Source: Bidens hawaiensis
Lineage: Eukaryota > Streptophyta > Magnoliopsida > Asterales > Asteraceae
Direction: 5' to 3'
Assembly: GCA_021521415.1 (NCBI GenBank)
Contig: JAIQDT010000673.1
Location: forward strand, 744,001 to 808,000
DNA length: 64,000 nucleotides
Position 1 is the stretch's first letter. Each line of letters begins with the position of its first letter. The translations under genes were made by a program, and so were the position numbers. The notes beneath the pieces were generated by a model. The model saw only the letters and a list, made by a program, of their open reading frames with translations, searched no databases and was not told the origin of the DNA. This document shows positions 1 through 64,000 of this stretch, one piece after another.

Positions 1-425
1 GAAACGTGTTGATTGAAAGATTAACGGCTAATTAGATTTAGTCTAAGAGTTTCCTTAAATATAAGGCATATTGTTAGACTTTGTTGATTATAAATAGAGC
101 TCTAAACAAATGATCAAACACACAGTCTAGCAATCGAGAACTTACTAGTACTCGCATTCTTTGTAATCACGATCAAGTTTGAGCTCCACAGTTGTAATCA
201 CCTTTATTATTAATAAACGGTGGTGATAGTTTTCACCGCCCGGGGTTTTTTGCTTGTTATCCTAAGGATAACGGGGTTTTTTTGCTTGTTATCCTAAGGA
301 TAACGGGTTTTTTCCTCGCAACAAATCCTCGTGTTCAAGCACTTTTACGTTCATTTCATACAAGCACCTAGTCCCGATTACTAATTTGGTTGCGAAATCG
401 TTGTTGTTAATTTTTGACCAAAACA
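1..425 (+). repeat. 3' portion of a 5' LTR from a decayed Tat-like element
   Basis: A TATA box (TATAAATA, 89-96) is followed by a likely R/U5 region that ends in CA at 424-425, three bases before a primer-binding site. Two copies of a short hairpin (arms GTTATCC/GGATAAC, near 254-271 and 289-306) lie in it. The start of the LTR is outside the window, so its length and any target duplication cannot be judged. Confidence 0.6.
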
Positions 426-428
426 ATT

Positions 429-443
429 TGGCGCCCACCGTGG
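429..443 (+). other. Primer-binding site of the decayed element
   Basis: TGGCGCCCACCGTGG directly follows the LTR end. The TGGCGCC core equals the first bases complementary to plant tRNA-Asp 3' ends used by Tat/Athila-type elements, but the rest diverges. The primer identity is therefore an inference. Confidence 0.55.
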
Positions 444-503
444 GGCTAACGGTGCTTTAATCCATTAAATCCGTTTATTTCATTCACCTTAATTCTCTTT
501 AAA

Positions 504-2367
504 ATGGCCTCACAACCAAAAACCAGTTCAGACTTTGCTCCGGTGGTCACTACTGCTTCAAGTGTCAACCCAGGACCTCCACCACTGCTGAGAAAAATAC
601 TCAGCTCAGAGGAGAACTTCCACCATTCGCGGGATCCTCTACACGGGTAGACCCGGTTATTTCTAACAATGATATTTTTGCTTTGATAAAACAGGTCAAA
701 ACGCACATAGAGCAGCAAGAGAAGACCAACTCAAGGCTATTCAAGGAGATTGAAGGAATCAAAAAGAAACCAGGGCAGGAGGCCACTCCAATCATGGCCA
801 GGGTCCTTGATTTTGATTCTCCAGGATCATCTATCCTTCAGAATCCCAGATCCTTGGGGACACAATCAATACGGATTCCATTGCAGCATCAATCAGGATA
901 CTGGGGAGCTTTTCCTTCGGTATCCTTGGAGTTGCCCGGACCAACGAGGCCAGGGTCCATCAACATGCATCCTCGCTCAACCATGCCTACCAACATATTC
1001 TCATCAGGATCCCCTATGATGTCCTCGGAAGTGCATGTTGGAGATGACATCCCTATGCAGGCACCGCCTTATCCTGGGGATACAATCAATGGAGGAATTA
1101 ACCACCCAAGCTCAGGATACCAGAGACTTAACGAAGATCCTGGTAACAGTTTACTTAATTCTAATTTATACACTAACCGTGGAACTGTGCAGGACAAGGG
1201 GATATCCCCGATATAGCCAGGGAATTACAGAAGATGAAAGATATGATTTCCAGTATCCCCGGGATAATCCGTCCCATAGCTGAAATTCTGACGGGCAGTC
1301 ACAAACTTTCCAGGTTCACTTGGCCCATATGCGACGTGGAGATCCCCAAGAAATTCCAGACGCTCAATATGAAACTTTATGACGGCACTACAGATCCTGA
1401 GGAGCATGTAGCTCAATACAGAGAAAGGATGGAGGTCAACCCTATCCCGCAGAAATCAAAGAAGCCTATCTATGTAAAGGGTTTGGTTCAACACTAACAG
1501 GGCCGGCCCTCAAATGATTATTAAGTATTTCTTCCAATACAATCACTTCCTTTGCTCATTTAATTAACTTGTTTAATAATCAATTCTCTTGTAGTAGATC
1601 TTTTGAGAAAATGATAGTTGATTTATATAGAATTGTTCAGCATAACAATGAATCCCCAAGGGATTACATAATTAGATTTAGCAGGTAAGCTATGGAAATC
1701 CCCAACCTTGACATGGCAGCTGTTGTTGAAGCCTTCAAGATGGGACTTAGGAAGGATTCTCCTTTCTACGACGACCTCGTCATGACTCCATGCAGGAATC
1801 TAGATGAAGTTAGAAATAGGGCGTTGAGATACATTCGGCTGGAAGATGATAAAAAGGCTCATGGAGGTTTGGTTAGCCCAAAGTACGAGTCTACCAACAG
1901 GAAATTAGACTCTTCCCAAAAGTTCTTTGGGCCAAAGCCTTATTCCAAGCAGGATAATTCCAAGATCAACGTTGTGGATGAAATACGAAGATGACGACGA
2001 ATATCCTAAAATATCCGAATATTGCTTTAACCTTGATATTGGTGGTGTAATTTTTGCCATGCAGGATCTAGGTGACAAGGCTAGATGGCCTAAGAAGAAT
2101 GAGAAGCCCGGATCCAACAAAGACAAGTCAAAATGGTGTGCATTCCATGAAGACTTTGGTCATCGGACAGACGATTGTATAGCACTCCGGAGAGAGATAG
2201 GATACCTTCTCAGTAAGGGACACCTGAATGAACTGTTTGGGAAAAATAAGAACAAGAGTCAGGATCCTGTCAAGATACCTGAAAGGGCACCTTCTCCACC
2301 ACCCGGAGCTAAGGTAGTATCCTTTATCTCGGGAGGATCTAACATCTGCGGGACCAATGTCAACTAA
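504..2367 (+). pseudogene. Decayed gag of a Tat-lineage Ty3/gypsy element
   Basis: Gag would form the particle that packages retrotransposon RNA. Reading starts at the ATG at 504 but is open for only about 48 codons. Gag-like reading then continues in other frames at 683-1216 (coiled N-terminal part), 1234-1497 and 1692-1994 (Retrotrans_gag core, with YDGTTDPEEHVAQYRERM and later FKMGLRKDSPFYDDL), and 1927-2367. The last piece holds a knuckle-like WCAFHEDFGHRTDDC followed by a conserved REIGYLLSKGHL stretch. Several frameshifts, plus an AT-rich interruption near 1500-1690, make it non-functional. The lineage assignment rests on the knuckle style and primer site. No protease or polymerase from the same element is seen downstream. 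Confidence 0.75.
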
Positions 2368-2388
2368 AGCATTAGAGACGGAGACGGA

Positions 2389-2721
2389 GATATGTCAACT
2401 GAAAATGAGCTAAAACATGTAGTATGCCTGCGATAGTTAGTTCCATAAGGGAACTTGCTAGGATCGTGAATAACGAAGCGAATGTTAATAAAGTAGAGAT
2501 GATCCAGGAAGGTAACCTAAATAAAGAAGGCATGAAAGGATGAGGCTGATATGTCAACTGAAATGAGCTAAAACATGTAGTATGCCTGTGATAGTTAGTT
2601 CCATAAAGGAACTTGCTGGGATCGTGAATAACAAAGCGAATGTTGATAAAGTAGAGATGATCTAGGAGTACGGGTGATGGTCAAGGTAACCTAAATAAAG
2701 AAGGCATGAAAGGATGAGGCT
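2389..2721 (+). repeat. Two-copy tandem duplication, about 159-174 bp
   Basis: Copy 1 is 2389-2547 and copy 2 is 2548-2721. Both start GATATGTCAACTG and end AAAGGATGAGGCT. Copy 2 has a roughly 15-bp extra block near its middle and a few substitutions. It sits between the decayed gag and an unrelated decayed pol, and its function is unknown. Confidence 0.85.
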
Positions 2722-2822
2722 ACGTGGTATAACGAATGTGAAATGAGGACACTAGGAAGAATGTAGTTCTATATCTGAGACTTTTATGTAGAGACCACTA
2801 GTGATACCTCCGTTAAAATTAC

Positions 2823-3234
2823 GAGAATGATTAAGAATTATAAGATAGAACTAAATGGACACGATTTTCCTGCTATTCTTTATGTTATGGTCTTAAGAGG
2901 GTTCGACACAATTTGGGAATGGATTAGCTGTCTGAGTTTGAGGCTCAGATAGTCTGTAAGAGTAAGTTGATAAGATTAAAATCTTTGGATGGTGGTACGG
3001 CAACGGTATACGGCGATAAAGAAAGTTCAGGGCTTAACGTCATTTCGATGAAAAAGGCCGAAGTTTTGATAAGGCGAGGGTGCAGTTCCTACCTGACGTA
3101 TGTTGTCAAAGCTACGGCCGAGACAAAAGGATTGAAAAATGTTCCTGTAGTGTGTGACTATCCAGAAGTATTCCCAGAGGTCCTTCCGGGGTTACTGCCA
3201 GAACGAGAGGAAGAATTTCAGATTGAGCCAATAC
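2823..3234 (+). pseudogene. Decayed Ty3/gypsy pol, left part (protease end to RT linker)
   Basis: The translated pieces resemble the end of a chromovirus (Del/Tekay-type) aspartic protease and the linker into reverse transcriptase. Around 2850-2960 a protease-like stretch (LNGHDFPAILYVMVL) is seen with a stop. From 2967 the frame reads SLDGGTATVYGDKES and then the conserved linker VVCDYPEVFPEVLPGLLPERE. The reading is cut at 3234 by a solo LTR and resumes at 5100. Frameshifts and stops make it dead. It is a different lineage from the gag just upstream, so the two remnants are juxtaposed rather than one element. Confidence 0.8.
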
Positions 3235-5099
3235 TGTCACACCCCAACCTAAGGCAGAAATGTCGGTGCATGATCTGATTGCTCACAGCTCGAAGATACT
3301 ATCATATCTAAAATGTGACAATATCTAATTAATTATTTTATTCAAATAATATACACTATCCAATTATAACAAGCAATTTACAAATATGAATATAAGCTCA
3401 AATAATGTTTATCTTGATTATATCCTAAGGTCTTGTCTACGTATCCAAACTTCAATCTTCAATACAAGCAACCTGCATATGCTTAGAAAATGGAGTTTTG
3501 TCAACATAAAGTTAAGTGAGAATATCATCAGTTTTGACACAACAATATAAATAAGCATAACGTGATAAGTTCAGTAAATATAATCAAACTATAAACAAGT
3601 ATGTAGACCGTTGCCAAGCGAATAGGGCGTTGGTCACCAGCAGGAACACCCGCTATGCGATTGATTGAATAGTAATCACAATATGCGATTGATTGAATGG
3701 TAACACAAGCAAGCAAGTAGCACGTAAGTTTGATTAAATCACTCACAATAACACGTATGCATTTGTTTGAATATATATATAGTATGAAATACGGATACGT
3801 ACGCATATGTCCCCAAAACGTTTAGAAAATCGAGTAAAATAGGGGAATGATAAACTCACCTTAGATTAATGACAAACGAGCATAAATACGAATAATCGAG
3901 TCGTCCACTACACATCAAACGATACAACCAATTCAGAATTTGAGATTTTAGGATATGATAATATAAATAAAAACGAACTCGTTGCCACTGGAATCACTCC
4001 AAACGGACGATTAGAACTCAAGTTATGTTTGTTTTAAAATTTAAGCGAGCTGGTACTGACCAGAATCCGAACAGCGAGTCAGAAGTCGGGTTTTGGTCAG
4101 CAGCCTTAAAATTTCATTACAAGAATAAAAGTTTTCTGGACCGAATGTTGAATCCTACCAAAAGTAAAAGAAAACGTTAAGTCAAACTAGTTGACTATTT
4201 TGTCTTTTAACGAGTTTTAAACGATTTGACCAGTCAACACCCTTCAACCACCGAAATTGATTGAAGGTTATTGACTAGGGAATATATATGAATGATTTCT
4301 ATGTTTACAACTTACCCGAAAAGTGAAATAATCAACAGAAACGATGAGTCAAAGATCGGTGCATAAGCAAAGTCAACCGAATAAGCATGTATCTTCAACA
4401 ATAATGCAAAAACCGAAGGATTTGATGATGAACAGAGGTAGGTTATGTCTAGGTTTAGTATATTAGGGTATGAGGAAGTTTGTGGTAGGAGAATTATGAT
4501 GTGTTTATATAGAGATTACAAAAACAAACCATATCTGGAGATTTACTCGTTTAAGTAACAAAATACGATTTTAATGAGAAAACCGATATAATATCATTAA
4601 AAATTCGTTCTTGATCAGTAATCTAAGAGTATGGACTTGTATTTTGGTTATAATCCTTTTCTTGTACCTTAATTTACTCGATTATGTCCTAAAATAAGCG
4701 ATTTGGTTGCTAAAAACAAATTAGGAAACTAAATAAGCTATTTAATGAGAAAATCTGGTATAATAACTAATAAAATTTGGCTTGGAAACCAATAAAACGA
4801 AATTGGACCAGCCATAACATTTCTTGGGGTTTAAGTTTCGTTATTTAATCGAAAATAGGAAAGAATTGGCAAAACTAGTCCCTGTAGTTCCCGAAAATGC
4901 GATTTTTAGACGTTTTAGGTGATTTTAAAGGTTTTTAAAGGCTATTCGGCATAATTGAAAGTTATGAAATTATAAAATAAGTTAAACCAAGTTAAATACC
5001 AGCAAATATATGTTTTAAATAGTTCAAAAGATCCGAATTACGTTCCCGAATCGGTTTAAACTTAAACGAATACAAATACTAAAAATCCGATATGTTACA
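3235..5099 (+). mobile_element. Solo LTR (1865 bp) nested in pol, TSD AATAC
   Basis: The block starts TGTCACACCCCAACC and ends TATGTTACA, that is TG...CA. It is flanked by a perfect 5-bp duplication AATAC (3230-3234 and 5100-5104), and it interrupts the pol reading exactly there. No primer site, gag or second LTR lies inside. A TATA-like TTTATATAG occurs near 4505. This is the expected product of recombination between the two LTRs of a once-complete element. The orientation is assigned from the TG...CA direction and the TATA-like site only. Confidence 0.85.
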
Positions 5100-5967
5100 A
5101 ATACCAGGAGCACAGCCCGTCGCGAAAGCGCCTTACCGTCCGGCGCCATCCGAGAAGAAAGAGTTAATGTCCCAACTTCAAGAATTCCTCGATAAAGGTT
5201 TTATAAGACCGAGTGTTTTCTCGGTAGGGTGCACTGGTGATGTTGTGAAGAAGAAAGACGGAAGCATGAGAATGTGAATAAATAACCGTGAGTGGATAAG
5301 CTCACGGTGAAGAATAGATTTCCGTTGCCACAGTTTGAGGATCTGTTTGATTTGTTGAAAGGTGCTAGTTGGTTCTTCCGAATAGATCTCAAGATCTTCT
5401 GCTCATCAGTTTAAAGTGAAAGAGGCAGACATCCCTAAGACAGCATTTCGGACGCGGTATGAACATATAAGTTTTTCATGATGTCGTTTAGATTGACGAA
5501 TGCGCTGGTAGCATTTATGATTATAATGGATAGGGTATGTCGCCCGATGTTGGACAAATCTGTCGTCGCCTTCATTGAAGATAATTTTGATTTATTCAAG
5601 GAATAAGTCCGACCATGCTGAACATTTGAGAAAAGTTTTGGAGACGTTGAAGAAAGAGAAACTGTAAGCTAAGTTTTCGAAGTGTACCATCTATACAGAT
5701 CATAAGATTTTGAAGTACTTCTTCAAGCATCAAGGACTACATAGGAGACAGAGAAGATGGTTAGGGTTAATAAAGGATTTTGATTGTAAAATCAAGTATT
5801 ATTCTGGTGAGGTCAATATGATCGCTGACTTAGTAAGCCGTAAAGGTGAAGAAGTTATTGCGATAATTAAGTCGCATAAATTAGTTAGCACTTCAAATTT
5901 CAGAAGCGAGATCCGCGAGGCGCAATTAGAAGTTATAAAGGATGGGAGAAGGATGAAAAGGGATTGA
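5100..5967 (+). pseudogene. Decayed Ty3/gypsy pol, right part (RT and RNase H)
   Basis: This continues the pol remnant after the solo LTR. From 5104 the frame gives the RT N-terminus ([20 protein letters not shown], then DKGFIRP and KKKDGSMRM), then breaks. RT-like DNA continues to about 5670 in shifting frames (pieces like FRIDLK, DIPKTAFRTRY and RVCRPMLDKSVVAF). At 5690 it jumps directly into the C-terminal RNase H (TDHKILKYFF, GLIKDFDCKIKYYSGEVN, ADLVSRK). The connection between RT and RNase H is deleted and no integrase follows. RT catalytic residues are not intact. Confidence 0.8.
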
Positions 5968-6047
5968 AGATTTTACCTTAATATAATATATTTTATATAT
6001 TTTTTTTTGTGTGTGTAGGGGTGCATGCCGGGAGGGTAGGTTTTCGG

Positions 6048-6065
6048 CTATAATACTCATCCATT
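6048..6065. repeat. Left target-site duplication of the SINE
   Basis: CTATAATACTCATCCATT is repeated perfectly at 6380-6397, flanking the SINE-like insert. Confidence 0.85.
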
Positions 6066-6379
6066 TTTTTGGAACGACCAACTAATTAATGCCGGGTACT
6101 CCGTACGTGGCCCCCAATGGCTAAAGGTAGCCCCAGCCGGCCACGAGTCCGGACGGACGGAGCCTCTAGCGGTCCACCTATTGAGGGATTCCCCGGATAA
6201 AACCCAACCCCCATGCCCGCCAAACGGCATGACAGCGAGGAGTCAGTAAAACTATGTGAGATCAGGACTCTATCATCCCTCATATCTCCCATATAAATTG
6301 GTGATAGTGAGGTTTGATCCTCCTGCCTTTCACTAGTAAAGTGAGTACTCTACCATTATTGAACCACATCCGATTTATA
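6066..6379 (-). mobile_element. SINE with tRNA-like head, about 314 bp
   Basis: Read on the minus strand, the insert starts at 6379 with a tRNA-like region. An A-box-like TGGTTCAATAATGG lies at 6353-6366 and a B-box-like GGATCAAACCTC at 6309-6320, the order and spacing of an internal RNA polymerase III promoter. It ends in a short A run (T run on + at 6066-6070). A perfect 18-bp target duplication flanks it, as expected for LINE-machinery-driven insertion. No protein is encoded. Confidence 0.75.
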
Positions 6380-6397
6380 CTATAATACTCATCCATT
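6380..6397. repeat. Right target-site duplication of the SINE
   Basis: Perfect copy of the 18 bases at 6048-6065. Confidence 0.85.
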
Positions 6398-7856
6398 AAC
6401 TTGATCTCAACCATTTAAAAGTTACAATTTTTTCTCACCCTTTTTATTTTTATAACCTTTTATAGGATAAGTCAACTATATGCACCCCTTTAACTTATAA
6501 TTACATATTTACCATTATTATTAATACAAAATTCATATTTGTATATTCACTAATCAAACCACTAAATTAGGTAAAAAGGATTAAAGGAACAAGTAAACTT
6601 TTAAAACTAGAGCAAGTTATAATATAATACTTTTTTTTATTTTATTTACTTTAAACATTAATATTTTTAATTATATGTATTTTATACACACCAATTTCAA
6701 GTTTCAACAGTGGTCACCTTTTGCTTAATTGTTTATAATATCTTAAGTGCAATTTGAAGTTTCCTTTGAAGTGGGGAATACTATGGCCGAATATAGTAAA
6801 CATGGAAAACAGAAAGTTAAGAAAATTATATTAAGGTTAAAAGTGGGCAACTTGAACAAGTTGTGCGAGTGTCCTAGGGACTGACTGGATTGTTATTATA
6901 TTTGTTATCCTATCACATGCTATGTTGCGTCATACAAATATCCATAATCAATTTTAATATTTTCCTTTTTAGCTCTACAATATAGAAACAATTTGTTTAA
7001 ATTATTCCCATATCAGGCCATATGTGAGTTGTCACTAGAACTAAATAGACGAGTGCGCAATAGTTAATTTTTCTTAAGCGCATTTTTTGCCGTGTCGTTA
7101 TCATTTATTTTAGTAAAAAATATGTGTAATGGATAATGCTCTTTAATGTTCATTCAGACTTCAATAATTACAGTTTAAGACACATCTATATTTTGTTATA
7201 TTAACGTGCATGCTCTTATAACGTCCTATATTGTCTTTTAGAATGATGTATGGCTTTATCCACTCATATAACGCTTCATTAGACATGATCTTACGTTTTA
7301 GAATGTCAACCCGTGATTAAGCACACAATTTAATAAATTTATTGTTAAAGTCAAATATGATAGATTGTCTCATAAATGCATATATATTTTAAATATGACG
7401 TGAGAGAGAGTCATGGGTAACTAGTAAAGTAACTACTAACTAGAAAGCTAGAAGCAAAGATAGAAGGGGTGAACTGACTGTGTTCCAAGTTGGAAGGACC
7501 ATACCCTCCGCAATTTGCTCTTTACAAATTGCATCTCTATCTTTTGGGGCATTCATCAACCAATTATTATTATTTTATTAAATCTCAACACTATTTTATT
7601 ATTTTCTCTCCAAAAAGTCATTACAATTGCCAACAGAACTTCACATGAAGGAGACGTTTTCGTTTCACACAATTCCAAGTTTGGTTTCGCACCTTATTGT
7701 CTTCATATATATGCATGCTTATAATATAAAAATCAATAGACATACTTATAAAATATTAATTAATTTCATAAAGTATTTGATTAATTAATTTCATGAAAAG
7801 TAAAAATGTGTGATCTCATATGAATTATACTTAGAGATGGGTTTTCACGAGTCTAT
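6398..7856. other. AT-rich intergenic DNA, no gene seen
   Basis: Short open frames lack codon structure or recognisable motifs. No RNA gene or bounded repeat was recognised. Confidence 0.5.
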
Positions 7857-8094
7857 TTAAAGCATGTTTTGAGATTAAGTTTGAAAAATATTTATTGACT
7901 TATTGGTGTTTTTAAAAGGCTAATATATATAAAAAGGTGTTTGGCAATCACAAAAATATTTCTTATTTTAACTTTTTGAAAGGGTTAAAAAGCAGTTTTT
8001 CAAAAGCATCAAATCCTGGCTTTTTAAAATGGCTTTTTGAAAAAACCAATAAGCCAATAAGCACCTTTCAAACTCAATCCCAAACATGCTTTTA
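7857..8094. mobile_element. Fold-back MITE
   Basis: The left arm beginning TTTAAAGCATGTTTTGAGAT is matched in inverse by the right arm ending ATCCCAAACATGCTTTTA. Pairing continues inward through runs of GTTTGAAA and AATAAGCCAATAAG. The roughly 238-bp unit therefore folds almost end to end. The target duplication is unclear, so the superfamily is not assigned. Confidence 0.6.
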
Positions 8095-8288
8095 GTTTCA
8101 TATACTGATAGCTATATATGTTTTAGTAGGAGGCATATATTTTTGTCCTAAGTTTTCTATTTTGTATGTCCATCTTTAAACTTAAATAATTACACATTTT
8201 CTCAAAATTATTTGAAGAGAATTATACATCATGCATATATTAAAAACTTGAAGTTTGTAGAAGTATGCAATTGTTTTAGTTTAGATAG

Positions 8289-8290
<2 letters not shown>

Positions 8291-8334
<44 letters not shown>
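8291..8334. repeat. (AT)n microsatellite
   Basis: About 22 uninterrupted AT units next to the target region of element A. Confidence 0.95.
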
Positions 8335-8336
<2 letters not shown>

Positions 8337-8352
8337 CTTTTATTTTAAGGGT

Positions 8353-8442
8353 GCTGGTTTTTCTTAAATACATATTTTTATGAGCTGATTTACTTTCAAA
8401 TAATGCTAGTATCATGATCTAAAATTATTCTTGTAAAATTTG
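8353..8442. repeat. Left 90-bp target duplication of element A
   Basis: These 90 bases (GCTGGTTTTTC...AAAATTTG) are identical to 16536-16625. The sequence reads continuously into single-copy flank on the left here and on the right at the other copy, so it is duplicated target DNA. Confidence 0.9.
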
Positions 8443-8455
8443 GCGTCATCCGTGC
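8441..8455 (+). other. Primer-binding site of element A
   Basis: TGGCGTCATCCGTGC corresponds to TGGCGCCATCCGTGC in element D, with one change. It abuts target DNA instead of a 5' LTR. Confidence 0.7.
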
Positions 8456-8507
8456 ATAAAAGCTAGAACTTAATTTCTTTTTTCAGTTTTTTCAAACTTC
8501 TGGAAAG

Positions 8508-10098
8508 ATGGTTAAAGGTACTCCGGTCCCAAAACCAACGAGTGACCAAGAAGCCCCGGTAACCACAACCCCAGCTACTGGGGGGAATACCGGCAACTAT
8601 ACAGTTTTTACGAACACTACCCAGGTTACCCAAACCGGGGCAAGTGCAGTAAAATTTACGAACACTACCCCAGTTACCCAAGCCGGGACAAGTGCAGTAA
8701 ATAATCTCTCACTGGGATTCACCGATACCCAGTTAGAGAGACAACGAACGAGGCTCCCCCGCCAAACACTCGATGAAGTTAAAGCATGGGCGGAAGCACG
8801 TCAAAAAGAATTCCAAGCTGAGTTGGATGAACGCTTACGTTCACTCCAACAGGCTGATGAATTCGAATAGCACTTGTACGATGATTCGGAGGAATCCGAT
8901 AGTGACGCAAACCCTCGTCATAGGGCGAAAGGGAAGCGTAAGGAAACGGACTCCCAACCGAGAAGGCGTTTTGGAGAAACTTTCAAACCAAAAAACGCGG
9001 GTGGAAACCCACGTGACTTCTCCAAAACATTTACACCAACTGCTGCAAAGGCGGGAACGTCCAAATTTGCAAGGGACATTGCGGAAGCAATCGTCCCGAA
9101 AAGTGCCAAACAGATGCCCAACATCGGCACTTACGATGGTATATCTGATCCAGACGATCATTTGAACAGGTTCATAGTGGGGGCAACCGTCAGTAGTTGG
9201 ACGGAACCTACGTGGTGTTATATGTTCCAAATGACGCTTGTTGGGGCAGCTAGAGCGTGGTTCGATCGTCTACCGGTCCACCACATCTACGATTGGGAAG
9301 ACTTCCAGCAGAAATTTAGCCAACACTTCAGCCAACAAAGAAAGTATACCGAAGAGCAATGGACAATCCTCAATTGCATTCGAGAAAAAGATGAATCTTT
9401 GCCAGACTTCATCACTCGCTTCAACTCAAAGAAGCTAAGTCTGGGTAATATTAGCGAAGATCTTGTTCGCGCTGCTTTCATCCAGGGCGCGAACGACCCA
9501 GAGCTCATACGCACCTTAACGGGTAGAGATGGCATGCCATCCACATGGGATGCCATCATGACAGCAGCTAAACGCTTTGCGGAAACGGAGAAGCAACTGG
9601 GTAGAGATCTCCCCCAGAGCACAAACCACTACACCCAGAAAACAAGAGAAGACAACGTCCTTACCGCCCGACTAAACAAAAAACGGAAGCTAGGCATTTG
9701 GCAGTCAAGGATAAACTTTGACACCTCATCCGGCTTGCAACATCGGTTAGGCGGAAGGGATAACGTACAGTCGAACCAGAACTCCAGATGGACGCCACTC
9801 ACCAAAAGCGTCACCGAGAGATATTCGCCACTGAGGAGCTCCCATGGCCAAAGGCTCCAATGATCCGACATCGTCACAATGCTGATCGGAGCAAATACTG
9901 TGACTTTCACAGGACAAGAGGCCACAACACTGAAGAATGCACAGACGTAAGGGACATCGTCGAAGCATTTGTCAGAGATGGGACGCTCGCGCACCTCGTG
10001 GCGTAACGAACGCTGAGCAGGCTGATGCGTGTAGAACCCCAGTTGGGGAAACACGAATAAAATTGCAGCTTCAATGTTGGAGACTACATACTGCGTAA
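8508..10098 (+). pseudogene. gag pseudogene of element A
   Basis: It aligns throughout with the intact 513-residue gag of element D: N-terminal FTNTTPVTQAG repeats, acidic EESDSDANPRHRAK stretch, Retrotrans_gag core (DPDDHLNRF, GAARAWFDRLP, FIQGANDPELIR) and C-terminal knuckle YCDFHRTRGHNTEEC. Three lesions break it: an in-frame TAG at 8868-8870, a 2-bp insertion near 9816-9820 that shifts the frame before the knuckle, and a TAA near 10004 where D has CAA. The start ATG matches D. Confidence 0.88.
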
Positions 10099-10259
10099 AC
10101 AACGAGATCCCGAACCAGGTGCATATCAGCTCGATGACACTCCCATCCAAACAACATGGAAGGGAGCTCAATTACACAGTGCATGTAGATCAATTCCAAA
10201 CTTGTAAAAGAAAAGGCCCAGAGCCACTTCTAATGGAAATGATTCTCCTTATCACATTG

Positions 10260-11105
10260 ACGCTGATAATTTTACATTTATATGAACTTTCCACACTAAT
10301 ATGCCGGTCTTCACCGCATACATAAGGGGGGAAGTCGTTGCGTGTGGAAGGCGGCAAAACCCGCATAAACACAAAAAACGGCAAACCTTCACGCAGGTCA
10401 GTCATAGGTAAAATTTGGTGATCCCACTAAATGAAAGTGCCGGTCCTAACCGCACAAATCATGATAGAGGAAACCGAACTAACCTATTGACAACCGCGCG
10501 TCGAACGGTTAATTTATTCAAAACACTGATGCTGGTTTTCACCGCATAAATAAGTGTAAAGTCGTTGCTTGTGGAAGGCGGCAAAACCCGCATAAACACA
10601 AAACGGCAAACCTTCACGCAGGTCAGTCATAGGTAAAGTTTGGTGATCCCACTAAATGAAAGTGCGGTCCTAACCGCACAAATCATGATAGAAGAAACCG
10701 AACTAACTTATTGACAACCACGCATCGAACGGTTAACCTATTCAAAATACTTAGAAAATTTCTAACGAATAGATGAGGAAAACCTCCACGAAGGTCAGAT
10801 ATAGGTAAAGTTTAGTCATCCTACTAAGTGCAAGTGACGGTCTTACCCGCACAATCACGAAGGAGGAAGCAAAACTTCAACCTATTATCTACCACGTTCA
10901 AAGGTTAACTTATTCTAAACACTTAGAAAATTTCTAACGAAAAGATGAGGAAAACCTCCACGCAGGTCAGATTTAGGTAAAGTTTAGCCATCCTACTAAG
11001 TGCAAGTGACGGTCTTACCCGCACAATCACGAAGGAGGAAGCAAAACTTCAACCTATTATCTACCACGTTCAAAGGTTAACTTATTCAGAACACTTGGAA
11101 GGTTG
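10260..11105. repeat. Tandem repeat array between gag and antisense gene (element A)
   Basis: Two copies of a roughly 230-bp unit (GGCGGCAAAACCCGCATAAA core, near 10300 and 10530) are followed by two copies of a roughly 170-bp unit (TTTAGCCATCCTACTAAGTG-type core, near 10793 and 10966). It is non-coding on both strands. Element D has the same two unit types with more copies of the second. Confidence 0.85.
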
Positions 11106-11291
11106 CTAATTTAAACTAAAGTATGCATGAGCAAGTCATATAACGTTTATAAAGCAAGTCATCCAGTGAAAAAAGATTTATATTTCATAATAATTCAAGT
11201 ATTACAAGAATGGCCGGGTAACTACCCGCCTACAAGAATATAAATCTATACAATGTAAACCTATCCTAACAGTGGGAAGGGATCTTAAGGT

Positions 11292-14200
11292 TCAAGCTTC
11301 AGGACCACTCCCCCCAAACCCACTTGTACCCGCACCATCAGTTGGTTGTGGCGGTTCAAGGAAGGTCTTTAGAATGGCTAGCCCATCATCAGCAGCAGCA
11401 ACTTCGTTCACCTTCTCCACCACCGGATGTGGGAAGGCGGCATACTGATTCACTGCTTGGTAATATACAGCTTCAGTATCAACATCATATAAAGGGAAGT
11501 TGGAAGGCGGGATGCCTTTCTCAACGAACCCTAGACCAAGCAGGAAGCCGGCCTTTTCCCCATCCTCATGAGAAGCGTTGAGGGCTGCGCTCATAGCATC
11601 GTCATAAGATGTATCCGTGAAGACCCGATGCACAACCTACAAAAAGAAAATGTGTCAAAAACCTTTTCTAAGTACAAAGAAAAGCGTAAAGACATTATGA
11701 AGTTAAGCTTACCTGAGACAACGCTTCTCGAAGAAGCCATTCCTTGGCAACCAGAGCCTCCTGAAGTTTCGGCTTCACTTTTATTAAGGTTGGCAAGCAA
11801 CACTTCCTTTGCAGCAGCCTCTTCAACGCCCTTTAGCTTCCGCTCGGTGTGGTCAAGCACGCCCCTCTGGTCCAAGATCTCTTGGAGCTTCTTGGCGTCT
11901 TCCATCGCCAAGGCATCATGAGCCTGTTGAAGCGCCTCTAGTTTGCCTTTAAGTTCCTCATTCTCGAGGCGTAGAGGCTCAGCAACAGCTTCAGCCTTGG
12001 TGGCCCTCTCGGTTGCGTTCCGTGCAGTTTCCTTAGCCAGCCGAAGCTGTTCGTTAACAGCTTGGGCAGCCTTGGAACGGGCCTCGAGACGGGCCTGAAC
12101 TTCAACCTCAAGGGCCTTGAAGGCCTTCTCCTTCTCCGCAGCAAGGGCGGAGAGCCTCCTGTTCTCCTCCCGGACAGCCCGCGCCTGAGCTACTTCTTGG
12201 ATACGAGCTGCTTTTAACTTGTCGTTTTCACGACAAAGCAGCTCGACGCGCGGCTGCATCCGGGCCAGGAGAATCCGAAGCTCATTGGTTAGCCTACCCT
12301 CCTGGTAGCTAGCCATTGCTTCCCCCAACGCACCACTGGGAGCTGCGTGACGAGCCCACTCCACGCACTCCACAGGCGTGCGAAGGGTTGTTCCTCGGCG
12401 GATGTTCCATCGTGGAACATACACTTCATTGGAATCCGACACTGCAAAAACAAAAAGCAGTTAGGAAAAGATGATATAAAAAAATTAAAAAAAAATAAAA
12501 AAAAGAGGCCAAAACAACCCTACGCACCTGTAGGGTCGACAACAGGCCGATAGCCGCCAAACCCATCACCTGAACCCAAGGGAAATCCATCCAAGAGGTC
12601 AGGCAGATGGGAAGGAGGCAGAGGTGGGCGAGAAGCCCCGAGCATACCTGAAGGATCGGCCGTAGTTGCCGACGTCGAAGGAGGCATGGAGGCCGCCGCG
12701 GTAGAAACCAACGGAGGTGAACTCACCGGAGGTGAACTCACAATCGTGGTCGCCACTGCGGAAGAGCCCGCAGAAATAGTCACCGCCGGCTCAGTGAAAG
12801 ATTCAGTAAATATGGCACTGACAGCCGGCGGAGATGTCATCACAGTTGGAACAGTTGGCTCAACTGGGTGAGCAACTGAACCAACTGAAGCAGGCGCAGT
12901 CGCCTGGGTCACCGCCTCAGGTAGGTTGACCAAGCCTACCGTCATGGGTCCGGAGGTGCTCCTCCCCGCTCCACCCTGGAATGCGGCAGCATCCACGCCT
13001 GTACAAAGAAGATATAAGTATAATGGGGGAAAATATGAAGTTAAAATTAACTGAAGTTTGTACTTACGGGTTTTCTTGAGCCTAAAGGTGCGAACAGGCG
13101 GGGACGAACCCGATGGAGCCGGCCTCTTCATGCAGCTCACCGTCGTCGTCCTGGGCTGCTCGGAGGTGACAGTCGTCTCAGCCTCCGGAGCAGTGGTCTT
13201 TTCACCACCTGGGTTCCCCGCCGCCTCCTCGCTCTCGGTCTCTGAATCAGACCGATGCACCGGATCGGCAGTGGAGGCAACCTTCGCCTTCCCCTTCCCG
13301 CCGGCAGCCTTCTTCTTCCGCACCAACGGAGGACCATCTGCGGATTCCTCAGAAGATGACAAGATTAGAGGAATTCCAGCAGAGGTTTCAGCATTGAGAG
13401 GTCGAGGGTTGAATAACGCCTTACCTGGCCGCGTGGGGCTCAGAATAGGGTGGCCTGGCGGGTAGACCTCCACAAACCGATCCCTCGTTTACTCCAAGAT
13501 GGGCAACTCGTTCTCATCGAGAGCACGAGTACCTATCCGAGCGGAACCATCACTCTCCCGCGGCTGCAGGAGAGACTGCAAGTCGTTCCCCTCTGAAATA
13601 AAAGAAACAAACAGTTAGAAGACAAACCTATATAAACAAAGAAGACAGAGCATACCGTAAGGGACAGAGTTCAAACCGTATTCGAGGACGATGGGAACCT
13701 GTGACGCCTCCTTCCACACCCGGCTCATCCCAAGCATCACCATCCCAGACTCCGCAAAGCGGTACACCGGAGTCTGGATCCGAGAGATCTTGGCGAACCA
13801 TTCCGCCTCCTGGTAGTTTGGGGCGTGAAGGGCGGGGAGTGCTATCCCATTCTTAAACGTCATCGCTATCGGGACGACGCGAGCGGAGATATAAAAAAAC
13901 TCCCTCTTCCACGACCGAAGACTGCGCTCGGTTGCGCAGATCTTCAGCCCCTTGATCCGATTGACCAAGGTGTACCACCTCTGGATGCACCTCCAAGAAT
14001 AGAAGGTCATCAACCGGTCAACATGGGGCTCCACGCCCAGAATGAGGCACACCCACTCAAAGTGGTGGATCTTGGCGATCGCCATCGGGTGTACCTCCGT
14101 CAGATGCACACCGTGCCTCTCCAAGACACGGTATACAAACTTCGTCAATGGGAACCTGAGATTCCCATAAACGAAGAATGCAGCGTACACCCCTATCTTG

Positions 14201-14403
14201 CCCTTGGGGGCATCGTACACCGTCTGGTGTGGCTCCGGAAACTCAGGCTCGAACGCCTCGAGCATGAACTTCCGGACGATGTACTGAAAAATCTCGGCAG
14301 GAAGAGCGCACTGGCACTCGCCAGCAGTGCTCTTGTCGTCCTTATCGGAAGTGGACGACGGATTCTCGACGAACACGTCAGACTCCTCGGCAAAAGAAGA
14401 CAT
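11292..14403 (-). pseudogene. Antisense PF04195-like coiled-coil gene, broken copy (element A)
   Basis: Same five-exon layout as in element D. By GT-AG sites the exons are 14403-13656, 13592-13068, 12998-12528, 12441-11713 and 11636-11292. Exon 1 encodes the PF04195-like domain (GNLRFPLTKFVYRVLERHG, HPMAIAKIHHFEWVC). Exons 2-3 are Pro/Ser/Ala-rich with a basic RTFRLKKTRK. Exon 4 is a long coiled coil and exon 5 a conserved C-terminus. Two lesions inactivate it: a TAA in exon 2 (13489-13491) where D has CAA, and a 26-bp deletion in exon 4 near 11766-11776 that shifts the frame. All splice sites are retained. Confidence 0.85.
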
Positions 14404-14517
14404 GTTTGGATGTACAGAAAAACGATTTCAGAAGAATGCTCGACGGAATAGTGAGTATTCGCCGGAAATCGTTTAGAAGATGAAAAGTGAGTGTGGATTG
14501 CAAAGGACCCTCTCCCC

Positions 14518-14526
14518 CTTTATATA
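14518..14526 (-). promoter_or_regulatory. TATA box of the antisense gene in element A
   Basis: TATATAAAG on the minus strand lies about 115 bp before the antisense ATG. An ACACGTGGC (ABRE/G-box core, 14594-14602) lies about 68 bp upstream of it. Element D has the same arrangement. Confidence 0.65.
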
Positions 14527-14864
14527 CTCATCGCAATTAATGCGATGAATTTAATGCGGAAGAGAGAGAAATCGCAGGTGCAATGAAACTATGACACGTG
14601 GCAAAGAGCAAGCTGGCAACAGCTGTTGAAAGGACGCGTGCCATTAATTTCGCGGCCACGCGCCCGAAAAATCGCGCCCACGCGCCTGAAAAAGCGCCTG
14701 GAATGACCATATACTGTCACGTCGCCATAACTTCCTGCACGTCCTGACACTGTCAGAAGAAACCGTCGGACGACGTTTCAACAGTTTGGACTGTTCTTAT
14801 CCTTTCACCAACTCTTCGAATTTCAAAATTTCAAAAAGATTCAAAAGTAAGCGGGAAAATACCC

Positions 14865-15155
14865 CTTACCTTGGCAACCAAGTAACTATAAGACAGGTGG
14901 GAGTACAGTGTTAAGGCAAAACCCTTCACATACTTAGCACCTGCAGGGAATTGAAGCCAAGAATACCTCGGCGACCAAGTAACTATAAGACGGGTGCGGG
15001 TACAGTGTTAAGGCAAAACCCTTCACATACTTAGCACCCGCAGGGAATTGACGCCAGGAATACCTTGGAAGTAACCGTAAGACGAGTGCGGGTACAGTGT
15101 CAAGGCAAAACCCTTCACATACCTAGCGCTCCACAGGGAATTGAAACCAAGAAGG
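14865..15155. repeat. Tandem repeat before the 3' LTR (element A)
   Basis: About three units of roughly 95 bp, each with GTACAGTGTTAAGGCAAAAC-type core and TTCACATAC. Element D has five units of the same type. Confidence 0.85.
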
Positions 15156-15529
15156 ATCTTCTGAGCCATGCTTGCGGAAACGGGAACAACATCCCCGCAT
15201 AGCGGGAACGTCGAGAACTATATTGTTTGAAGCTCCAAGATGGAATTGGTGGTTTTAACATAATTGATCACTATGTTCAAAACTACCAAAACCTCATGGA
15301 GAATCCACACAAGTGGGACTCAACGCTCCTGACTTGCGAGGAGGTTACAGACCTACCCGCATCATACCCAAAGATCAAGCAGGAAAGTCGGGAATTTCTG
15401 CAAGTGACATTAGGACTTCCGCGGGAAGAATCCCCATGGAAAACCTTAAAACTAAACCCTTTTCAAAAACCCTTTGCTTAAGTCCAAAAGTTCACCTCAC
15501 TTATTAAACATTCATGAGAAGAACATTGG
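15156..15529. other. Conserved non-coding leader to the 3' LTR (element A)
   Basis: This matches 51600-51970 of element D. The open frame at 15227-15481 has no ATG start and drifts at its 3' end between copies, so I do not call a gene. Confidence 0.5.
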
Positions 15530-15540
15530 ACTGGGGGGAC
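15530..15540 (+). other. Polypurine tract of element A
   Basis: ACTGGGGGGAC lies immediately before the 3' LTR start TGAAGAGG. The same tract is present in D and, extended by one G, in C. Confidence 0.75.
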
Positions 15541-15541
15541 T

Positions 15542-16535
15542 TGAAGAGGTAGGTCTCAGCAGAGCCCAGTTGGACCCACAGGACTCACCTTGAAGAGAGA
15601 CGTCTGCGCAGAAACCAACTGGATCCGCAGGACCCACCATGCTCAGAGACGTGACGTCCTTACGCGCAGTACGCAAGCTGTTCCCGCAGGAAATGCCTCC
15701 CAATGGTGAAGTACTCCGCATGTTCCCGCAGCTGCGGATACAAGCCATCAGGGAAGGCCACCCGCGCAGCAAGGCTACACGCACAAGGCACTTAGCTCTC
15801 AAAATAATTCAGTAGTCACCTGAAGGAATGAGCAAAGCCGGGAACAATCCCGCACAAAGGCGGGAGGGGAATACTCCCGCCCAAATGAGCCAGTCCGTAC
15901 GATACTGGAGGATCTTTTGTACTGTACCTGACGAGGTATGGGCAAAAGATCTGACCAGAGATACGACAGCTCATTGACAACAGTATGGCGAGCAGCATGC
16001 TCTTGTACTTTGTCACTATAAGCCGCTGCCTACTCACCAACTCCTGTCATACCACGTGCATAGCCTGCAGTTGGTGGAAAAGGAATAGTACACAGCAGGC
16101 CTGGTCACTGTCAGCCGCTGCCTACCCACCAACTACCAGCATGGCACGTGCGTAGGCCACAGTTGGTAGAACAGGAATACTATTCAGCCGGCTACACCTT
16201 CTTGGAAACCTACCTTCGGCTATAAATATTCCAACACCTTGGAATGGTATGATCATCTGATATCTTATCATCTCATCTTATCTCATATCTTATACCTGAT
16301 ATCTGCTCTAGCAATCTCTTAATATACACTTATATTCAAGAGCAATCTAGTGGTTCTCACGCCGGAGGGTGGTCACAAGGAGGTACCCCCCCCCCCTTCT
16401 CAGTGACGAGCTCACGGTGTCTGTTTTGCAGGTTATCAGAAGAACCATCTTTGCCGGGTCTAACCCCTCGTGAGAAACATCTATTTAACCCCCAGATTAT
16501 CCGTAATCTGCCCGGGGTCACTTAGTGTTTCTTCA
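15542..16535 (+). repeat. 3' LTR of element A (994 bp)
   Basis: It starts TGAAGAGGTAGGTC and ends TTAGTGTTTCTTCA, with short inverted termini TGAAGA/TCTTCA. It aligns over its length with the LTRs of D and E. A TATA box (TATAAATA) lies near 16211-16218 and two CACGTG cores lie in U3. Confidence 0.92.
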
Positions 16536-16625
16536 GCTGGTTTTTCTTAAATACATATTTTTATGAGCTGATTTACTTTCAAATAATGCTAGTATCATGA
16601 TCTAAAATTATTCTTGTAAAATTTG
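16536..16625. repeat. Right 90-bp target duplication of element A
   Basis: Identical to 8353-8442. It abuts the LTR terminus with no extra bases. Confidence 0.9.
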
Positions 16626-17790
16626 TTCATATTTGCTTTTGAACGATGAAAATATAGTATATTAAAAATGGCAAATAAGAACACACAAGCATCACCGTTT
16701 AACAACACAGGCTTTAATAGAACTTACAAAAATAGACTAAGCTGGAAGGTTAAAATCCACAATCAATAAATAACATTCAATAAAGATATCAAAAAGTCAT
16801 GGTCCCACACACAACGCTACCATCTAGCAAACAATTTAAACTCCATGAATTATTAATCCATAATGAGCGATTTATGTTTGGGACTTTATGTTTTCTTGAG
16901 CAAACATTTTAATTATCTATGCTTATTTAAAGAGCAGGATTATGTCAATTGTTGTGTGATGCTTTTTTCTTCTTAATTCTATTTAAACATCAACTTCACT
17001 AAAAAGGATTTGCAGCATCATGACTAACACGTTTCTTTCTTTCTGTAGATGATGTTACAACATTGAAAAAAGAAACTTTCAATTACGAGTTCGAGCGACT
17101 TCTTATCAATATTTTCTTAAGATGCACGAAACTAATTTGGCATGTGATCAACACTTGATGTCAGATTCAATGTATAGTTGACTTAATTGGTAATTAATTA
17201 GTCCCCACAAAATGTTTCAAGTGATAAGTCTATTAGACCATACGCATCAACAAGAAGAATGAAATATGACATTTATCAAGGAGGACCGTTCCATGATTTA
17301 GGTGACGAATTAGGAGGTTTTGATTACAAGGATATGTGTAACGGTCTCACTCAGGCAAGTGCAACTATGAGCCAAGGCATAGGGCTTGATGACCATAGGG
17401 CCGAAAATTTTAAAATTATATATATTAAAAAAATGTATTTAAACTTATAGCACCTTCAAACTTAGAATCGTAGTCTATAATCTACATCCCAATTGCCCAA
17501 ATCATAACCACCATTTAAAGAATATAATCTACTTAGGCTCAAATTTAATTGCCCGGATCATAACCACCATTTAAAGTCTATAATCTACTTAGGCTCAAAT
17601 TTATACTTGCCTTACGTCCCCAATTTTTTAGCGATTACCGAATATGGCCATGCACTCAAGTGATCAAAAAGTGTTGTTACACTACTGTCATTTAGGAATA
17701 AGTGGTTCTATTTTTCACATTTACTAAGGTGTCTAATCGTCTCACAAGAATTCTATTTTTTTTAAAGAATGATGCAATGAATTGTTTATA
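16626..17790. other. AT-rich intergenic DNA with a small tandem duplication
   Basis: No gene recognised. A 56-bp unit (ATCATAACCACCATTTAAAG core) is repeated at about 17495-17550 and 17551-17606. The open frame at 17259-17450 has no recognisable motif. Confidence 0.5.
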
Positions 17791-18517
17791 GGGAAAATTT
17801 TCAACATGTTCCATTTTTGAAGAGATATTCTAAATATGTTTCTTCAAAATTTAAATTCATTTTTTGTCCATTTAGTAACTCGTCGTTATCTCTATGTTAG
17901 AAATTTAAGACGACATGTTTCTTAACACGCCATCTCCTCGCCATGTTAGCTCATAACTCGTCGTCTCCCCGCCATGTTAGCTCAAAACTCATTGCCTTCC
18001 TTCCATGTTTGCTCAAAACTTGTTGCCTCCCCATTGTATTAGCTACAAAAAATCCACCTTATCTTTACTAAAAACATGGATCCTAAACTAAATTAAAAAA
18101 ATATTTGAATATTTTAACTTTTATTGGTTTTTAAGTTCTTGTACATTGGATTTTGGATAATAATATGATTTAGAAAACTCATGCATACCATCAAAATCAT
18201 TTTATATATACCTTATTTAGACATAATTTTTTAAATAACAAGATTTATTAGATTTAATTTTTAAGCTAACACAGCAGGGAGACGATGAGTTTTAAGCTAA
18301 CATGGAGGAGAGACGATTGGTTTTGAGCTAAAATGACGGGGAGGCGACGGGTTATGAGATAATATGGCGGGGAGGCGGTGAGTTAAGAAACATGTCGTCT
18401 CGAATTTCTAACGTAGAGAGAACGACGAGTTAATAAAGGGACAAATAGGGAATTTGAATTTTGAAGGGACATATCTGAAATCTCCCTTTAAAAATAAGAC
18501 ATTTTGAGAATTTTTCC
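17791..18517. mobile_element. Mutator-like TIR element, TSD TTGTTTATA
   Basis: The 727-bp unit has long terminal inverted repeats of roughly 240 bp, starting GGGAAAATTTTC and ending GAATTTTTCC. It is flanked by a perfect 9-bp duplication TTGTTTATA (17782-17790 and 18518-18526). The 9-bp duplication and long arms point to a non-autonomous MULE. No transposase reading frame is present. Confidence 0.85.
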
Positions 18518-18600
18518 TTGTTTATATTGGTCGATCCACACTCACCTTGTGTGGAAAGGCAATCATGTCTCTATGCAATCACTTCACATACCCAAACAAA

Positions 18601-19426
18601 GGAAAATTCCTAAAATGTCTTATTAATCAAGAGAGATCCAATTTTGTCTTTATAAATAAAAGTTTTCATAAATGTCCCATGCAAACACGTCTTTGACGAC
18701 GTGTTAGACTTCAACGCGTCTTTCACGACCTGTTTAGCCACCAAACACATCTTTCACGACCTGTTAGCCTCCAACACGCGTATTTCACGACCTGTTAACC
18801 TCTAACACGTCTTTCACCACCTGTTAGCCTATAACGCGTCTTTTACGACATGTTTGACCTATTTTTTTCAATATTACATTATTATAATTAATTTTATACA
18901 TATTTGGTTTTTCTTTTATAACTTGCAATATATAAATTTATATATAATTTTGAATATGTCGTTGAAACTTGTTTATTTTTTCTACATGTTGTCATAAATT
19001 TGACACAAAACCGAGTGTCAAATTGATATCGAAATGTTCAATAAAATTAGACTATGCTCGTTTTAAGTAAAGTTTATGCCAACACATAGCTAAAAATAAG
19101 CGCGTCTCAACGGTATATTTGGAACTTTACAAAACTTTATGCATTACAAGTTATTAAAAACCCAAATATGAGTAAAATTAATTATAATAATGTAATATTA
19201 AAAAAAGAATTAATTGGGCAAACATGTTGTAGAAGACGCGTTAAAGGCTAACATGCCGTGAAAGATGTGTGTTGGAGGCTAACATGTTGTGAAAGACAAG
19301 TTGAGGCCTAATACGTCGTCAAAGACGTGTTTGTATGAGACATTTCTGAAAACTTTTATGTATGAGGACAAAAATAGAATCTCTCTCCATTAGTAGAACA
19401 TTTTGAGAACCCCCCCCCCCCCCCCC
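18601..19426. mobile_element. Second Mutator-like TIR element, TSD 8/9
   Basis: Inverted arms (left GGAAAATTCCTAAAATGTCT; right inverse containing CTCAAAATGTTCTACTAATG) extend past 100 bp with a shared AAACACGTCTTTGACGACGT. The flanks CCAAACAAA (18592-18600) and CCAAACAAT (19427-19435) match at 8 of 9. The right terminus runs into a 19-base C tract (19410-19428), so the exact right end is uncertain. Confidence 0.65.
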
Positions 19427-19699
19427 CCAAACAATGGACAAACATGGTCGGAGTTTGGTAATAGAATAAACAATGATTAATTTGTTAAACTAGCATCCAA
19501 CTAAAATATTTACAGCCAATTCACCTGTCTAAGGTGTTGAGATGAGACACTTCAAAACTTTTATCACATGTGACAAAAAAAAATTAATAATGATAAATAA
19601 AGGGGTTTCGGGTTGGGTATGAGGTTTTCTCACATATTATGGGTTCCTCATGAGAACAGTCATTGCACTTGGGGAATGGAGATGATCGGATGGACTAAT

Positions 19700-20770
19700 A
19701 GTCCGTCAATAATCCATACTTGCCGTTAAAATAACTAAAACATTCACAAACAGTAGTTTTGATTAAAAAACAATCCAAAAATCCTAAACTAATTTATTCC
19801 CTTATTCCTACCATTGATATATAATGCTAAATATCCCACCCATTGTCTCGTAAAGCGTCAATCTTCAAAGAGTTTTTCAAAGATTTTTGTTGTCCATCTT
19901 AAACATATTGCAAAATATATCGCCTGAAAAGTACCATCTTAAACAGTAGCAGCTCAATATTTGTTTGTTAACTAGTTTTACACTTAGGCTTTCATCTCAA
20001 CAGGGCCATGTTCATGCTAATCAAAATTGCATCTGTAATATATATAGTTTTGAGGAAATGAATCACCCAACAACATCAAAAAAATATGGCCTAATAATTC
20101 TTCTGCTTTCTTTTGATCTTAATCAGCCATCTCACGACACGCCGGTTACATGTGTTTAATGTCGGTTACGGGCGTTCCGGTGCCGGTTACGTGCGGTAGG
20201 TGTCAGTTACGCGCTTTTCGACACCGGCTAAATGTTGATGTGGTATAACGCGCGTACCTGCACCGGGTTGTGCGCTTACAACTAAAAATTGTGGTGTCAT
20301 TTGAAGTTAAATATTACCATGAAAAAAAAACTGAAGGAAAAAAAAAAACTTTTTTCCTTGACATTTTTAGGGCTAAAAGTTTGTGTTGTGCTTCAACTAA
20401 GGAGTTCAAGCTTTTTTTTGCTGTAACTCGAAAATTAGGATAAATTTTAAACATAGATGATTCAAGCTTTGAGAACAATGGACAATACGTTTCTTATTGA
20501 CCTTGTGCTCAAGAGGATTAAGGGTTGAACTGATTGTAGTTTATCAATGACAATTTGAGATCACAGATAGGAATGAAAATATATATATCACGGCACAGTT
20601 GAAGATGTGAGTTTAATCGATTGCTGTAGATTGACACCATGGAACAACTGCTGTAGAGGGTGAGGAACGTAGCATGATTGATGGGAGGAATCAGGGAATA
20701 AATTAGTTTAGGATTTTTGGATTGTTTTTAATCAAAACTACGTAGTTTTGAGGGGTTTTCCGTCTAAGCT
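19700..20770. mobile_element. Possible third TIR element
   Basis: About 57 bp at 19752-19808 (GTAGTTTTGATTAAAAAACA...) is inverted at 20686-20745. Outside these arms similarity is weak and no clear target duplication was found. The interior near 20140-20280 contains several CGGTTACG-type repeats. Confidence 0.5.
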
Positions 20771-21792
20771 TAGACGCGCCACAGCATCGTATTCACTTTC
20801 CCCTGTAAATAAATGCTCTACATAGTTCTTGTTCCTTTAAGCCAGCCATATTTAAAATGTCTGGCCTGGTTTGGATGATGGTTGGGGATGAAGCTCTTCA
20901 GAGAGACTTTCTAATGGATGCCTATGTCCACTCATAGGAAGGTCTTTTCATACTAGATGACCCTCAAAACTATAATTTGTTAATATATTGCGTAGATTTG
21001 GGTGATTGATATAATTTTTAACTTTATTTAAAAACAAGTTACAAAATTGATTTTGTATGAACTCAAAATAATATAACTATAAAAGTCAATCTACGACTCT
21101 AAATCTCATTGAAACTCCAGATTTTGAACATATCCAAATACCACTTGACCATGTATTCAGTTCTAGTTATAATATAATTACTAGTCAATTAATTTATGAA
21201 AAAGGGCAGCAGCCATCCGCAAGAACCAAAAGATATTTCAAGTGAGGCATTACATTTATATATATCCGTGACTGGGTTGAGGATAGGAACGGCAACCGGT
21301 TTCTTTTGATACCTTGAACTAGGATTATGCATGTCACTTTCATTACTTTTAACTATATTTAATTATTGCATAATAATCACACATATGATCTTAAACTATA
21401 ATAACTTTTCAATATTCAACCTTTTACGTTTCATATTCTTTTCTCTAACGGGAGCTGGATCAACTGACAAATGAGCGCTAACCCACCTGATTATTATCAT
21501 TTCACCATAATAAGAAAGCTCATCATAGGTGAGAAATCTCAAACTAAAGAAAATTATATGGATTAACTCTAAAGCATTTTTAATTTAGGTTTTCTCCACT
21601 TTTAGTAAAGTAGCTAGCCCGGTTTATGCCCTAATCAAAAATAAAAAGTCACTTGTGGAATTTGACAACTAAAAATTAGGTGATTAAGCTATATGCAATC
21701 TTAAATCCACTAACTTTTTATTGGTTAACCTTATCAGATAATGTCTACCCAATATTAACATCTCAAATATTGAAATCATATAATATCAAAAC
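20771..21792. other. Intergenic DNA, nothing recognised
   Basis: AT-rich single-copy-looking sequence without convincing open frames or bounded repeats. Confidence 0.4.
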
Positions 21793-21850
21793 AACGTCAT
21801 GCACAACTGATTGCAAAATAATGTGTTAATTGGATTATAAATGCTCTATA
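21793..21850. repeat. Left 58-bp target duplication of LTR fragment B
   Basis: AACGTCATGCACAACTGATT and the following bases match 22869-22926 with a single mismatch over 58 bp. Confidence 0.88.
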
Positions 21851-22868
21851 GATGTTTCCCACGAGGGTTGTATCCCACGAGGGTTGTATCCGGCAAGATT
21901 GTTATTCTTCCGATGACCTGCAAAACAGACACCGTGAGCTCGTCACTGAGAAGGGGGGGTACCTCCTTGTGACCACCCTCCGGCGTGAGAATCAGACTAG
22001 ATTGCTCTTGAATATAAGTGTATATTAAGAGAAATGACTAGAGCAGATATCAGATAATATATGGAGATATAAGATATAATACCGTTCCAAGGTGTTGGAG
22101 TATTTATAGCCGAATGTAGGTTTCCAAGCAGGTACAGCCGGCTGAATAGTATTCCTGTTCTACCAACCGTGGGCTACGCACGTGCCATGCTGATGGTTGG
22201 TGGGTAGGCAGCGGCTGATAGTGACCAGGCCGGCTGTGTACTATTCATTTTCCACCAACTGCAGGCTATGGACGTGCCCCGACAGGGGTTGGTGAGTAGG
22301 CAGCGGCTGATAGTGACTTTAAGTACTAGAGCGTGCTGCCCGTCGTACTGTTGTCAGTGAGCTGTCGTAGCTTTGGTCAGATCTTTTGTCCATACCTTGG
22401 CAGGTACAGTACAAAAGATCCTCCAGTATCGTACGGACTGGCTCATTTGGGCGGGAGTATTCCCGGCTTTGAGCGGGAATGTTCCCGGCTTGCTCATCCC
22501 CTCTTCAGGTGACATTACTGAATTATTTGAGAGTTAGTGCCTTGTGCGTGTAGCCTTGCTGCGCGGGTAGCCTTCCCTGATGGCTAGTATCCGTAGCTGC
22601 GGGAACAGGCGGAGTACTTCACCATTGGGAGGCTTTTCTTGCAGGAACAGCTTGCGTACTGCGCGTAAGGACGTCGCGTCTCTGAGCATGGTTGGTCCTG
22701 CGGATCCAGTTGGTCTTTGCGCAGACGTCCCTTTAAGGTGAGTCTTGCGAGTTCAACCGCGCAGACGTCTCTCTTCGAGGTGAGTCTTGCGGGTCCAACT
22801 GCGCAGACGTCCCTGTTTAAGGTGAGTCTTGCGGGTCCAACTGGGCTCTGCTGGGACTTACCTCTTCA
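21851..22868 (-). mobile_element. Fragment B: truncated family-1 LTR, minus orientation
   Basis: It reads as a family-1 LTR on the minus strand. The true 5' terminus TGAAGAGG is intact at 22868-22861. The 3' end is truncated at 21851, after GGGAAACATC, so the last part of U5 is missing. A roughly 16-bp unit (CCCACGAGGGTTGTAT) is doubled at the truncated end. No primer site, gag or second LTR is attached. It differs more from D's LTRs than they differ from each other. Confidence 0.88.
22718..22850 (-). repeat. Three-copy tandem repeat in U3 of fragment B
   Basis: Three consecutive units share GCGCAGACGTC and AAGGTGAGTCTTGCG-type blocks at about 47-bp spacing. The LTRs of A, D and E have a single copy at this place. 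Confidence 0.75.
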
Positions 22869-22926
22869 AACGTCATGCACAACTGATTGCAAAATAACGT
22901 GTTAATTGGATTATAAATGCTCTATA
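22869..22926. repeat. Right 58-bp target duplication of LTR fragment B
   Basis: Matches 21793-21850 at 57 of 58 bases and abuts the intact LTR terminus directly. Confidence 0.88.
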
Positions 22927-24551
22927 AGCTTTTAATTTTAAGATATCTTAGTACGTCTACATGTATGTATAAGTTGGAAAAACTTGTGAAAATGTGTTTT
23001 CCCTTTTTCACTAACTTTGGACACTACTATTTATATTCATGAATTATGCTCTAATTAATTATTTACTGACTTTCATTGTCTGTGATAAGTGCTCCCGCTA
23101 AAACTAAAATATGTTAAATTAGAGTTTAGATGAATGAAAGATTGATACCCAAAGTAATGTGTTTGATATAAAACTTGAAAGGAAAAATAGATAAAAGTTG
23201 TCTCATATATTGGGCACTTCGTTCGGTTTACGAGCCAAGCAACAAGCAAAGGTCGGTTCGATTCACCTCATATTCTTTAATGTACTTTATATGGAATTCA
23301 TATACACAAATATATAATTTGTTTTTATAATTATCTTAAACATTAAAATATTAAATATAATTGTTTGTTAATTATTGAATATCTTCAACTACAGTGCTTT
23401 ACAAAGATACAAGTAAAAAATAATTATATTTAGCATTCCGTATTTCAATATTTAAGATAGTTATAAAAATAAATTGTTTAATTTTGCATATATACTAATA
23501 TAAATAATTTATTTTTTAAATATTAATTATTTTTATTTATACTATATCCAACTTCAAGCTTCAATTTTTATAAAAATTTACAAACTACTACTACTTTTTG
23601 TAAAGCATATTAATTTATTTTCATGTACATTAACTTAAAACATTTTTCTTTTAAAAAAAATAAAGAGAAAAAAAAAGGAAAAAACCAATGCTTAAAAACT
23701 TGTTCTATGCCACTCGAAAATGTTTGAAAAATGCTCGCTTGATTTTCGCTTTGTTCGATTTTGGGTCAGTTTGATTTTGAACCGACCGGCTCAATTCGAT
23801 CTGTAAACGAGCCAAGCAATGGGCAAGCCCTCGCTCAGCTTGGCTCGTCTCATACTTTAATTAATAAGTATTAGAGTGGAGTGCTCTTTATTCATTCCAA
23901 CTGACAATTTATTTACTATAAAAATGTAATTTTTTACATGTTATATTTCATGTATTCTACTAGATTATTTTCTAAAACTAAAAAGTATCTCAATTTATTT
24001 CAATTGATAAATAGCTATTTTCTCTGCGTACGATATTAATAAGTTTTGGTTTGAAACAAAATCGCTGACCTATGGGCTATGGCCATCGCATTCCCTAAGT
24101 CGGGGAGCTCCCATTCAACTCACAAATTTCCCGAATGAGGTTGGGCGTCAATTGCCGAATCACCATCACGTAGGAGTTATGTATTTTGGCATCTTCAATC
24201 AAATATCTAACATATTATTTGGTATTATTTTTACAACAATAAAGCTCCATCGTTGGTTAAGTAGCTAGCTATTCATGATATACAAAGGCCAAAGTTCATG
24301 GTAGTAGTATAGGTTAGTGACTGACTAATCACACACAAGTTTAAGACATCTCTATCACAAGTAGGCGCAAAATGACACTTCTACCCCCAACCATGTCAAC
24401 CACATTCTAAACTGGTGTACGCTATTTCCGCAGTACCAAATAAATATCCTTAAATATCACGTGCGCCAATATTTTCGTCTAAACTTAAAATATCATTATT
24501 TATTAATTCTTATATAATTCCAAATCCAACTTGCATTCCAATCTCCACACG
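22927..24551. other. Intergenic DNA upstream of the kinase gene
   Basis: AT-rich. Two stretches (23215-23290 and 23720-23860) contain CGAGCCAAGC/GCTTGGCTCG motifs in inverse arrangement, like the hAT element at 40641-41822, and may be the ends of a related element. No target duplication was identified. Confidence 0.4.
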
Positions 24552-24552
24552 C

Positions 24553-24566
24553 CTATATATATATAA
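24553..24566 (+). promoter_or_regulatory. TATA box region of the kinase gene
   Basis: CTATATATATATAAAC lies about 50-60 bp before the kinase start codon, a plausible core promoter with a short leader. Confidence 0.5.
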
Positions 24567-24615
24567 ACATACACAAATTTCACATCATTCCACACTTCAA
24601 AGAAAACATAATTCA

Positions 24616-25620
24616 ATGCCTATGGAGTGGGTTAGAGGTAAAACAATCGGTCACGGAAGCTTTGCGTCAGTCAGTTTAGCAAAACCCGTAAACCCGACTT
24701 CGGGTTCAGGTTCGGGTAAGGCTTACCCGAACCTCATAGCGGTGAAATCTTGTGGCGTGTCACACTCGGCATCATTAATGCACGAGCGAATAATATTAGA
24801 AGAGCTTAAAGATTGTCCCGATATAATTCGATGTTTCGGGGATTTGGTCACGGTAGAAAACGGTGAGAGGCTGTATAATGTTGCCTTGGAGTATGCCTCC
24901 GGTGGAGCATTGTCGGAAAAAGTCCGGTTGCCGGAGAATCAAGTCCGGCGGTACACAAATTCAATTTTGAATGGGCTTGAGTTTATTCATAGGAATGGGT
25001 TTGTGCACTGTGATATCAAGCTTCAGAATATTTTGTTAGTTAATAATGGCGGGAAAGAATCGGTTAAGATAGCCGATTTCGGGTTGGCGAAAAGAGAAGC
25101 CGGAGATGTGGATTTGAAGTACGAAATTAGGGGAACTCCGATGTATATGGCGCCGGAGACAGTCACCGGCGGCGAGCAGGAGTCGCCGTCGGATATATGG
25201 GCGTTAGGGTGTCTGGTGACGGAGATGATCACCGGAAACCCGGTCTGGAACTGCTCCGACGTCGGAGGTTTGTTGATGAAAATCGGTGTCGGCGCCGCGA
25301 TTCCGGATATTCCCGGGAAATTATCTGACGACGGAAAGGATTTCCTGGGAAAATGTTTTGTGAAAGATCCTAGGAAAAGATGGACGGCTGAGATGCTTTT
25401 GGATCACCCGTTTATTAAAAGTGCAGTTGTTGATGAAGAAGCGGAGGATCAGATATCTCCGAGGGACCCATTTGGGTTTCTTGATTGGGAATCGGAGCAG
25501 TCGGAGGAAGAATTCCGGTCAGAGTTGCCGGAAATACTGCCGGCGACGAGGTTAGGGCAGCTGCTGACAGAGCAGAAACCTAATTGGTCGGTTTCCAACA
25601 GTTGGGTTAATGTAAGGTAG
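24616..25620 (+). CDS. MAPKKK (MEKK)-like Ser/Thr protein kinase
   Basis: A single-exon, 334-residue protein whose kinase domain fills residues 5-270. Glycine loop G12-H-G-S-F16, ATP-binding K44, helix-C E57, catalytic loop HCDIKLQN (D133, K135, N138), DFG D154, and GTPMYMAPE at 173-181, which is typical of plant MEKK-type MAP kinase kinase kinases. The HCD variant in place of HRD occurs in the intronless MAPKKK13-21-like group, and the start MEWVRGKTIGHGSF and the tail motif SPRDPFGF also fit it. Expected role: a cytosolic kinase at the top of a MAPK cascade, in relatives linked to ABA, stress or wounding. All key residues are present. M1 or M3 could be the start, and M3 (MEW) matches the family better. 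Confidence 0.92.
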   Translation: MPMEWVRGKTIGHGSFASVSLAKPVNPTSGSGSGKAYPNLIAVKSCGVSHSASLMHERIILEELKDCPDIIRCFGDLVTVENGERLYNVALEYASGGALSEKVRLPENQVRRYTNSILNGLEFIHRNGFVHCDIKLQNILLVNNGGKESVKIADFGLAKREAGDVDLKYEIRGTPMYMAPETVTGGEQESPSDIWALGCLVTEMITGNPVWNCSDVGGLLMKIGVGAAIPDIPGKLSDDGKDFLGKCFVKDPRKRWTAEMLLDHPFIKSAVVDEEAEDQISPRDPFGFLDWESEQSEEEFRSELPEILPATRLGQLLTEQKPNWSVSNSWVNVR

Positions 25621-25621
25621 A

Positions 25622-25660
25622 TGCCGGTAGTAGCAGTAGCAGCAGCAGCAGTAGCAGACT
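25622..25660. repeat. CAG/TAG trinucleotide repeat just after the kinase stop
   Basis: Interrupted AGCAGTAGCAGCAGCAGC run in the likely 3' untranslated region. Confidence 0.85.
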
Positions 25661-25759
25661 CAAAGCACCGAGGGAGGGTTGTGTTAACTATATATTCTTG
25701 GTATTTACAATTTTGACACGGATTTTTTTAATTGGTTATACAATATTTTAGTTGTAAAT

Positions 25760-25789
25760 ATAGATAGATAGATAGATAGATAGATAGAT
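25760..25789. repeat. (TAGA)n microsatellite
   Basis: About seven perfect TAGA units downstream of the kinase gene. Confidence 0.9.
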
Positions 25790-27119
25790 GGGAAGGTGTA
25801 TATACACAAGAGTTTGTTATTATATGACTTATTTAACTATATATTCTTGGTATTTAGAAATTTCAATTTCAATTTTGTAATTTACAATTCTTTTTCTTCA
25901 ATTCTAAGGTATCCATCATCATTGGAACTACCAATTGTGTATAAGCAATCAACTGTATATAACATAATGAACTTTAAAAGATGAAATTGAGAAGACTATT
26001 ATACATAAGGTAACAAACTAGAAAAGAAAAAATTGAAAAGTGTATATAGTGGTTTTGAGTGTCGTTTCGAGCATAGTTTTTTTTTTTCAAATAATGGTAA
26101 CTCGTCACAATCAGGCAGGTATAAGAAAACCAATCATTTGACTAATGAATCTTGATTTTGATTAAAATTGTTTATTTTATAAGTATTTAAATAGTATAAA
26201 TATTTCATTAAAAAGGTGGCTGGTATAAGAAAACCAATCATTTGACTAATTAATCTTGATTTTGATTAAAATTGTTTATTTTATAAGTATTTACTTAGTA
26301 TAAATATTTCATTAAAAAGGCGAGGGGTGTAACTTGCAAGTATCATGTTGGGGTGTTCAAAGTAAACCAAAGGATGAAAGCAAGGATCTTTTTGCCACAA
26401 ATTTGATGACTCTTGCAGGATTGGATCCTACTACTCTTTAAAAAAAAAAAGTTGTATTTAATATTTAATAATATTCGGGGCACCTTGCTTTAGAATTATA
26501 TTTATGTTTTCTAAACAAAAACGTTTAAGATATTTTAATATCAACCAACATTAAACTTATTATATTATACGGCCTTTAAATTAGGACCAACCCCAAAGAA
26601 TAGTTTTATATGTTGTATTATATCATATTTCGTGTGAAATAAACTTGTGTCCGCTCAAGTTGGTCAAAGATTGTAGACGTTCTTCCTTTTCTCCGAACGG
26701 AGGCATCCTATTATCCCACCTACCTATGTTTATGCCTCCAACTCTCCAAGTGACATCGGTCATTTTTTTATTAGTTTAGTAGTTTAAGAAGACAAGTTTT
26801 CCAATCAACTCAAAAGTTATTGGCAAGTTGACTTCATTCCTTGCGTGCCCAAAAGAGCGGGCTTATAATATTCCATAAAATTTGCAGCCCGATAAACAAG
26901 ACGGTTAATGGGACGATAAGAGCAAGCTTATATTCTTACGGTATTCGGTGCCTTAATTTGGGCTTATTTAAAGCCCCATCGTAACACTGTTTAGCATGCA
27001 ACTACTCTTTGTGATTTAATTTTGTATGGCTGCACAGGTTGTTTTAGGGAAATATTTCAAAATAAGTTCATCTATTATATTTGTTTAAAGTGGCTATTGG
27101 CGATGGTGGCGGCAGTAGA
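25790..27119. other. Intergenic DNA downstream of the kinase
   Basis: No gene recognised. It contains a two-copy tandem duplication with a period of 104 bp (26118-26221 and 26222-26320) built on TATAAGAAAACCAATCATTT. Confidence 0.55.
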
Positions 27120-27125
27120 GGTGCA

Positions 27126-27440
27126 CAAATCGGTTAACCGGTTAATTTCCTAACCGGGTTTTTTTTGGCTGGAAATAACCGGTTAGACCGGTTAATCGGG
27201 TCGGGTACTAACCGGTTTTGATAAATTAATAAAAAAAAAATCGGTTAACCGGTCAGGTAAAAACCTGTTATTGATTAAAAAATCGGTTAACTGGTTAGTA
27301 ACCGGTTTTGAGATCAATAATATAAACCGGTTACTAACCGGCGGTTAAGATCGGTTAGTAACCGGTTAGGATCCGACCGGTTAGTTACCGGTTAGCTTTT
27401 CGGTTAGAAACCGGTTTCTAACTGACGCTAGGGTTTGATA
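27126..27440. repeat. Cluster of AACCGGTT-type palindromes
   Basis: About ten ACCGGTT cores plus close variants lie within roughly 310 bp, in both spacing classes (adjacent and 10-30 bp apart). It may be a compact MITE, but I could not define termini or a target duplication. It ends about 70 bp left of element C. Confidence 0.75.
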
Positions 27441-27507
27441 AGTGTTTACTTTTTTAGGCGAAGGAGATAATCAATGAAAAACTTGATACACGATTCTATA
27501 ACAATAG

Positions 27508-28542
27508 TGAAGAGGTATGTACCCGCCTCAACACCGAGCAAGGCGGGTCAACCCACAAGATAAAGACATTATGAAGGCACAAAGCCAAAACCTATGCGCA
27601 TGGCGCATACAAAACATGCTCAGGCATCATATGCCCAGGCATACATATGCTCGCGCATCACATCAGCGCGCGGCGCATATCACATGCTCGTGCATATCAC
27701 ATCTGCCCAGGCACACATATGCTCGCGCATCACATATGCGCGCAGCGCATCAGCGCGCGGCGCATATCACATGCTCGTGCATATCACATCTGCGCATGAA
27801 ATATCTGCGCGTGAGAATAAAGAGAAGACCTCGCGCATCCTCAGGATGGGCGCATATCACACGTGCACATAATCAACCTCGTCCTTATCCAAATCAGGAT
27901 TAGGGCAACCTTGATTGTGCACGTCAGACAACCTTCCAGAAGGCATCTTTTTAAGGAATAGGGATATGCTGATGTTGACAGCTGCTAAATGAAAGGTGGA
28001 CAGCTCAGCATGACTCATGGGTTACCACGTGATTATAACCAATGAAAAAGCACCAGGTGTCTCCGAGGACACGTGGCGCAAATCGATTGGAGGAGCCAAC
28101 AAAACCCTAATCTGATCTCAGCTCAATTAGTGGAAACCCTAGCACTATAAATACAGCATCAACTCGACTTTGATGGACACATTCATACTCAATCATTGAC
28201 AGTTACAGGCAGTGATATCACATTCAATCATATTGAATTACATTCACTCACAGTCAGTTACATACAAACACACAGTCTCACAATCATAGAGTATTCAGCT
28301 ACTAAGCAATACTCTGGAGATTCCCTTACACATCATTATCATCTTCTCCTACACATACTGATTCTCACGCCGGAGGGTTACCCCAAAGAGGACCCCTCTG
28401 TCCCTTTCTGAGGGGTAAGTTAACGGCGCTGTTCATTTTGTAGGTGGAAGAACACGGATCCAGAAGAACCATCGGTGAAATAGTACAATCAAAACCAGAG
28501 GAAAGTAGATCTGCTACCAGCGAGTAGATCCACGTTTCTTCA
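27508..28542 (+). repeat. 5' LTR of element C (1035 bp)
   Basis: Starts TGAAGAGGTATGTACC and ends CACGTTTCTTCA. TATA box TATAAATA at 28146-28153. CACGTG at 28026-28031 and ACACGTGGC at 28069-28077. It contains a CGCGC-rich array of imperfect repeats (27600-27800) with one unit fewer than the 3' LTR. Confidence 0.93.
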
Positions 28543-28543
28543 T

Positions 28544-28558
28544 TGGCGCCATCCGTGG
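28544..28558 (+). other. Primer-binding site of element C
   Basis: TGGCGCCATCCGTGG starts two bases after the 5' LTR. It is nearly identical to the family-1 site. Confidence 0.75.
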
Positions 28559-28571
28559 GATAGCGCCAATG

Positions 28572-30189
28572 GTATTAGGTTGGACTTCAAGAGTACCAAC
28601 AATGAGGCTGAGTATGAAGCCCTGCTGGCTGGTCTGCGCATTGCGCGCAAGTTTGGGGTTAAAAGGCTAGAGGCCCATGTTGATTCTTACTTGGTAGCTG
28701 CTCAGGTCAACGGCCTATATGACGCCAAGGAGAACACAATGCCTCTATATCTAGAGCAGGCAAAAAAGCTCGTTGAGCAGTTTGACTTCTTCAGAATCAT
28801 ACACATCTCGCGCAGCGAAAACAAGTCCACTGACGCGTTGAGTAAAATGGCGTCAACTAATTTTGATCACTTTGGCAAATATGTCAGGGTGGAAGTAATG
28901 AGCAGCCCGTCAGTGCAAACGCAATCGGTCCTTGTAATTCATACAACCCCTTCATCATGGATAACTCCAATAATGGAATTCCTGAAGGAGGGGAAGTTAC
29001 CGGACGATCGCACACAGGCGAGGAAGATAAGACACAAGGCGCAGAACTATGAACTACTTGAGGGTACATTATATCGATGCTCTTATCTTGGACCGCTCAT
29101 GAAATTCCTGGATGCTGAAGAAGCAAGCTATGTGATTAGGGAGATTCACGAAGGAATCTGCGGAATACACGCTGGCCCGCGCATGGTGGTTGCCAAGGCA
29201 ATGAGCGCAGGCTACTATTGGCCAGGCATGTACTTGGATGCGCTAAAAGAAATCCAAAAATGCAAGGCATGTCAGAGCCACGCGCCAAACACCATGCGGC
29301 CAAAGAACAACTTGATTCCAGTGACCTCCGCATGGCCTTTCCATAAATGGGCCATTGATATTGTGGGGCCCCTGCCGCAAGCGCAAGGGCGAGTGAAATT
29401 TTGGTAGTGGCAGTAGACTATTTCACAAAATGGGTTGAAGCCAAGCCACTAGCAAAAATCACAGCTGAGGCGATGAAGCAATTTATCTGGAGCCACATCA
29501 TTTGCCGTTTTGGCCTTCCTATGGAAATTGTGAGCGACAATGGCAAACAATTCACTGACAGGAAGATATCCAGCTGGCTCAAAGAATTGCACATCAACCA
29601 AATCTTCACTTCGGTCTACCACCCTCAAGGGAATGGCCAAGTGGAGCGCGCGAATCAAAGTTTGTTAAATGGGCTGAAGAAAAGGTTGGAGGGAGAATCC
29701 CATTCTTGGGTCGAAGAGTTACCTAATGTCCTGTGGGCGCACAGGACATTAAGCAAAACTAGCAACGGCGAATCCCCGTTCAGCCTAACCTATGGGACAG
29801 AGGCTATGATCCCAGCAGAAATTGGATGCCCATCCCATAGGGTACTCATGATGAGCAAGACTGACAACGAGCGCGAAAGAAGATTGGACCTCAACTTGCT
29901 TGAAGGGCGCAGAGAAGCGGCTATCATCAATGAAGCCAAATACAAGAAAAAGCGGGAAAAATATTATAATCAGCGCGTTAAAGAATGCCACTTCAAGAAA
30001 AATGATTTTGTCCTTCAAAACAATGAAGCTAGCCGCGCGATACCACCAGGAAAAATGTCCCCCAATTGGGAGGGACCTTATCAAATTTCAGAAGATTTGG
30101 GGAAAGGCGCGTACACTTTAAAAGATTTGAATGGAAAAAAGATACCGCGCGCGTGGAACGCGGCACAGCTTAGAAAATGCTTCATGTAA
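28572..30189 (+). pseudogene. Truncated RNase H-integrase of element C
   Basis: An internal deletion joins the primer-site region directly to the middle of RNase H: NNEAEYEALLAGL, with its catalytic Glu, is present, but the first catalytic Asp is lost. Then follow the integrase zinc finger (H-x-H then CKACQSH) and the catalytic core: D in WAIDIVGPLP, D in VSDNGKQFT and E in NGQVERANQ, with 35 residues between the last two. The Tat-style C-terminus contains NWEGPYQISEDLGKGAYTL. A one-base loss in the T run at 29399-29402 shifts the frame inside the core, between 28580-29407 and 29401-30189. With RT also absent, C cannot move itself. Confidence 0.9.
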
Positions 30190-30367
30190 AAGTTCAAATA
30201 TGTAATCAAGGCTTTTAAGCCATCATGAATGATGATTCGCGCTATCTTTCAATATTTGTTCTATTACCTTTGCATACATGTTTCACACTTCCTTTATTAA
30301 TTTGGAGCAATATGACAACACTATATTGACTTCAAAACAAAATAAAACGAAGTAAAACATACATGCG

Positions 30368-30515
30368 CGAGCCTTAGCTCAAACGCGTTAACGAGTCTTA
30401 ACTCTAAAACGTCAGGGCCTTAGCCCAAACCTACGAGCCTTAGCTCAAACACGTTAATGAGTCTTAACTATAAAAACGTCAGGGCCTTAGCCCCAAACAA
30501 AGAGCCTTAGCTCAA
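30368..30515. repeat. Tandem repeat in element C
   Basis: Two full units and a partial third of about 66 bp, with GAGCCTTAGCTCAAA and GTCAGGGCCTTAGCC. It is non-coding and lies between pol and the antisense gene. Confidence 0.8.
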
Positions 30516-31018
30516 AACATTCACAAACATCCATCTTACATCCCGCGCAGCCTGATCATAAAAATCCCTAAACACAACTAAGGCAAAGTACATGCCAAAT
30601 CATAGTTGTTAAGGTCTCAGGTCGAGGTCGCGCGCGGAATCATAGTGGATATCTGAGTAACACATGCTGACATGTAATGGCTAAAACTCATACTTCCATA
30701 TAAAAAACGCGCGACAACGACGCGCAAAAAAGGAATTGTGAAAAGTCATCGCGCATGTCAGCATAAACAAGATACTGCGAAACCACTTACAAAATAGGAC
30801 TATGGTTAAGCGAATAATTTCCTTACAACCTTATTCTTATTTTAACGTGCAAGCATATCTTATATCTATACAAGCAAACATGAAGAGATGAATGGAAATG
30901 CGCAAGATGTGAAAAAAGGGAAAACAAGTTTCATTCCATAGCATTGAAATTTACAAGTATGATGAGTTACAAATTACAATTATAAATAAAAAATATATAA
31001 AATTTGATGAAGGGCTTC
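30516..31018. other. Non-coding spacer of element C
   Basis: AT-rich with scattered CGCGC motifs. It should contain the 3' end of the antisense transcript, since TTTGTAA-type signals occur just after its stop, but no firm terminator can be shown. Confidence 0.4.
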
Positions 31019-34000
31019 TCAAGTCTCCACGTCGACGTCAGCCGCTTCATCACCCTCATCATCTCCCTCAGCATCTGGCGCGGCCCGCTCCTCATCTCCG
31101 AACTGACCATAGTCAAGTTCTTCCTCCTCATTGGAGTCTTCTATTACGACGGTGTCAGGAGCAGATTCTTTCGCAGCGCCAGAGCCGCTGGCAGGGGCAA
31201 CATCCCTCGCGCCACCATCATCGCCACCAGCCCTCTCGCATTCATCGAGCAACTTCTTTAGCGCGCCGAGGTCGGGCTGGTCAGCAAGCGCAGCTATCTG
31301 CAAATTATTAGAAAAGTATTGAGTACAAAACACTTGGAAAATTAATCAAGAAAAACTCATTAAGGTCGAGGTACCTGCATAAGGATGGGGATGGGAGTAT
31401 TCATATACTTCTCCCCCACCGCGGCCATGTCCGCGCAGGCCGCGTCGCTCTTGTAAGGGTACTCGGATGGGTTCTTCTTCAACATGCCATATTCATACCC
31501 ATCCGTAAACCCTTCAGCTCGACCCACCAAGCGCGCGGCAGCATTGCAGTCCATCACAAGGGCCTGAAACTCGGCGGAATATTTCATCGCCAAAGCGCAA
31601 CGAGTCATGCCCTGTGACACCAGCCATTGGCGATCCTGCGCGAGGCCAGCAACAGACGTCTCGAGGGCAGGAACCTGGGAGTTTAATAACTCAACAGTTT
31701 CCTTGGTCTTTTTTAGCTCCTCTTTATCAGACGCTGCTGCCGCCAAAATTTTTTCTTTCTCCGCCTGCGCAGCATCAAGTGCTTCCTGGCTGGACGCTGC
31801 CGTCGCCAAGACCTCATCTCTATCGGCCTGCGCGGCCGCCAACTCCTTCTTCAGGCGCGTAACCTCGCTCTCCAGTGATGATTTCTCAGTGATACTCTGG
31901 ACGATAGCTTGGTCACGCGCCTCCGCCTGCTGTTCCAAGACACGCACTCTCCGCGCGTACTTGGCAACTTCGGCCTCCGCCACCTGCTGCTTCTCCCGCG
32001 CAGCTTGGAGCTCATGCCCGCGCTTGATAAAGGCGGTGTTGGCACTTGCTCGGTTTTCGCTGAGCTCCGCCTGGAGTTTCTCAGCTCGTGCGCGAGCATC
32101 AGAAAGGTTCCAGGCGGCCACCTTAGCCTCTCGCTGGGCTTCCACAAGAGCATCGCGTACTTTAATATAATCACGACGAAGCTCCTGGGAGGCAGCAAAA
32201 AAAGCTGACCCAGCGAAAATATGGTCATTCAGCAAGTCCGCGCGGGTGCGCTCCTCCTGATACCTCCTTTCAGTAGGAGGCACGGCATGAGCCCAGAAGT
32301 CCTCGCATACGCCCATGGATTGGAAGGAACTGTCTTCATTAATATTCCATCTCGGGCGGTAAACGTGGTCACCTTCCTGCAAAACACAAGAAATGTTCTA
32401 AGTCATAAAACATACTTATATGGAGGTACGCGCAGCGGAGCAAAAAATTAAAACATACCTGCGGGGATGAAGCAGAAAAGTCAGCGCCAGCCCCACCAGA
32501 AGTCTGCGCGGCGAACTCTTGTGGCATCGCAGGGCTGGCGCGGTCTCCCAAGGAGTCTTCAGCTTGAGCCCCCTCATCCTCCTCATCTTCTTCAATAGGC
32601 CTCTTCTCCTGCGACCTGGAGGGCTCCAAACCAGTCTCGCGGGGAGGGCTGCGTGTAGGTTGAGGCGAGGGAGGTCTCGACGCCGCCAGTTCGGCGCGCA
32701 ATACGGTTTCCTGCTCCTTGGTAATCCCAATAAGAGGAGACTCAGCACTAGCAGGAGCAGGAGCAGAACCAGCGGCGCCGGCAACGGCGCCAGGAGTGTC
32801 AACAGCAACTTGTGCGCCAGCTACAACTCCTACGAACAAATCAACAAGGAAAAATGGTTTATGACTGAATCCAAAAGAAAAAATTCAGAAGACAAATGTG
32901 CAAAACATACCTTGGCGCAATTCTATTCGCGCGGCGAACATCGCCATAAAGTTCATTCTACCCTTTTCAGAGGGTAGAACAGGGGACTTCGAAGCAGACC
33001 CCGGCGCAGTCTCAGCACCTTGTGGCGCCTGCGGCTGATCTGCGACCGTCGCCGGTCCTGCAAACATTCAAAGGAGAAAAGGTTTAATAATAATTCAATC
33101 AGATGAAGATAAGCAAAGTATACCTGTCGCAGGCGCGGCACCGCTTCTCTCTTCAGCCGCGCGAATAGAGGAGGTGACGCCACCATACCTCAAGTGGACA
33201 GGGGGTCTGCCCACTCTCACAGGCAGGGAAGCTAAAGAAACCTTGGTGGTAAACACCTGGGTTTCCTTAGGTCCCTTCGTTTGAGCATGGGGATGAGCGA
33301 CAGGGGTGTCATCTTTCTTCTGTTTCTTACTGGCCCATGCGCCAGATTTCCCCTTAGCTTTGCGTTTTAGTAGGGGCGCCTCCTCTTCCTCCTCCTCCTC
33401 TTCCGCGAGCTCCAGCTCATAGTTTTCGAGCGCATCTGCAAAAACAAGAAACAGAATTGTTAATAAACTTTGGTATTCTAAAGGAATAAGCATAAGTGCG
33501 AAGGCTTACCAGGCGCGTCGCTATCAAAGTCAAATTCCAGATCCACTGGGATGAACATGTCATCGAAGCGATCTGGGAAACCAACCTCCCCAGCGCCAAG
33601 CGCGACGGAGCCACCCTCCACTTGATCATCATAGGCGGCGTGGATATAATCCTTGGTGACTGCGCAAAAACAAGTCAAGTGATATCAGCAAAACAATTAT
33701 GTTCGCGCAGAAAAATAAATAAAGCAATGAAATAAACTTACATAACCCGTCGACTTGGATTACGGGCTCAAGCGCGCTGTCAGCCCACAGCTTACTCATG
33801 CCGACCCCCACCAGCGCCTCCTCGCGAATGCTCTTGGCGGGGGATGGTTCAGTGGTCAGCTTATTAACCCAGGCGCCAGTTGGGTTCTTGAGGACACCCT
33901 CATCCGCAGGCGCAGAAGAGGTAGAGCGCATGGTCATACGGATGGGGATCACACCAGCCCTTATGTAAAAGAACCTCTCAGACCAGTCATGAAGGCTCTT

Positions 34001-34570
34001 GAATGAAACAGTGGAGCACTTCACCTTCTGACTGCGAGGAATAAAAGAGAACCAATTGTCTTGGATCTTGGGCTTGTAAAAATACTGAAAGCGCCGAGGA
34101 GTGGGCTCCTCGCGCTGGGATTTGCACATGAACTCAAAGTGAGTCACGCGCACGAGTCCAAACGGATGGACTTGGGATATATGAATCCCATAGAACTTCA
34201 GCAGTGCACCCACAAACCTTGTTATCGGGAGACGAAGGTTGCAGTGGGTGAAAAAATGGCTATATAGGGATATATAGCCGGCAGGCGGGTCCGCCGCCGT
34301 TTGCCCGTCCCCAGGCAACATGCAGCCAAACAGGGTGGGAAAGCCCTGAGAGGCGATAAGGCTGTCAAGATCAGCCTGCCTCAATTTGCAGGGGATTTCA
34401 TTCCACCTCCTCACCACCTTGGTCCTCCTTACCTCCTCCGATGAGCCCTCAGCAACCTTCTTCCCCTTGCCTTTCTTCTTCAACGTCGACATCACTACGG
34501 ATTTCACGCGGCGTTTTCGAGAAACGATTGAGGTGATCGACGGGTTTGAGGAGTCCGAACAATCAGACAT
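31019..34570 (-). CDS. Intact seven-exon antisense gene of element C (PF04195-like, coiled coil)
   Basis: Exons by GT-AG sites: 34570-33742, 33659-33510, 33435-33124, 33057-32911, 32829-32459, 32376-31375 and 31297-31019. Lengths sum to 3090 nt, every junction keeps frame, and no stop occurs before TGA at 31019-31021, giving 1029 aa. Residues 1-276 are PF04195-like (NLRLPITRFVGALLKFYGI, VTHFEFMC). The middle is acidic then basic (KRKAKGKSGAWASKKQKK, a likely nuclear signal), followed by Pro/Ala-rich sequence. Residues 604-937 form a long coiled coil after VYRPRWNI, and the tail is acidic. Biochemical function is unknown. It lies between pol and the 3' LTR on the opposite strand. The start could be the ATG at 34585, but MSDCSD at 34570 looks better. 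Confidence 0.82.
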
Positions 34571-34703
34571 ACAACTGAAAATCAAACGGAAACTTCTGAA
34601 GAACAGATTTTTGGGAAGCAGAAAAAAGGATAATCAGAAGACAAAGAAAGAAAAGCTTAGAAGAATAAGCAAGAAGGTGAAGGATAAAAACTCTAAGGGC
34701 TGG

Positions 34704-34711
34704 CTTTTATA
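34704..34711 (-). promoter_or_regulatory. TATA box of the antisense gene in element C
   Basis: TATAAAAG on the minus strand in CCTATAAAAGCC, about 135 bp before the ATG. CACGTG cores lie about 80 bp (34790-34795) and 182 bp (34893-34898) upstream. Confidence 0.7.
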
Positions 34712-34747
34712 GGCCCAGGAGAGAGAAATTTTGATGATGAACGGACT

Positions 34748-34940
34748 TCACGCGCCCCCACTCGCGGGTCTAAGCCAATGCGAGCGTCACACGTGTCCCT
34801 GACACTGTGTGAGGAGACATGAAAGGAAACTATACGGCTGCTGCCAGAGTTCACGTGCCCCCACTCGCAGGAACGGACCAACGCGAGCGCGACACGTGTC
34901 CCTGACAGCATGTGAGGGGACACGAAAGGCAACTGTAGCA
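34748..34940. repeat. Two-copy repeat in the antisense promoter of element C
   Basis: Two units of about 105 bp share TTCACG, GCCCCCACTCGC, GCGAGCG and ACACGTGTCCCTGACA. Each carries one CACGTG. Confidence 0.75.
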
Positions 34941-35149
34941 CCTCGAGCACACGAAATGTCTGACACGTCTCCATCACTGACCCACGTCAGCAACCGTCAC
35001 GTACACAGACGATTCGTTTTCAACCGAATGGATAGAACTTCGCGCAACGATGGAAACAACCAAGAAAACGACAAAAACCCGTTAAAAGACCAAATCAGTA
35101 AGTCTAATATCTATCTTACCGCGCTCGCGCGAGATAAGACACACATTAG

Positions 35150-35160
35150 ACTGGGGGGGC
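35150..35160 (+). other. Polypurine tract of element C
   Basis: ACTGGGGGGGC precedes the 3' LTR start at 35162. Confidence 0.75.
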
Positions 35161-35161
35161 T

Positions 35162-36212
35162 TGAAGAGGTATGTACCCGCCTCAACACCGAGCAAGGCGG
35201 GTCAACCCACAAGATAAAGACATTATGAAGGCACAAAGCCAAAACCTATGCGCATGGCGCATACAAAACATGCTCAGGCATCATATGCCCAGGCATACAT
35301 ATGCTCGCGCATCACATATGCGCGCGGCGCATCAGCGCGCGGCGCATATCACATGCTCGTGCATATCACATCTGCCCAGGCACACATATGCTCGCGCATC
35401 ACATATGCGCACAGCGCATCAGCGCGCGGCGCATATCACATGCTCGTGCATATCACATCTGCGCATGAAATATCTGCGCGTGAGAATAAAGAGAAGACCT
35501 CGCGCATCCTCAGGATGGGCGCATATCACACGTGCACATAATCAACCTCGTCCTTATCCAAATCAGGATTAGGGCAACCTTGATTGTGCACGTCAGACAA
35601 CCTTCCAGAAGGCATCTTTTTAAGGAATAAGGATATGCTGATGTTGACAGCTGCTAAATGAAAGGTGGACAGCTCAGCATGACTCATGGGTTACCACGTG
35701 ATTATAACCAATGAAAAAGCACCAGGTGTCTCCGAGGACACGTGGCGCAAATCGATTGGAGGAGGCCAACAAAACCCTAATCTGATCTCAGCTCAATTAG
35801 TGGAAACCCTAGCACTATAAATACAGCATCAACTCCACTTTGATGGACACATTCATACTCAATCATTGACAGTTACAGGCAGTGATATCACATTCAATCA
35901 TATTGAATTACATTCACTCACAGTCAGTTACATACAAACACACAGTCTCACAATCATAGAGTATTCAGCTACTAAGCAATACTCTGGAGATTCCCTTACA
36001 CATCATTATCATCTTCTCCTACACATACTGATTCTCACGCCGGAGGGTTACCCCAAAGAGGACCCCTCTGTCCCTTTCTGAGGGGTAAGTTAACGGCGCT
36101 GTTCATTTTGTAGGTGGAAGAACACGGATCCAGAAGAACCATCGGTGAAATAGTACAATCAAAACCCGAGGAAAGTAGATCTGCTACCAGCGAGTAGATC
36201 CACGTTTCTTCA
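35162..36212 (+). repeat. 3' LTR of element C (1051 bp)
   Basis: Nearly identical to the 5' LTR except for an extra roughly 15-bp unit in the CGCGC-rich array and a few substitutions, indicating a young insertion. Confidence 0.93.
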
Positions 36213-36892
36213 AATAGGTTTATGAGAATATGTGATCTATGAAGAATGTGCCACCAAGAATCTTGAACTTCTAAACTTAAGTATCGATCAAACTTGTCAC
36301 GGTTTATTCACAATATGAACAATATGATTGTAACATTAACCGTGCCTCCGCTACCCTTATTTATTTTTATACATCTTACGTTTTGACTTATTTTGATATG
36401 TATTCATGTAACTGAAGTGTTTGCATTGTCCCCCCTATGTGTGCCTTGAATTTATGTTATGTTCGCTTTTGTAAGTTTACAGCTTTTCCCTATTTATAAA
36501 CTTTTTTTATAAATACAACTGCATCAAATTTATAGATATCAAAAAGGTAACACATCATAAATGCTATTGGCCTTTAGTAAAAATAAATCAACGGTCCAAA
36601 CTCCAAACCACCAAGTGCCATTAATTTACACTTAAAAAAGTACAAGAGTCATAATGTAGTGTTACTTAAAAAGTATATATATCATTAAATAGTTAAAAAT
36701 AAATAAATAAATAAATATCACAACTATAGATCCGTTCACGTTCCCAATCACCACCGACACCTCCCTCCAGGTCATCAGCTGGCCCACCAGTTAACAACTG
36801 CCCGTAACACTCAGATCTGCCCGAACTCACCTTCAATCTCTCATCTTTAAAAAAAATTAAACAAAATTTAACTGTAATAATAATTTACTAAT
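36213..36892. other. Intergenic DNA between element C and the LEA-2 gene
   Basis: AT-rich. It probably holds the 3' untranslated region of the LEA-2 gene at its right end. Nothing else recognised. Confidence 0.4.
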
Positions 36893-38467
36893 TTACACAA
36901 CATTGCAAGAGTTTTTGAGTGAAAGTGGCACATTGACTTTGGTGGGCTTGTAGGCAATGTCACATGAAACCCTTCTATGGAACTTGGGTTTCACGAGTTT
37001 GCCGAGCACATACGCCTTGGCTTTCACCGTGAAAGTCAGGTTCAGCGGCACTGGTGCGGTCATTTTGCCGTTCTGGCTACTCCAGTTCACACCGCCGCCG
37101 TATAATGGAACATGGCGGCCCTGTATGTTCACACTCACTAGCCTGTGCCCCTTTCTTGACTGGTAAAATTTCTTGATCTGCAAGATACACATTTAATTAT
37201 GAAACCGATGTTACAGTAACTAGATTCGTGTGAAATTGAGATAAAATCAACAATGCCCTTGCGAAAATTAAAATCAAATTAGCAACATTCATGTGAAATT
37301 GGGATTAAATTAGCAAGACTTAGGTGAAATTGAGATCAAATTAGCAAGATTTATGTGAGATTGGGATCAAATTAGCAAGACTTAGGTGAAATTGAGATCA
37401 AATTAGCAAGATTTATGTGAGATTGGGATCAAATTAGCAAAATACCTATGTGAATACTGAGATCAAATTAACAAGATCCATGTAAAATTGAGATCATATT
37501 AGCAATACCCATTTGAAATTGAGATCAAATTAGCAAGATTTATGTAAAATTGAGATCATAGCAGCAAGATCCAAGCAAAATTGGGATCCAATTAGCAAGA
37601 TCCGAGTGAAATTGGGTTCAAATTAACAACACCCATGTGAAATTACGATAAAATAAGCAAGATTTATGTGAAATTGGGATAAAATTAGCAACACCCATGT
37701 GAAATTGACACCAAATTACTACAATTTAGCTGAAAACTCGAGTGACTTACAGTTCCGGAAGCTAGAGTTAGCTCGGTATATGACAGATCAATAGGCGTGG
37801 ATGAAACATGAACTCCAAAGAAGGTACCCCTGTTTCGGAAACTGAACTTAATGGTAGCATTCAAATTCACCATCTCTGTAGCAACCCCAGACGCATCCGC
37901 TCCAGCATTCACCACAAACTCATCAAACGAAATACTCTGCAATTCAATTCAATTCAAAACATCAAATTCCAAACCCCCAATTCAATTCAATTCACTCACC
38001 CAAAACCAAAACCAATACCCAATTACCCTCATAACAATATCCGGTTTCTGCGGCTTAGCAGCAGCCCACAACACCAACGCGAAGAACGAGAACAGCACAA
38101 AGAACCCGACAACAAACGCCAGAAAGTAACACCGGCGAGGTATCCCACGGCGGTAATGATCGTCAACGAGACCCTCTTCCTCAATGGCGTCGAACCCTTT
38201 TCCGTCTTTCGGAGCCTGGGTGGGTTTTCTGGATCCGGGTCGGAGGGACCCGGAGAAGCGGGTGGAGGAAGAGTTGCGGGAGTGGCGGCCCGGGGAGGCG
38301 TTGGGGCTTAAGACAGGGGTAGAGTGGAAGGAATTGGTGGTTTTCTCGCCGTCGTGGGAGTCACGTGAGGGGCTCTGGACGAAGTAGACGGGGCGGATGG
38401 GAGATCTGGTCGGAGACGACGCCGTTTGGCTCGTCACCTCAGAATCGGTCTTTGCGTGCATTGACAT
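36893..38467 (-). CDS. LEA-2/NHL-type single-pass membrane protein
   Basis: Three exons by GT-AG sites (38467-38027, 37936-37751, 37177-36893), all in phase 0, 304 codons including stop (303 aa). The N-terminus is Ser/Pro-rich with RPVYFVQSPSRDSHDGEKT. A transmembrane helix lies at about residues 113-135, after a basic RRGIPRR. An LEA-2 (WHy-like) beta-rich domain follows at roughly 155-290 (GVHVSSTPIDLSYTELTL, KAYVLGKLVKPKF). This pattern matches the plant family that includes Arabidopsis At1g45688 and At5g42860, whose role is poorly defined (membrane-anchored, NDR1/HIN1-like relatives act in stress or defence). The length is normal and the reading is undisrupted. Confidence 0.9.
37216..37735. 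repeat. 31-bp minisatellite in intron 2 of the LEA-2 gene
   Basis: About 15 diverged units share TTAGCAAGA, ATGTGAAATTG and GATCAAA. They fill most of the 573-bp second intron, between exon 2 and exon 3. Confidence 0.9.
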
Positions 38468-39588
38468 GTTTGATGTTTTCTTTGGGTTTTTTTTTGACGG
38501 TGTGTTTTTTTTCTTTAGGAATGAAGGAGAAGTGAAGTCTTGCTAGTAAAGGCTGGAATTTTGGGTCTTTATTGATAGTATATGGACAAAGTGTGATTGA
38601 TTCCAGCTATTAATTGTTTAATTTTTTTACTTATTAAAATATCTTTATAATTTAGTTTTGCTTGTTAATAAATTTTGATAGTGACTATGTTGTGTCTGTT
38701 CTAGCGTCTTGTTAAGTTTATTGTTGGTCATATTCAGTAAAAGGATTGTTCGGTAAATCAAAAGTTCTATTATCTAGTTTCAGTGTAATCACTAATTTTT
38801 AAATTGATTGAGCTATATTAGTTGAATATATTTTACACTGTTGCTTTCTTTAAAATGATGTTAGCCTTTTAATGGCTTATAGTCTCTTAATGATTAAGAG
38901 GTGACCTTAAGTCTGAACGATTAAAAATAGTAGGTGAGACCATTGGTAGTAATTTTTAAATGTGAGATTATTATCGACCAATACACAAAATGTTATATTA
39001 TTTATTTTAAATTTTCCTTTAAAAAAACAAGATCTAAATTAAATACGTGCTCTTCTTATATCATTATAAAAACTAAAAACGAGAATACTAGGGGGGTGCT
39101 CTTTTCACATAATGTAATGGAATTGATTTGGAATTGGAATTTTTGCATAGGATTTGGAATCAGAAGGAACTGAATTTGGAATATGAGCATTCCAATAAAA
39201 ATTGGAATTTTAAGGAATTGAAATCCAATTCCATTTCTGATGTGTTCATTTGACACTTGAATTGGAATTGGTTTTTTTTAACTAGTATAACGGCGGAAAC
39301 ATTTTAGTTTTTTTAGATATTTTTTATTTATATTTTTTTTATTATTTTTTTTGAATTATATAATATATTGTTCCCCCTGTTATTAATTGCATTTTTAGAT
39401 CATCTCAATCGTTTAAAGTCTTCAACTTAAGATCCTGACAGTTCAAACTAATAAAAAAAATTCTAGAAGGAGAAGTTGAGGGAGGTTCCACACTCTCTCT
39501 CCAATTCCCTTATTCTGTGCTACGCCGGTTACCACTCCCTAAATAGTCCCCCCCCCCCAGCACATAAAGAGTTTTTCAAAATTCAGAA
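38468..39588. other. Upstream region of the LEA-2 gene
   Basis: AT-rich. 39087-39260 carries many GGAATTGGAATT motifs and may be a small MITE related to 56380-56545. A clear TATA box could not be singled out. Confidence 0.45.
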
Positions 39589-40369
39589 TCTAACTAATAT
39601 ATTAAAGCAACACAATTTTGTTCACATTTCCTTCTAGGTTGTCCACATAGGCTTCCATGTCATCAACCTTCCATAAATCTAATTTCCACATATTCACAAT
39701 AAAATTTTAATCAATGATATTGACTTTTATATTTTTGTAACTTATTGATATAATTATGATATTAATTATTTTAATTATTGCTATAATTAAAAAAACTTAT
39801 TAAATTTACCAGGCTTAAATTGTTCATCGTTTCTTCTTTAAAAGGCACATGCTTCGTTCAAAAATCACAACGCTCCCCATCGTTTGTAACCAGGTTCTTC
39901 GCCTCATCTATAACCGGTTCTTCATGATTTGTCGGTTTCATAATCCAAACAACATCAAATATGTTCATCGTTTGTAATTATCAGGTATGATTTATATATT
40001 AGTGTTTAATCGATTTTTGTGGATAACAACGTCAAATTAATTCACTGTTATTGGATTTAGGGTTTAACTGCATGATTTTTTTATACTAACGGTTAATAGA
40101 TTTGATATTTAGTCTATTCCTATTAATCGATTTATGCATTTTGTTCTCATGTTATAAGTTATAAATATGTTTTAACTTTTTATTTATCTTTGTTAGTATT
40201 TGTATGGTTTTGATTTGAATTAAAACAACAATTTAATGTCTCATAATTTATATAAAGTTATCCTTTTTTATATAAATATGACATTTGCATTTTACTAGAT
40301 TTATAATATACACATATATATTACGTTTTAAATATGTTCTACCCGTGTGTAACACGGGCACTGTCCTAG
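39589..40369 (+). mobile_element. Non-autonomous Helitron, 781 bp
   Basis: It begins TC after an A (39588) with TCTAACTAATATATTAAAGC. It ends CTAG (40366-40369) before a T. An 18-base hairpin (CCCGTG 40342-40347, CACGGG 40353-40358) lies about 8 bases before the end. Insertion between A and T, a TC start, a hairpin and a CTAG end are the Helitron hallmarks. No Rep/helicase reading is present. Confidence 0.75.
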
Positions 40370-41245
40370 TATATCATATATGTAGCTATCAAATAAATGT
40401 CGTGTCCTCTTTTGCTTGAACCCAGATCTGGCAATTTGATGTTTGAGGACGCCGGAGAGGTACTCATTATCACCTGTTCAAGTTTGAATGAATATTACTA
40501 ACCTGCTTTCGGTGCTTCTCATGATTTGTCATCATTTGTTTAAGTTCATGAATTTTAATATCCTACATCTTCTAAAAAAATTCTGATGTCGCAGTTGATA
40601 TAATGGTGCAAGTCGATAAAATTTGAGTACCGTACGGAAATAGGGTTGTTCACGAACCGAGCGAGCGTCCGCTCGAACTCGGCTCGGATCGAATTTAAGT
40701 AAACGAGCAGAAAAACGTTGCTCGTACTCGGCTCGAATTGAAACCGAGCGGCTCAGCTCGGCTCGTTTTCGCTCAGATTGGAATGAAGAATATGAGGCAA
40801 CTAATCTTTAGGATGGAGAGAAGCATGTGATTAGCCATTAGTGAGCGATTCCGGCGGCGGTTATGGTTCTCCGATTCAGCGACGTGCAGCGTGGATAGAG
40901 AAGAGTGGAGCCGCGGCATGGATTGTGACGGTGACGACCTGATGTTGTGATGGTGCTGGTTTGAATTGATGCAGGTTAGCATTTAGGGATTTGGTTCACA
41001 TGAAATTGTTGAAGCGGACTATGACGGCGTGGCTGTGGATTCATGGAACATAGGTCATATTGTGAAAGTTTGTCTTTTAGGGTTTATTTTGTTGATGCAG
41101 GTTATAGTGTTATACCACTGCTGTGATGTATTATTATTTTTTATTTTTTTGATATTTCAAGTAAATATAATTATGTTAAATATAATTCAATATTTTAATA
41201 TTACTTATAAAATTAAATATATATCTTTGTACATATATAATTCTA

Positions 41246-41571
41246 GGGGAGATTTCAATTAAGAACCTCTTTAAGTTTTAAGAACTCAAAAGAACTTAGT
41301 GTAACGATTTTTTTTTTTTCGAATATTTTTTACACATGCGTAATATATGTAAGTTACAGAATTTTTTACACACCGAGTCGACTTTTTACACATGTTTAAC
41401 GGACGTAAAAGTTAGTGTAACCACTTACATATTTATTCTCTCTTCTACTTTGACTTTTTTGTCAGATTTAATCTCAACCACATATTCCAATTCATTTAAT
41501 TAAATGTGTGGCCTAGAATTGAGTTCTTAAGTTCTTAAAATTCAACATGGTTCTCAAAATATCCCTCTCCT
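41246..41571. mobile_element. TIR element nested in the hAT element
   Basis: The left arm GGGGAGATTTC...AAGAACC is matched in inverse by the right arm GGTTCTCAAAATATCCCTCTCC. The flanks ATAATTCTA and ACAATTCTA match at 8 of 9. This suggests a Mutator-like MITE, but the exact ends are uncertain by one or two bases. Confidence 0.5.
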
Positions 41572-41584
41572 ACAATTCTAACTG

Positions 41585-41637
41585 TATGTGTGTGTGTGTG
41601 TCTATATATATATATATGTGTATATATATATATATAA
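41585..41637. repeat. Compound (TG)n(TA)n microsatellite
   Basis: TGTGTGTGTG run followed by TATATATATA runs inside the hAT element. Confidence 0.9.
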
Positions 41638-41830
41638 TAAAACAAATTAAAAATATTTGAGTTGAACCGAACCGAGCGAACCCTTGCTCGTTGCTTGGCC
41701 TGTTTAAAAACCGAGCAGAGCGGCTCGTATACAATCGAGCGAAAAAACGGGCGAGCAGTTTCCGAGCGATTTCCAAGCGAGCGGCGAGCGAGTTCGATCG
41801 ACAAGCGGTTTGGACGGCCCTATACGGAAA

Positions 41831-42434
41831 TAACAACTCATCATCTGACCCATTTTGGTTAGAAGACGGGTCTGCTCATCATGATGTAACCATAGTTGAA
41901 ATTAATTCAAAGTAAACTAAGCTTTCATTTTTTTTCTCGAAGTCATATTCTTAATTAATGAAGTAATCCAAATAATTGGTTTTCCATGGTTATTTGATTA
42001 TTATATTAGCTTTTAAATAATTCACTTTTTTATTGTTTACGCAGAGTATAGAAACAAAAAAATGAAGGTTTTCTAAGTGATTCTATATCTTGATCGACAT
42101 GCTTGGTAAAAGGATTGTTGACATTGGTAATTTTTATTGGATTTATATTTTTCAAATAACTCAGTGGCTTTGATATATTTGTGTGATTTATTTATATAAA
42201 ATTTGTATGTACATTATTACTATAGCTGTATAAAATATATGAAAAGACTATTTTGAAATGGAATGAATGTGTTGATGTGTTGTTGAGCTGATTCAAATCA
42301 TGGATTAATGCTATTGGGTTGTTTCAATCATGGCTGTTGGTGTGGTACAATGTTTGGTTGATAATATATTCATGGACTTTTCGTTGAGACAGTTGATCAT
42401 CAATCATGAGGAGATAGGTATGAGTTACCTTGCA
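41831..42434. other. Intergenic DNA, nothing recognised
   Basis: AT-rich sequence between the hAT and the Mutator-like element. Confidence 0.4.
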
Positions 42435-42443
42435 TTCTTATAA

Positions 42444-43385
42444 GGGAAAATTCCCAAAATAGTCCAAAGTTATAGAGAGATTCTCATAATAGTCCCTTAA
42501 ATTTCGCTATTCCCAAAATAGTCCAACCAAATCTATCGGGCCCGATAGATTTTCAAAAAATCCGATTTGTTTCGCGGTCCAGTGAAAAATGTCTCGGTGC
42601 CAAATGTCTCACTCCCACCTAACCCCGTTGATTTTCACATCAAAATACTCGGTCCAGATGGGTTTCCCCTCAAATCAATCTCCTCTCAAAACCATCTCCC
42701 CACATTGCTTTCCCCATGCTTTCATCTCCAACATTGGTTTTTAACCACCATACTTTCCGGCCACCAATGTTAAAGATCTGGGTGAAATTATAATAAAGTT
42801 ACAAACTTTGATGCTGAAACAGATCTGGGTAACATAATTGTTAAAGAAGTATATGAGACGTATAACTTACAACATGGAAAGTATAACTGATAAGGCCGGT
42901 GAATGGATTAAAGCATCAAGATGTGATTTTGAGAAGTGGGTTGGTTATAATTTTTGGGTTTGATGAGGGTACCTACCGCCATTGTTGGATGGGAGATTGA
43001 GGAAGAAAGAAGAAGAGGGTGTCGTTAATTAATGAAGACAAAGGACAAAGGTTAGTAACACACAGTATATGGTGGCCGGAAAATATGGTGGTTGAAAACC
43101 AATGTTGGAGATGAAAGCATGAGGAAAGCAATGTGGGGAGATGGTTTTGAGAGGAGATTGATTTGAGGGGAAAACCATTTGGACTGGGTATTTTGAGGTG
43201 AAAATCAACAGGGGTAGGTGGGAGTGGGACACTTGGAACCTTTTCACTGAACCGCGAAACCAATCGGATTTTTTGGAAATCTATCGGGCCCGATAGATTT
43301 GGTTGGACTATTTTGGGAATAACGAAATTTAAGGGACTATTATGAGAATCTCTCTCTAACTTTGGACTATTTTGAGAATTTTCCC
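42444..43385. mobile_element. Mutator-like element with about 320-bp TIRs
   Basis: The left arm (42444-42767) and the right arm (43066-43385) are inverted copies at roughly 90 percent identity by eye, starting GGGAAAATTC. The flanks TTCTTATAA (42435-42443) and TTCTTATTA (43386-43394) match at 8 of 9. The roughly 300-bp centre encodes no transposase. Long open frames across the arms are incidental. Confidence 0.85.
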
Positions 43386-43476
43386 TTCTTATTATCATTT
43401 TCTTGAAATCTGTTTTTTAGTTTTACTATAATCATATAATAACCGTCAATTACTTAAGAGATACTATTTGTAATGC

Positions 43477-44451
43477 TGAAGAGGTAGGTCCCAGCAGAGC
43501 CCAGTTGGACCCGCAAGACTCACCTTGGAGAGACGTCTGCGCAGAAACCAACTGGATCCGCAGGACCAACCATGCTCAGAGACGTGACGTCCTTACGCGC
43601 AGTACGCAAGCTGTTCCCGCAGGAAATGCCTCCCAATGGTGAAGGACTCCGCCTGTTCCCGCAGCCTCGGATACAAGCCATCAGGGAAGGCCACCCGCGC
43701 AGCAAGGCTACACGCACAAGGCACTTAGCTCTCAATCACTCAGTGTCACCTGAAGGAATGAGCAAAGCCGGGAACAACACCGCACAGTGGCGGGAGGGGG
43801 AATACTCCCGCCCTAATAAGCCAGTCCGTACGATACAGGAAGATCTTCTGTACTGTACCTGACGAGGTATGGGCAAAAGATCTGACTAAAGATACGACAG
43901 CTTATTGACAACAGTATGGCGAGCAGCATGCTCCTGTACTGTATGTCACTATTAGCCGCTGCCTACTCACCAACTACTGCCATACCACGTGCATAGCCGG
44001 CAGTTGGTGGAAAAGGAATGGTACACAGCAGGCCTGGTCACTATCAGCCGCTGCCTACCCACCAACTACCAGCAGGGCACGTGCGTAAGCCACTGTTGGT
44101 TGAAAAGGAATACTATTCAGCCGGCCACACCTCCTTGGAAACCTACCTTCGGCTATAAATACCACAAATGGTATGACCATCATATCTGATCATATTATCA
44201 TCATATTATACCTGATATCTGCTCTAGCAATCTCTTAATATACTTTTATATTTAAAGAGCAATCTAGTCTGATTCTCACGCCGGAGGGTGGTCACAAGGA
44301 GGAACCCCCCCTTCTCAGTGACAAGCTCACGGTGTCTGTTTTGCAGGTTATCAGAAGAACCATCTTTGCCGGGTCTAACCCCTCGTGGGAAACATCTATC
44401 TAACCCCCAGGTTACCCGTAATCTGCCAGGGAACCGGTTAGTGGTTCTTCA
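43477..44451 (+). repeat. 5' LTR of element D (975 bp)
   Basis: TGAAGAGGTAGGTCCC to GTGGTTCTTCA. TATA box TATAAATA at 44154-44161. U3 holds a direct repeat of about 90 bp, each copy with a CACGTG (43986-43991 and 44078-44083). Confidence 0.95.
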
Positions 44452-44452
44452 T

Positions 44453-44467
44453 TGGCGCCATCCGTGC
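44453..44467 (+). other. Primer-binding site of element D
   Basis: TGGCGCCATCCGTGC, one base after the LTR end. The tRNA is not certain; the TGGCGCC core fits tRNA-Asp-type priming. Confidence 0.75.
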
Positions 44468-44513
44468 ATAAAGCTAGAACATTTTTCTCCAGCTTTTTCA
44501 AACTTCTGGAAAG

Positions 44514-46055
44514 ATGGTTAAAGAAACTCCGGTAACCACAACCCCAGCTACTGAGGGGAATACCGGCTACACAGTTTTTACAAACACTACCCCGGTTACC
44601 CAAGCCGGGGCAAGTGAAGTAAATTTTACGAACACTACCCCAGCTGGGGCAAGTGCAGTAAATAATCGCTCACTGGGATTCACCGATACCCAGTTTGAGA
44701 AACGAACAAGACTCCCCCGCCAAACTCTCGATGAAGTTAAGGCATGGGCGGAGGCACGTCAAAAGGAATTCCAAGCTGAGTTGGATGAACGCTTGCGTTC
44801 CGTCCAACAGGCCGACGAATTCGAAGAATACTCGGACGATGACTCGGAGGAATCCGACTCCGACGCGAACCCTCGCCATAGGGCGAAAGAGAAGCGTAAG
44901 GAAACGGACTCCCAACCGAGAAGGCATTTTGGAGAAGCCTTCAAACCAAAAAACACAGGTGGAAGTCCACGTGACTTCTCCAAAACATTCAGACCAAACG
45001 TTGCAAATGCGGGAACGTCCAAATTTGCAAGGGACATTGCGGAAGCTATTGCCCCAAAAAGTGCCAAACAAATGTCCAGCATAGGCACATATGATAGTAT
45101 ATCTGATCCAGACGATCATTTGAACAGGTTCATAGCGGGGGCAACCGTCAGTAGTTTGACGGAACCTACGTGGTGTTACATGTTCCAAATGACGCTTGTT
45201 GGGGCTGCTAGAGCGTGGTTCGATCGTCTACCGGTCAACCACATCTACGACTGGGCAGACTTCCAACAGAAGTTTAGCCAACACTTAAGCCAGCAAAGAA
45301 AGTATACCGAGGAGCAATGGACAATCCTCAAATGCATTCGAGAGGAAGATGAATCTTTGCTAGACTTCATCACTCGCTTCAACTCGAAGAAGCTAAGTCT
45401 AGGCAACATTAGCGAAGATCTTGTTCGCGCTGCTTTCATCCAGGGCGCGAACGACCCGGAGCTCATCCGCCCCTTAACGGGTAAAGATGGCATGCCATCC
45501 ACATGGGATGCCATCATGACAGCAGCTAAACGCTTTGCGGAAACGGAGAAGCAACTGGGTAGAGATCTCCCTCAGAGCACAAACCTCTACACCCAGAAAA
45601 CAAGGGAAGACAACGTCCTTACCGCCCGATTAAACAAAAAGCGAAAGCTAGACATTTGGCAGTCAAGGGTAAACTTTGACACCTCATCCGGCTTGCAACA
45701 TCGGTTAGGCGGAAGGGATAACGTACGGTCGAACCAGAACTCCAGATGGACGCCGCTCACCAAAAGCGTCACCGAGATATTCGCCACTGAGGAGCTCCCA
45801 TGGCCAAAGCCTCCAATAATCCGACATCGTCACAATGCTGATCGGAGCAAATACTGTGACTTTCACAGGACAAAAGGCCACAACACCGAAGAATGCATAG
45901 ACGTAAAGGACATGGTCGAAGCATTTGTCAGAGATGGGACGCTCGCGCACCTCGTGGCGCAACGAACGCTGAGCAGGCTGATGCGTGTAGAACCCCAGCT
46001 GGGGAAAACACGAATAAAAATTCCAGCTTCAATGAGGAGACTACATGCTGCGTAA
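44514..46055 (+). CDS. gag: Intact gag of element D (513 aa)
   Basis: Gag would assemble the cytoplasmic particle and package the element's RNA. Residues 1-60 carry FTNTTP-type repeats. A charged stretch (LDEVKAWAEARQKEFQAEL, then EESDSDANPRHRAK) follows. The Retrotrans_gag core lies at about residues 195-330 (DPDDHLNRF, GAARAWFDRLP, RKYTEEQWTILKCIRE, FIQGANDPELIR). Near the C-terminus a knuckle reads C448-x2-H451-x4-H456-x4-C461, with His in place of the usual second Cys. Element A's gag agrees on this knuckle. The ATG follows the primer site by about 45 bases. The reading ends before any protease, so this is a stand-alone gag. Confidence 0.92.
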   Translation: MVKETPVTTTPATEGNTGYTVFTNTTPVTQAGASEVNFTNTTPAGASAVNNRSLGFTDTQFEKRTRLPRQTLDEVKAWAEARQKEFQAELDERLRSVQQADEFEEYSDDDSEESDSDANPRHRAKEKRKETDSQPRRHFGEAFKPKNTGGSPRDFSKTFRPNVANAGTSKFARDIAEAIAPKSAKQMSSIGTYDSISDPDDHLNRFIAGATVSSLTEPTWCYMFQMTLVGAARAWFDRLPVNHIYDWADFQQKFSQHLSQQRKYTEEQWTILKCIREEDESLLDFITRFNSKKLSLGNISEDLVRAAFIQGANDPELIRPLTGKDGMPSTWDAIMTAAKRFAETEKQLGRDLPQSTNLYTQKTREDNVLTARLNKKRKLDIWQSRVNFDTSSGLQHRLGGRDNVRSNQNSRWTPLTKSVTEIFATEELPWPKPPIIRHRHNADRSKYCDFHRTKGHNTEECIDVKDMVEAFVRDGTLAHLVAQRTLSRLMRVEPQLGKTRIKIPASMRRLHAA

Positions 46056-46229
46056 AGAACGAGATGCCGAACCAGGTGCGTATCGGCTCGATGGCACTCC
46101 CATCCCAGCAACATGAAAGGGAGCTCATTTACACAGTTTGCATGTAAATCAATTCCAAATTTGTAAAGAAAAGGCCAAGAGCCACTTTTAATGGAAATGA
46201 TTCTCCTTAGAACATCGATGCTGATACTT

Positions 46230-47375
46230 TTATGAACTTCCAACACGAATATGCCGGTTTTCACCGCATAATTACGTGAAAAGTCGTTGCATGGGGAAGG
46301 CGGCAAAACCCGCATAAACCCAAAAAACGGCAAACCTTCACGCAGGTCAGTTGAAGGGGAAAAGTTCAGTCATCCCACTAAATGAAAGTGCCGGTCTGTC
46401 CGCATGAATCATGATAGAGGAAACTGAACACTAACCTATTAACAACCGCGCGTCGAACGGTTAATTTATTAAACACTAATATGCCGGTTTTCACCGCATA
46501 ATTACGTGGAAAGTTGTTGCATGGGGAAGGCGGCAAAACCCGCATAAACCCAAAAAACGGCAAACCTTCACGCAGGTCAGTCAAAGGGGAAAAGTTCAGT
46601 CATCCCATTAAATGAAAGTGCCGGTCTATCAGCATGAATCATGAGAGGAAACTGAACACTAACCTATTGACAACTACGCGGCGAACAATTAACTTATTCA
46701 AGAAAATTTCTAATAAAAGGATGAGAAAAACCTACACGCAGGTCAGATATAGGTAAAGTTTAGCCATCCTACTAAGTGCAAGTGACGGTCCTACCCGCAC
46801 AATCACGAAAGAGGAAGCAAAACTTCAACCTATTATCTACCACGTTCAAAGGTTAACTTATCCTAAACACTTAGAAATTCCAAGAAAGGATGAGGAAAAC
46901 CTACACGCAGGTCAGATATAGGTAAAGTTTAGCCATCCTACTAAGTGCAAGTGACGGTCCTACCCGCACAATCACGAAAGAGGAAGCAAAACTTCAACCT
47001 ATTATCTACCACGTTCAAAGGTTAACTTATCCTAAACACTTAGAAATTCCAAGAAAGGATGAGGAAAACCTACACGCAGGTCAGATATAGGTAAAGTTTA
47101 GCCATCCTACTAAGTGCAAGTGACGGTCCTACCCGCACAATCACGAAAGAGGAAGCAAAACTTCAACCTATTATCTACCACGTTCAAAGGTTAACTTATC
47201 CTAAACACTTAGAAATTCCAAGAAAGGATGAGGAAAACCTACACGCAGGTCAGATATAGGTAAAGTTTAGCCATCCTACTAAGTGCAAGTGACGGTCCTA
47301 CCCGCACAATCACGAAAGAGGAAGCAAAACTTCACACCTATTATCTACCACGTTCAAAGGTTAACTTATTCTAAA
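46230..47375. repeat. Tandem repeat arrays between gag and antisense gene (element D)
   Basis: Two units of about 235 bp (46250-46485 and 46486-46700, GGCGGCAAAACCCGCATAAA core) are followed by four units of exactly 169 bp, with GTCAGATATAGGTAAAG starting at about 46742, 46911, 47080 and 47249. The 169-bp units are almost identical, so the expansion is recent. Element A has only two of them. Confidence 0.92.
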
Positions 47376-47584
47376 CACTTGGAAAATTGCTAATTTAAAC
47401 TGAAGTATGCAAGTCATATAACGTTTATAAAGCAAGGAATACAGAGAAAACAGCGGTCTTACCCGCACAAAGATTTATATTTCACAATGACTCATTACAA
47501 GAATGGCCGGGTAACTACCCGCCTAAAAGAAAATAAATCTATACAAGCTAAATCTATCCTAGCAGTGGGAAGGGATCTTCAGGA

Positions 47585-50500
47585 TCAGGCTTCAGGGCCA
47601 CTTCCACTTGGACCAGCACCATCAGTAGAGCGTGGCAGTTCAAGGAAAGCTTTAAGGATAGCTAGCCCATCATCAGCAGCAGCAACTTCGTTTACCTTCT
47701 CCACCACCGGATGCGGGAAGGCGGCGTATTGATTCACTGCTTGGTCGTATACGGCTTCAGTATCTACATCGAATAAAGGGAAGTTGGAAGGCGGGATGCC
47801 TTTCTCAACGAACCCTAGACCAAGCAGGAAGCCGGCCTTTTCCCCATCCTCGTGAGAAGCGTTGAGGGCTGCGCTCATAGCATCGTCATAAGACGTCTCG
47901 GTGAAGACTCGATGCACAACCTACAAAAGAAAATATACAAGTGTCAAAACCTTTTCTATTTACAAAGAAAAGCGTAAAGACATGAAAACATTACCTGAGA
48001 CAACGCTTCTCGAAGAAGCCATTCCTTGGCAACCAGAGCTTCTTGGAGGGCAGCTTGAGCTTCGTTACGGGCGCGTTCGGCTTCACTCTTGTTGAGGTTG
48101 GCAAGCAACACTTCTTTAGCCGCAGCCTCTTCGACGCTCTTTAGCTTCCGCTCAGTATGGTCAAGCACCCCCCTCTGGTCCAAGATCTCCTGGAGCTTTT
48201 TGGCGTCTTCCATCGCCAAGGCATCATGAGCCTGCTGGAGAGCCTCTAATTTGGCTTTAAGCTCTTCATTCTCCACTCGTAGAGGCTCAGCAACAGCTTC
48301 AGCCTTGGTGGCCCTCTCGGTTGCGTTCCTCGCAGTTTCCTTAGCCAGCCGAAGCTGTTCATTAACAGCTTGGGCAGCCTTGGAACGGGCCTCGAGTCGA
48401 GCCTGAACTTCAACCTCGAGGGCCTTGAAGGCCTTCTCCTTTTCCGCAGCCACTGCGGAAAGCCTTTGGTTCTCCTCCCGGACAGCCCACGCCTGAGCCA
48501 CTTCTTTAAGGCGAGCTGCTTTTAACTTGTCGTTTTCACGACAAAGCAGCTCGACGCGCGGTTGCATCCGGGCTAGGAGAACCCGAAGCTCATTGGTTAG
48601 CCTACCCTCCTGGTAGCTAGCCATAGCTTCCCCCAACGCACCACTGGGAGCAGCGTGACAAGCCCATTCCACGCACTCCACAGGGGTGCGAAGGGTTGTT
48701 CCTCGGCGAATGTTCCAACGTGGAACATACACTTCATTGGAATCCGACACTGCAAAAAACATAAAGCAGTTAGGAAAAGATGATATAAAAATAAAAAATA
48801 TATATATATATATATATATGAAAAGGGCCAAAAGAACCCTACGCACCTGTAGGGTCAATAACAGGCCGATAGCCGCCGAACCCATCACCTGAACCCAAGG
48901 GAAATCCATCCAAGAGGTCAGGCAGATGGGAAGGTGGCAGGGATTGGCGTGAAACCCCATGCGTACCTGATGGATCGGCCGTCGTTGCCGATGACGGGGG
49001 CATGGTAGCAGCCGCCGCGGTCGCCGCCGCGGAATCCGCAGCAAAAGTAACCGCCGGCTCGGTGAAAGATGCCGTAAAAATGGCACTCACAGCCGGCGGT
49101 GACGTCATCTCGGCAGGAACAGTCGGCTCAAAGGAGTGAGCAACTGAACCAGCGGAAGCAGGCGCAGGCGCCTGGGTCGTCGCCTCAGGTAGGCTGACCA
49201 AGCCTACCGTCATTGGCTGAGAGGTACTCCTCTGCGCTCCACCCTGGAATGCGTCAACATCCACGCCTGCGTAAAGAAGATAAGTGTTAAACGATATTAA
49301 ACTATGAAAAAAGATAAAGGAAGTCTGTACTTACGGGTTTTCTTGAGCCTAAAGGTACGGAGAGGCGGGGACGAACCCGATGGAGCCGGCCTCTTTGCGC
49401 CGGTTACCGTCGTCTTCTTGGGCTCTCCGGAGGTGACAGTCGCAGCCTCCGGAGCGGTGGTCTTATCACCACCGGGATTCCCCGCCACCTCTTCGCTCTC
49501 GGTCTCCGAATCAGACCGAGGCACCGGATCGGCAGTGGAGACCACCTTCTCCTTCCACTTCCCACCGGCAGCCTTCTTCTTCCGCACCAACGTAGGACCA
49601 TCTGCGGATTCCTCATCAGAACATACGATTAGAAGAATTCCAGCAGAGGTTTCAACATTGAGGGGTCGAGGGTTGAATAGCTCCTTACCTGGCCGCCTGG
49701 CGCTCAGGATCTCGTGGCCTAGCGGGTAGACCTCCACGAACCGATCCGCTGTTTGTTCTAGGATGGGCAGCTCGTTCTCGTCTAGAGCGCGAGTACCCAT
49801 CCGAGCGGGACCGTCAGCCTCTCGCGGGTTCAGGAGCGACTGCAAGTCGTTCCCCTCTGAAATAAACAGGAAAAAAGTTAGAAGAAATTCAGAATCAACA
49901 ATAAGAAACAAAGCATACCGTAAGGAACAGAGTTCGAACCGTATTCAAGGACGATTGGGACCTTTTGCGCATCCGCCTCCTTCCACACCCGGCTCATCCC
50001 CAGCATCACCATCCCGGACTCCGCAAACCGGTAAACCGGAGATTGGACTCGGGAAATCTTCGTAAACCATTCCGCCTCCTCATAGTTGGAGGCGTGAAGG
50101 CTAGGAAGTACTTGCCCGTTCTTGAATTTCATGGCAAGGGGGATGGCGCGAGCGGATATGAAGAAGAACTCCCGCTTCCACGCGCGAAGACTGCGCTCGG
50201 TGGCGCAAATCTTCAAACCCTTAATCCGGGTTATCAACGTATACCACCCCTGGATGCACCTCCAAGTGTAGAAGGTCATCAGGCGGTCAACATAGGGCTC
50301 AATGCCCAGAATCCGGCACACCCACTCGAAGTGGCGAATCTTGGCGATCGCCATGGGGTGCAACTCGGTCAAATGAACACCGTGCCTCTCAAGGACACGG
50401 TAAACAAACTTTGTCAGTGGGAACCTAAGATTCCCATAGACAAAGGATGCAGCATACACCCCGATCTTGCCTCTGGGGGCATCGTACACCGTCTGGTGGG

Positions 50501-50639
50501 GTTCAGGAAACTCAGGCTCGAGAGACTCGAGCATGAACTTCCTGACGACGTACTGGTACAGATCGACAGGCAGAGCACACTGGCACTCCCCAGCAGTACT
50601 ATTGTCATCGGCTGTAGATTCAAGATCACGAGACGACAT
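47585..50639 (-). CDS. Intact five-exon antisense gene of element D (PF04195-like, coiled coil)
   Basis: Exons by GT-AG sites: 50639-49919, 49856-49335, 49266-48847, 48749-47995 and 47920-47585. The lengths sum to 2754 nt, every junction keeps frame, and the product is 917 aa. Exon 1 (residues 1-240) is PF04195-like: GKIGVYAASFVYGNLRFPL, RVLERHGVHL, HPMAIAKIRHFEWVC. Exon 2 is acidic/Ser-rich and ends in basic RTFRLKKTRK. Exon 3 is Pro/Ala/Ser-rich. Exon 4 (about 555-806) begins VYVPRWNIRRGTTL and forms a long coiled coil. Exon 5 is a conserved roughly 110-residue C-terminus (HRVFTETSYDDAMSAAL). It is homologous in order and key blocks to the element C gene. Molecular function is unknown. The coiled coil and basic patch suggest a self-associating, perhaps nuclear protein (inference). 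Confidence 0.85.
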
Positions 50640-50761
50640 CTTGCAAAGGAAAGAAGAAAGCGATTTCGAGAGAATGCTTGCCTGAAAAGGGGAGTATTCG
50701 CCGGAAATCGCTTAAAAGATGAGAAAAGTGAAAGGTGTAAATTACAAAGAACCCTCTCCCC

Positions 50762-50770
50762 CTTTATATA
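50762..50770 (-). promoter_or_regulatory. TATA box of the antisense gene in element D
   Basis: TATATAAAG on the minus strand, about 123 bp before the ATG. ACACGTGGC at 50838-50846 lies about 68 bp upstream, the same as in element A. Confidence 0.7.
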
Positions 50771-51115
50771 CTAATCGCAATTAATGCGATGAATTTAATG
50801 CGGAGGAGAGAGAAATCGAAGGTGCAATGAAACTATGACACGTGGCAAAAAGCAAGCTGGCAACAGCTGTTGACAGGACGCATACCATTAATTTCGCGGC
50901 CACGCGCCAGAAAAATCGCGCCCACGCGCCTGAAAAAGCGTCTGGAATGACCATGTACTGTCACGTCACCATAACTTCCTGCACGTCCTGACACAGTCAG
51001 AAGAAACCGTCGCACGACGTTTCAGAGGTTTTGACTGTTCTTATCCTTTCACTAACTCTTAGAATTTCAAAATTCAAAATTCAAAAAGATTCAAAAGTAA
51101 GCGGGAAAATACCCC

Positions 51116-51600
51116 TTACCTTGGCAACCAAGTAACCGTAAGACGGATGCGGGTACAGTGTTAAGGCAAAACCCTTCACATACCTAGCACCCGCAGGGAA
51201 TTGAAGCCAAGAATAACTTGGCAACCAAGTAACCGTAAGACGGATGCGGGTACAGTGTTAAGGCAAAACCCTTCACATACCTAGCACCCGCAGGGAATTG
51301 AAGCCAAGAATAACTTGGCAACCAAGTAACCGTAAGACGGATGCGGGTACAGTGTTAAGGCAAAACCCTTCACATACCTAGCACCCGCAGGGAATTGAAG
51401 CCAAGTATACCTCGGCAACCAAGTAACTGTAAGACGGCTGCGGGTACAGTGTTAAGGCAAAACCCTTCACATACCTAGCACCCGCAGGGAATTGACGCCA
51501 GGAATACCTTGGAAGTAAAGTAACCGTAAGACGAGCGCGGGTACAGTGTTAAGGCAAAACCCTTCACATACCTAGCGCTCCGCTGGGAATTGAAACCAAG
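51116..51600. repeat. Five-copy 97-bp tandem repeat before the 3' LTR (element D)
   Basis: Units start near 51120, 51217, 51314, 51410 and 51506, each with GTACAGTGTTAAGGCAAAAC and ACCCGCAGGGAATTGA (the last unit varies). The first three are nearly identical. Confidence 0.9.
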
Positions 51601-51973
51601 AAGGATCTTCTGGGCAATGCTAGCGGAAACGGAAATAACATCCCCGCATAGCGGGAACGTCGAGAACTACGTTGTTTGAAGCTCCAGGATGGAATTGGTG
51701 GTTTTAACATAATTGATCACTATGTTCAAAACTACCAAAACCTCATGGAGAATCCACACAAGTGGGACTCAACGCTCCTGACTTGCGAGGAGGTTACAGA
51801 CCTACCCGCATCATACCCAAAGATCAAGCAGGAAACTCGGGAATTTCTGCAAGTGACAAGGACTTCCGCGGGAAGAATCCACATGGAAAACCTTAAAAAA
51901 CCCTTTTCAAAACCTTTTGCTTAAGTCCAAAAGTTCACCTCACTTTATTAAACACTCATGAGAAGAACATTGG
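51601..51973. other. Conserved non-coding leader to the 3' LTR (element D)
   Basis: Similar to 15156-15529 of element A. No coding signal accepted. Confidence 0.5.
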
Positions 51974-51984
51974 ACTGGGGGGAC
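51974..51984 (+). other. Polypurine tract of element D
   Basis: ACTGGGGGGAC directly precedes the 3' LTR. Confidence 0.78.
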
Positions 51985-51985
51985 T

Positions 51986-52960
51986 TGAAGAGGTAGGTCC
52001 CAGCAGAGCCCGGTTGGACCCGCAAGACTCACCTTGGAGAGACGTCTGCGCAGAAACCAACTGGATCCGCAGGACCAACCATGCTCAGAGACGTGACGTC
52101 CTTACGCGCAGTACGCAAGTTGTTCCCGCAGGAAATGCCTCCCAATGGTGAAGGACTCCTCCTGTTCCCGCAGCCTCGGATACAAGCCATCAGGGAAGGC
52201 CACCCGCGCAGCAAGGCTACACGCACAAGGCACTTAGCTCTTAATCACTCAGTGTCACCTGAAGGAATGAGCAACGCCGAGAACAATACCGCACAGTGGC
52301 GGGAGGGGGAATACTCCCGCCTAAATAAGCCAGTCCGTACGATACAGGAAGATCTTCTGTACTGTACCTGACGAGGTATGGGCAAAAGATCTGACTAAAG
52401 ATACGACAGCTTATTGACAACAGTATGGCGAGCAGCATGCTCCTGTACTGTATGTCACTATTAGCCGCTGCCTACTCACCAACTACTGCCATACCACGTG
52501 CATAGCCGGCAGTTGGTGGAAAAGGAATGGTACACAGCAGGCCTGGTCACTATCAGCCGCTGCCTACCCATCAACTACCAGCAGGGCACGTGCGTAAGCC
52601 ACTGTTGGTTGAACAGGAATACTATTCAGCCGGCCACACCTCCTTGGAAACCTACCTTCGGCTATAAATACCACAAATGGTATGACCATCATATCTGATC
52701 ATATTATCATCATATTATACCTGATATCTGCTCTAGCAATCTCTTAATATACTTTTATATTTAAAGAGGAATCTAGTCTGATTCTCACGCCGGAGGGTGG
52801 TCACAAGGAGGAACCCCCCCTTCTCAGTGACAAGCTCACGGTGTCTGTTTTGCAGGTTATCAGAAGAACCATCTTTGCCGGGTCTAACCCCTCGTGGGAA
52901 ACATCTATCTAACCCCCATGTTACCCGTAATCTGCCAGGGGACCGGTTAGTGTTTCTTCA
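51986..52960 (+). repeat. 3' LTR of element D (975 bp)
   Basis: Same length as the 5' LTR. About 15 substitutions and no net length change by eye. Confidence 0.95.
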
Positions 52961-52965
52961 AATGC

Positions 52966-53719
52966 ATACTTTTATGAAACACACACACATACATATGTTA
53001 TTGTTAACTTCTACCCAATACTTTGCAAATCATGTGCGACCAAAAAGCAGCCCAAAGATTCCCCAAAGGTGAAGTGCCATTAGAGATTTAAAGGGTAATG
53101 CGGAGATTCATTGAGTTGAATTAGTCTATGAGGAGATTCAAACTCGTATTAAGATTTAAGATAGAAGTTTTTTGTCAAAAGGTTGGGTTGGTGTAAAAAT
53201 TTTTTTATGGGTTTGATTGTTTTTTTAGGGGTTTGACTTTGTGAAGTTGGACTGATAATTCATAAAGCAATATGGACCGGGAATAGGAATAATGTTAGAA
53301 AGGAGCACAGGATATCTGATTATGTCCACTTAATCTTTAATATCTACGATCTTTTGTTGCAGGATGAACATACAACCTTTATCACAAGCACTTATCCTTC
53401 TTCTTAAAATGCTCTTTAGTCCTTCTGATAATTTAAGGTATTCTTCTGATCTGTTTAATTTGATAATTAGTTTATGGTTATTTTGATTGTCATCTGCAGA
53501 TGTGTTGCGTCTATATTTCTTTTCATAGCTAATTGACTTATTTTACTTCGCTTTTGTTGTGGAGTAGGAACATTGCAGTGGTGCTTGCTAACGTTGAGGG
53601 TACTGGATTATGGCTCCAATAGAGGAACTTAAAAAATTTGTTTGACATTTGTTGTTTTCCCTAAGATCATCATATGCCTCAAAAAATTATGGTAGTTTTT
53701 GTATACTTATTTTATAATA
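52966..53719. other. Intergenic DNA, no gene accepted
   Basis: Contains splice-acceptor-like TTGTTGCAG stretches near 53360, but no exon that I can tie to a protein family. Confidence 0.35.
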
Positions 53720-53750
53720 CTAGGTTATTGACCCGTGTACGACACGGGTA
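53720..53750 (-). mobile_element. Helitron 3' terminus, minus strand
   Basis: On the minus strand the sequence reads CCCGTGTCGTACACGGG (hairpin), a short spacer, then CTAG ending at 53720 before a T. This matches the Helitron 3' end pattern. The element would extend rightwards, but I could not identify its 5' TC terminus. Confidence 0.6.
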
Positions 53751-54851
53751 GAAATATAGAAATCGTCTAATAAACACATGTAATTTCAAATGACAACATA
53801 ATTTTTAATATGTTTGTTATGACGGCAACATGATATCTAGTTGTAAATAATAATCGCAAGAAAAAAAGTTATATTTTTGTTTCTTAAAGTTTAGTTATTG
53901 GAAATCAAGAGCGCCTCGAAATTTTATATTTTGCAAGAATGAACTTTCATAAACAATTTATAGAAACACAATATAATTTTATAACATACTATAATTCTAC
54001 AACATGAAAAGAGAAAAAAAAAAGAGAAGACTCAAAATTTAAATGCTTCTCTGAACTTGATACTAAACTATTGAGACCGTAATTAAACTTTGCAGATGGA
54101 TGAAATCAAGCTACCAAAGTACACGTAATTAAGAAAAATACAAAAAAAAATACAATATTAAACTTACTGCGATTGCCAATTATTTTGAATCGGTAACATC
54201 AATTATTCTAGTTACAGTCTCACAGTTAGTTCGATTTTGTTGAGATCCGGTATGCCCTTTGGCCTGCATAGTTTAAGCCACCATTCTTCACTCTATTGAT
54301 ATTTGTCTTTTTTTTTACCTTGCGAATTTGTCTAGTGTCTTAAACCAATCTTTCAAGCCACTATACCATTCATCTAGCGTGCAACCACGATCCCCCGTAA
54401 TCATCGTTTGTACTATTAAACAGGCCAACCACAACCCCCATTATAGGTGTTCTATGATACTGTCAAAACACAAAATAACATTAACTTTCATGCAACGTTA
54501 TCATATAAACACATCATGTTTAATTTACTGTATACGAATTGACAAAAGATCCATCTGTATGAATAAACTTATCTATTGAATATGCTAATAAGTCTTCAAC
54601 TGGTCTATGTGAAACAGCACCTCCAAACATAGTTAACCTAAGCCGTTAACTTATTTTAACATAAATCGACCAAATAAAAATAAATAAAAACAAAACTGAA
54701 TATTTTATTACCATATTTTCCGAGCTCCGAGCCACATCTTCGGTTAAAAATTTAGCCACACTAAATACAAACACCGCATGACTTGTTGTGTGCTTTTGGT
54801 CTTGACATCAACACCGGACTACTTTGGATTCTACAAATTATCAAAGAATCA
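53751..54851. other. AT-rich DNA, possibly Helitron interior
   Basis: No gene recognised. The open frame at 54328-54579 has no motif. Confidence 0.3.
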
Positions 54852-54866
54852 CCCCCCCCCCCCCCC
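54852..54866. repeat. C homopolymer (15)
   Basis: Uninterrupted run of C. Confidence 0.95.
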
Positions 54867-54893
54867 ATAAAATAGGATAAAACAACTATTTAA

Positions 54894-54962
54894 AGGTAGT
54901 GTTTGGGATTGTGTTTTACAATACATTCGATAATTCGCAATACCAACTCCCAAACACCCCCT
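54894..54962. repeat. Short fold-back
   Basis: GTGTTTGGGATT at the left is inverted as CAACTCCCAAACACCCCC at the right, about 67 bp in all. Confidence 0.5.
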
Positions 54963-55006
54963 GATTACTCATTTTTTAAATTTAAAAAAAAATATTAATG
55001 GTGTTA

Positions 55007-55193
55007 TTTAGGAGTGTTTGGGATTGCTTATTTTTACCAACTTATAACTTATTAACTTTTTTGAAAAGTAATAAGATGTTTGAGATTGCTTATATTGTGA
55101 GAGAAAAAGTTTCATAAGTTACACTTTTGTAACTTATTAAGTTAATGATAAGTTATAAGGAGGTAAAATAAGGAATTCCAAACACCCCTTTAA
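55007..55193. mobile_element. Fold-back MITE
   Basis: GGAGTGTTTGGGATTGCTTA at the left and AATTCCAAACACCCC at the right are inverted, with inner pairing through AACTTATAACTTATTAAC. The outer sequence resembles the fold-back at 54894. Confidence 0.6.
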
Positions 55194-57816
55194 TCTGTGA
55201 AGGCGAATGAACCGATACTTGACTTGCTTGACTCACTACATGCATGCCTATGTTGCTCGGGTTTTGGCTCAAGCTCAGGTTTGTTTATCGCATTGTATGC
55301 CTATGTTGCTGGGGTTTTGGCTCAAGCTCAAGTTTGTTTATCGCATCAAGTTGAATCTTGCTAGTGGATTCTTGATTTCTTACCTTTCAAATTAAAAACA
55401 AAAATCAATTACTACTTTATATCTCAAACTTAATATATTTATAATTTTAAAAAATCATTAAAAAAACAAACCTTAATCCGGCGATTGCAACGGTCGGCGT
55501 CTAAGCCACGTTCCTTTATGACGTCACCACCGGCTTCATCATCCTTAAGTAAAATACCATGCATTCATCTTCCTCAGACTCACACGAGTGCCAGCTCACC
55601 GGCGACTCCGATGTCGTTTTAACTTTCACTTTTTTCTCTCGTTCTCGATTCCGATTATTATTAATCGACGATGTTTTTTGGCTTCTGGTTATCCGATTAA
55701 TCGCCGTCTTTCTCGGCTGGGACTTTACATGCGTTGAAACATGATGTCGGGATTTCGGCCGTGGAGAGCGGAAGATGGAAGTGATGAGAGAGAAGAGGGA
55801 GTTATAGGGTTAAATGAGTGTTGTAAAAAATTGGAGTAAAATGCGGAGATATTCATGGAAACCGCTCCATGATGATTATGTAACAGTTCTTAACCTTTTT
55901 TTAAATATGGGTCTCCATAAGTAAAAATTATTTTAGTTATGAATTATTTTAATACTAACGAATTATAAGATGACATAGTATTTTGGGAAATTAGGGAATA
56001 AACCAATAGAATAAAGCCAATTGTCTAAAATAGGTATTGATTTTAATAGTATAAGTACATAATCATGTATTCACACATTGTGAATCCTTTGGTAGCAAAT
56101 ATTTGTTTCTTTCAAATTCCAAGAAAAACTTATGTTATTATGACATTAAAGCATCCGTTCATCGGATGGATATAAAACAAGTTTTTTAGAGGTTTTCTAC
56201 TAAGATAAAAAAAAACCCTTAAAAACTATTCAAAAATAATAATAATAAATTTATAAATCAAAATATAAATCGAAAACAAAAAAAGTAAAAAAAGACTAAA
56301 ATGTTTTATTCTTTTTATCGTTTAAAAAAACAAAAACCTCGAGAAAATATTCCAACGAATTCACTTGAAATTCTCCACATTTTGGAAGGATTTAAAATCC
56401 CTTTATTTAAAGAAATTGAATTCCAATTCCTTGACAACCGAACACATTAAAATGGAATTAAGATTCTAATTCCAACAAAACGAGCATGCCATGTCATGGG
56501 ATTTTAATTCCTTTGAATTTCATGAATTCTGTTAAACGAACACGCTCTAAATATATGCTTTTTACGGTACTCCGTGCTACTATCTTTTGAGTTTATTTTC
56601 ATGAGAAAATTAGTTACAAGAAATCATTACCGTTCCCTACCGAATACACTAATTTCTCTAAATAGGTGAAGGAAAAAGAACACGACAATTTCTTATTATC
56701 ATTTTTGCTTTAGCGTCTTCGTTAACCCTTTTTAGTCAGCCAAAGCTAAGTTGAAACTTGTTGAAATTAAATATATATATATATTATTTTTCGAAAGAAC
56801 AATACGTAAGTTTATGTGAGCTCAGGATGTGGTCCAAACAGATACTTGTAGTCTTGTAGCAATATTAATTAATTATTGCTCGATAACAACACCCGTCATC
56901 CTATATAGATCTAATTGGCGTGCATCCATGTTGTTCCTGCATGAATTGGATTGGGAGGATGTTAAATATTCATTAACAAAAGGTAATAATTGAAAATCAA
57001 GAATTTTTGTTGAAATATGATGCGTAAAAAATATAAAATCATTTTTGGATTAAGGATTCTCCATTCAATTTTTCTCAATTATAAATTGTTTATTGGATTA
57101 CATCGAAACAGAAGGCAAGCGGGCAACAAGCTGCGCCGCTACCCCTTTTTGAATCGCAAAACCCAAATCGCAAAATCGCAAAATCAATATAGCCAAGCAT
57201 TACGCCGCATAAGTGTCGTGTATGCTCTTTCCTCACGTATCACCCGTAAATACCTATTACAACACTTATAAATACATTTTCTACTTTTAAACATTATCAT
57301 GTATAAGCTTTCTGTCTCATATCTTTGGATCCCTGTCGTTTTATTGACAAGTAAAGGTGATAGGCGAGATACCCTCCCTTACATATGATAAATATGATAT
57401 ATTGGGTATTCATATTTCTTTATTTAGGGGCTTGTTGCACCTTGTTGTTCTCCACCTATGTTAACTTATTATATTGAGGGATGTGATCTTTATCTTTGCA
57501 TTGTAAAAAATCTATATCCATATTACATATAAAGCGCACCTCTTAAATTTTAAAATGTACCAAATTCATTATCATAATGCATCAAAAATATAGAAATTAG
57601 GGGTAATTAAGTCTTTTTTCATAAATATTACGTAAACTCTTATTCTTTCAAAATATAATTACAATTTTGGTCCTTCAACTTCACTACCTTTTTTATAAAT
57701 CTAAATAATAGTTACTCATATACCCCCTAATTCAAAACCAACTACCCCAAAGACTTATTAACAGCCATAAATTTTAAATTTGATATATGTGTGATTATTG
57801 GAGTCTTTGTGTTGTT
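55194..57816. other. AT-rich intergenic DNA
   Basis: A two-copy 62-bp duplication (ATGCCTATGTTGCTGGGGTT type) lies at about 55243-55345. 56380-56545 has many AATTCCAATTCC motifs and may be a small MITE. The open frames at 55559-55744 and 57017-57271 match no family I recognise. Confidence 0.4.
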
Positions 57817-59050
57817 GATACTGTATAAGTATAGTGATCGTGTAACATTCAAAAGGATTTAGGTACCATTGGATTCGTGTTGGGAAGTGATACTATACTG
57901 TCGCTATTTAGTAAAAAACAAATAAATCAATGTTTCTAATCACCTAATCAAGCTTGGGTAAGTATGGTGTCGAATCACGAGGAGTATGTGGTTAGCACAC
58001 GTATAACTAGTTTCTAGAATTATGAAGTGAATGTCTAAAGTGCTGATCACACTAGCAAAGGAATTGATTTAATACTAAACAGACTAAACAAGTAACTTAA
58101 GCAAGTTCAACAATTAACAAAACAAATCACACCCGGAAATTCAAGTAAGCAATTAATAGTAATCTCATAATAACATAATAGATTAATTATCAAAGATTAA
58201 TTACAGGTTGATTAACTAGGCAAACCTTAGGCATCAACAATCGCTAACACATGGAACTCGTTATCAAATAGTCCAGACCAGTGTGACTAAACTAAGGGCA
58301 ATTATATGCTTCATTGTATTCAAACTAGACCAAACAACCCTATAAGCAATTATCATAACAACCGGCAAACTAATCATTCTGATCGAAATAAACATAAACC
58401 GATTGAATCTACTACAATATTAGACATCAATACTCATAGATTATCAAAGACAATTACAATTAGTTGTTCTTAAATACATGAGAAAATTGAAAAGTTACAA
58501 ACTCTACATCCCCGGGTATGATTTGTGACGGTTAGCTGAGCATCAACATCAAAAGATCTTCGATTAAGCGAACGTAGGCCATGTAGATGATCTCTAGGTG
58601 TATTGGAATGATGGAAATGGTCTCTTGTCTCCTTAAAACTGCTCTGGAACGTGATAAAGCATAATAGGGTCGTCAAAACATAATATAAATCAAAACCCTA
58701 ACTTTCACAATTCTGCCACCCATCGCGGTACGCGATGGGATCTTCAAGGGTCCATCGCTTATCGCGAAGGACCAAAAAGTCAAACTACCAAATAGTAAAG
58801 TACTTCGCGATTCGCGATGGATAGTCCTCCACACCCATCGCGTGTTGCAATGGGTCCCTTCTCTAGCACATCAAGTTTCATGTCTCGTAGAACATGCTTG
58901 TCATCCTGAGTCTTCATTCTGTGCTTGTACAGGCTACTTTAATCACCCCATGACCTAAAATATAACAAACACGTATAAAGTACCAAAATTCATGCAAAAA
59001 ATGAATAAAACTAGCAAATAAACAAACTAAACTCTATACAAACTGACCGG
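57817..59050. other. Possible decayed LTR-element DNA
   Basis: The GGTGTCGAATCACGAGGAG block near 57968 and the general texture resemble non-coding parts of plant LTR elements. CATCGCG-type motifs repeat at 58722-58855. No termini, primer site or coding remnant was identified. Confidence 0.3.
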
Positions 59051-62000
59051 CTATTAGAAAGATGTTGAACATCTCTTCATGGAATAACGTGAATCGTTTC
59101 TCTATATTGAACCACACTTTATAGGACTATTTAAGACACTAGCTCGAGTGAAAGAGATAACACATCAGTTAAAAATTTTTAAAGTTTTTAACCAATTAAT
59201 TAATAAAGTAAAGGCGCAAAGCCACCCCAGATAATCTAAAAATTTAGGGGCCCTTAGACGAGTAGAAAAAATGGATCCTAATGGGTTTAGTTGGGTAAAT
59301 ATGTTTTATTGTTTAATGGGACTAAACCAAAATTTGATGGATGACCAAGCAAATTGGGTTTTCAAAAATAGTTAGTCTTTTATCTAGAAAATATTAAATA
59401 TATAATTTTGATTGATTAAATGCATTTACCAAACTTTATGAAATTATTCATCAAACTTGATTATTATTCTATAAGTTTGTCCCTATTAAATTTAATGAAT
59501 TTACCCACCTTCATGAAATGATTAAATGAATCAAATATACCTTTAGATTTATAAAATGTTGAATGATCGACTATTGAGTCACATAAGTCACACTATTAAG
59601 TTAGCTTTGTAGTTATAATTTATAAATTGAGATGCCGTTCAAAAAAAAAACTTATAAATTGAGTTACTTTAGTTATAAACATAGATGAGGGACTTGAAAT
59701 GACAACTAATCAGATTACTAGAAAATGGATGTCATAACAAACCCACGTGTCTTGGACCAAAATTAAAAAAGAGAGGAAAAAAGTCAAAAACTCCTAGTGT
59801 GGAACCAAGATTCTGAGTTTTAGCTTATAAACTTTACCATACACGATTATAATTTAATCTAAGTAATGATTAATGAATCTAATTGGGTTAAAGATTTGGG
59901 CTTAGAGTTTATGAGTAAATATGAGAGTTTTGGATGAATTAGACTAAAATCCACAGTTTTGAAATAATTAACTTGTAAGTGTGCCAATAGGTTCTAAATC
60001 AACCCCCTTGAACATTGTAAATTGTTGGATTTCATAGTAACTAAACCCTAATGGATTTAAAAAGTTTCTCTTATTAGAGTTTTTGGCGTTTATATTGTAT
60101 AGATTTAACTGTTGATTTAGAGTTGGTTATTTTTCTCTTTTCCTAACTACCACATTATTAGTTAGGTGTATGCACGTATTATTAGCCTTTATATGGAGAG
60201 GAGGGTCTCTCTCTTGTAATTCAACAATTATACTTACTCTATTTTTTCTCACCACCAGTGTATGAAGTTTGTATAAAAACATGGACCAGACACAATATCA
60301 TATACCGGGGGGGGGGGGGGGTCAAAGTTTTCAATGAAAAGGGGTAAATTTATACAACGTATGAAAATTTCAGACAAAAATAGGTAAATTTACACTGCTA
60401 AGCAAAAAAACAGGGGGCCGGGGGACCCCTCGGGCCATTGGTAAGCTACACTCATGCCCGCCGTAATCAACCTTGACCGGCTTTAGTTCTTAAAAAGAAT
60501 TTAAACTTTTTAAAGAGATGATGGAAATTGATAGAAACATTGTATAAAGCATCTATATATGAATTAAAACGATGACTCATATGAAGGGAGAATTTGTAAT
60601 ATTTGCAAATTAAGTTGTGAGTCAAACTAAGAACTTTGACAACCAAAAACTCCTTTTGAACAAGGGTTTGCTCTACGTGGATTAAAACTCTTAAATGAGT
60701 TAGATGGTGTATGCTAAGGATAATAAAAGAAAATTAGTTATGTAATTGCAAAGAAAATCACAATGATGTATACTGATCATATAGGTAGTCGACATCAAAG
60801 AAAGATCATCAAATGGAATAGCAGTTCAACTACGATGGGAAATTTATGGAGCCACTTCTATTGATTTTATTCGGTTGCTTCTACATTAAGCATTGGCATT
60901 TTAGGGTATGGCAAGCCAAATGATTAAATTTAAACCGACATGAGAACCTCAAAGACGTTTCATTTTTCGGTTGCAACAAGAAATGTCGCCTATAAATGTT
61001 GTTTGATGTATCACCGGGTAGTATTCAAGAAACTATTAAGACTATATGAAGGTTAAGAGGTGTTTTTATGTAGGTTGATAAATATCGTGATGCTTGCGTG
61101 CACAAAAGAATAAATACTCTTTATTGTTTGACATATCTCAAGAAAGATCAAGTCATTAAACGCATCCTTTGTAGTTTGGACTAGTTCTTTATTTTATATT
61201 TTATATTATATCATTGAACCATCCCTTTTTAAGATGATACACGTATAGTTAAATCAACCACTTCAAAGAAATATTTAAGGTTTTTATGTTTTTTAGGAAA
61301 CAAGTATGTATATTATGTTTAGCAATTTAATAGCATCATCTCTGTGTTAAAGTGGCTATCAGGCATCAGTACAAATCGCTTTGACTCTACTTAAGCGGGT
61401 TCGAAATTAACATTTTTTTCTCAAACTACAACTTTCAAAAGAATACATTAACTATTTGCAAAATTTTCTCAACTATCATTTGCACCAACTTCCAACCTTC
61501 AAAAACCATATTGATCAATTAACTACAAATTGTTTGCAAAAAAAATAAAAATAAAAATTGGGATACCTCTAAACTTTTCTTCTAGATACGCCACTGCAAC
61601 TCAATACACGCAAAGCTTAAGCTCAGTGTGTTATAAATTATAACTTGTTTTCAAGACTACGATGGATATAGGAACGTGAGAGGCAAGTTTAATGAGGTAT
61701 GCAACACAGAGAAAGAAATAGCTAACTTTTTTTTATAAGTCGAGTGTTGGGAGGGAGTGTAGATGAGAAAAAATCATTGTATTAGGTTAGGGCTATTGCG
61801 GTTTACTTTCTTATTCAATGTCTATTTTTCAACTAAGCAAATCAAAGGTTGAAAATTCCATTCAGAGACTGAATGAAATGTAGTCGAACTCGCTTAATCT
61901 AAGCGAATCAGATATGCACATCTTATTGGAGCCATTCAAACCCAAACAAACACTCTTTAGCCCTAAGAGTTATGATAGAATAGGAAGACCCACCCTTATA

Positions 62001-62646
62001 TGCAATACAACATCAAAAGCTTTTAGCTTATTATTATTATTAGATTTTATCCCCCGTATTACGGGGGTTGTTTTACATTATTCGTTCAAAAGATTAGGTG
62101 TTTTCACTATTTCTTTCGCGAAAATACGATTTGAATTCGAAAATTTCAAGAAACTTATTTTCTTCCAAGAAATGGATTCAAAATTAAAGTAATGAGTGGC
62201 AAATATAATTTTCTTTATTGTAAGAAAGTTAATAATATACTTAGGGTTTGATAATGAAAGGGTTTCATAAATAAATGATATGTTATAACACGTTTAAAAG
62301 TTATCTGAATTTGGTGACCCATGACCCGCTTATGTCTTTTACTATAAAATTGTTTATTAATTATAAATAATATATTTTTCTTTTTAAATTGGATATTAAA
62401 TTTTAGTATATTCTTATTTTATAGGATTTTCATATCAAATAATTGGTACAATTAATTTTTAATTTAATGAGATGTTATAACCCGTTTAAGAGCTATCTGG
62501 TTTTGGTAAGACCCATACCCATGAATTTGGGTTAAATCAATGAGGGGCCTCCATTTAAAAATCAAGAAATCTGGTGACTTTCATAAAAAGGATGAGCGAA
62601 CATATCGCGACATGTAGGATTTTTGGGTTTTCGTTTATATATATTA
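59051..62646. other. AT-rich intergenic DNA
   Basis: No gene recognised. A 15-base G run lies at 60307-60321. At 62040-62066 a CCCCCGTATTACGGGGG hairpin lies next to TTAG, which could be a Helitron 3' end on the minus strand (CTAA), weakly supported. Confidence 0.35.
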
Positions 62647-62661
62647 TAGATAGATAGATAG

Positions 62662-62717
<56 letters not shown>
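62647..62717. repeat. (TAGA)n followed by (ATT)n microsatellite
   Basis: Four TAGA units, then about 18 ATT units, ending about 20 bp before element E. Confidence 0.95.
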
Positions 62718-62737
62718 GGCTGAGTCACGGTCACCCC

Positions 62738-63717
62738 TGAAGAGGTAGGTCCCAGCAGAGCCCAGTTGGACCCGCAAGACTCACCTCGAAGAGGAACGTC
62801 TGCGCAGAAACCAACTGGATCCGCATGACCAACCATGCTCAGAGACGTGACGTCCTTACGCGCAGTACGCAAGCTGTTCCCGCAGGAAATGCCTCCCAAT
62901 GGTGAAGGACTTCCCCTGTCCCCGCAGCCTCGGATACAAGCCATCAGGGAAGGCCACCCGCGCAGCAAGGCTACACGCACAAGGCACTTAGCTCTCAATC
63001 GTTCAGTGTCACCTGAAGGAATGAGCAAAGCCGGGAACAATCCCGCACAAGGGCGGGAGGGGGAATACTCCCGCCCCAAATAAGCCAGTCCGTACGATAC
63101 GGGAAGATCTTCTGTACTGTACCTGACGAGGTATGGGAAAAAGATCTGACTAAAGATACGACAGCTTATTGACCACAGTATGGCGAGCAGCATACTCCTA
63201 TACTGTGTCACTATTAGCCGCTGCCTACTCACCAACTACTGCCATACCACGTGCGTAGCCGGCAGTTGGTGGAAAAGGAATAGTACACAGCAGGCCTGGT
63301 CACTATCAACCGCTGCCTACCTACCAACTACCAGCAGGGCACGTGCGTAGGCCACTATTGGTGGAACAGGAACACTGTTGCAGCCGGCCACACCTCCTTG
63401 GAAACCTACCTTCGGCTATAAATACCACAAATAGTATGACCATCTCATCTTATCTTGTATCATCATATTATACCTGATATCTGCTCTAGCAATCTCTTAA
63501 TATACATTTATATTTAAAGAGCAATCTAGTCTGATTCTCACGCCGGAGGGTGGTCACAAGGAGGAACCCCCCCCCCCTTCTCAGTGACAAGCTCACGGTG
63601 TCTGTTTTGCAGGTTATCAGAAGAACCATCTTCTCAGGGTCTAACCCCTCGTGGGAAACATCTATCTAACCCCCAGGTTACCAGTAATCTGTCCGGGGTC
63701 CGGTTAGTGTTTCTTCA
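62738..63717 (+). repeat. 5' LTR of element E (980 bp)
   Basis: TGAAGAGGTAGGTCCC to GTGTTTCTTCA. TATA box TATAAATA near 63416-63423 and CACGTG cores in U3 as in D. Confidence 0.93.
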
Positions 63718-63718
63718 T

Positions 63719-63733
63719 TTGCGCCATCCGTGC
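63719..63733 (+). other. Primer-binding site of element E, mutated
   Basis: TTGCGCCATCCGTGC where D has TGGCGCCATCCGTGC, so the second base of the tRNA-complementary core is changed. Confidence 0.6.
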
Positions 63734-63776
63734 ATAAAGCTAGAACATTTTTCTCCAGTTTTTTCAAACTTCTAAG

Positions 63777-64000
63777 ATGGTTAAAGAAACTCCGGTAACT
63801 ACAACCCCAGCTACTGGGGGGAATACCAGCAACACAGTCTTTACAAACACTACCCCGGTTACCCAAGCCGGGGCAAGTGAAGTAAATTTTACGAACACTA
63901 CCCCAGCTGGGGCAAGTGCAGTAAATAATCGCTCACTGGGATTCACCGATACCCAGTTAGAGAAACGAAGACTCCCCCGCCAAACACTCAATGAAGTTAA
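63777..64000 (+). CDS. gag: gag of element E, N-terminal part (cut by window end)
   Basis: MVKETPVTTTPATGGNTSNT, then the FTNTTP repeats and NNRSLGFTDTQLEKRR align with the first about 75 residues of element D's gag without a stop. Small in-frame differences occur. Whether the rest is open cannot be seen. Confidence 0.85.
   Translation, partial: MVKETPVTTTPATGGNTSNTVFTNTTPVTQAGASEVNFTNTTPAGASAVNNRSLGFTDTQLEKRRLPRQTLNEV

Follow-up and report, generated by a model that had tools for sequence, protein, structure and literature searches.

A gene lying antisense within an LTR retrotransposon raises the questions of whether it is a functional gene and, if so, whom it serves. The case considered here was read in the window, the 64,000-nt stretch of Bidens hawaiensis DNA that was analysed, on the minus strand from 34570 to 31019. 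A preliminary description had claimed a seven-exon gene inside an LTR retrotransposon (here element B) that stays in frame across six GT-AG introns to give 1029 residues without a stop. Re-splicing gave the same gene, and LTRs and a target-site duplication were found around it (Table 1). The introns are 82, 74, 66, 81, 82 and 77 nt long, every one GT-AG, and the spliced coding sequence of 3090 nt, stop codon included, encodes 1029 residues with no internal stop. Left unspliced, the reading frame would be lost through in-frame stops in introns 2, 3, 4 and 6 and through frameshifts from introns 1 and 5; we infer that the gene is spliced. On one side it is bordered by the integrase region and on the other by the 3' LTR.

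Table 1 Coordinates in the window of element B, its antisense gene and the antisense homologues in elements A and C
Feature	Position	Strand	Remarks
Target-site duplication, left copy	27503..27507		AATAG
5' LTR of element B	27508..28542	+	1035 bp; TGAAGA...TCTTCA
RNase H-like (PF13456) and integrase zinc-binding (PF17921)	28553..29405	+	sense frame
Integrase core (PF00665)	29359..30187	+	sense; frame different from that of 28553-29405
Antisense gene exon 7 and stop	31019..31297	-	
Antisense gene exon 6	31375..32376	-	VYRPRWN motif, then charged, nearly Pro/Gly-free stretch
Antisense gene exon 5	32459..32829	-	
Antisense gene exon 4	32911..33057	-	
Antisense gene exon 3	33124..33435	-	
Antisense gene exon 2	33510..33659	-	
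Antisense gene exon 1	33742..34570	-	basic N-terminal extension and PF04195-bearing folded core
TATA box	34705..34711	-	TATAAAA; 141 nt before ATG
Tandem repeat upstream of antisense promoter	34747..34934	-	103-nt unit, 1.8 copies
3' LTR of element B	35162..36212	+	1051 bp
Target-site duplication, right copy	36213..36217		AATAG
Element A antisense homologue	11291..14403	-	exon plan as in C; one in-frame stop and a 26-nt deletion
Element C antisense homologue	47585..50639	-	five exons, 917 residues, no internal stop; stop codon 47587-47585

The preliminary description had pointed to PF04195 (Transposase_28, TRP28), and the spliced protein matched that profile at residues 107-166 (E=2.7e-6, 27.9 bits versus a curated cut-off of 26.2). 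The match is enclosed by the folded core (about residues 56-260) that follows the basic extension, and pattern matches placed basic clusters at residues 18-40 and 350-369. The charged part of the exon 6 product (about residues 645-900) was read as coiled-coil-like; its 3.5-residue periodicity was not clearly above that of other parts of the protein. When the full spliced protein was compared with a set of 5.8 billion proteins, none of the 7992 scored candidates reached E<=0.001, perhaps owing to the scarcity of spliced plant proteins in the set and a query rich in low-complexity sequence. The exon 1 product alone found five relatives, three of them named Helianthus. A profile search of solved structures returned a single match (E=0.94), which was taken as chance, fold searches with the protein gave no usable match, and Rfam models matched nothing across the 64-kb window.

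Of 1035 aligned sites, 4 distinguish the two LTRs of element B, which also show one 15-base and one 1-base gap. By this measure the insertion is young, and a substitution rate of 1.3e-8 per site per year would put it at about 0.15 million years. Given this youth, the open antisense frame of element B by itself says little. The two sense frames overlap, the first beginning about 10 bases past the 5' LTR, and Pfam searches of both detected neither gag nor reverse transcriptase (RT). Gag, protease and RT are missing, the LTR running straight into RNase H at a deletion junction near 28569. Pol had been described as deleted and frameshifted, and only RNase H-like and integrase domains are left, in two frames. 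A further claim, that the antisense product had been kept longer than pol, was not supported. We searched the genome with 28440-29000 and scored the best 40 of 3928 first-look candidates, window included. Among these the LTR-to-RNase H junction was spanned by the window copy only, and all 39 others started at 28566-28569, within the RNase H-like frame. As these 39 stop short of the junction, the deletion is private to element B among the scored copies. In the sister copy, the one copy so read, the neighbouring 5 kb form a single open frame of 1612 codons from gag to integrase in which the domain order is gag, RT, RNase H, integrase; protease models gave no match to this frame at E<=0.001. At least the sister copy keeps the coding capacity of both strands. 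That element B belongs to a replicating family without pol was considered and rejected, since the junction was found in only one of the 40 scored copies. An imperfect 67-nt tandem repeat (30368-30516) lies between the integrase and the end of the antisense gene.

The antisense PF04195 gene suggests the name Retand for the lineage of element B. An antisense PF04195 ORF located between pol and the 3' LTR is a trait of that lineage and is present here. The interval from pol to the 3' LTR (30190-35161, about 4.97 kb) and the LTRs (1035 and 1051 bp) fall within the ranges published for Retand elements in PMC11963269, 2,933-6,566 bp and 315-1,194 bp, respectively. The internal region (28543-35161, about 6.6 kb) is shorter than the published 7,380-12,869 bp owing to the private deletion (PMC11963269). 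The window copy has RNase H-like and integrase domains in place of gag and a complete pol set, and the order gag, RT, RNase H, integrase is seen in one close copy. Retand clusters are described as including copies that miss some domains (PMC11963269).

To ask whether the antisense frame is maintained, we turned to other copies in the genome (3.47 Gb in 15902 contigs). The best 40 of 4890 first-look DNA candidates were scored and 30 loci were cut out, window included; all 29 others were used and, being the best matches, these are probably young. Every one of the 29 keeps the ATG. One or two stops were found in six copies, a one-base frame gap in two and an altered intron 2 acceptor in two, one of which also has a stop; 20 of the 29 have no stop, frameshift or lost splice site. 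Compared with B the copies gave dN/dS values of 0.20 to 0.61, and mean dN over mean dS was 0.25 across the 435 pairs of the 30 sequences. The preliminary description had named a ratio near 1 among copies with frequent stops as evidence against its reading; what we found was this ratio of 0.25 and stops in 6 of 29 copies, all in variants seen once.

A low ratio could also arise in a neutral passenger, the frame being open because the copies are young and dN/dS being low because methylated cytosines are hypermutable. The youth of element B agrees with this, as does exon synonymous divergence in excess of intron divergence. Since methylated cytosines could inflate synonymous divergence in this way, singleton variants, presumably mostly post-insertion, were taken as a neutral control from the same copies and compared with variants shared by at least two copies. 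Singletons comprised 187 nonsynonymous, 7 stop and 122 synonymous changes, and shared variants 109, 0 and 154 (p=1.9e-6). Sites showing more than two letters (56) and singleton sites whose major letter makes a stop (2) were excluded from these counts. For stops only the figures were 7 of 316 singletons versus 0 of 263 shared variants (p=0.018). Stratified by mutation class the contrast persisted (CMH p=1.8e-5, odds ratio 2.16), and it was seen within C>T/G>A (p=6.7e-5) and within transversions (p=0.035), although not in T>C/A>G (p=0.46). All of these p-values are to be read as guides, given the relatedness of the copies and the neutral-looking singletons that assembly errors would contribute.

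By module, the contrast was found in the core (p=0.018), exons 2-5 (p=0.028), exon 6 (p=0.040) and exon 7 (p=0.013), and in exons 2-7 together (p=7e-4); the N-terminal extension gave none (p=0.72). Shared variants of exons 2-7 fall on codon positions 1, 2 and 3 in the proportions 32:30:77, singletons in the proportions 79:70:113. Third positions account for 77 of 139 shared variants in exons 2-7 and 78 of 124 in exon 1, an excess that is independent of the singletons. Constraint specific to the codon frame in the 29 other copies, together with diverged antisense homologues in two further elements of the window (described below), shows the gene to be more than a chance reading frame, and comparison of the copies indicates protein-level purifying selection on it. 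We consider a neutral passenger very improbable given that the same-copy control differs from the shared variants even in C>T/G>A and in transversions. The earlier suggestion that the antisense product may serve the element is strengthened, since with selection acting at the protein level it probably does.

The introns and promoter of the copies were also compared. All six introns are retained in all 29 copies (174 of 174), as expected if unspliced sense RNA is the template of reverse transcription, which is how the preliminary description had accounted for their survival. Splice dinucleotides were altered in 2 of 696 cells versus 453 of 12702 for intron interiors; counted by position, 1 of 24 splice-dinucleotide sites was variable versus 95 of 438 interior sites (p=0.038). 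All 30 B-type sequences have a TATA box 124 to 141 nt before the ATG, and elements A and C have theirs at -123 and -131; in the four sequences tested, 0.7-2.3% of block shuffles per sequence produced such a box.

Conservation of the TATA box would also be expected if the active product were the antisense RNA itself, which would pair with genomic RNA and tune the element via double-stranded RNA and siRNA, the open frame being incidental. The transcript would indeed overlap the genomic RNA, an RNA role is among the options named in PMC7264820, and antisense transcripts that lower retrotransposition are described in PMC12786077. However, a pure RNA role predicts neither constraint that tracks codon positions and amino acids nor the lack of stops among 263 shared variants, so that we regard it as improbable; an RNA role could act in addition to that of the protein.

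Antisense homologues were found in two more elements of the window, A and C. Element C spans 43477-52960 (LTRs at 43477-44451 and 51986-52960). Element A spans 8460-16535 with a 3' LTR at 15542-16535, and window self-alignment revealed no 5' LTR for it. Gag was identified in C by PF03732, and alignment to C showed it in A as well. In C, gag is separated from the antisense stop by no more than about 1.5 kb, mostly tandem repeat, and this interval is collinear with that of A; hence, both elements lack pol. In both, tandem arrays flank the antisense gene on either side (e.g., four 169-nt units at 46716-47385, five 97-nt units at 51120-51602). The core of the B product is about one third identical to those of A and C, and the three proteins have a common plan: core, disordered part, VYxPRWN, coiled-coil-like part and C-terminal part. 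That all intron positions are common to B and C was rejected: two places are alike, after the TRP28 core and before VYxPRWN (the latter in a different phase), and the rest differ. A further LTR of the A/C family at 62737-64000 runs into the window end, and an apparently solitary LTR in inverse orientation lies at 21869-22762.

Between A and C the antisense gene gave dN 0.071 and dS 0.388, a ratio of 0.18 over 900 codons with 1 stop codon left out. The other two frames gave ratios of 1.3 and 1.7 (43 and 68 stops left out), values above 1 that a neutral passenger does not explain, and gag, compared over 517 codons with 3 stops excluded, gave 0.26. Most simply, selection on the antisense gene would have continued within a lineage already without pol, although A and C may have lost pol separately.

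These diverged homologues bear on two further explanations. In the first, a host gene was lately captured in antisense orientation, and the many exons with short introns do resemble those of a cellular gene. The homologues in A and C argue against this, as do the 4890 first-look DNA candidates (of which the best 40 were scored) and the statement in PMC11963269 that TRP28 is not found outside transposable elements, and a recent capture seems to us scarcely credible. In the second, the antisense protein is not a transcription regulator but part of the particle or integration complex, acting for example in nuclear import or target choice and mostly for its own element. Such a role would fit the selected homologues (dN/dS 0.18) of elements without pol, the basic clusters of the protein and the proposal of nuclear entry in PMC7264820. 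A separate promoter suggests separate timing, which speaks against it, and we hold this role to be possible but rather unlikely.

Comparison with the copies also brought an unexpected result, an apparent exchange block. The 29 copies were classed by promoter match to B as near (2), class 2 (8) and class 3 (19). Mean differences between B and class 3 were 1.6% in the integrase, 1.3-3.8% in exons 2-7 and 4.7% in the LTR. They rise to 8.7% in the exon 1 core, 17% in the N-terminal extension and 20% in the promoter, and are still 13% over the next 400 bases upstream; dS steps from 0.04-0.05 in exons 2-7 to 0.28 and 0.59 in exon 1. At sites that separate classes 2 and 3 within the upstream region, promoter and exon 1, B goes with class 2 at 55 of 80, with class 3 at 20 and with neither at 5, 15 of the 80 being promoter sites that are circular because the classes were promoter-defined; the independent contrast is that of exon 1 versus the rest. 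Elsewhere B goes with class 3 at 14 of 16 such sites, with class 2 at 1 and with neither at 1. In exon 1 all 8 class 2 copies lie at a distance of 0.051-0.060 from B, and all 19 class 3 copies lie farther off, at 0.069-0.128. The means are reversed for exons 2-7 with introns (0.035 to class 2, 0.024 to class 3) and for the LTR (0.091 and 0.048), with overlapping ranges in both cases. From this reversal, the promoter and TRP28 exon probably moved between sublineages as one block. Elements A and C, too, diverge most strongly in exon 1 (dS 0.69 versus 0.25-0.35) and in introns 1 and 2 (32% and 38%).

The ordinary cause of such an exchange would be template switching during reverse transcription; a bolder one is that a putative binding domain is matched to a putative binding site. 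Taken further, the latter would make the gene a self-contained, intron-bearing cassette in which the promoter and TRP28 exon, a matched site and domain swapped as a block, set which sublineage is served, and which families without pol keep for cis or lineage-specific action. We offer this extension as speculative and doubtful.

Our preferred reading, to which we give a probability of roughly 0.5, is that the gene is an accessory antisense TRP28 gene of a Retand-type Ty3/gypsy element that is spliced and encodes a nuclear regulator of its own lineage. From the TATA promoter, a spliced mRNA antisense to the genomic RNA would be made. The protein, with its basic nuclear-localisation-like N-terminus, compact TRP28 core, disordered middle and coiled-coil-like part, would act as a nuclear oligomer that binds element DNA or RNA and would regulate transcription of its own element lineage. 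The introns would persist since copying goes through unspliced sense RNA, and the promoter and TRP28 exon would travel together between sublineages as expected of a matched binding site and domain, although template switching also explains this. The window copy of element B has lost gag, protease and RT, a loss private to it among the scored copies. In sum, the gene is a real, selected and probably spliced accessory gene of a known type whose anatomy is now better resolved; the mechanism given here is our inference.

The known type is that of the antisense TRP28 ORFs present in 97% of recently active Retand clusters, for which a DNA-binding regulatory role has been proposed (PMC11963269); Transposase_28 was reported in 23% of Retand elements in PMC6317226. 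The B gene resembles these ORFs in orientation, position between pol and the 3' LTR, PF04195, nearby tandem repeats and sizes within range. It differs in that the survey considered ORFs from 600 bp upwards and its text does not contain the word "intron" (PMC11963269), whereas here there is a seven-exon gene with a selection test, and in that the element B copy is without gag, protease and RT. The maize Grande gene23, known to us through the review PMC7264820, is likewise an antisense accessory gene with its own upstream promoter, and its product is nuclear; in element B the sequence shows a conserved TATA box and basic motifs, which may correspond to these traits. RIRE2 is among the other elements treated in that review, which calls for antisense and spliced transcripts to be examined. 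By its descriptions, the antisense ORFs of RIRE2, Wallabi, Gran3 and PvRetro13 are alike in position and orientation, and the PvRetro13 product is said to contain an SMC domain (PMC7264820). HBZ and APH-2 of HTLV, named in PMC11963269, are antisense nuclear regulators of a retroelement, to which the likeness is functional only and implies no homology; in HTLV the antisense promoter is situated in the 3' LTR (PMC7264820), whereas that of element B is internal. Antisense ORFs and transcripts are treated in general terms in PMC12786077, and the available part of a study of expressed sunflower elements (PMC7730604) does not use the word "antisense". The literature surveyed, in the parts available, describes neither a multi-intron TRP28 gene nor an exchange block; the 2013 Grande paper lies outside it, and we claim no priority for the introns. 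ORF surveys that do not consider splicing may catch only fragments of the TRP28 protein. Together, the gene model with introns, conserved promoter position, internal neutral control and exchange block make TRP28 function testable.

In a genome search for PF04195, the best 150 of 19592 candidates were scored. Among the top matches, three (L001, L002 and L015) lie on one strand within 80 kb of contig C173 and two (L003 and L004), identical in exon translation, lie 110 kb apart on contig C315; none of the five has a stop inside the match. These may belong to a different lineage of elements or form a local cluster of genes. Elsewhere in the window, element B has as neighbour an exon of a LEA-2-like gene (37982-38467) whose best named relatives are from Helianthus (80-81%) and Lactuca (79%), and a 31-nt minisatellite of about 16 copies (37222-37718) adjoins this exon. 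An inverted repeat (42442-43387), perhaps a small DNA transposon, closely precedes the 5' LTR of element C; its arms, about 325 nt long, are 92% alike.
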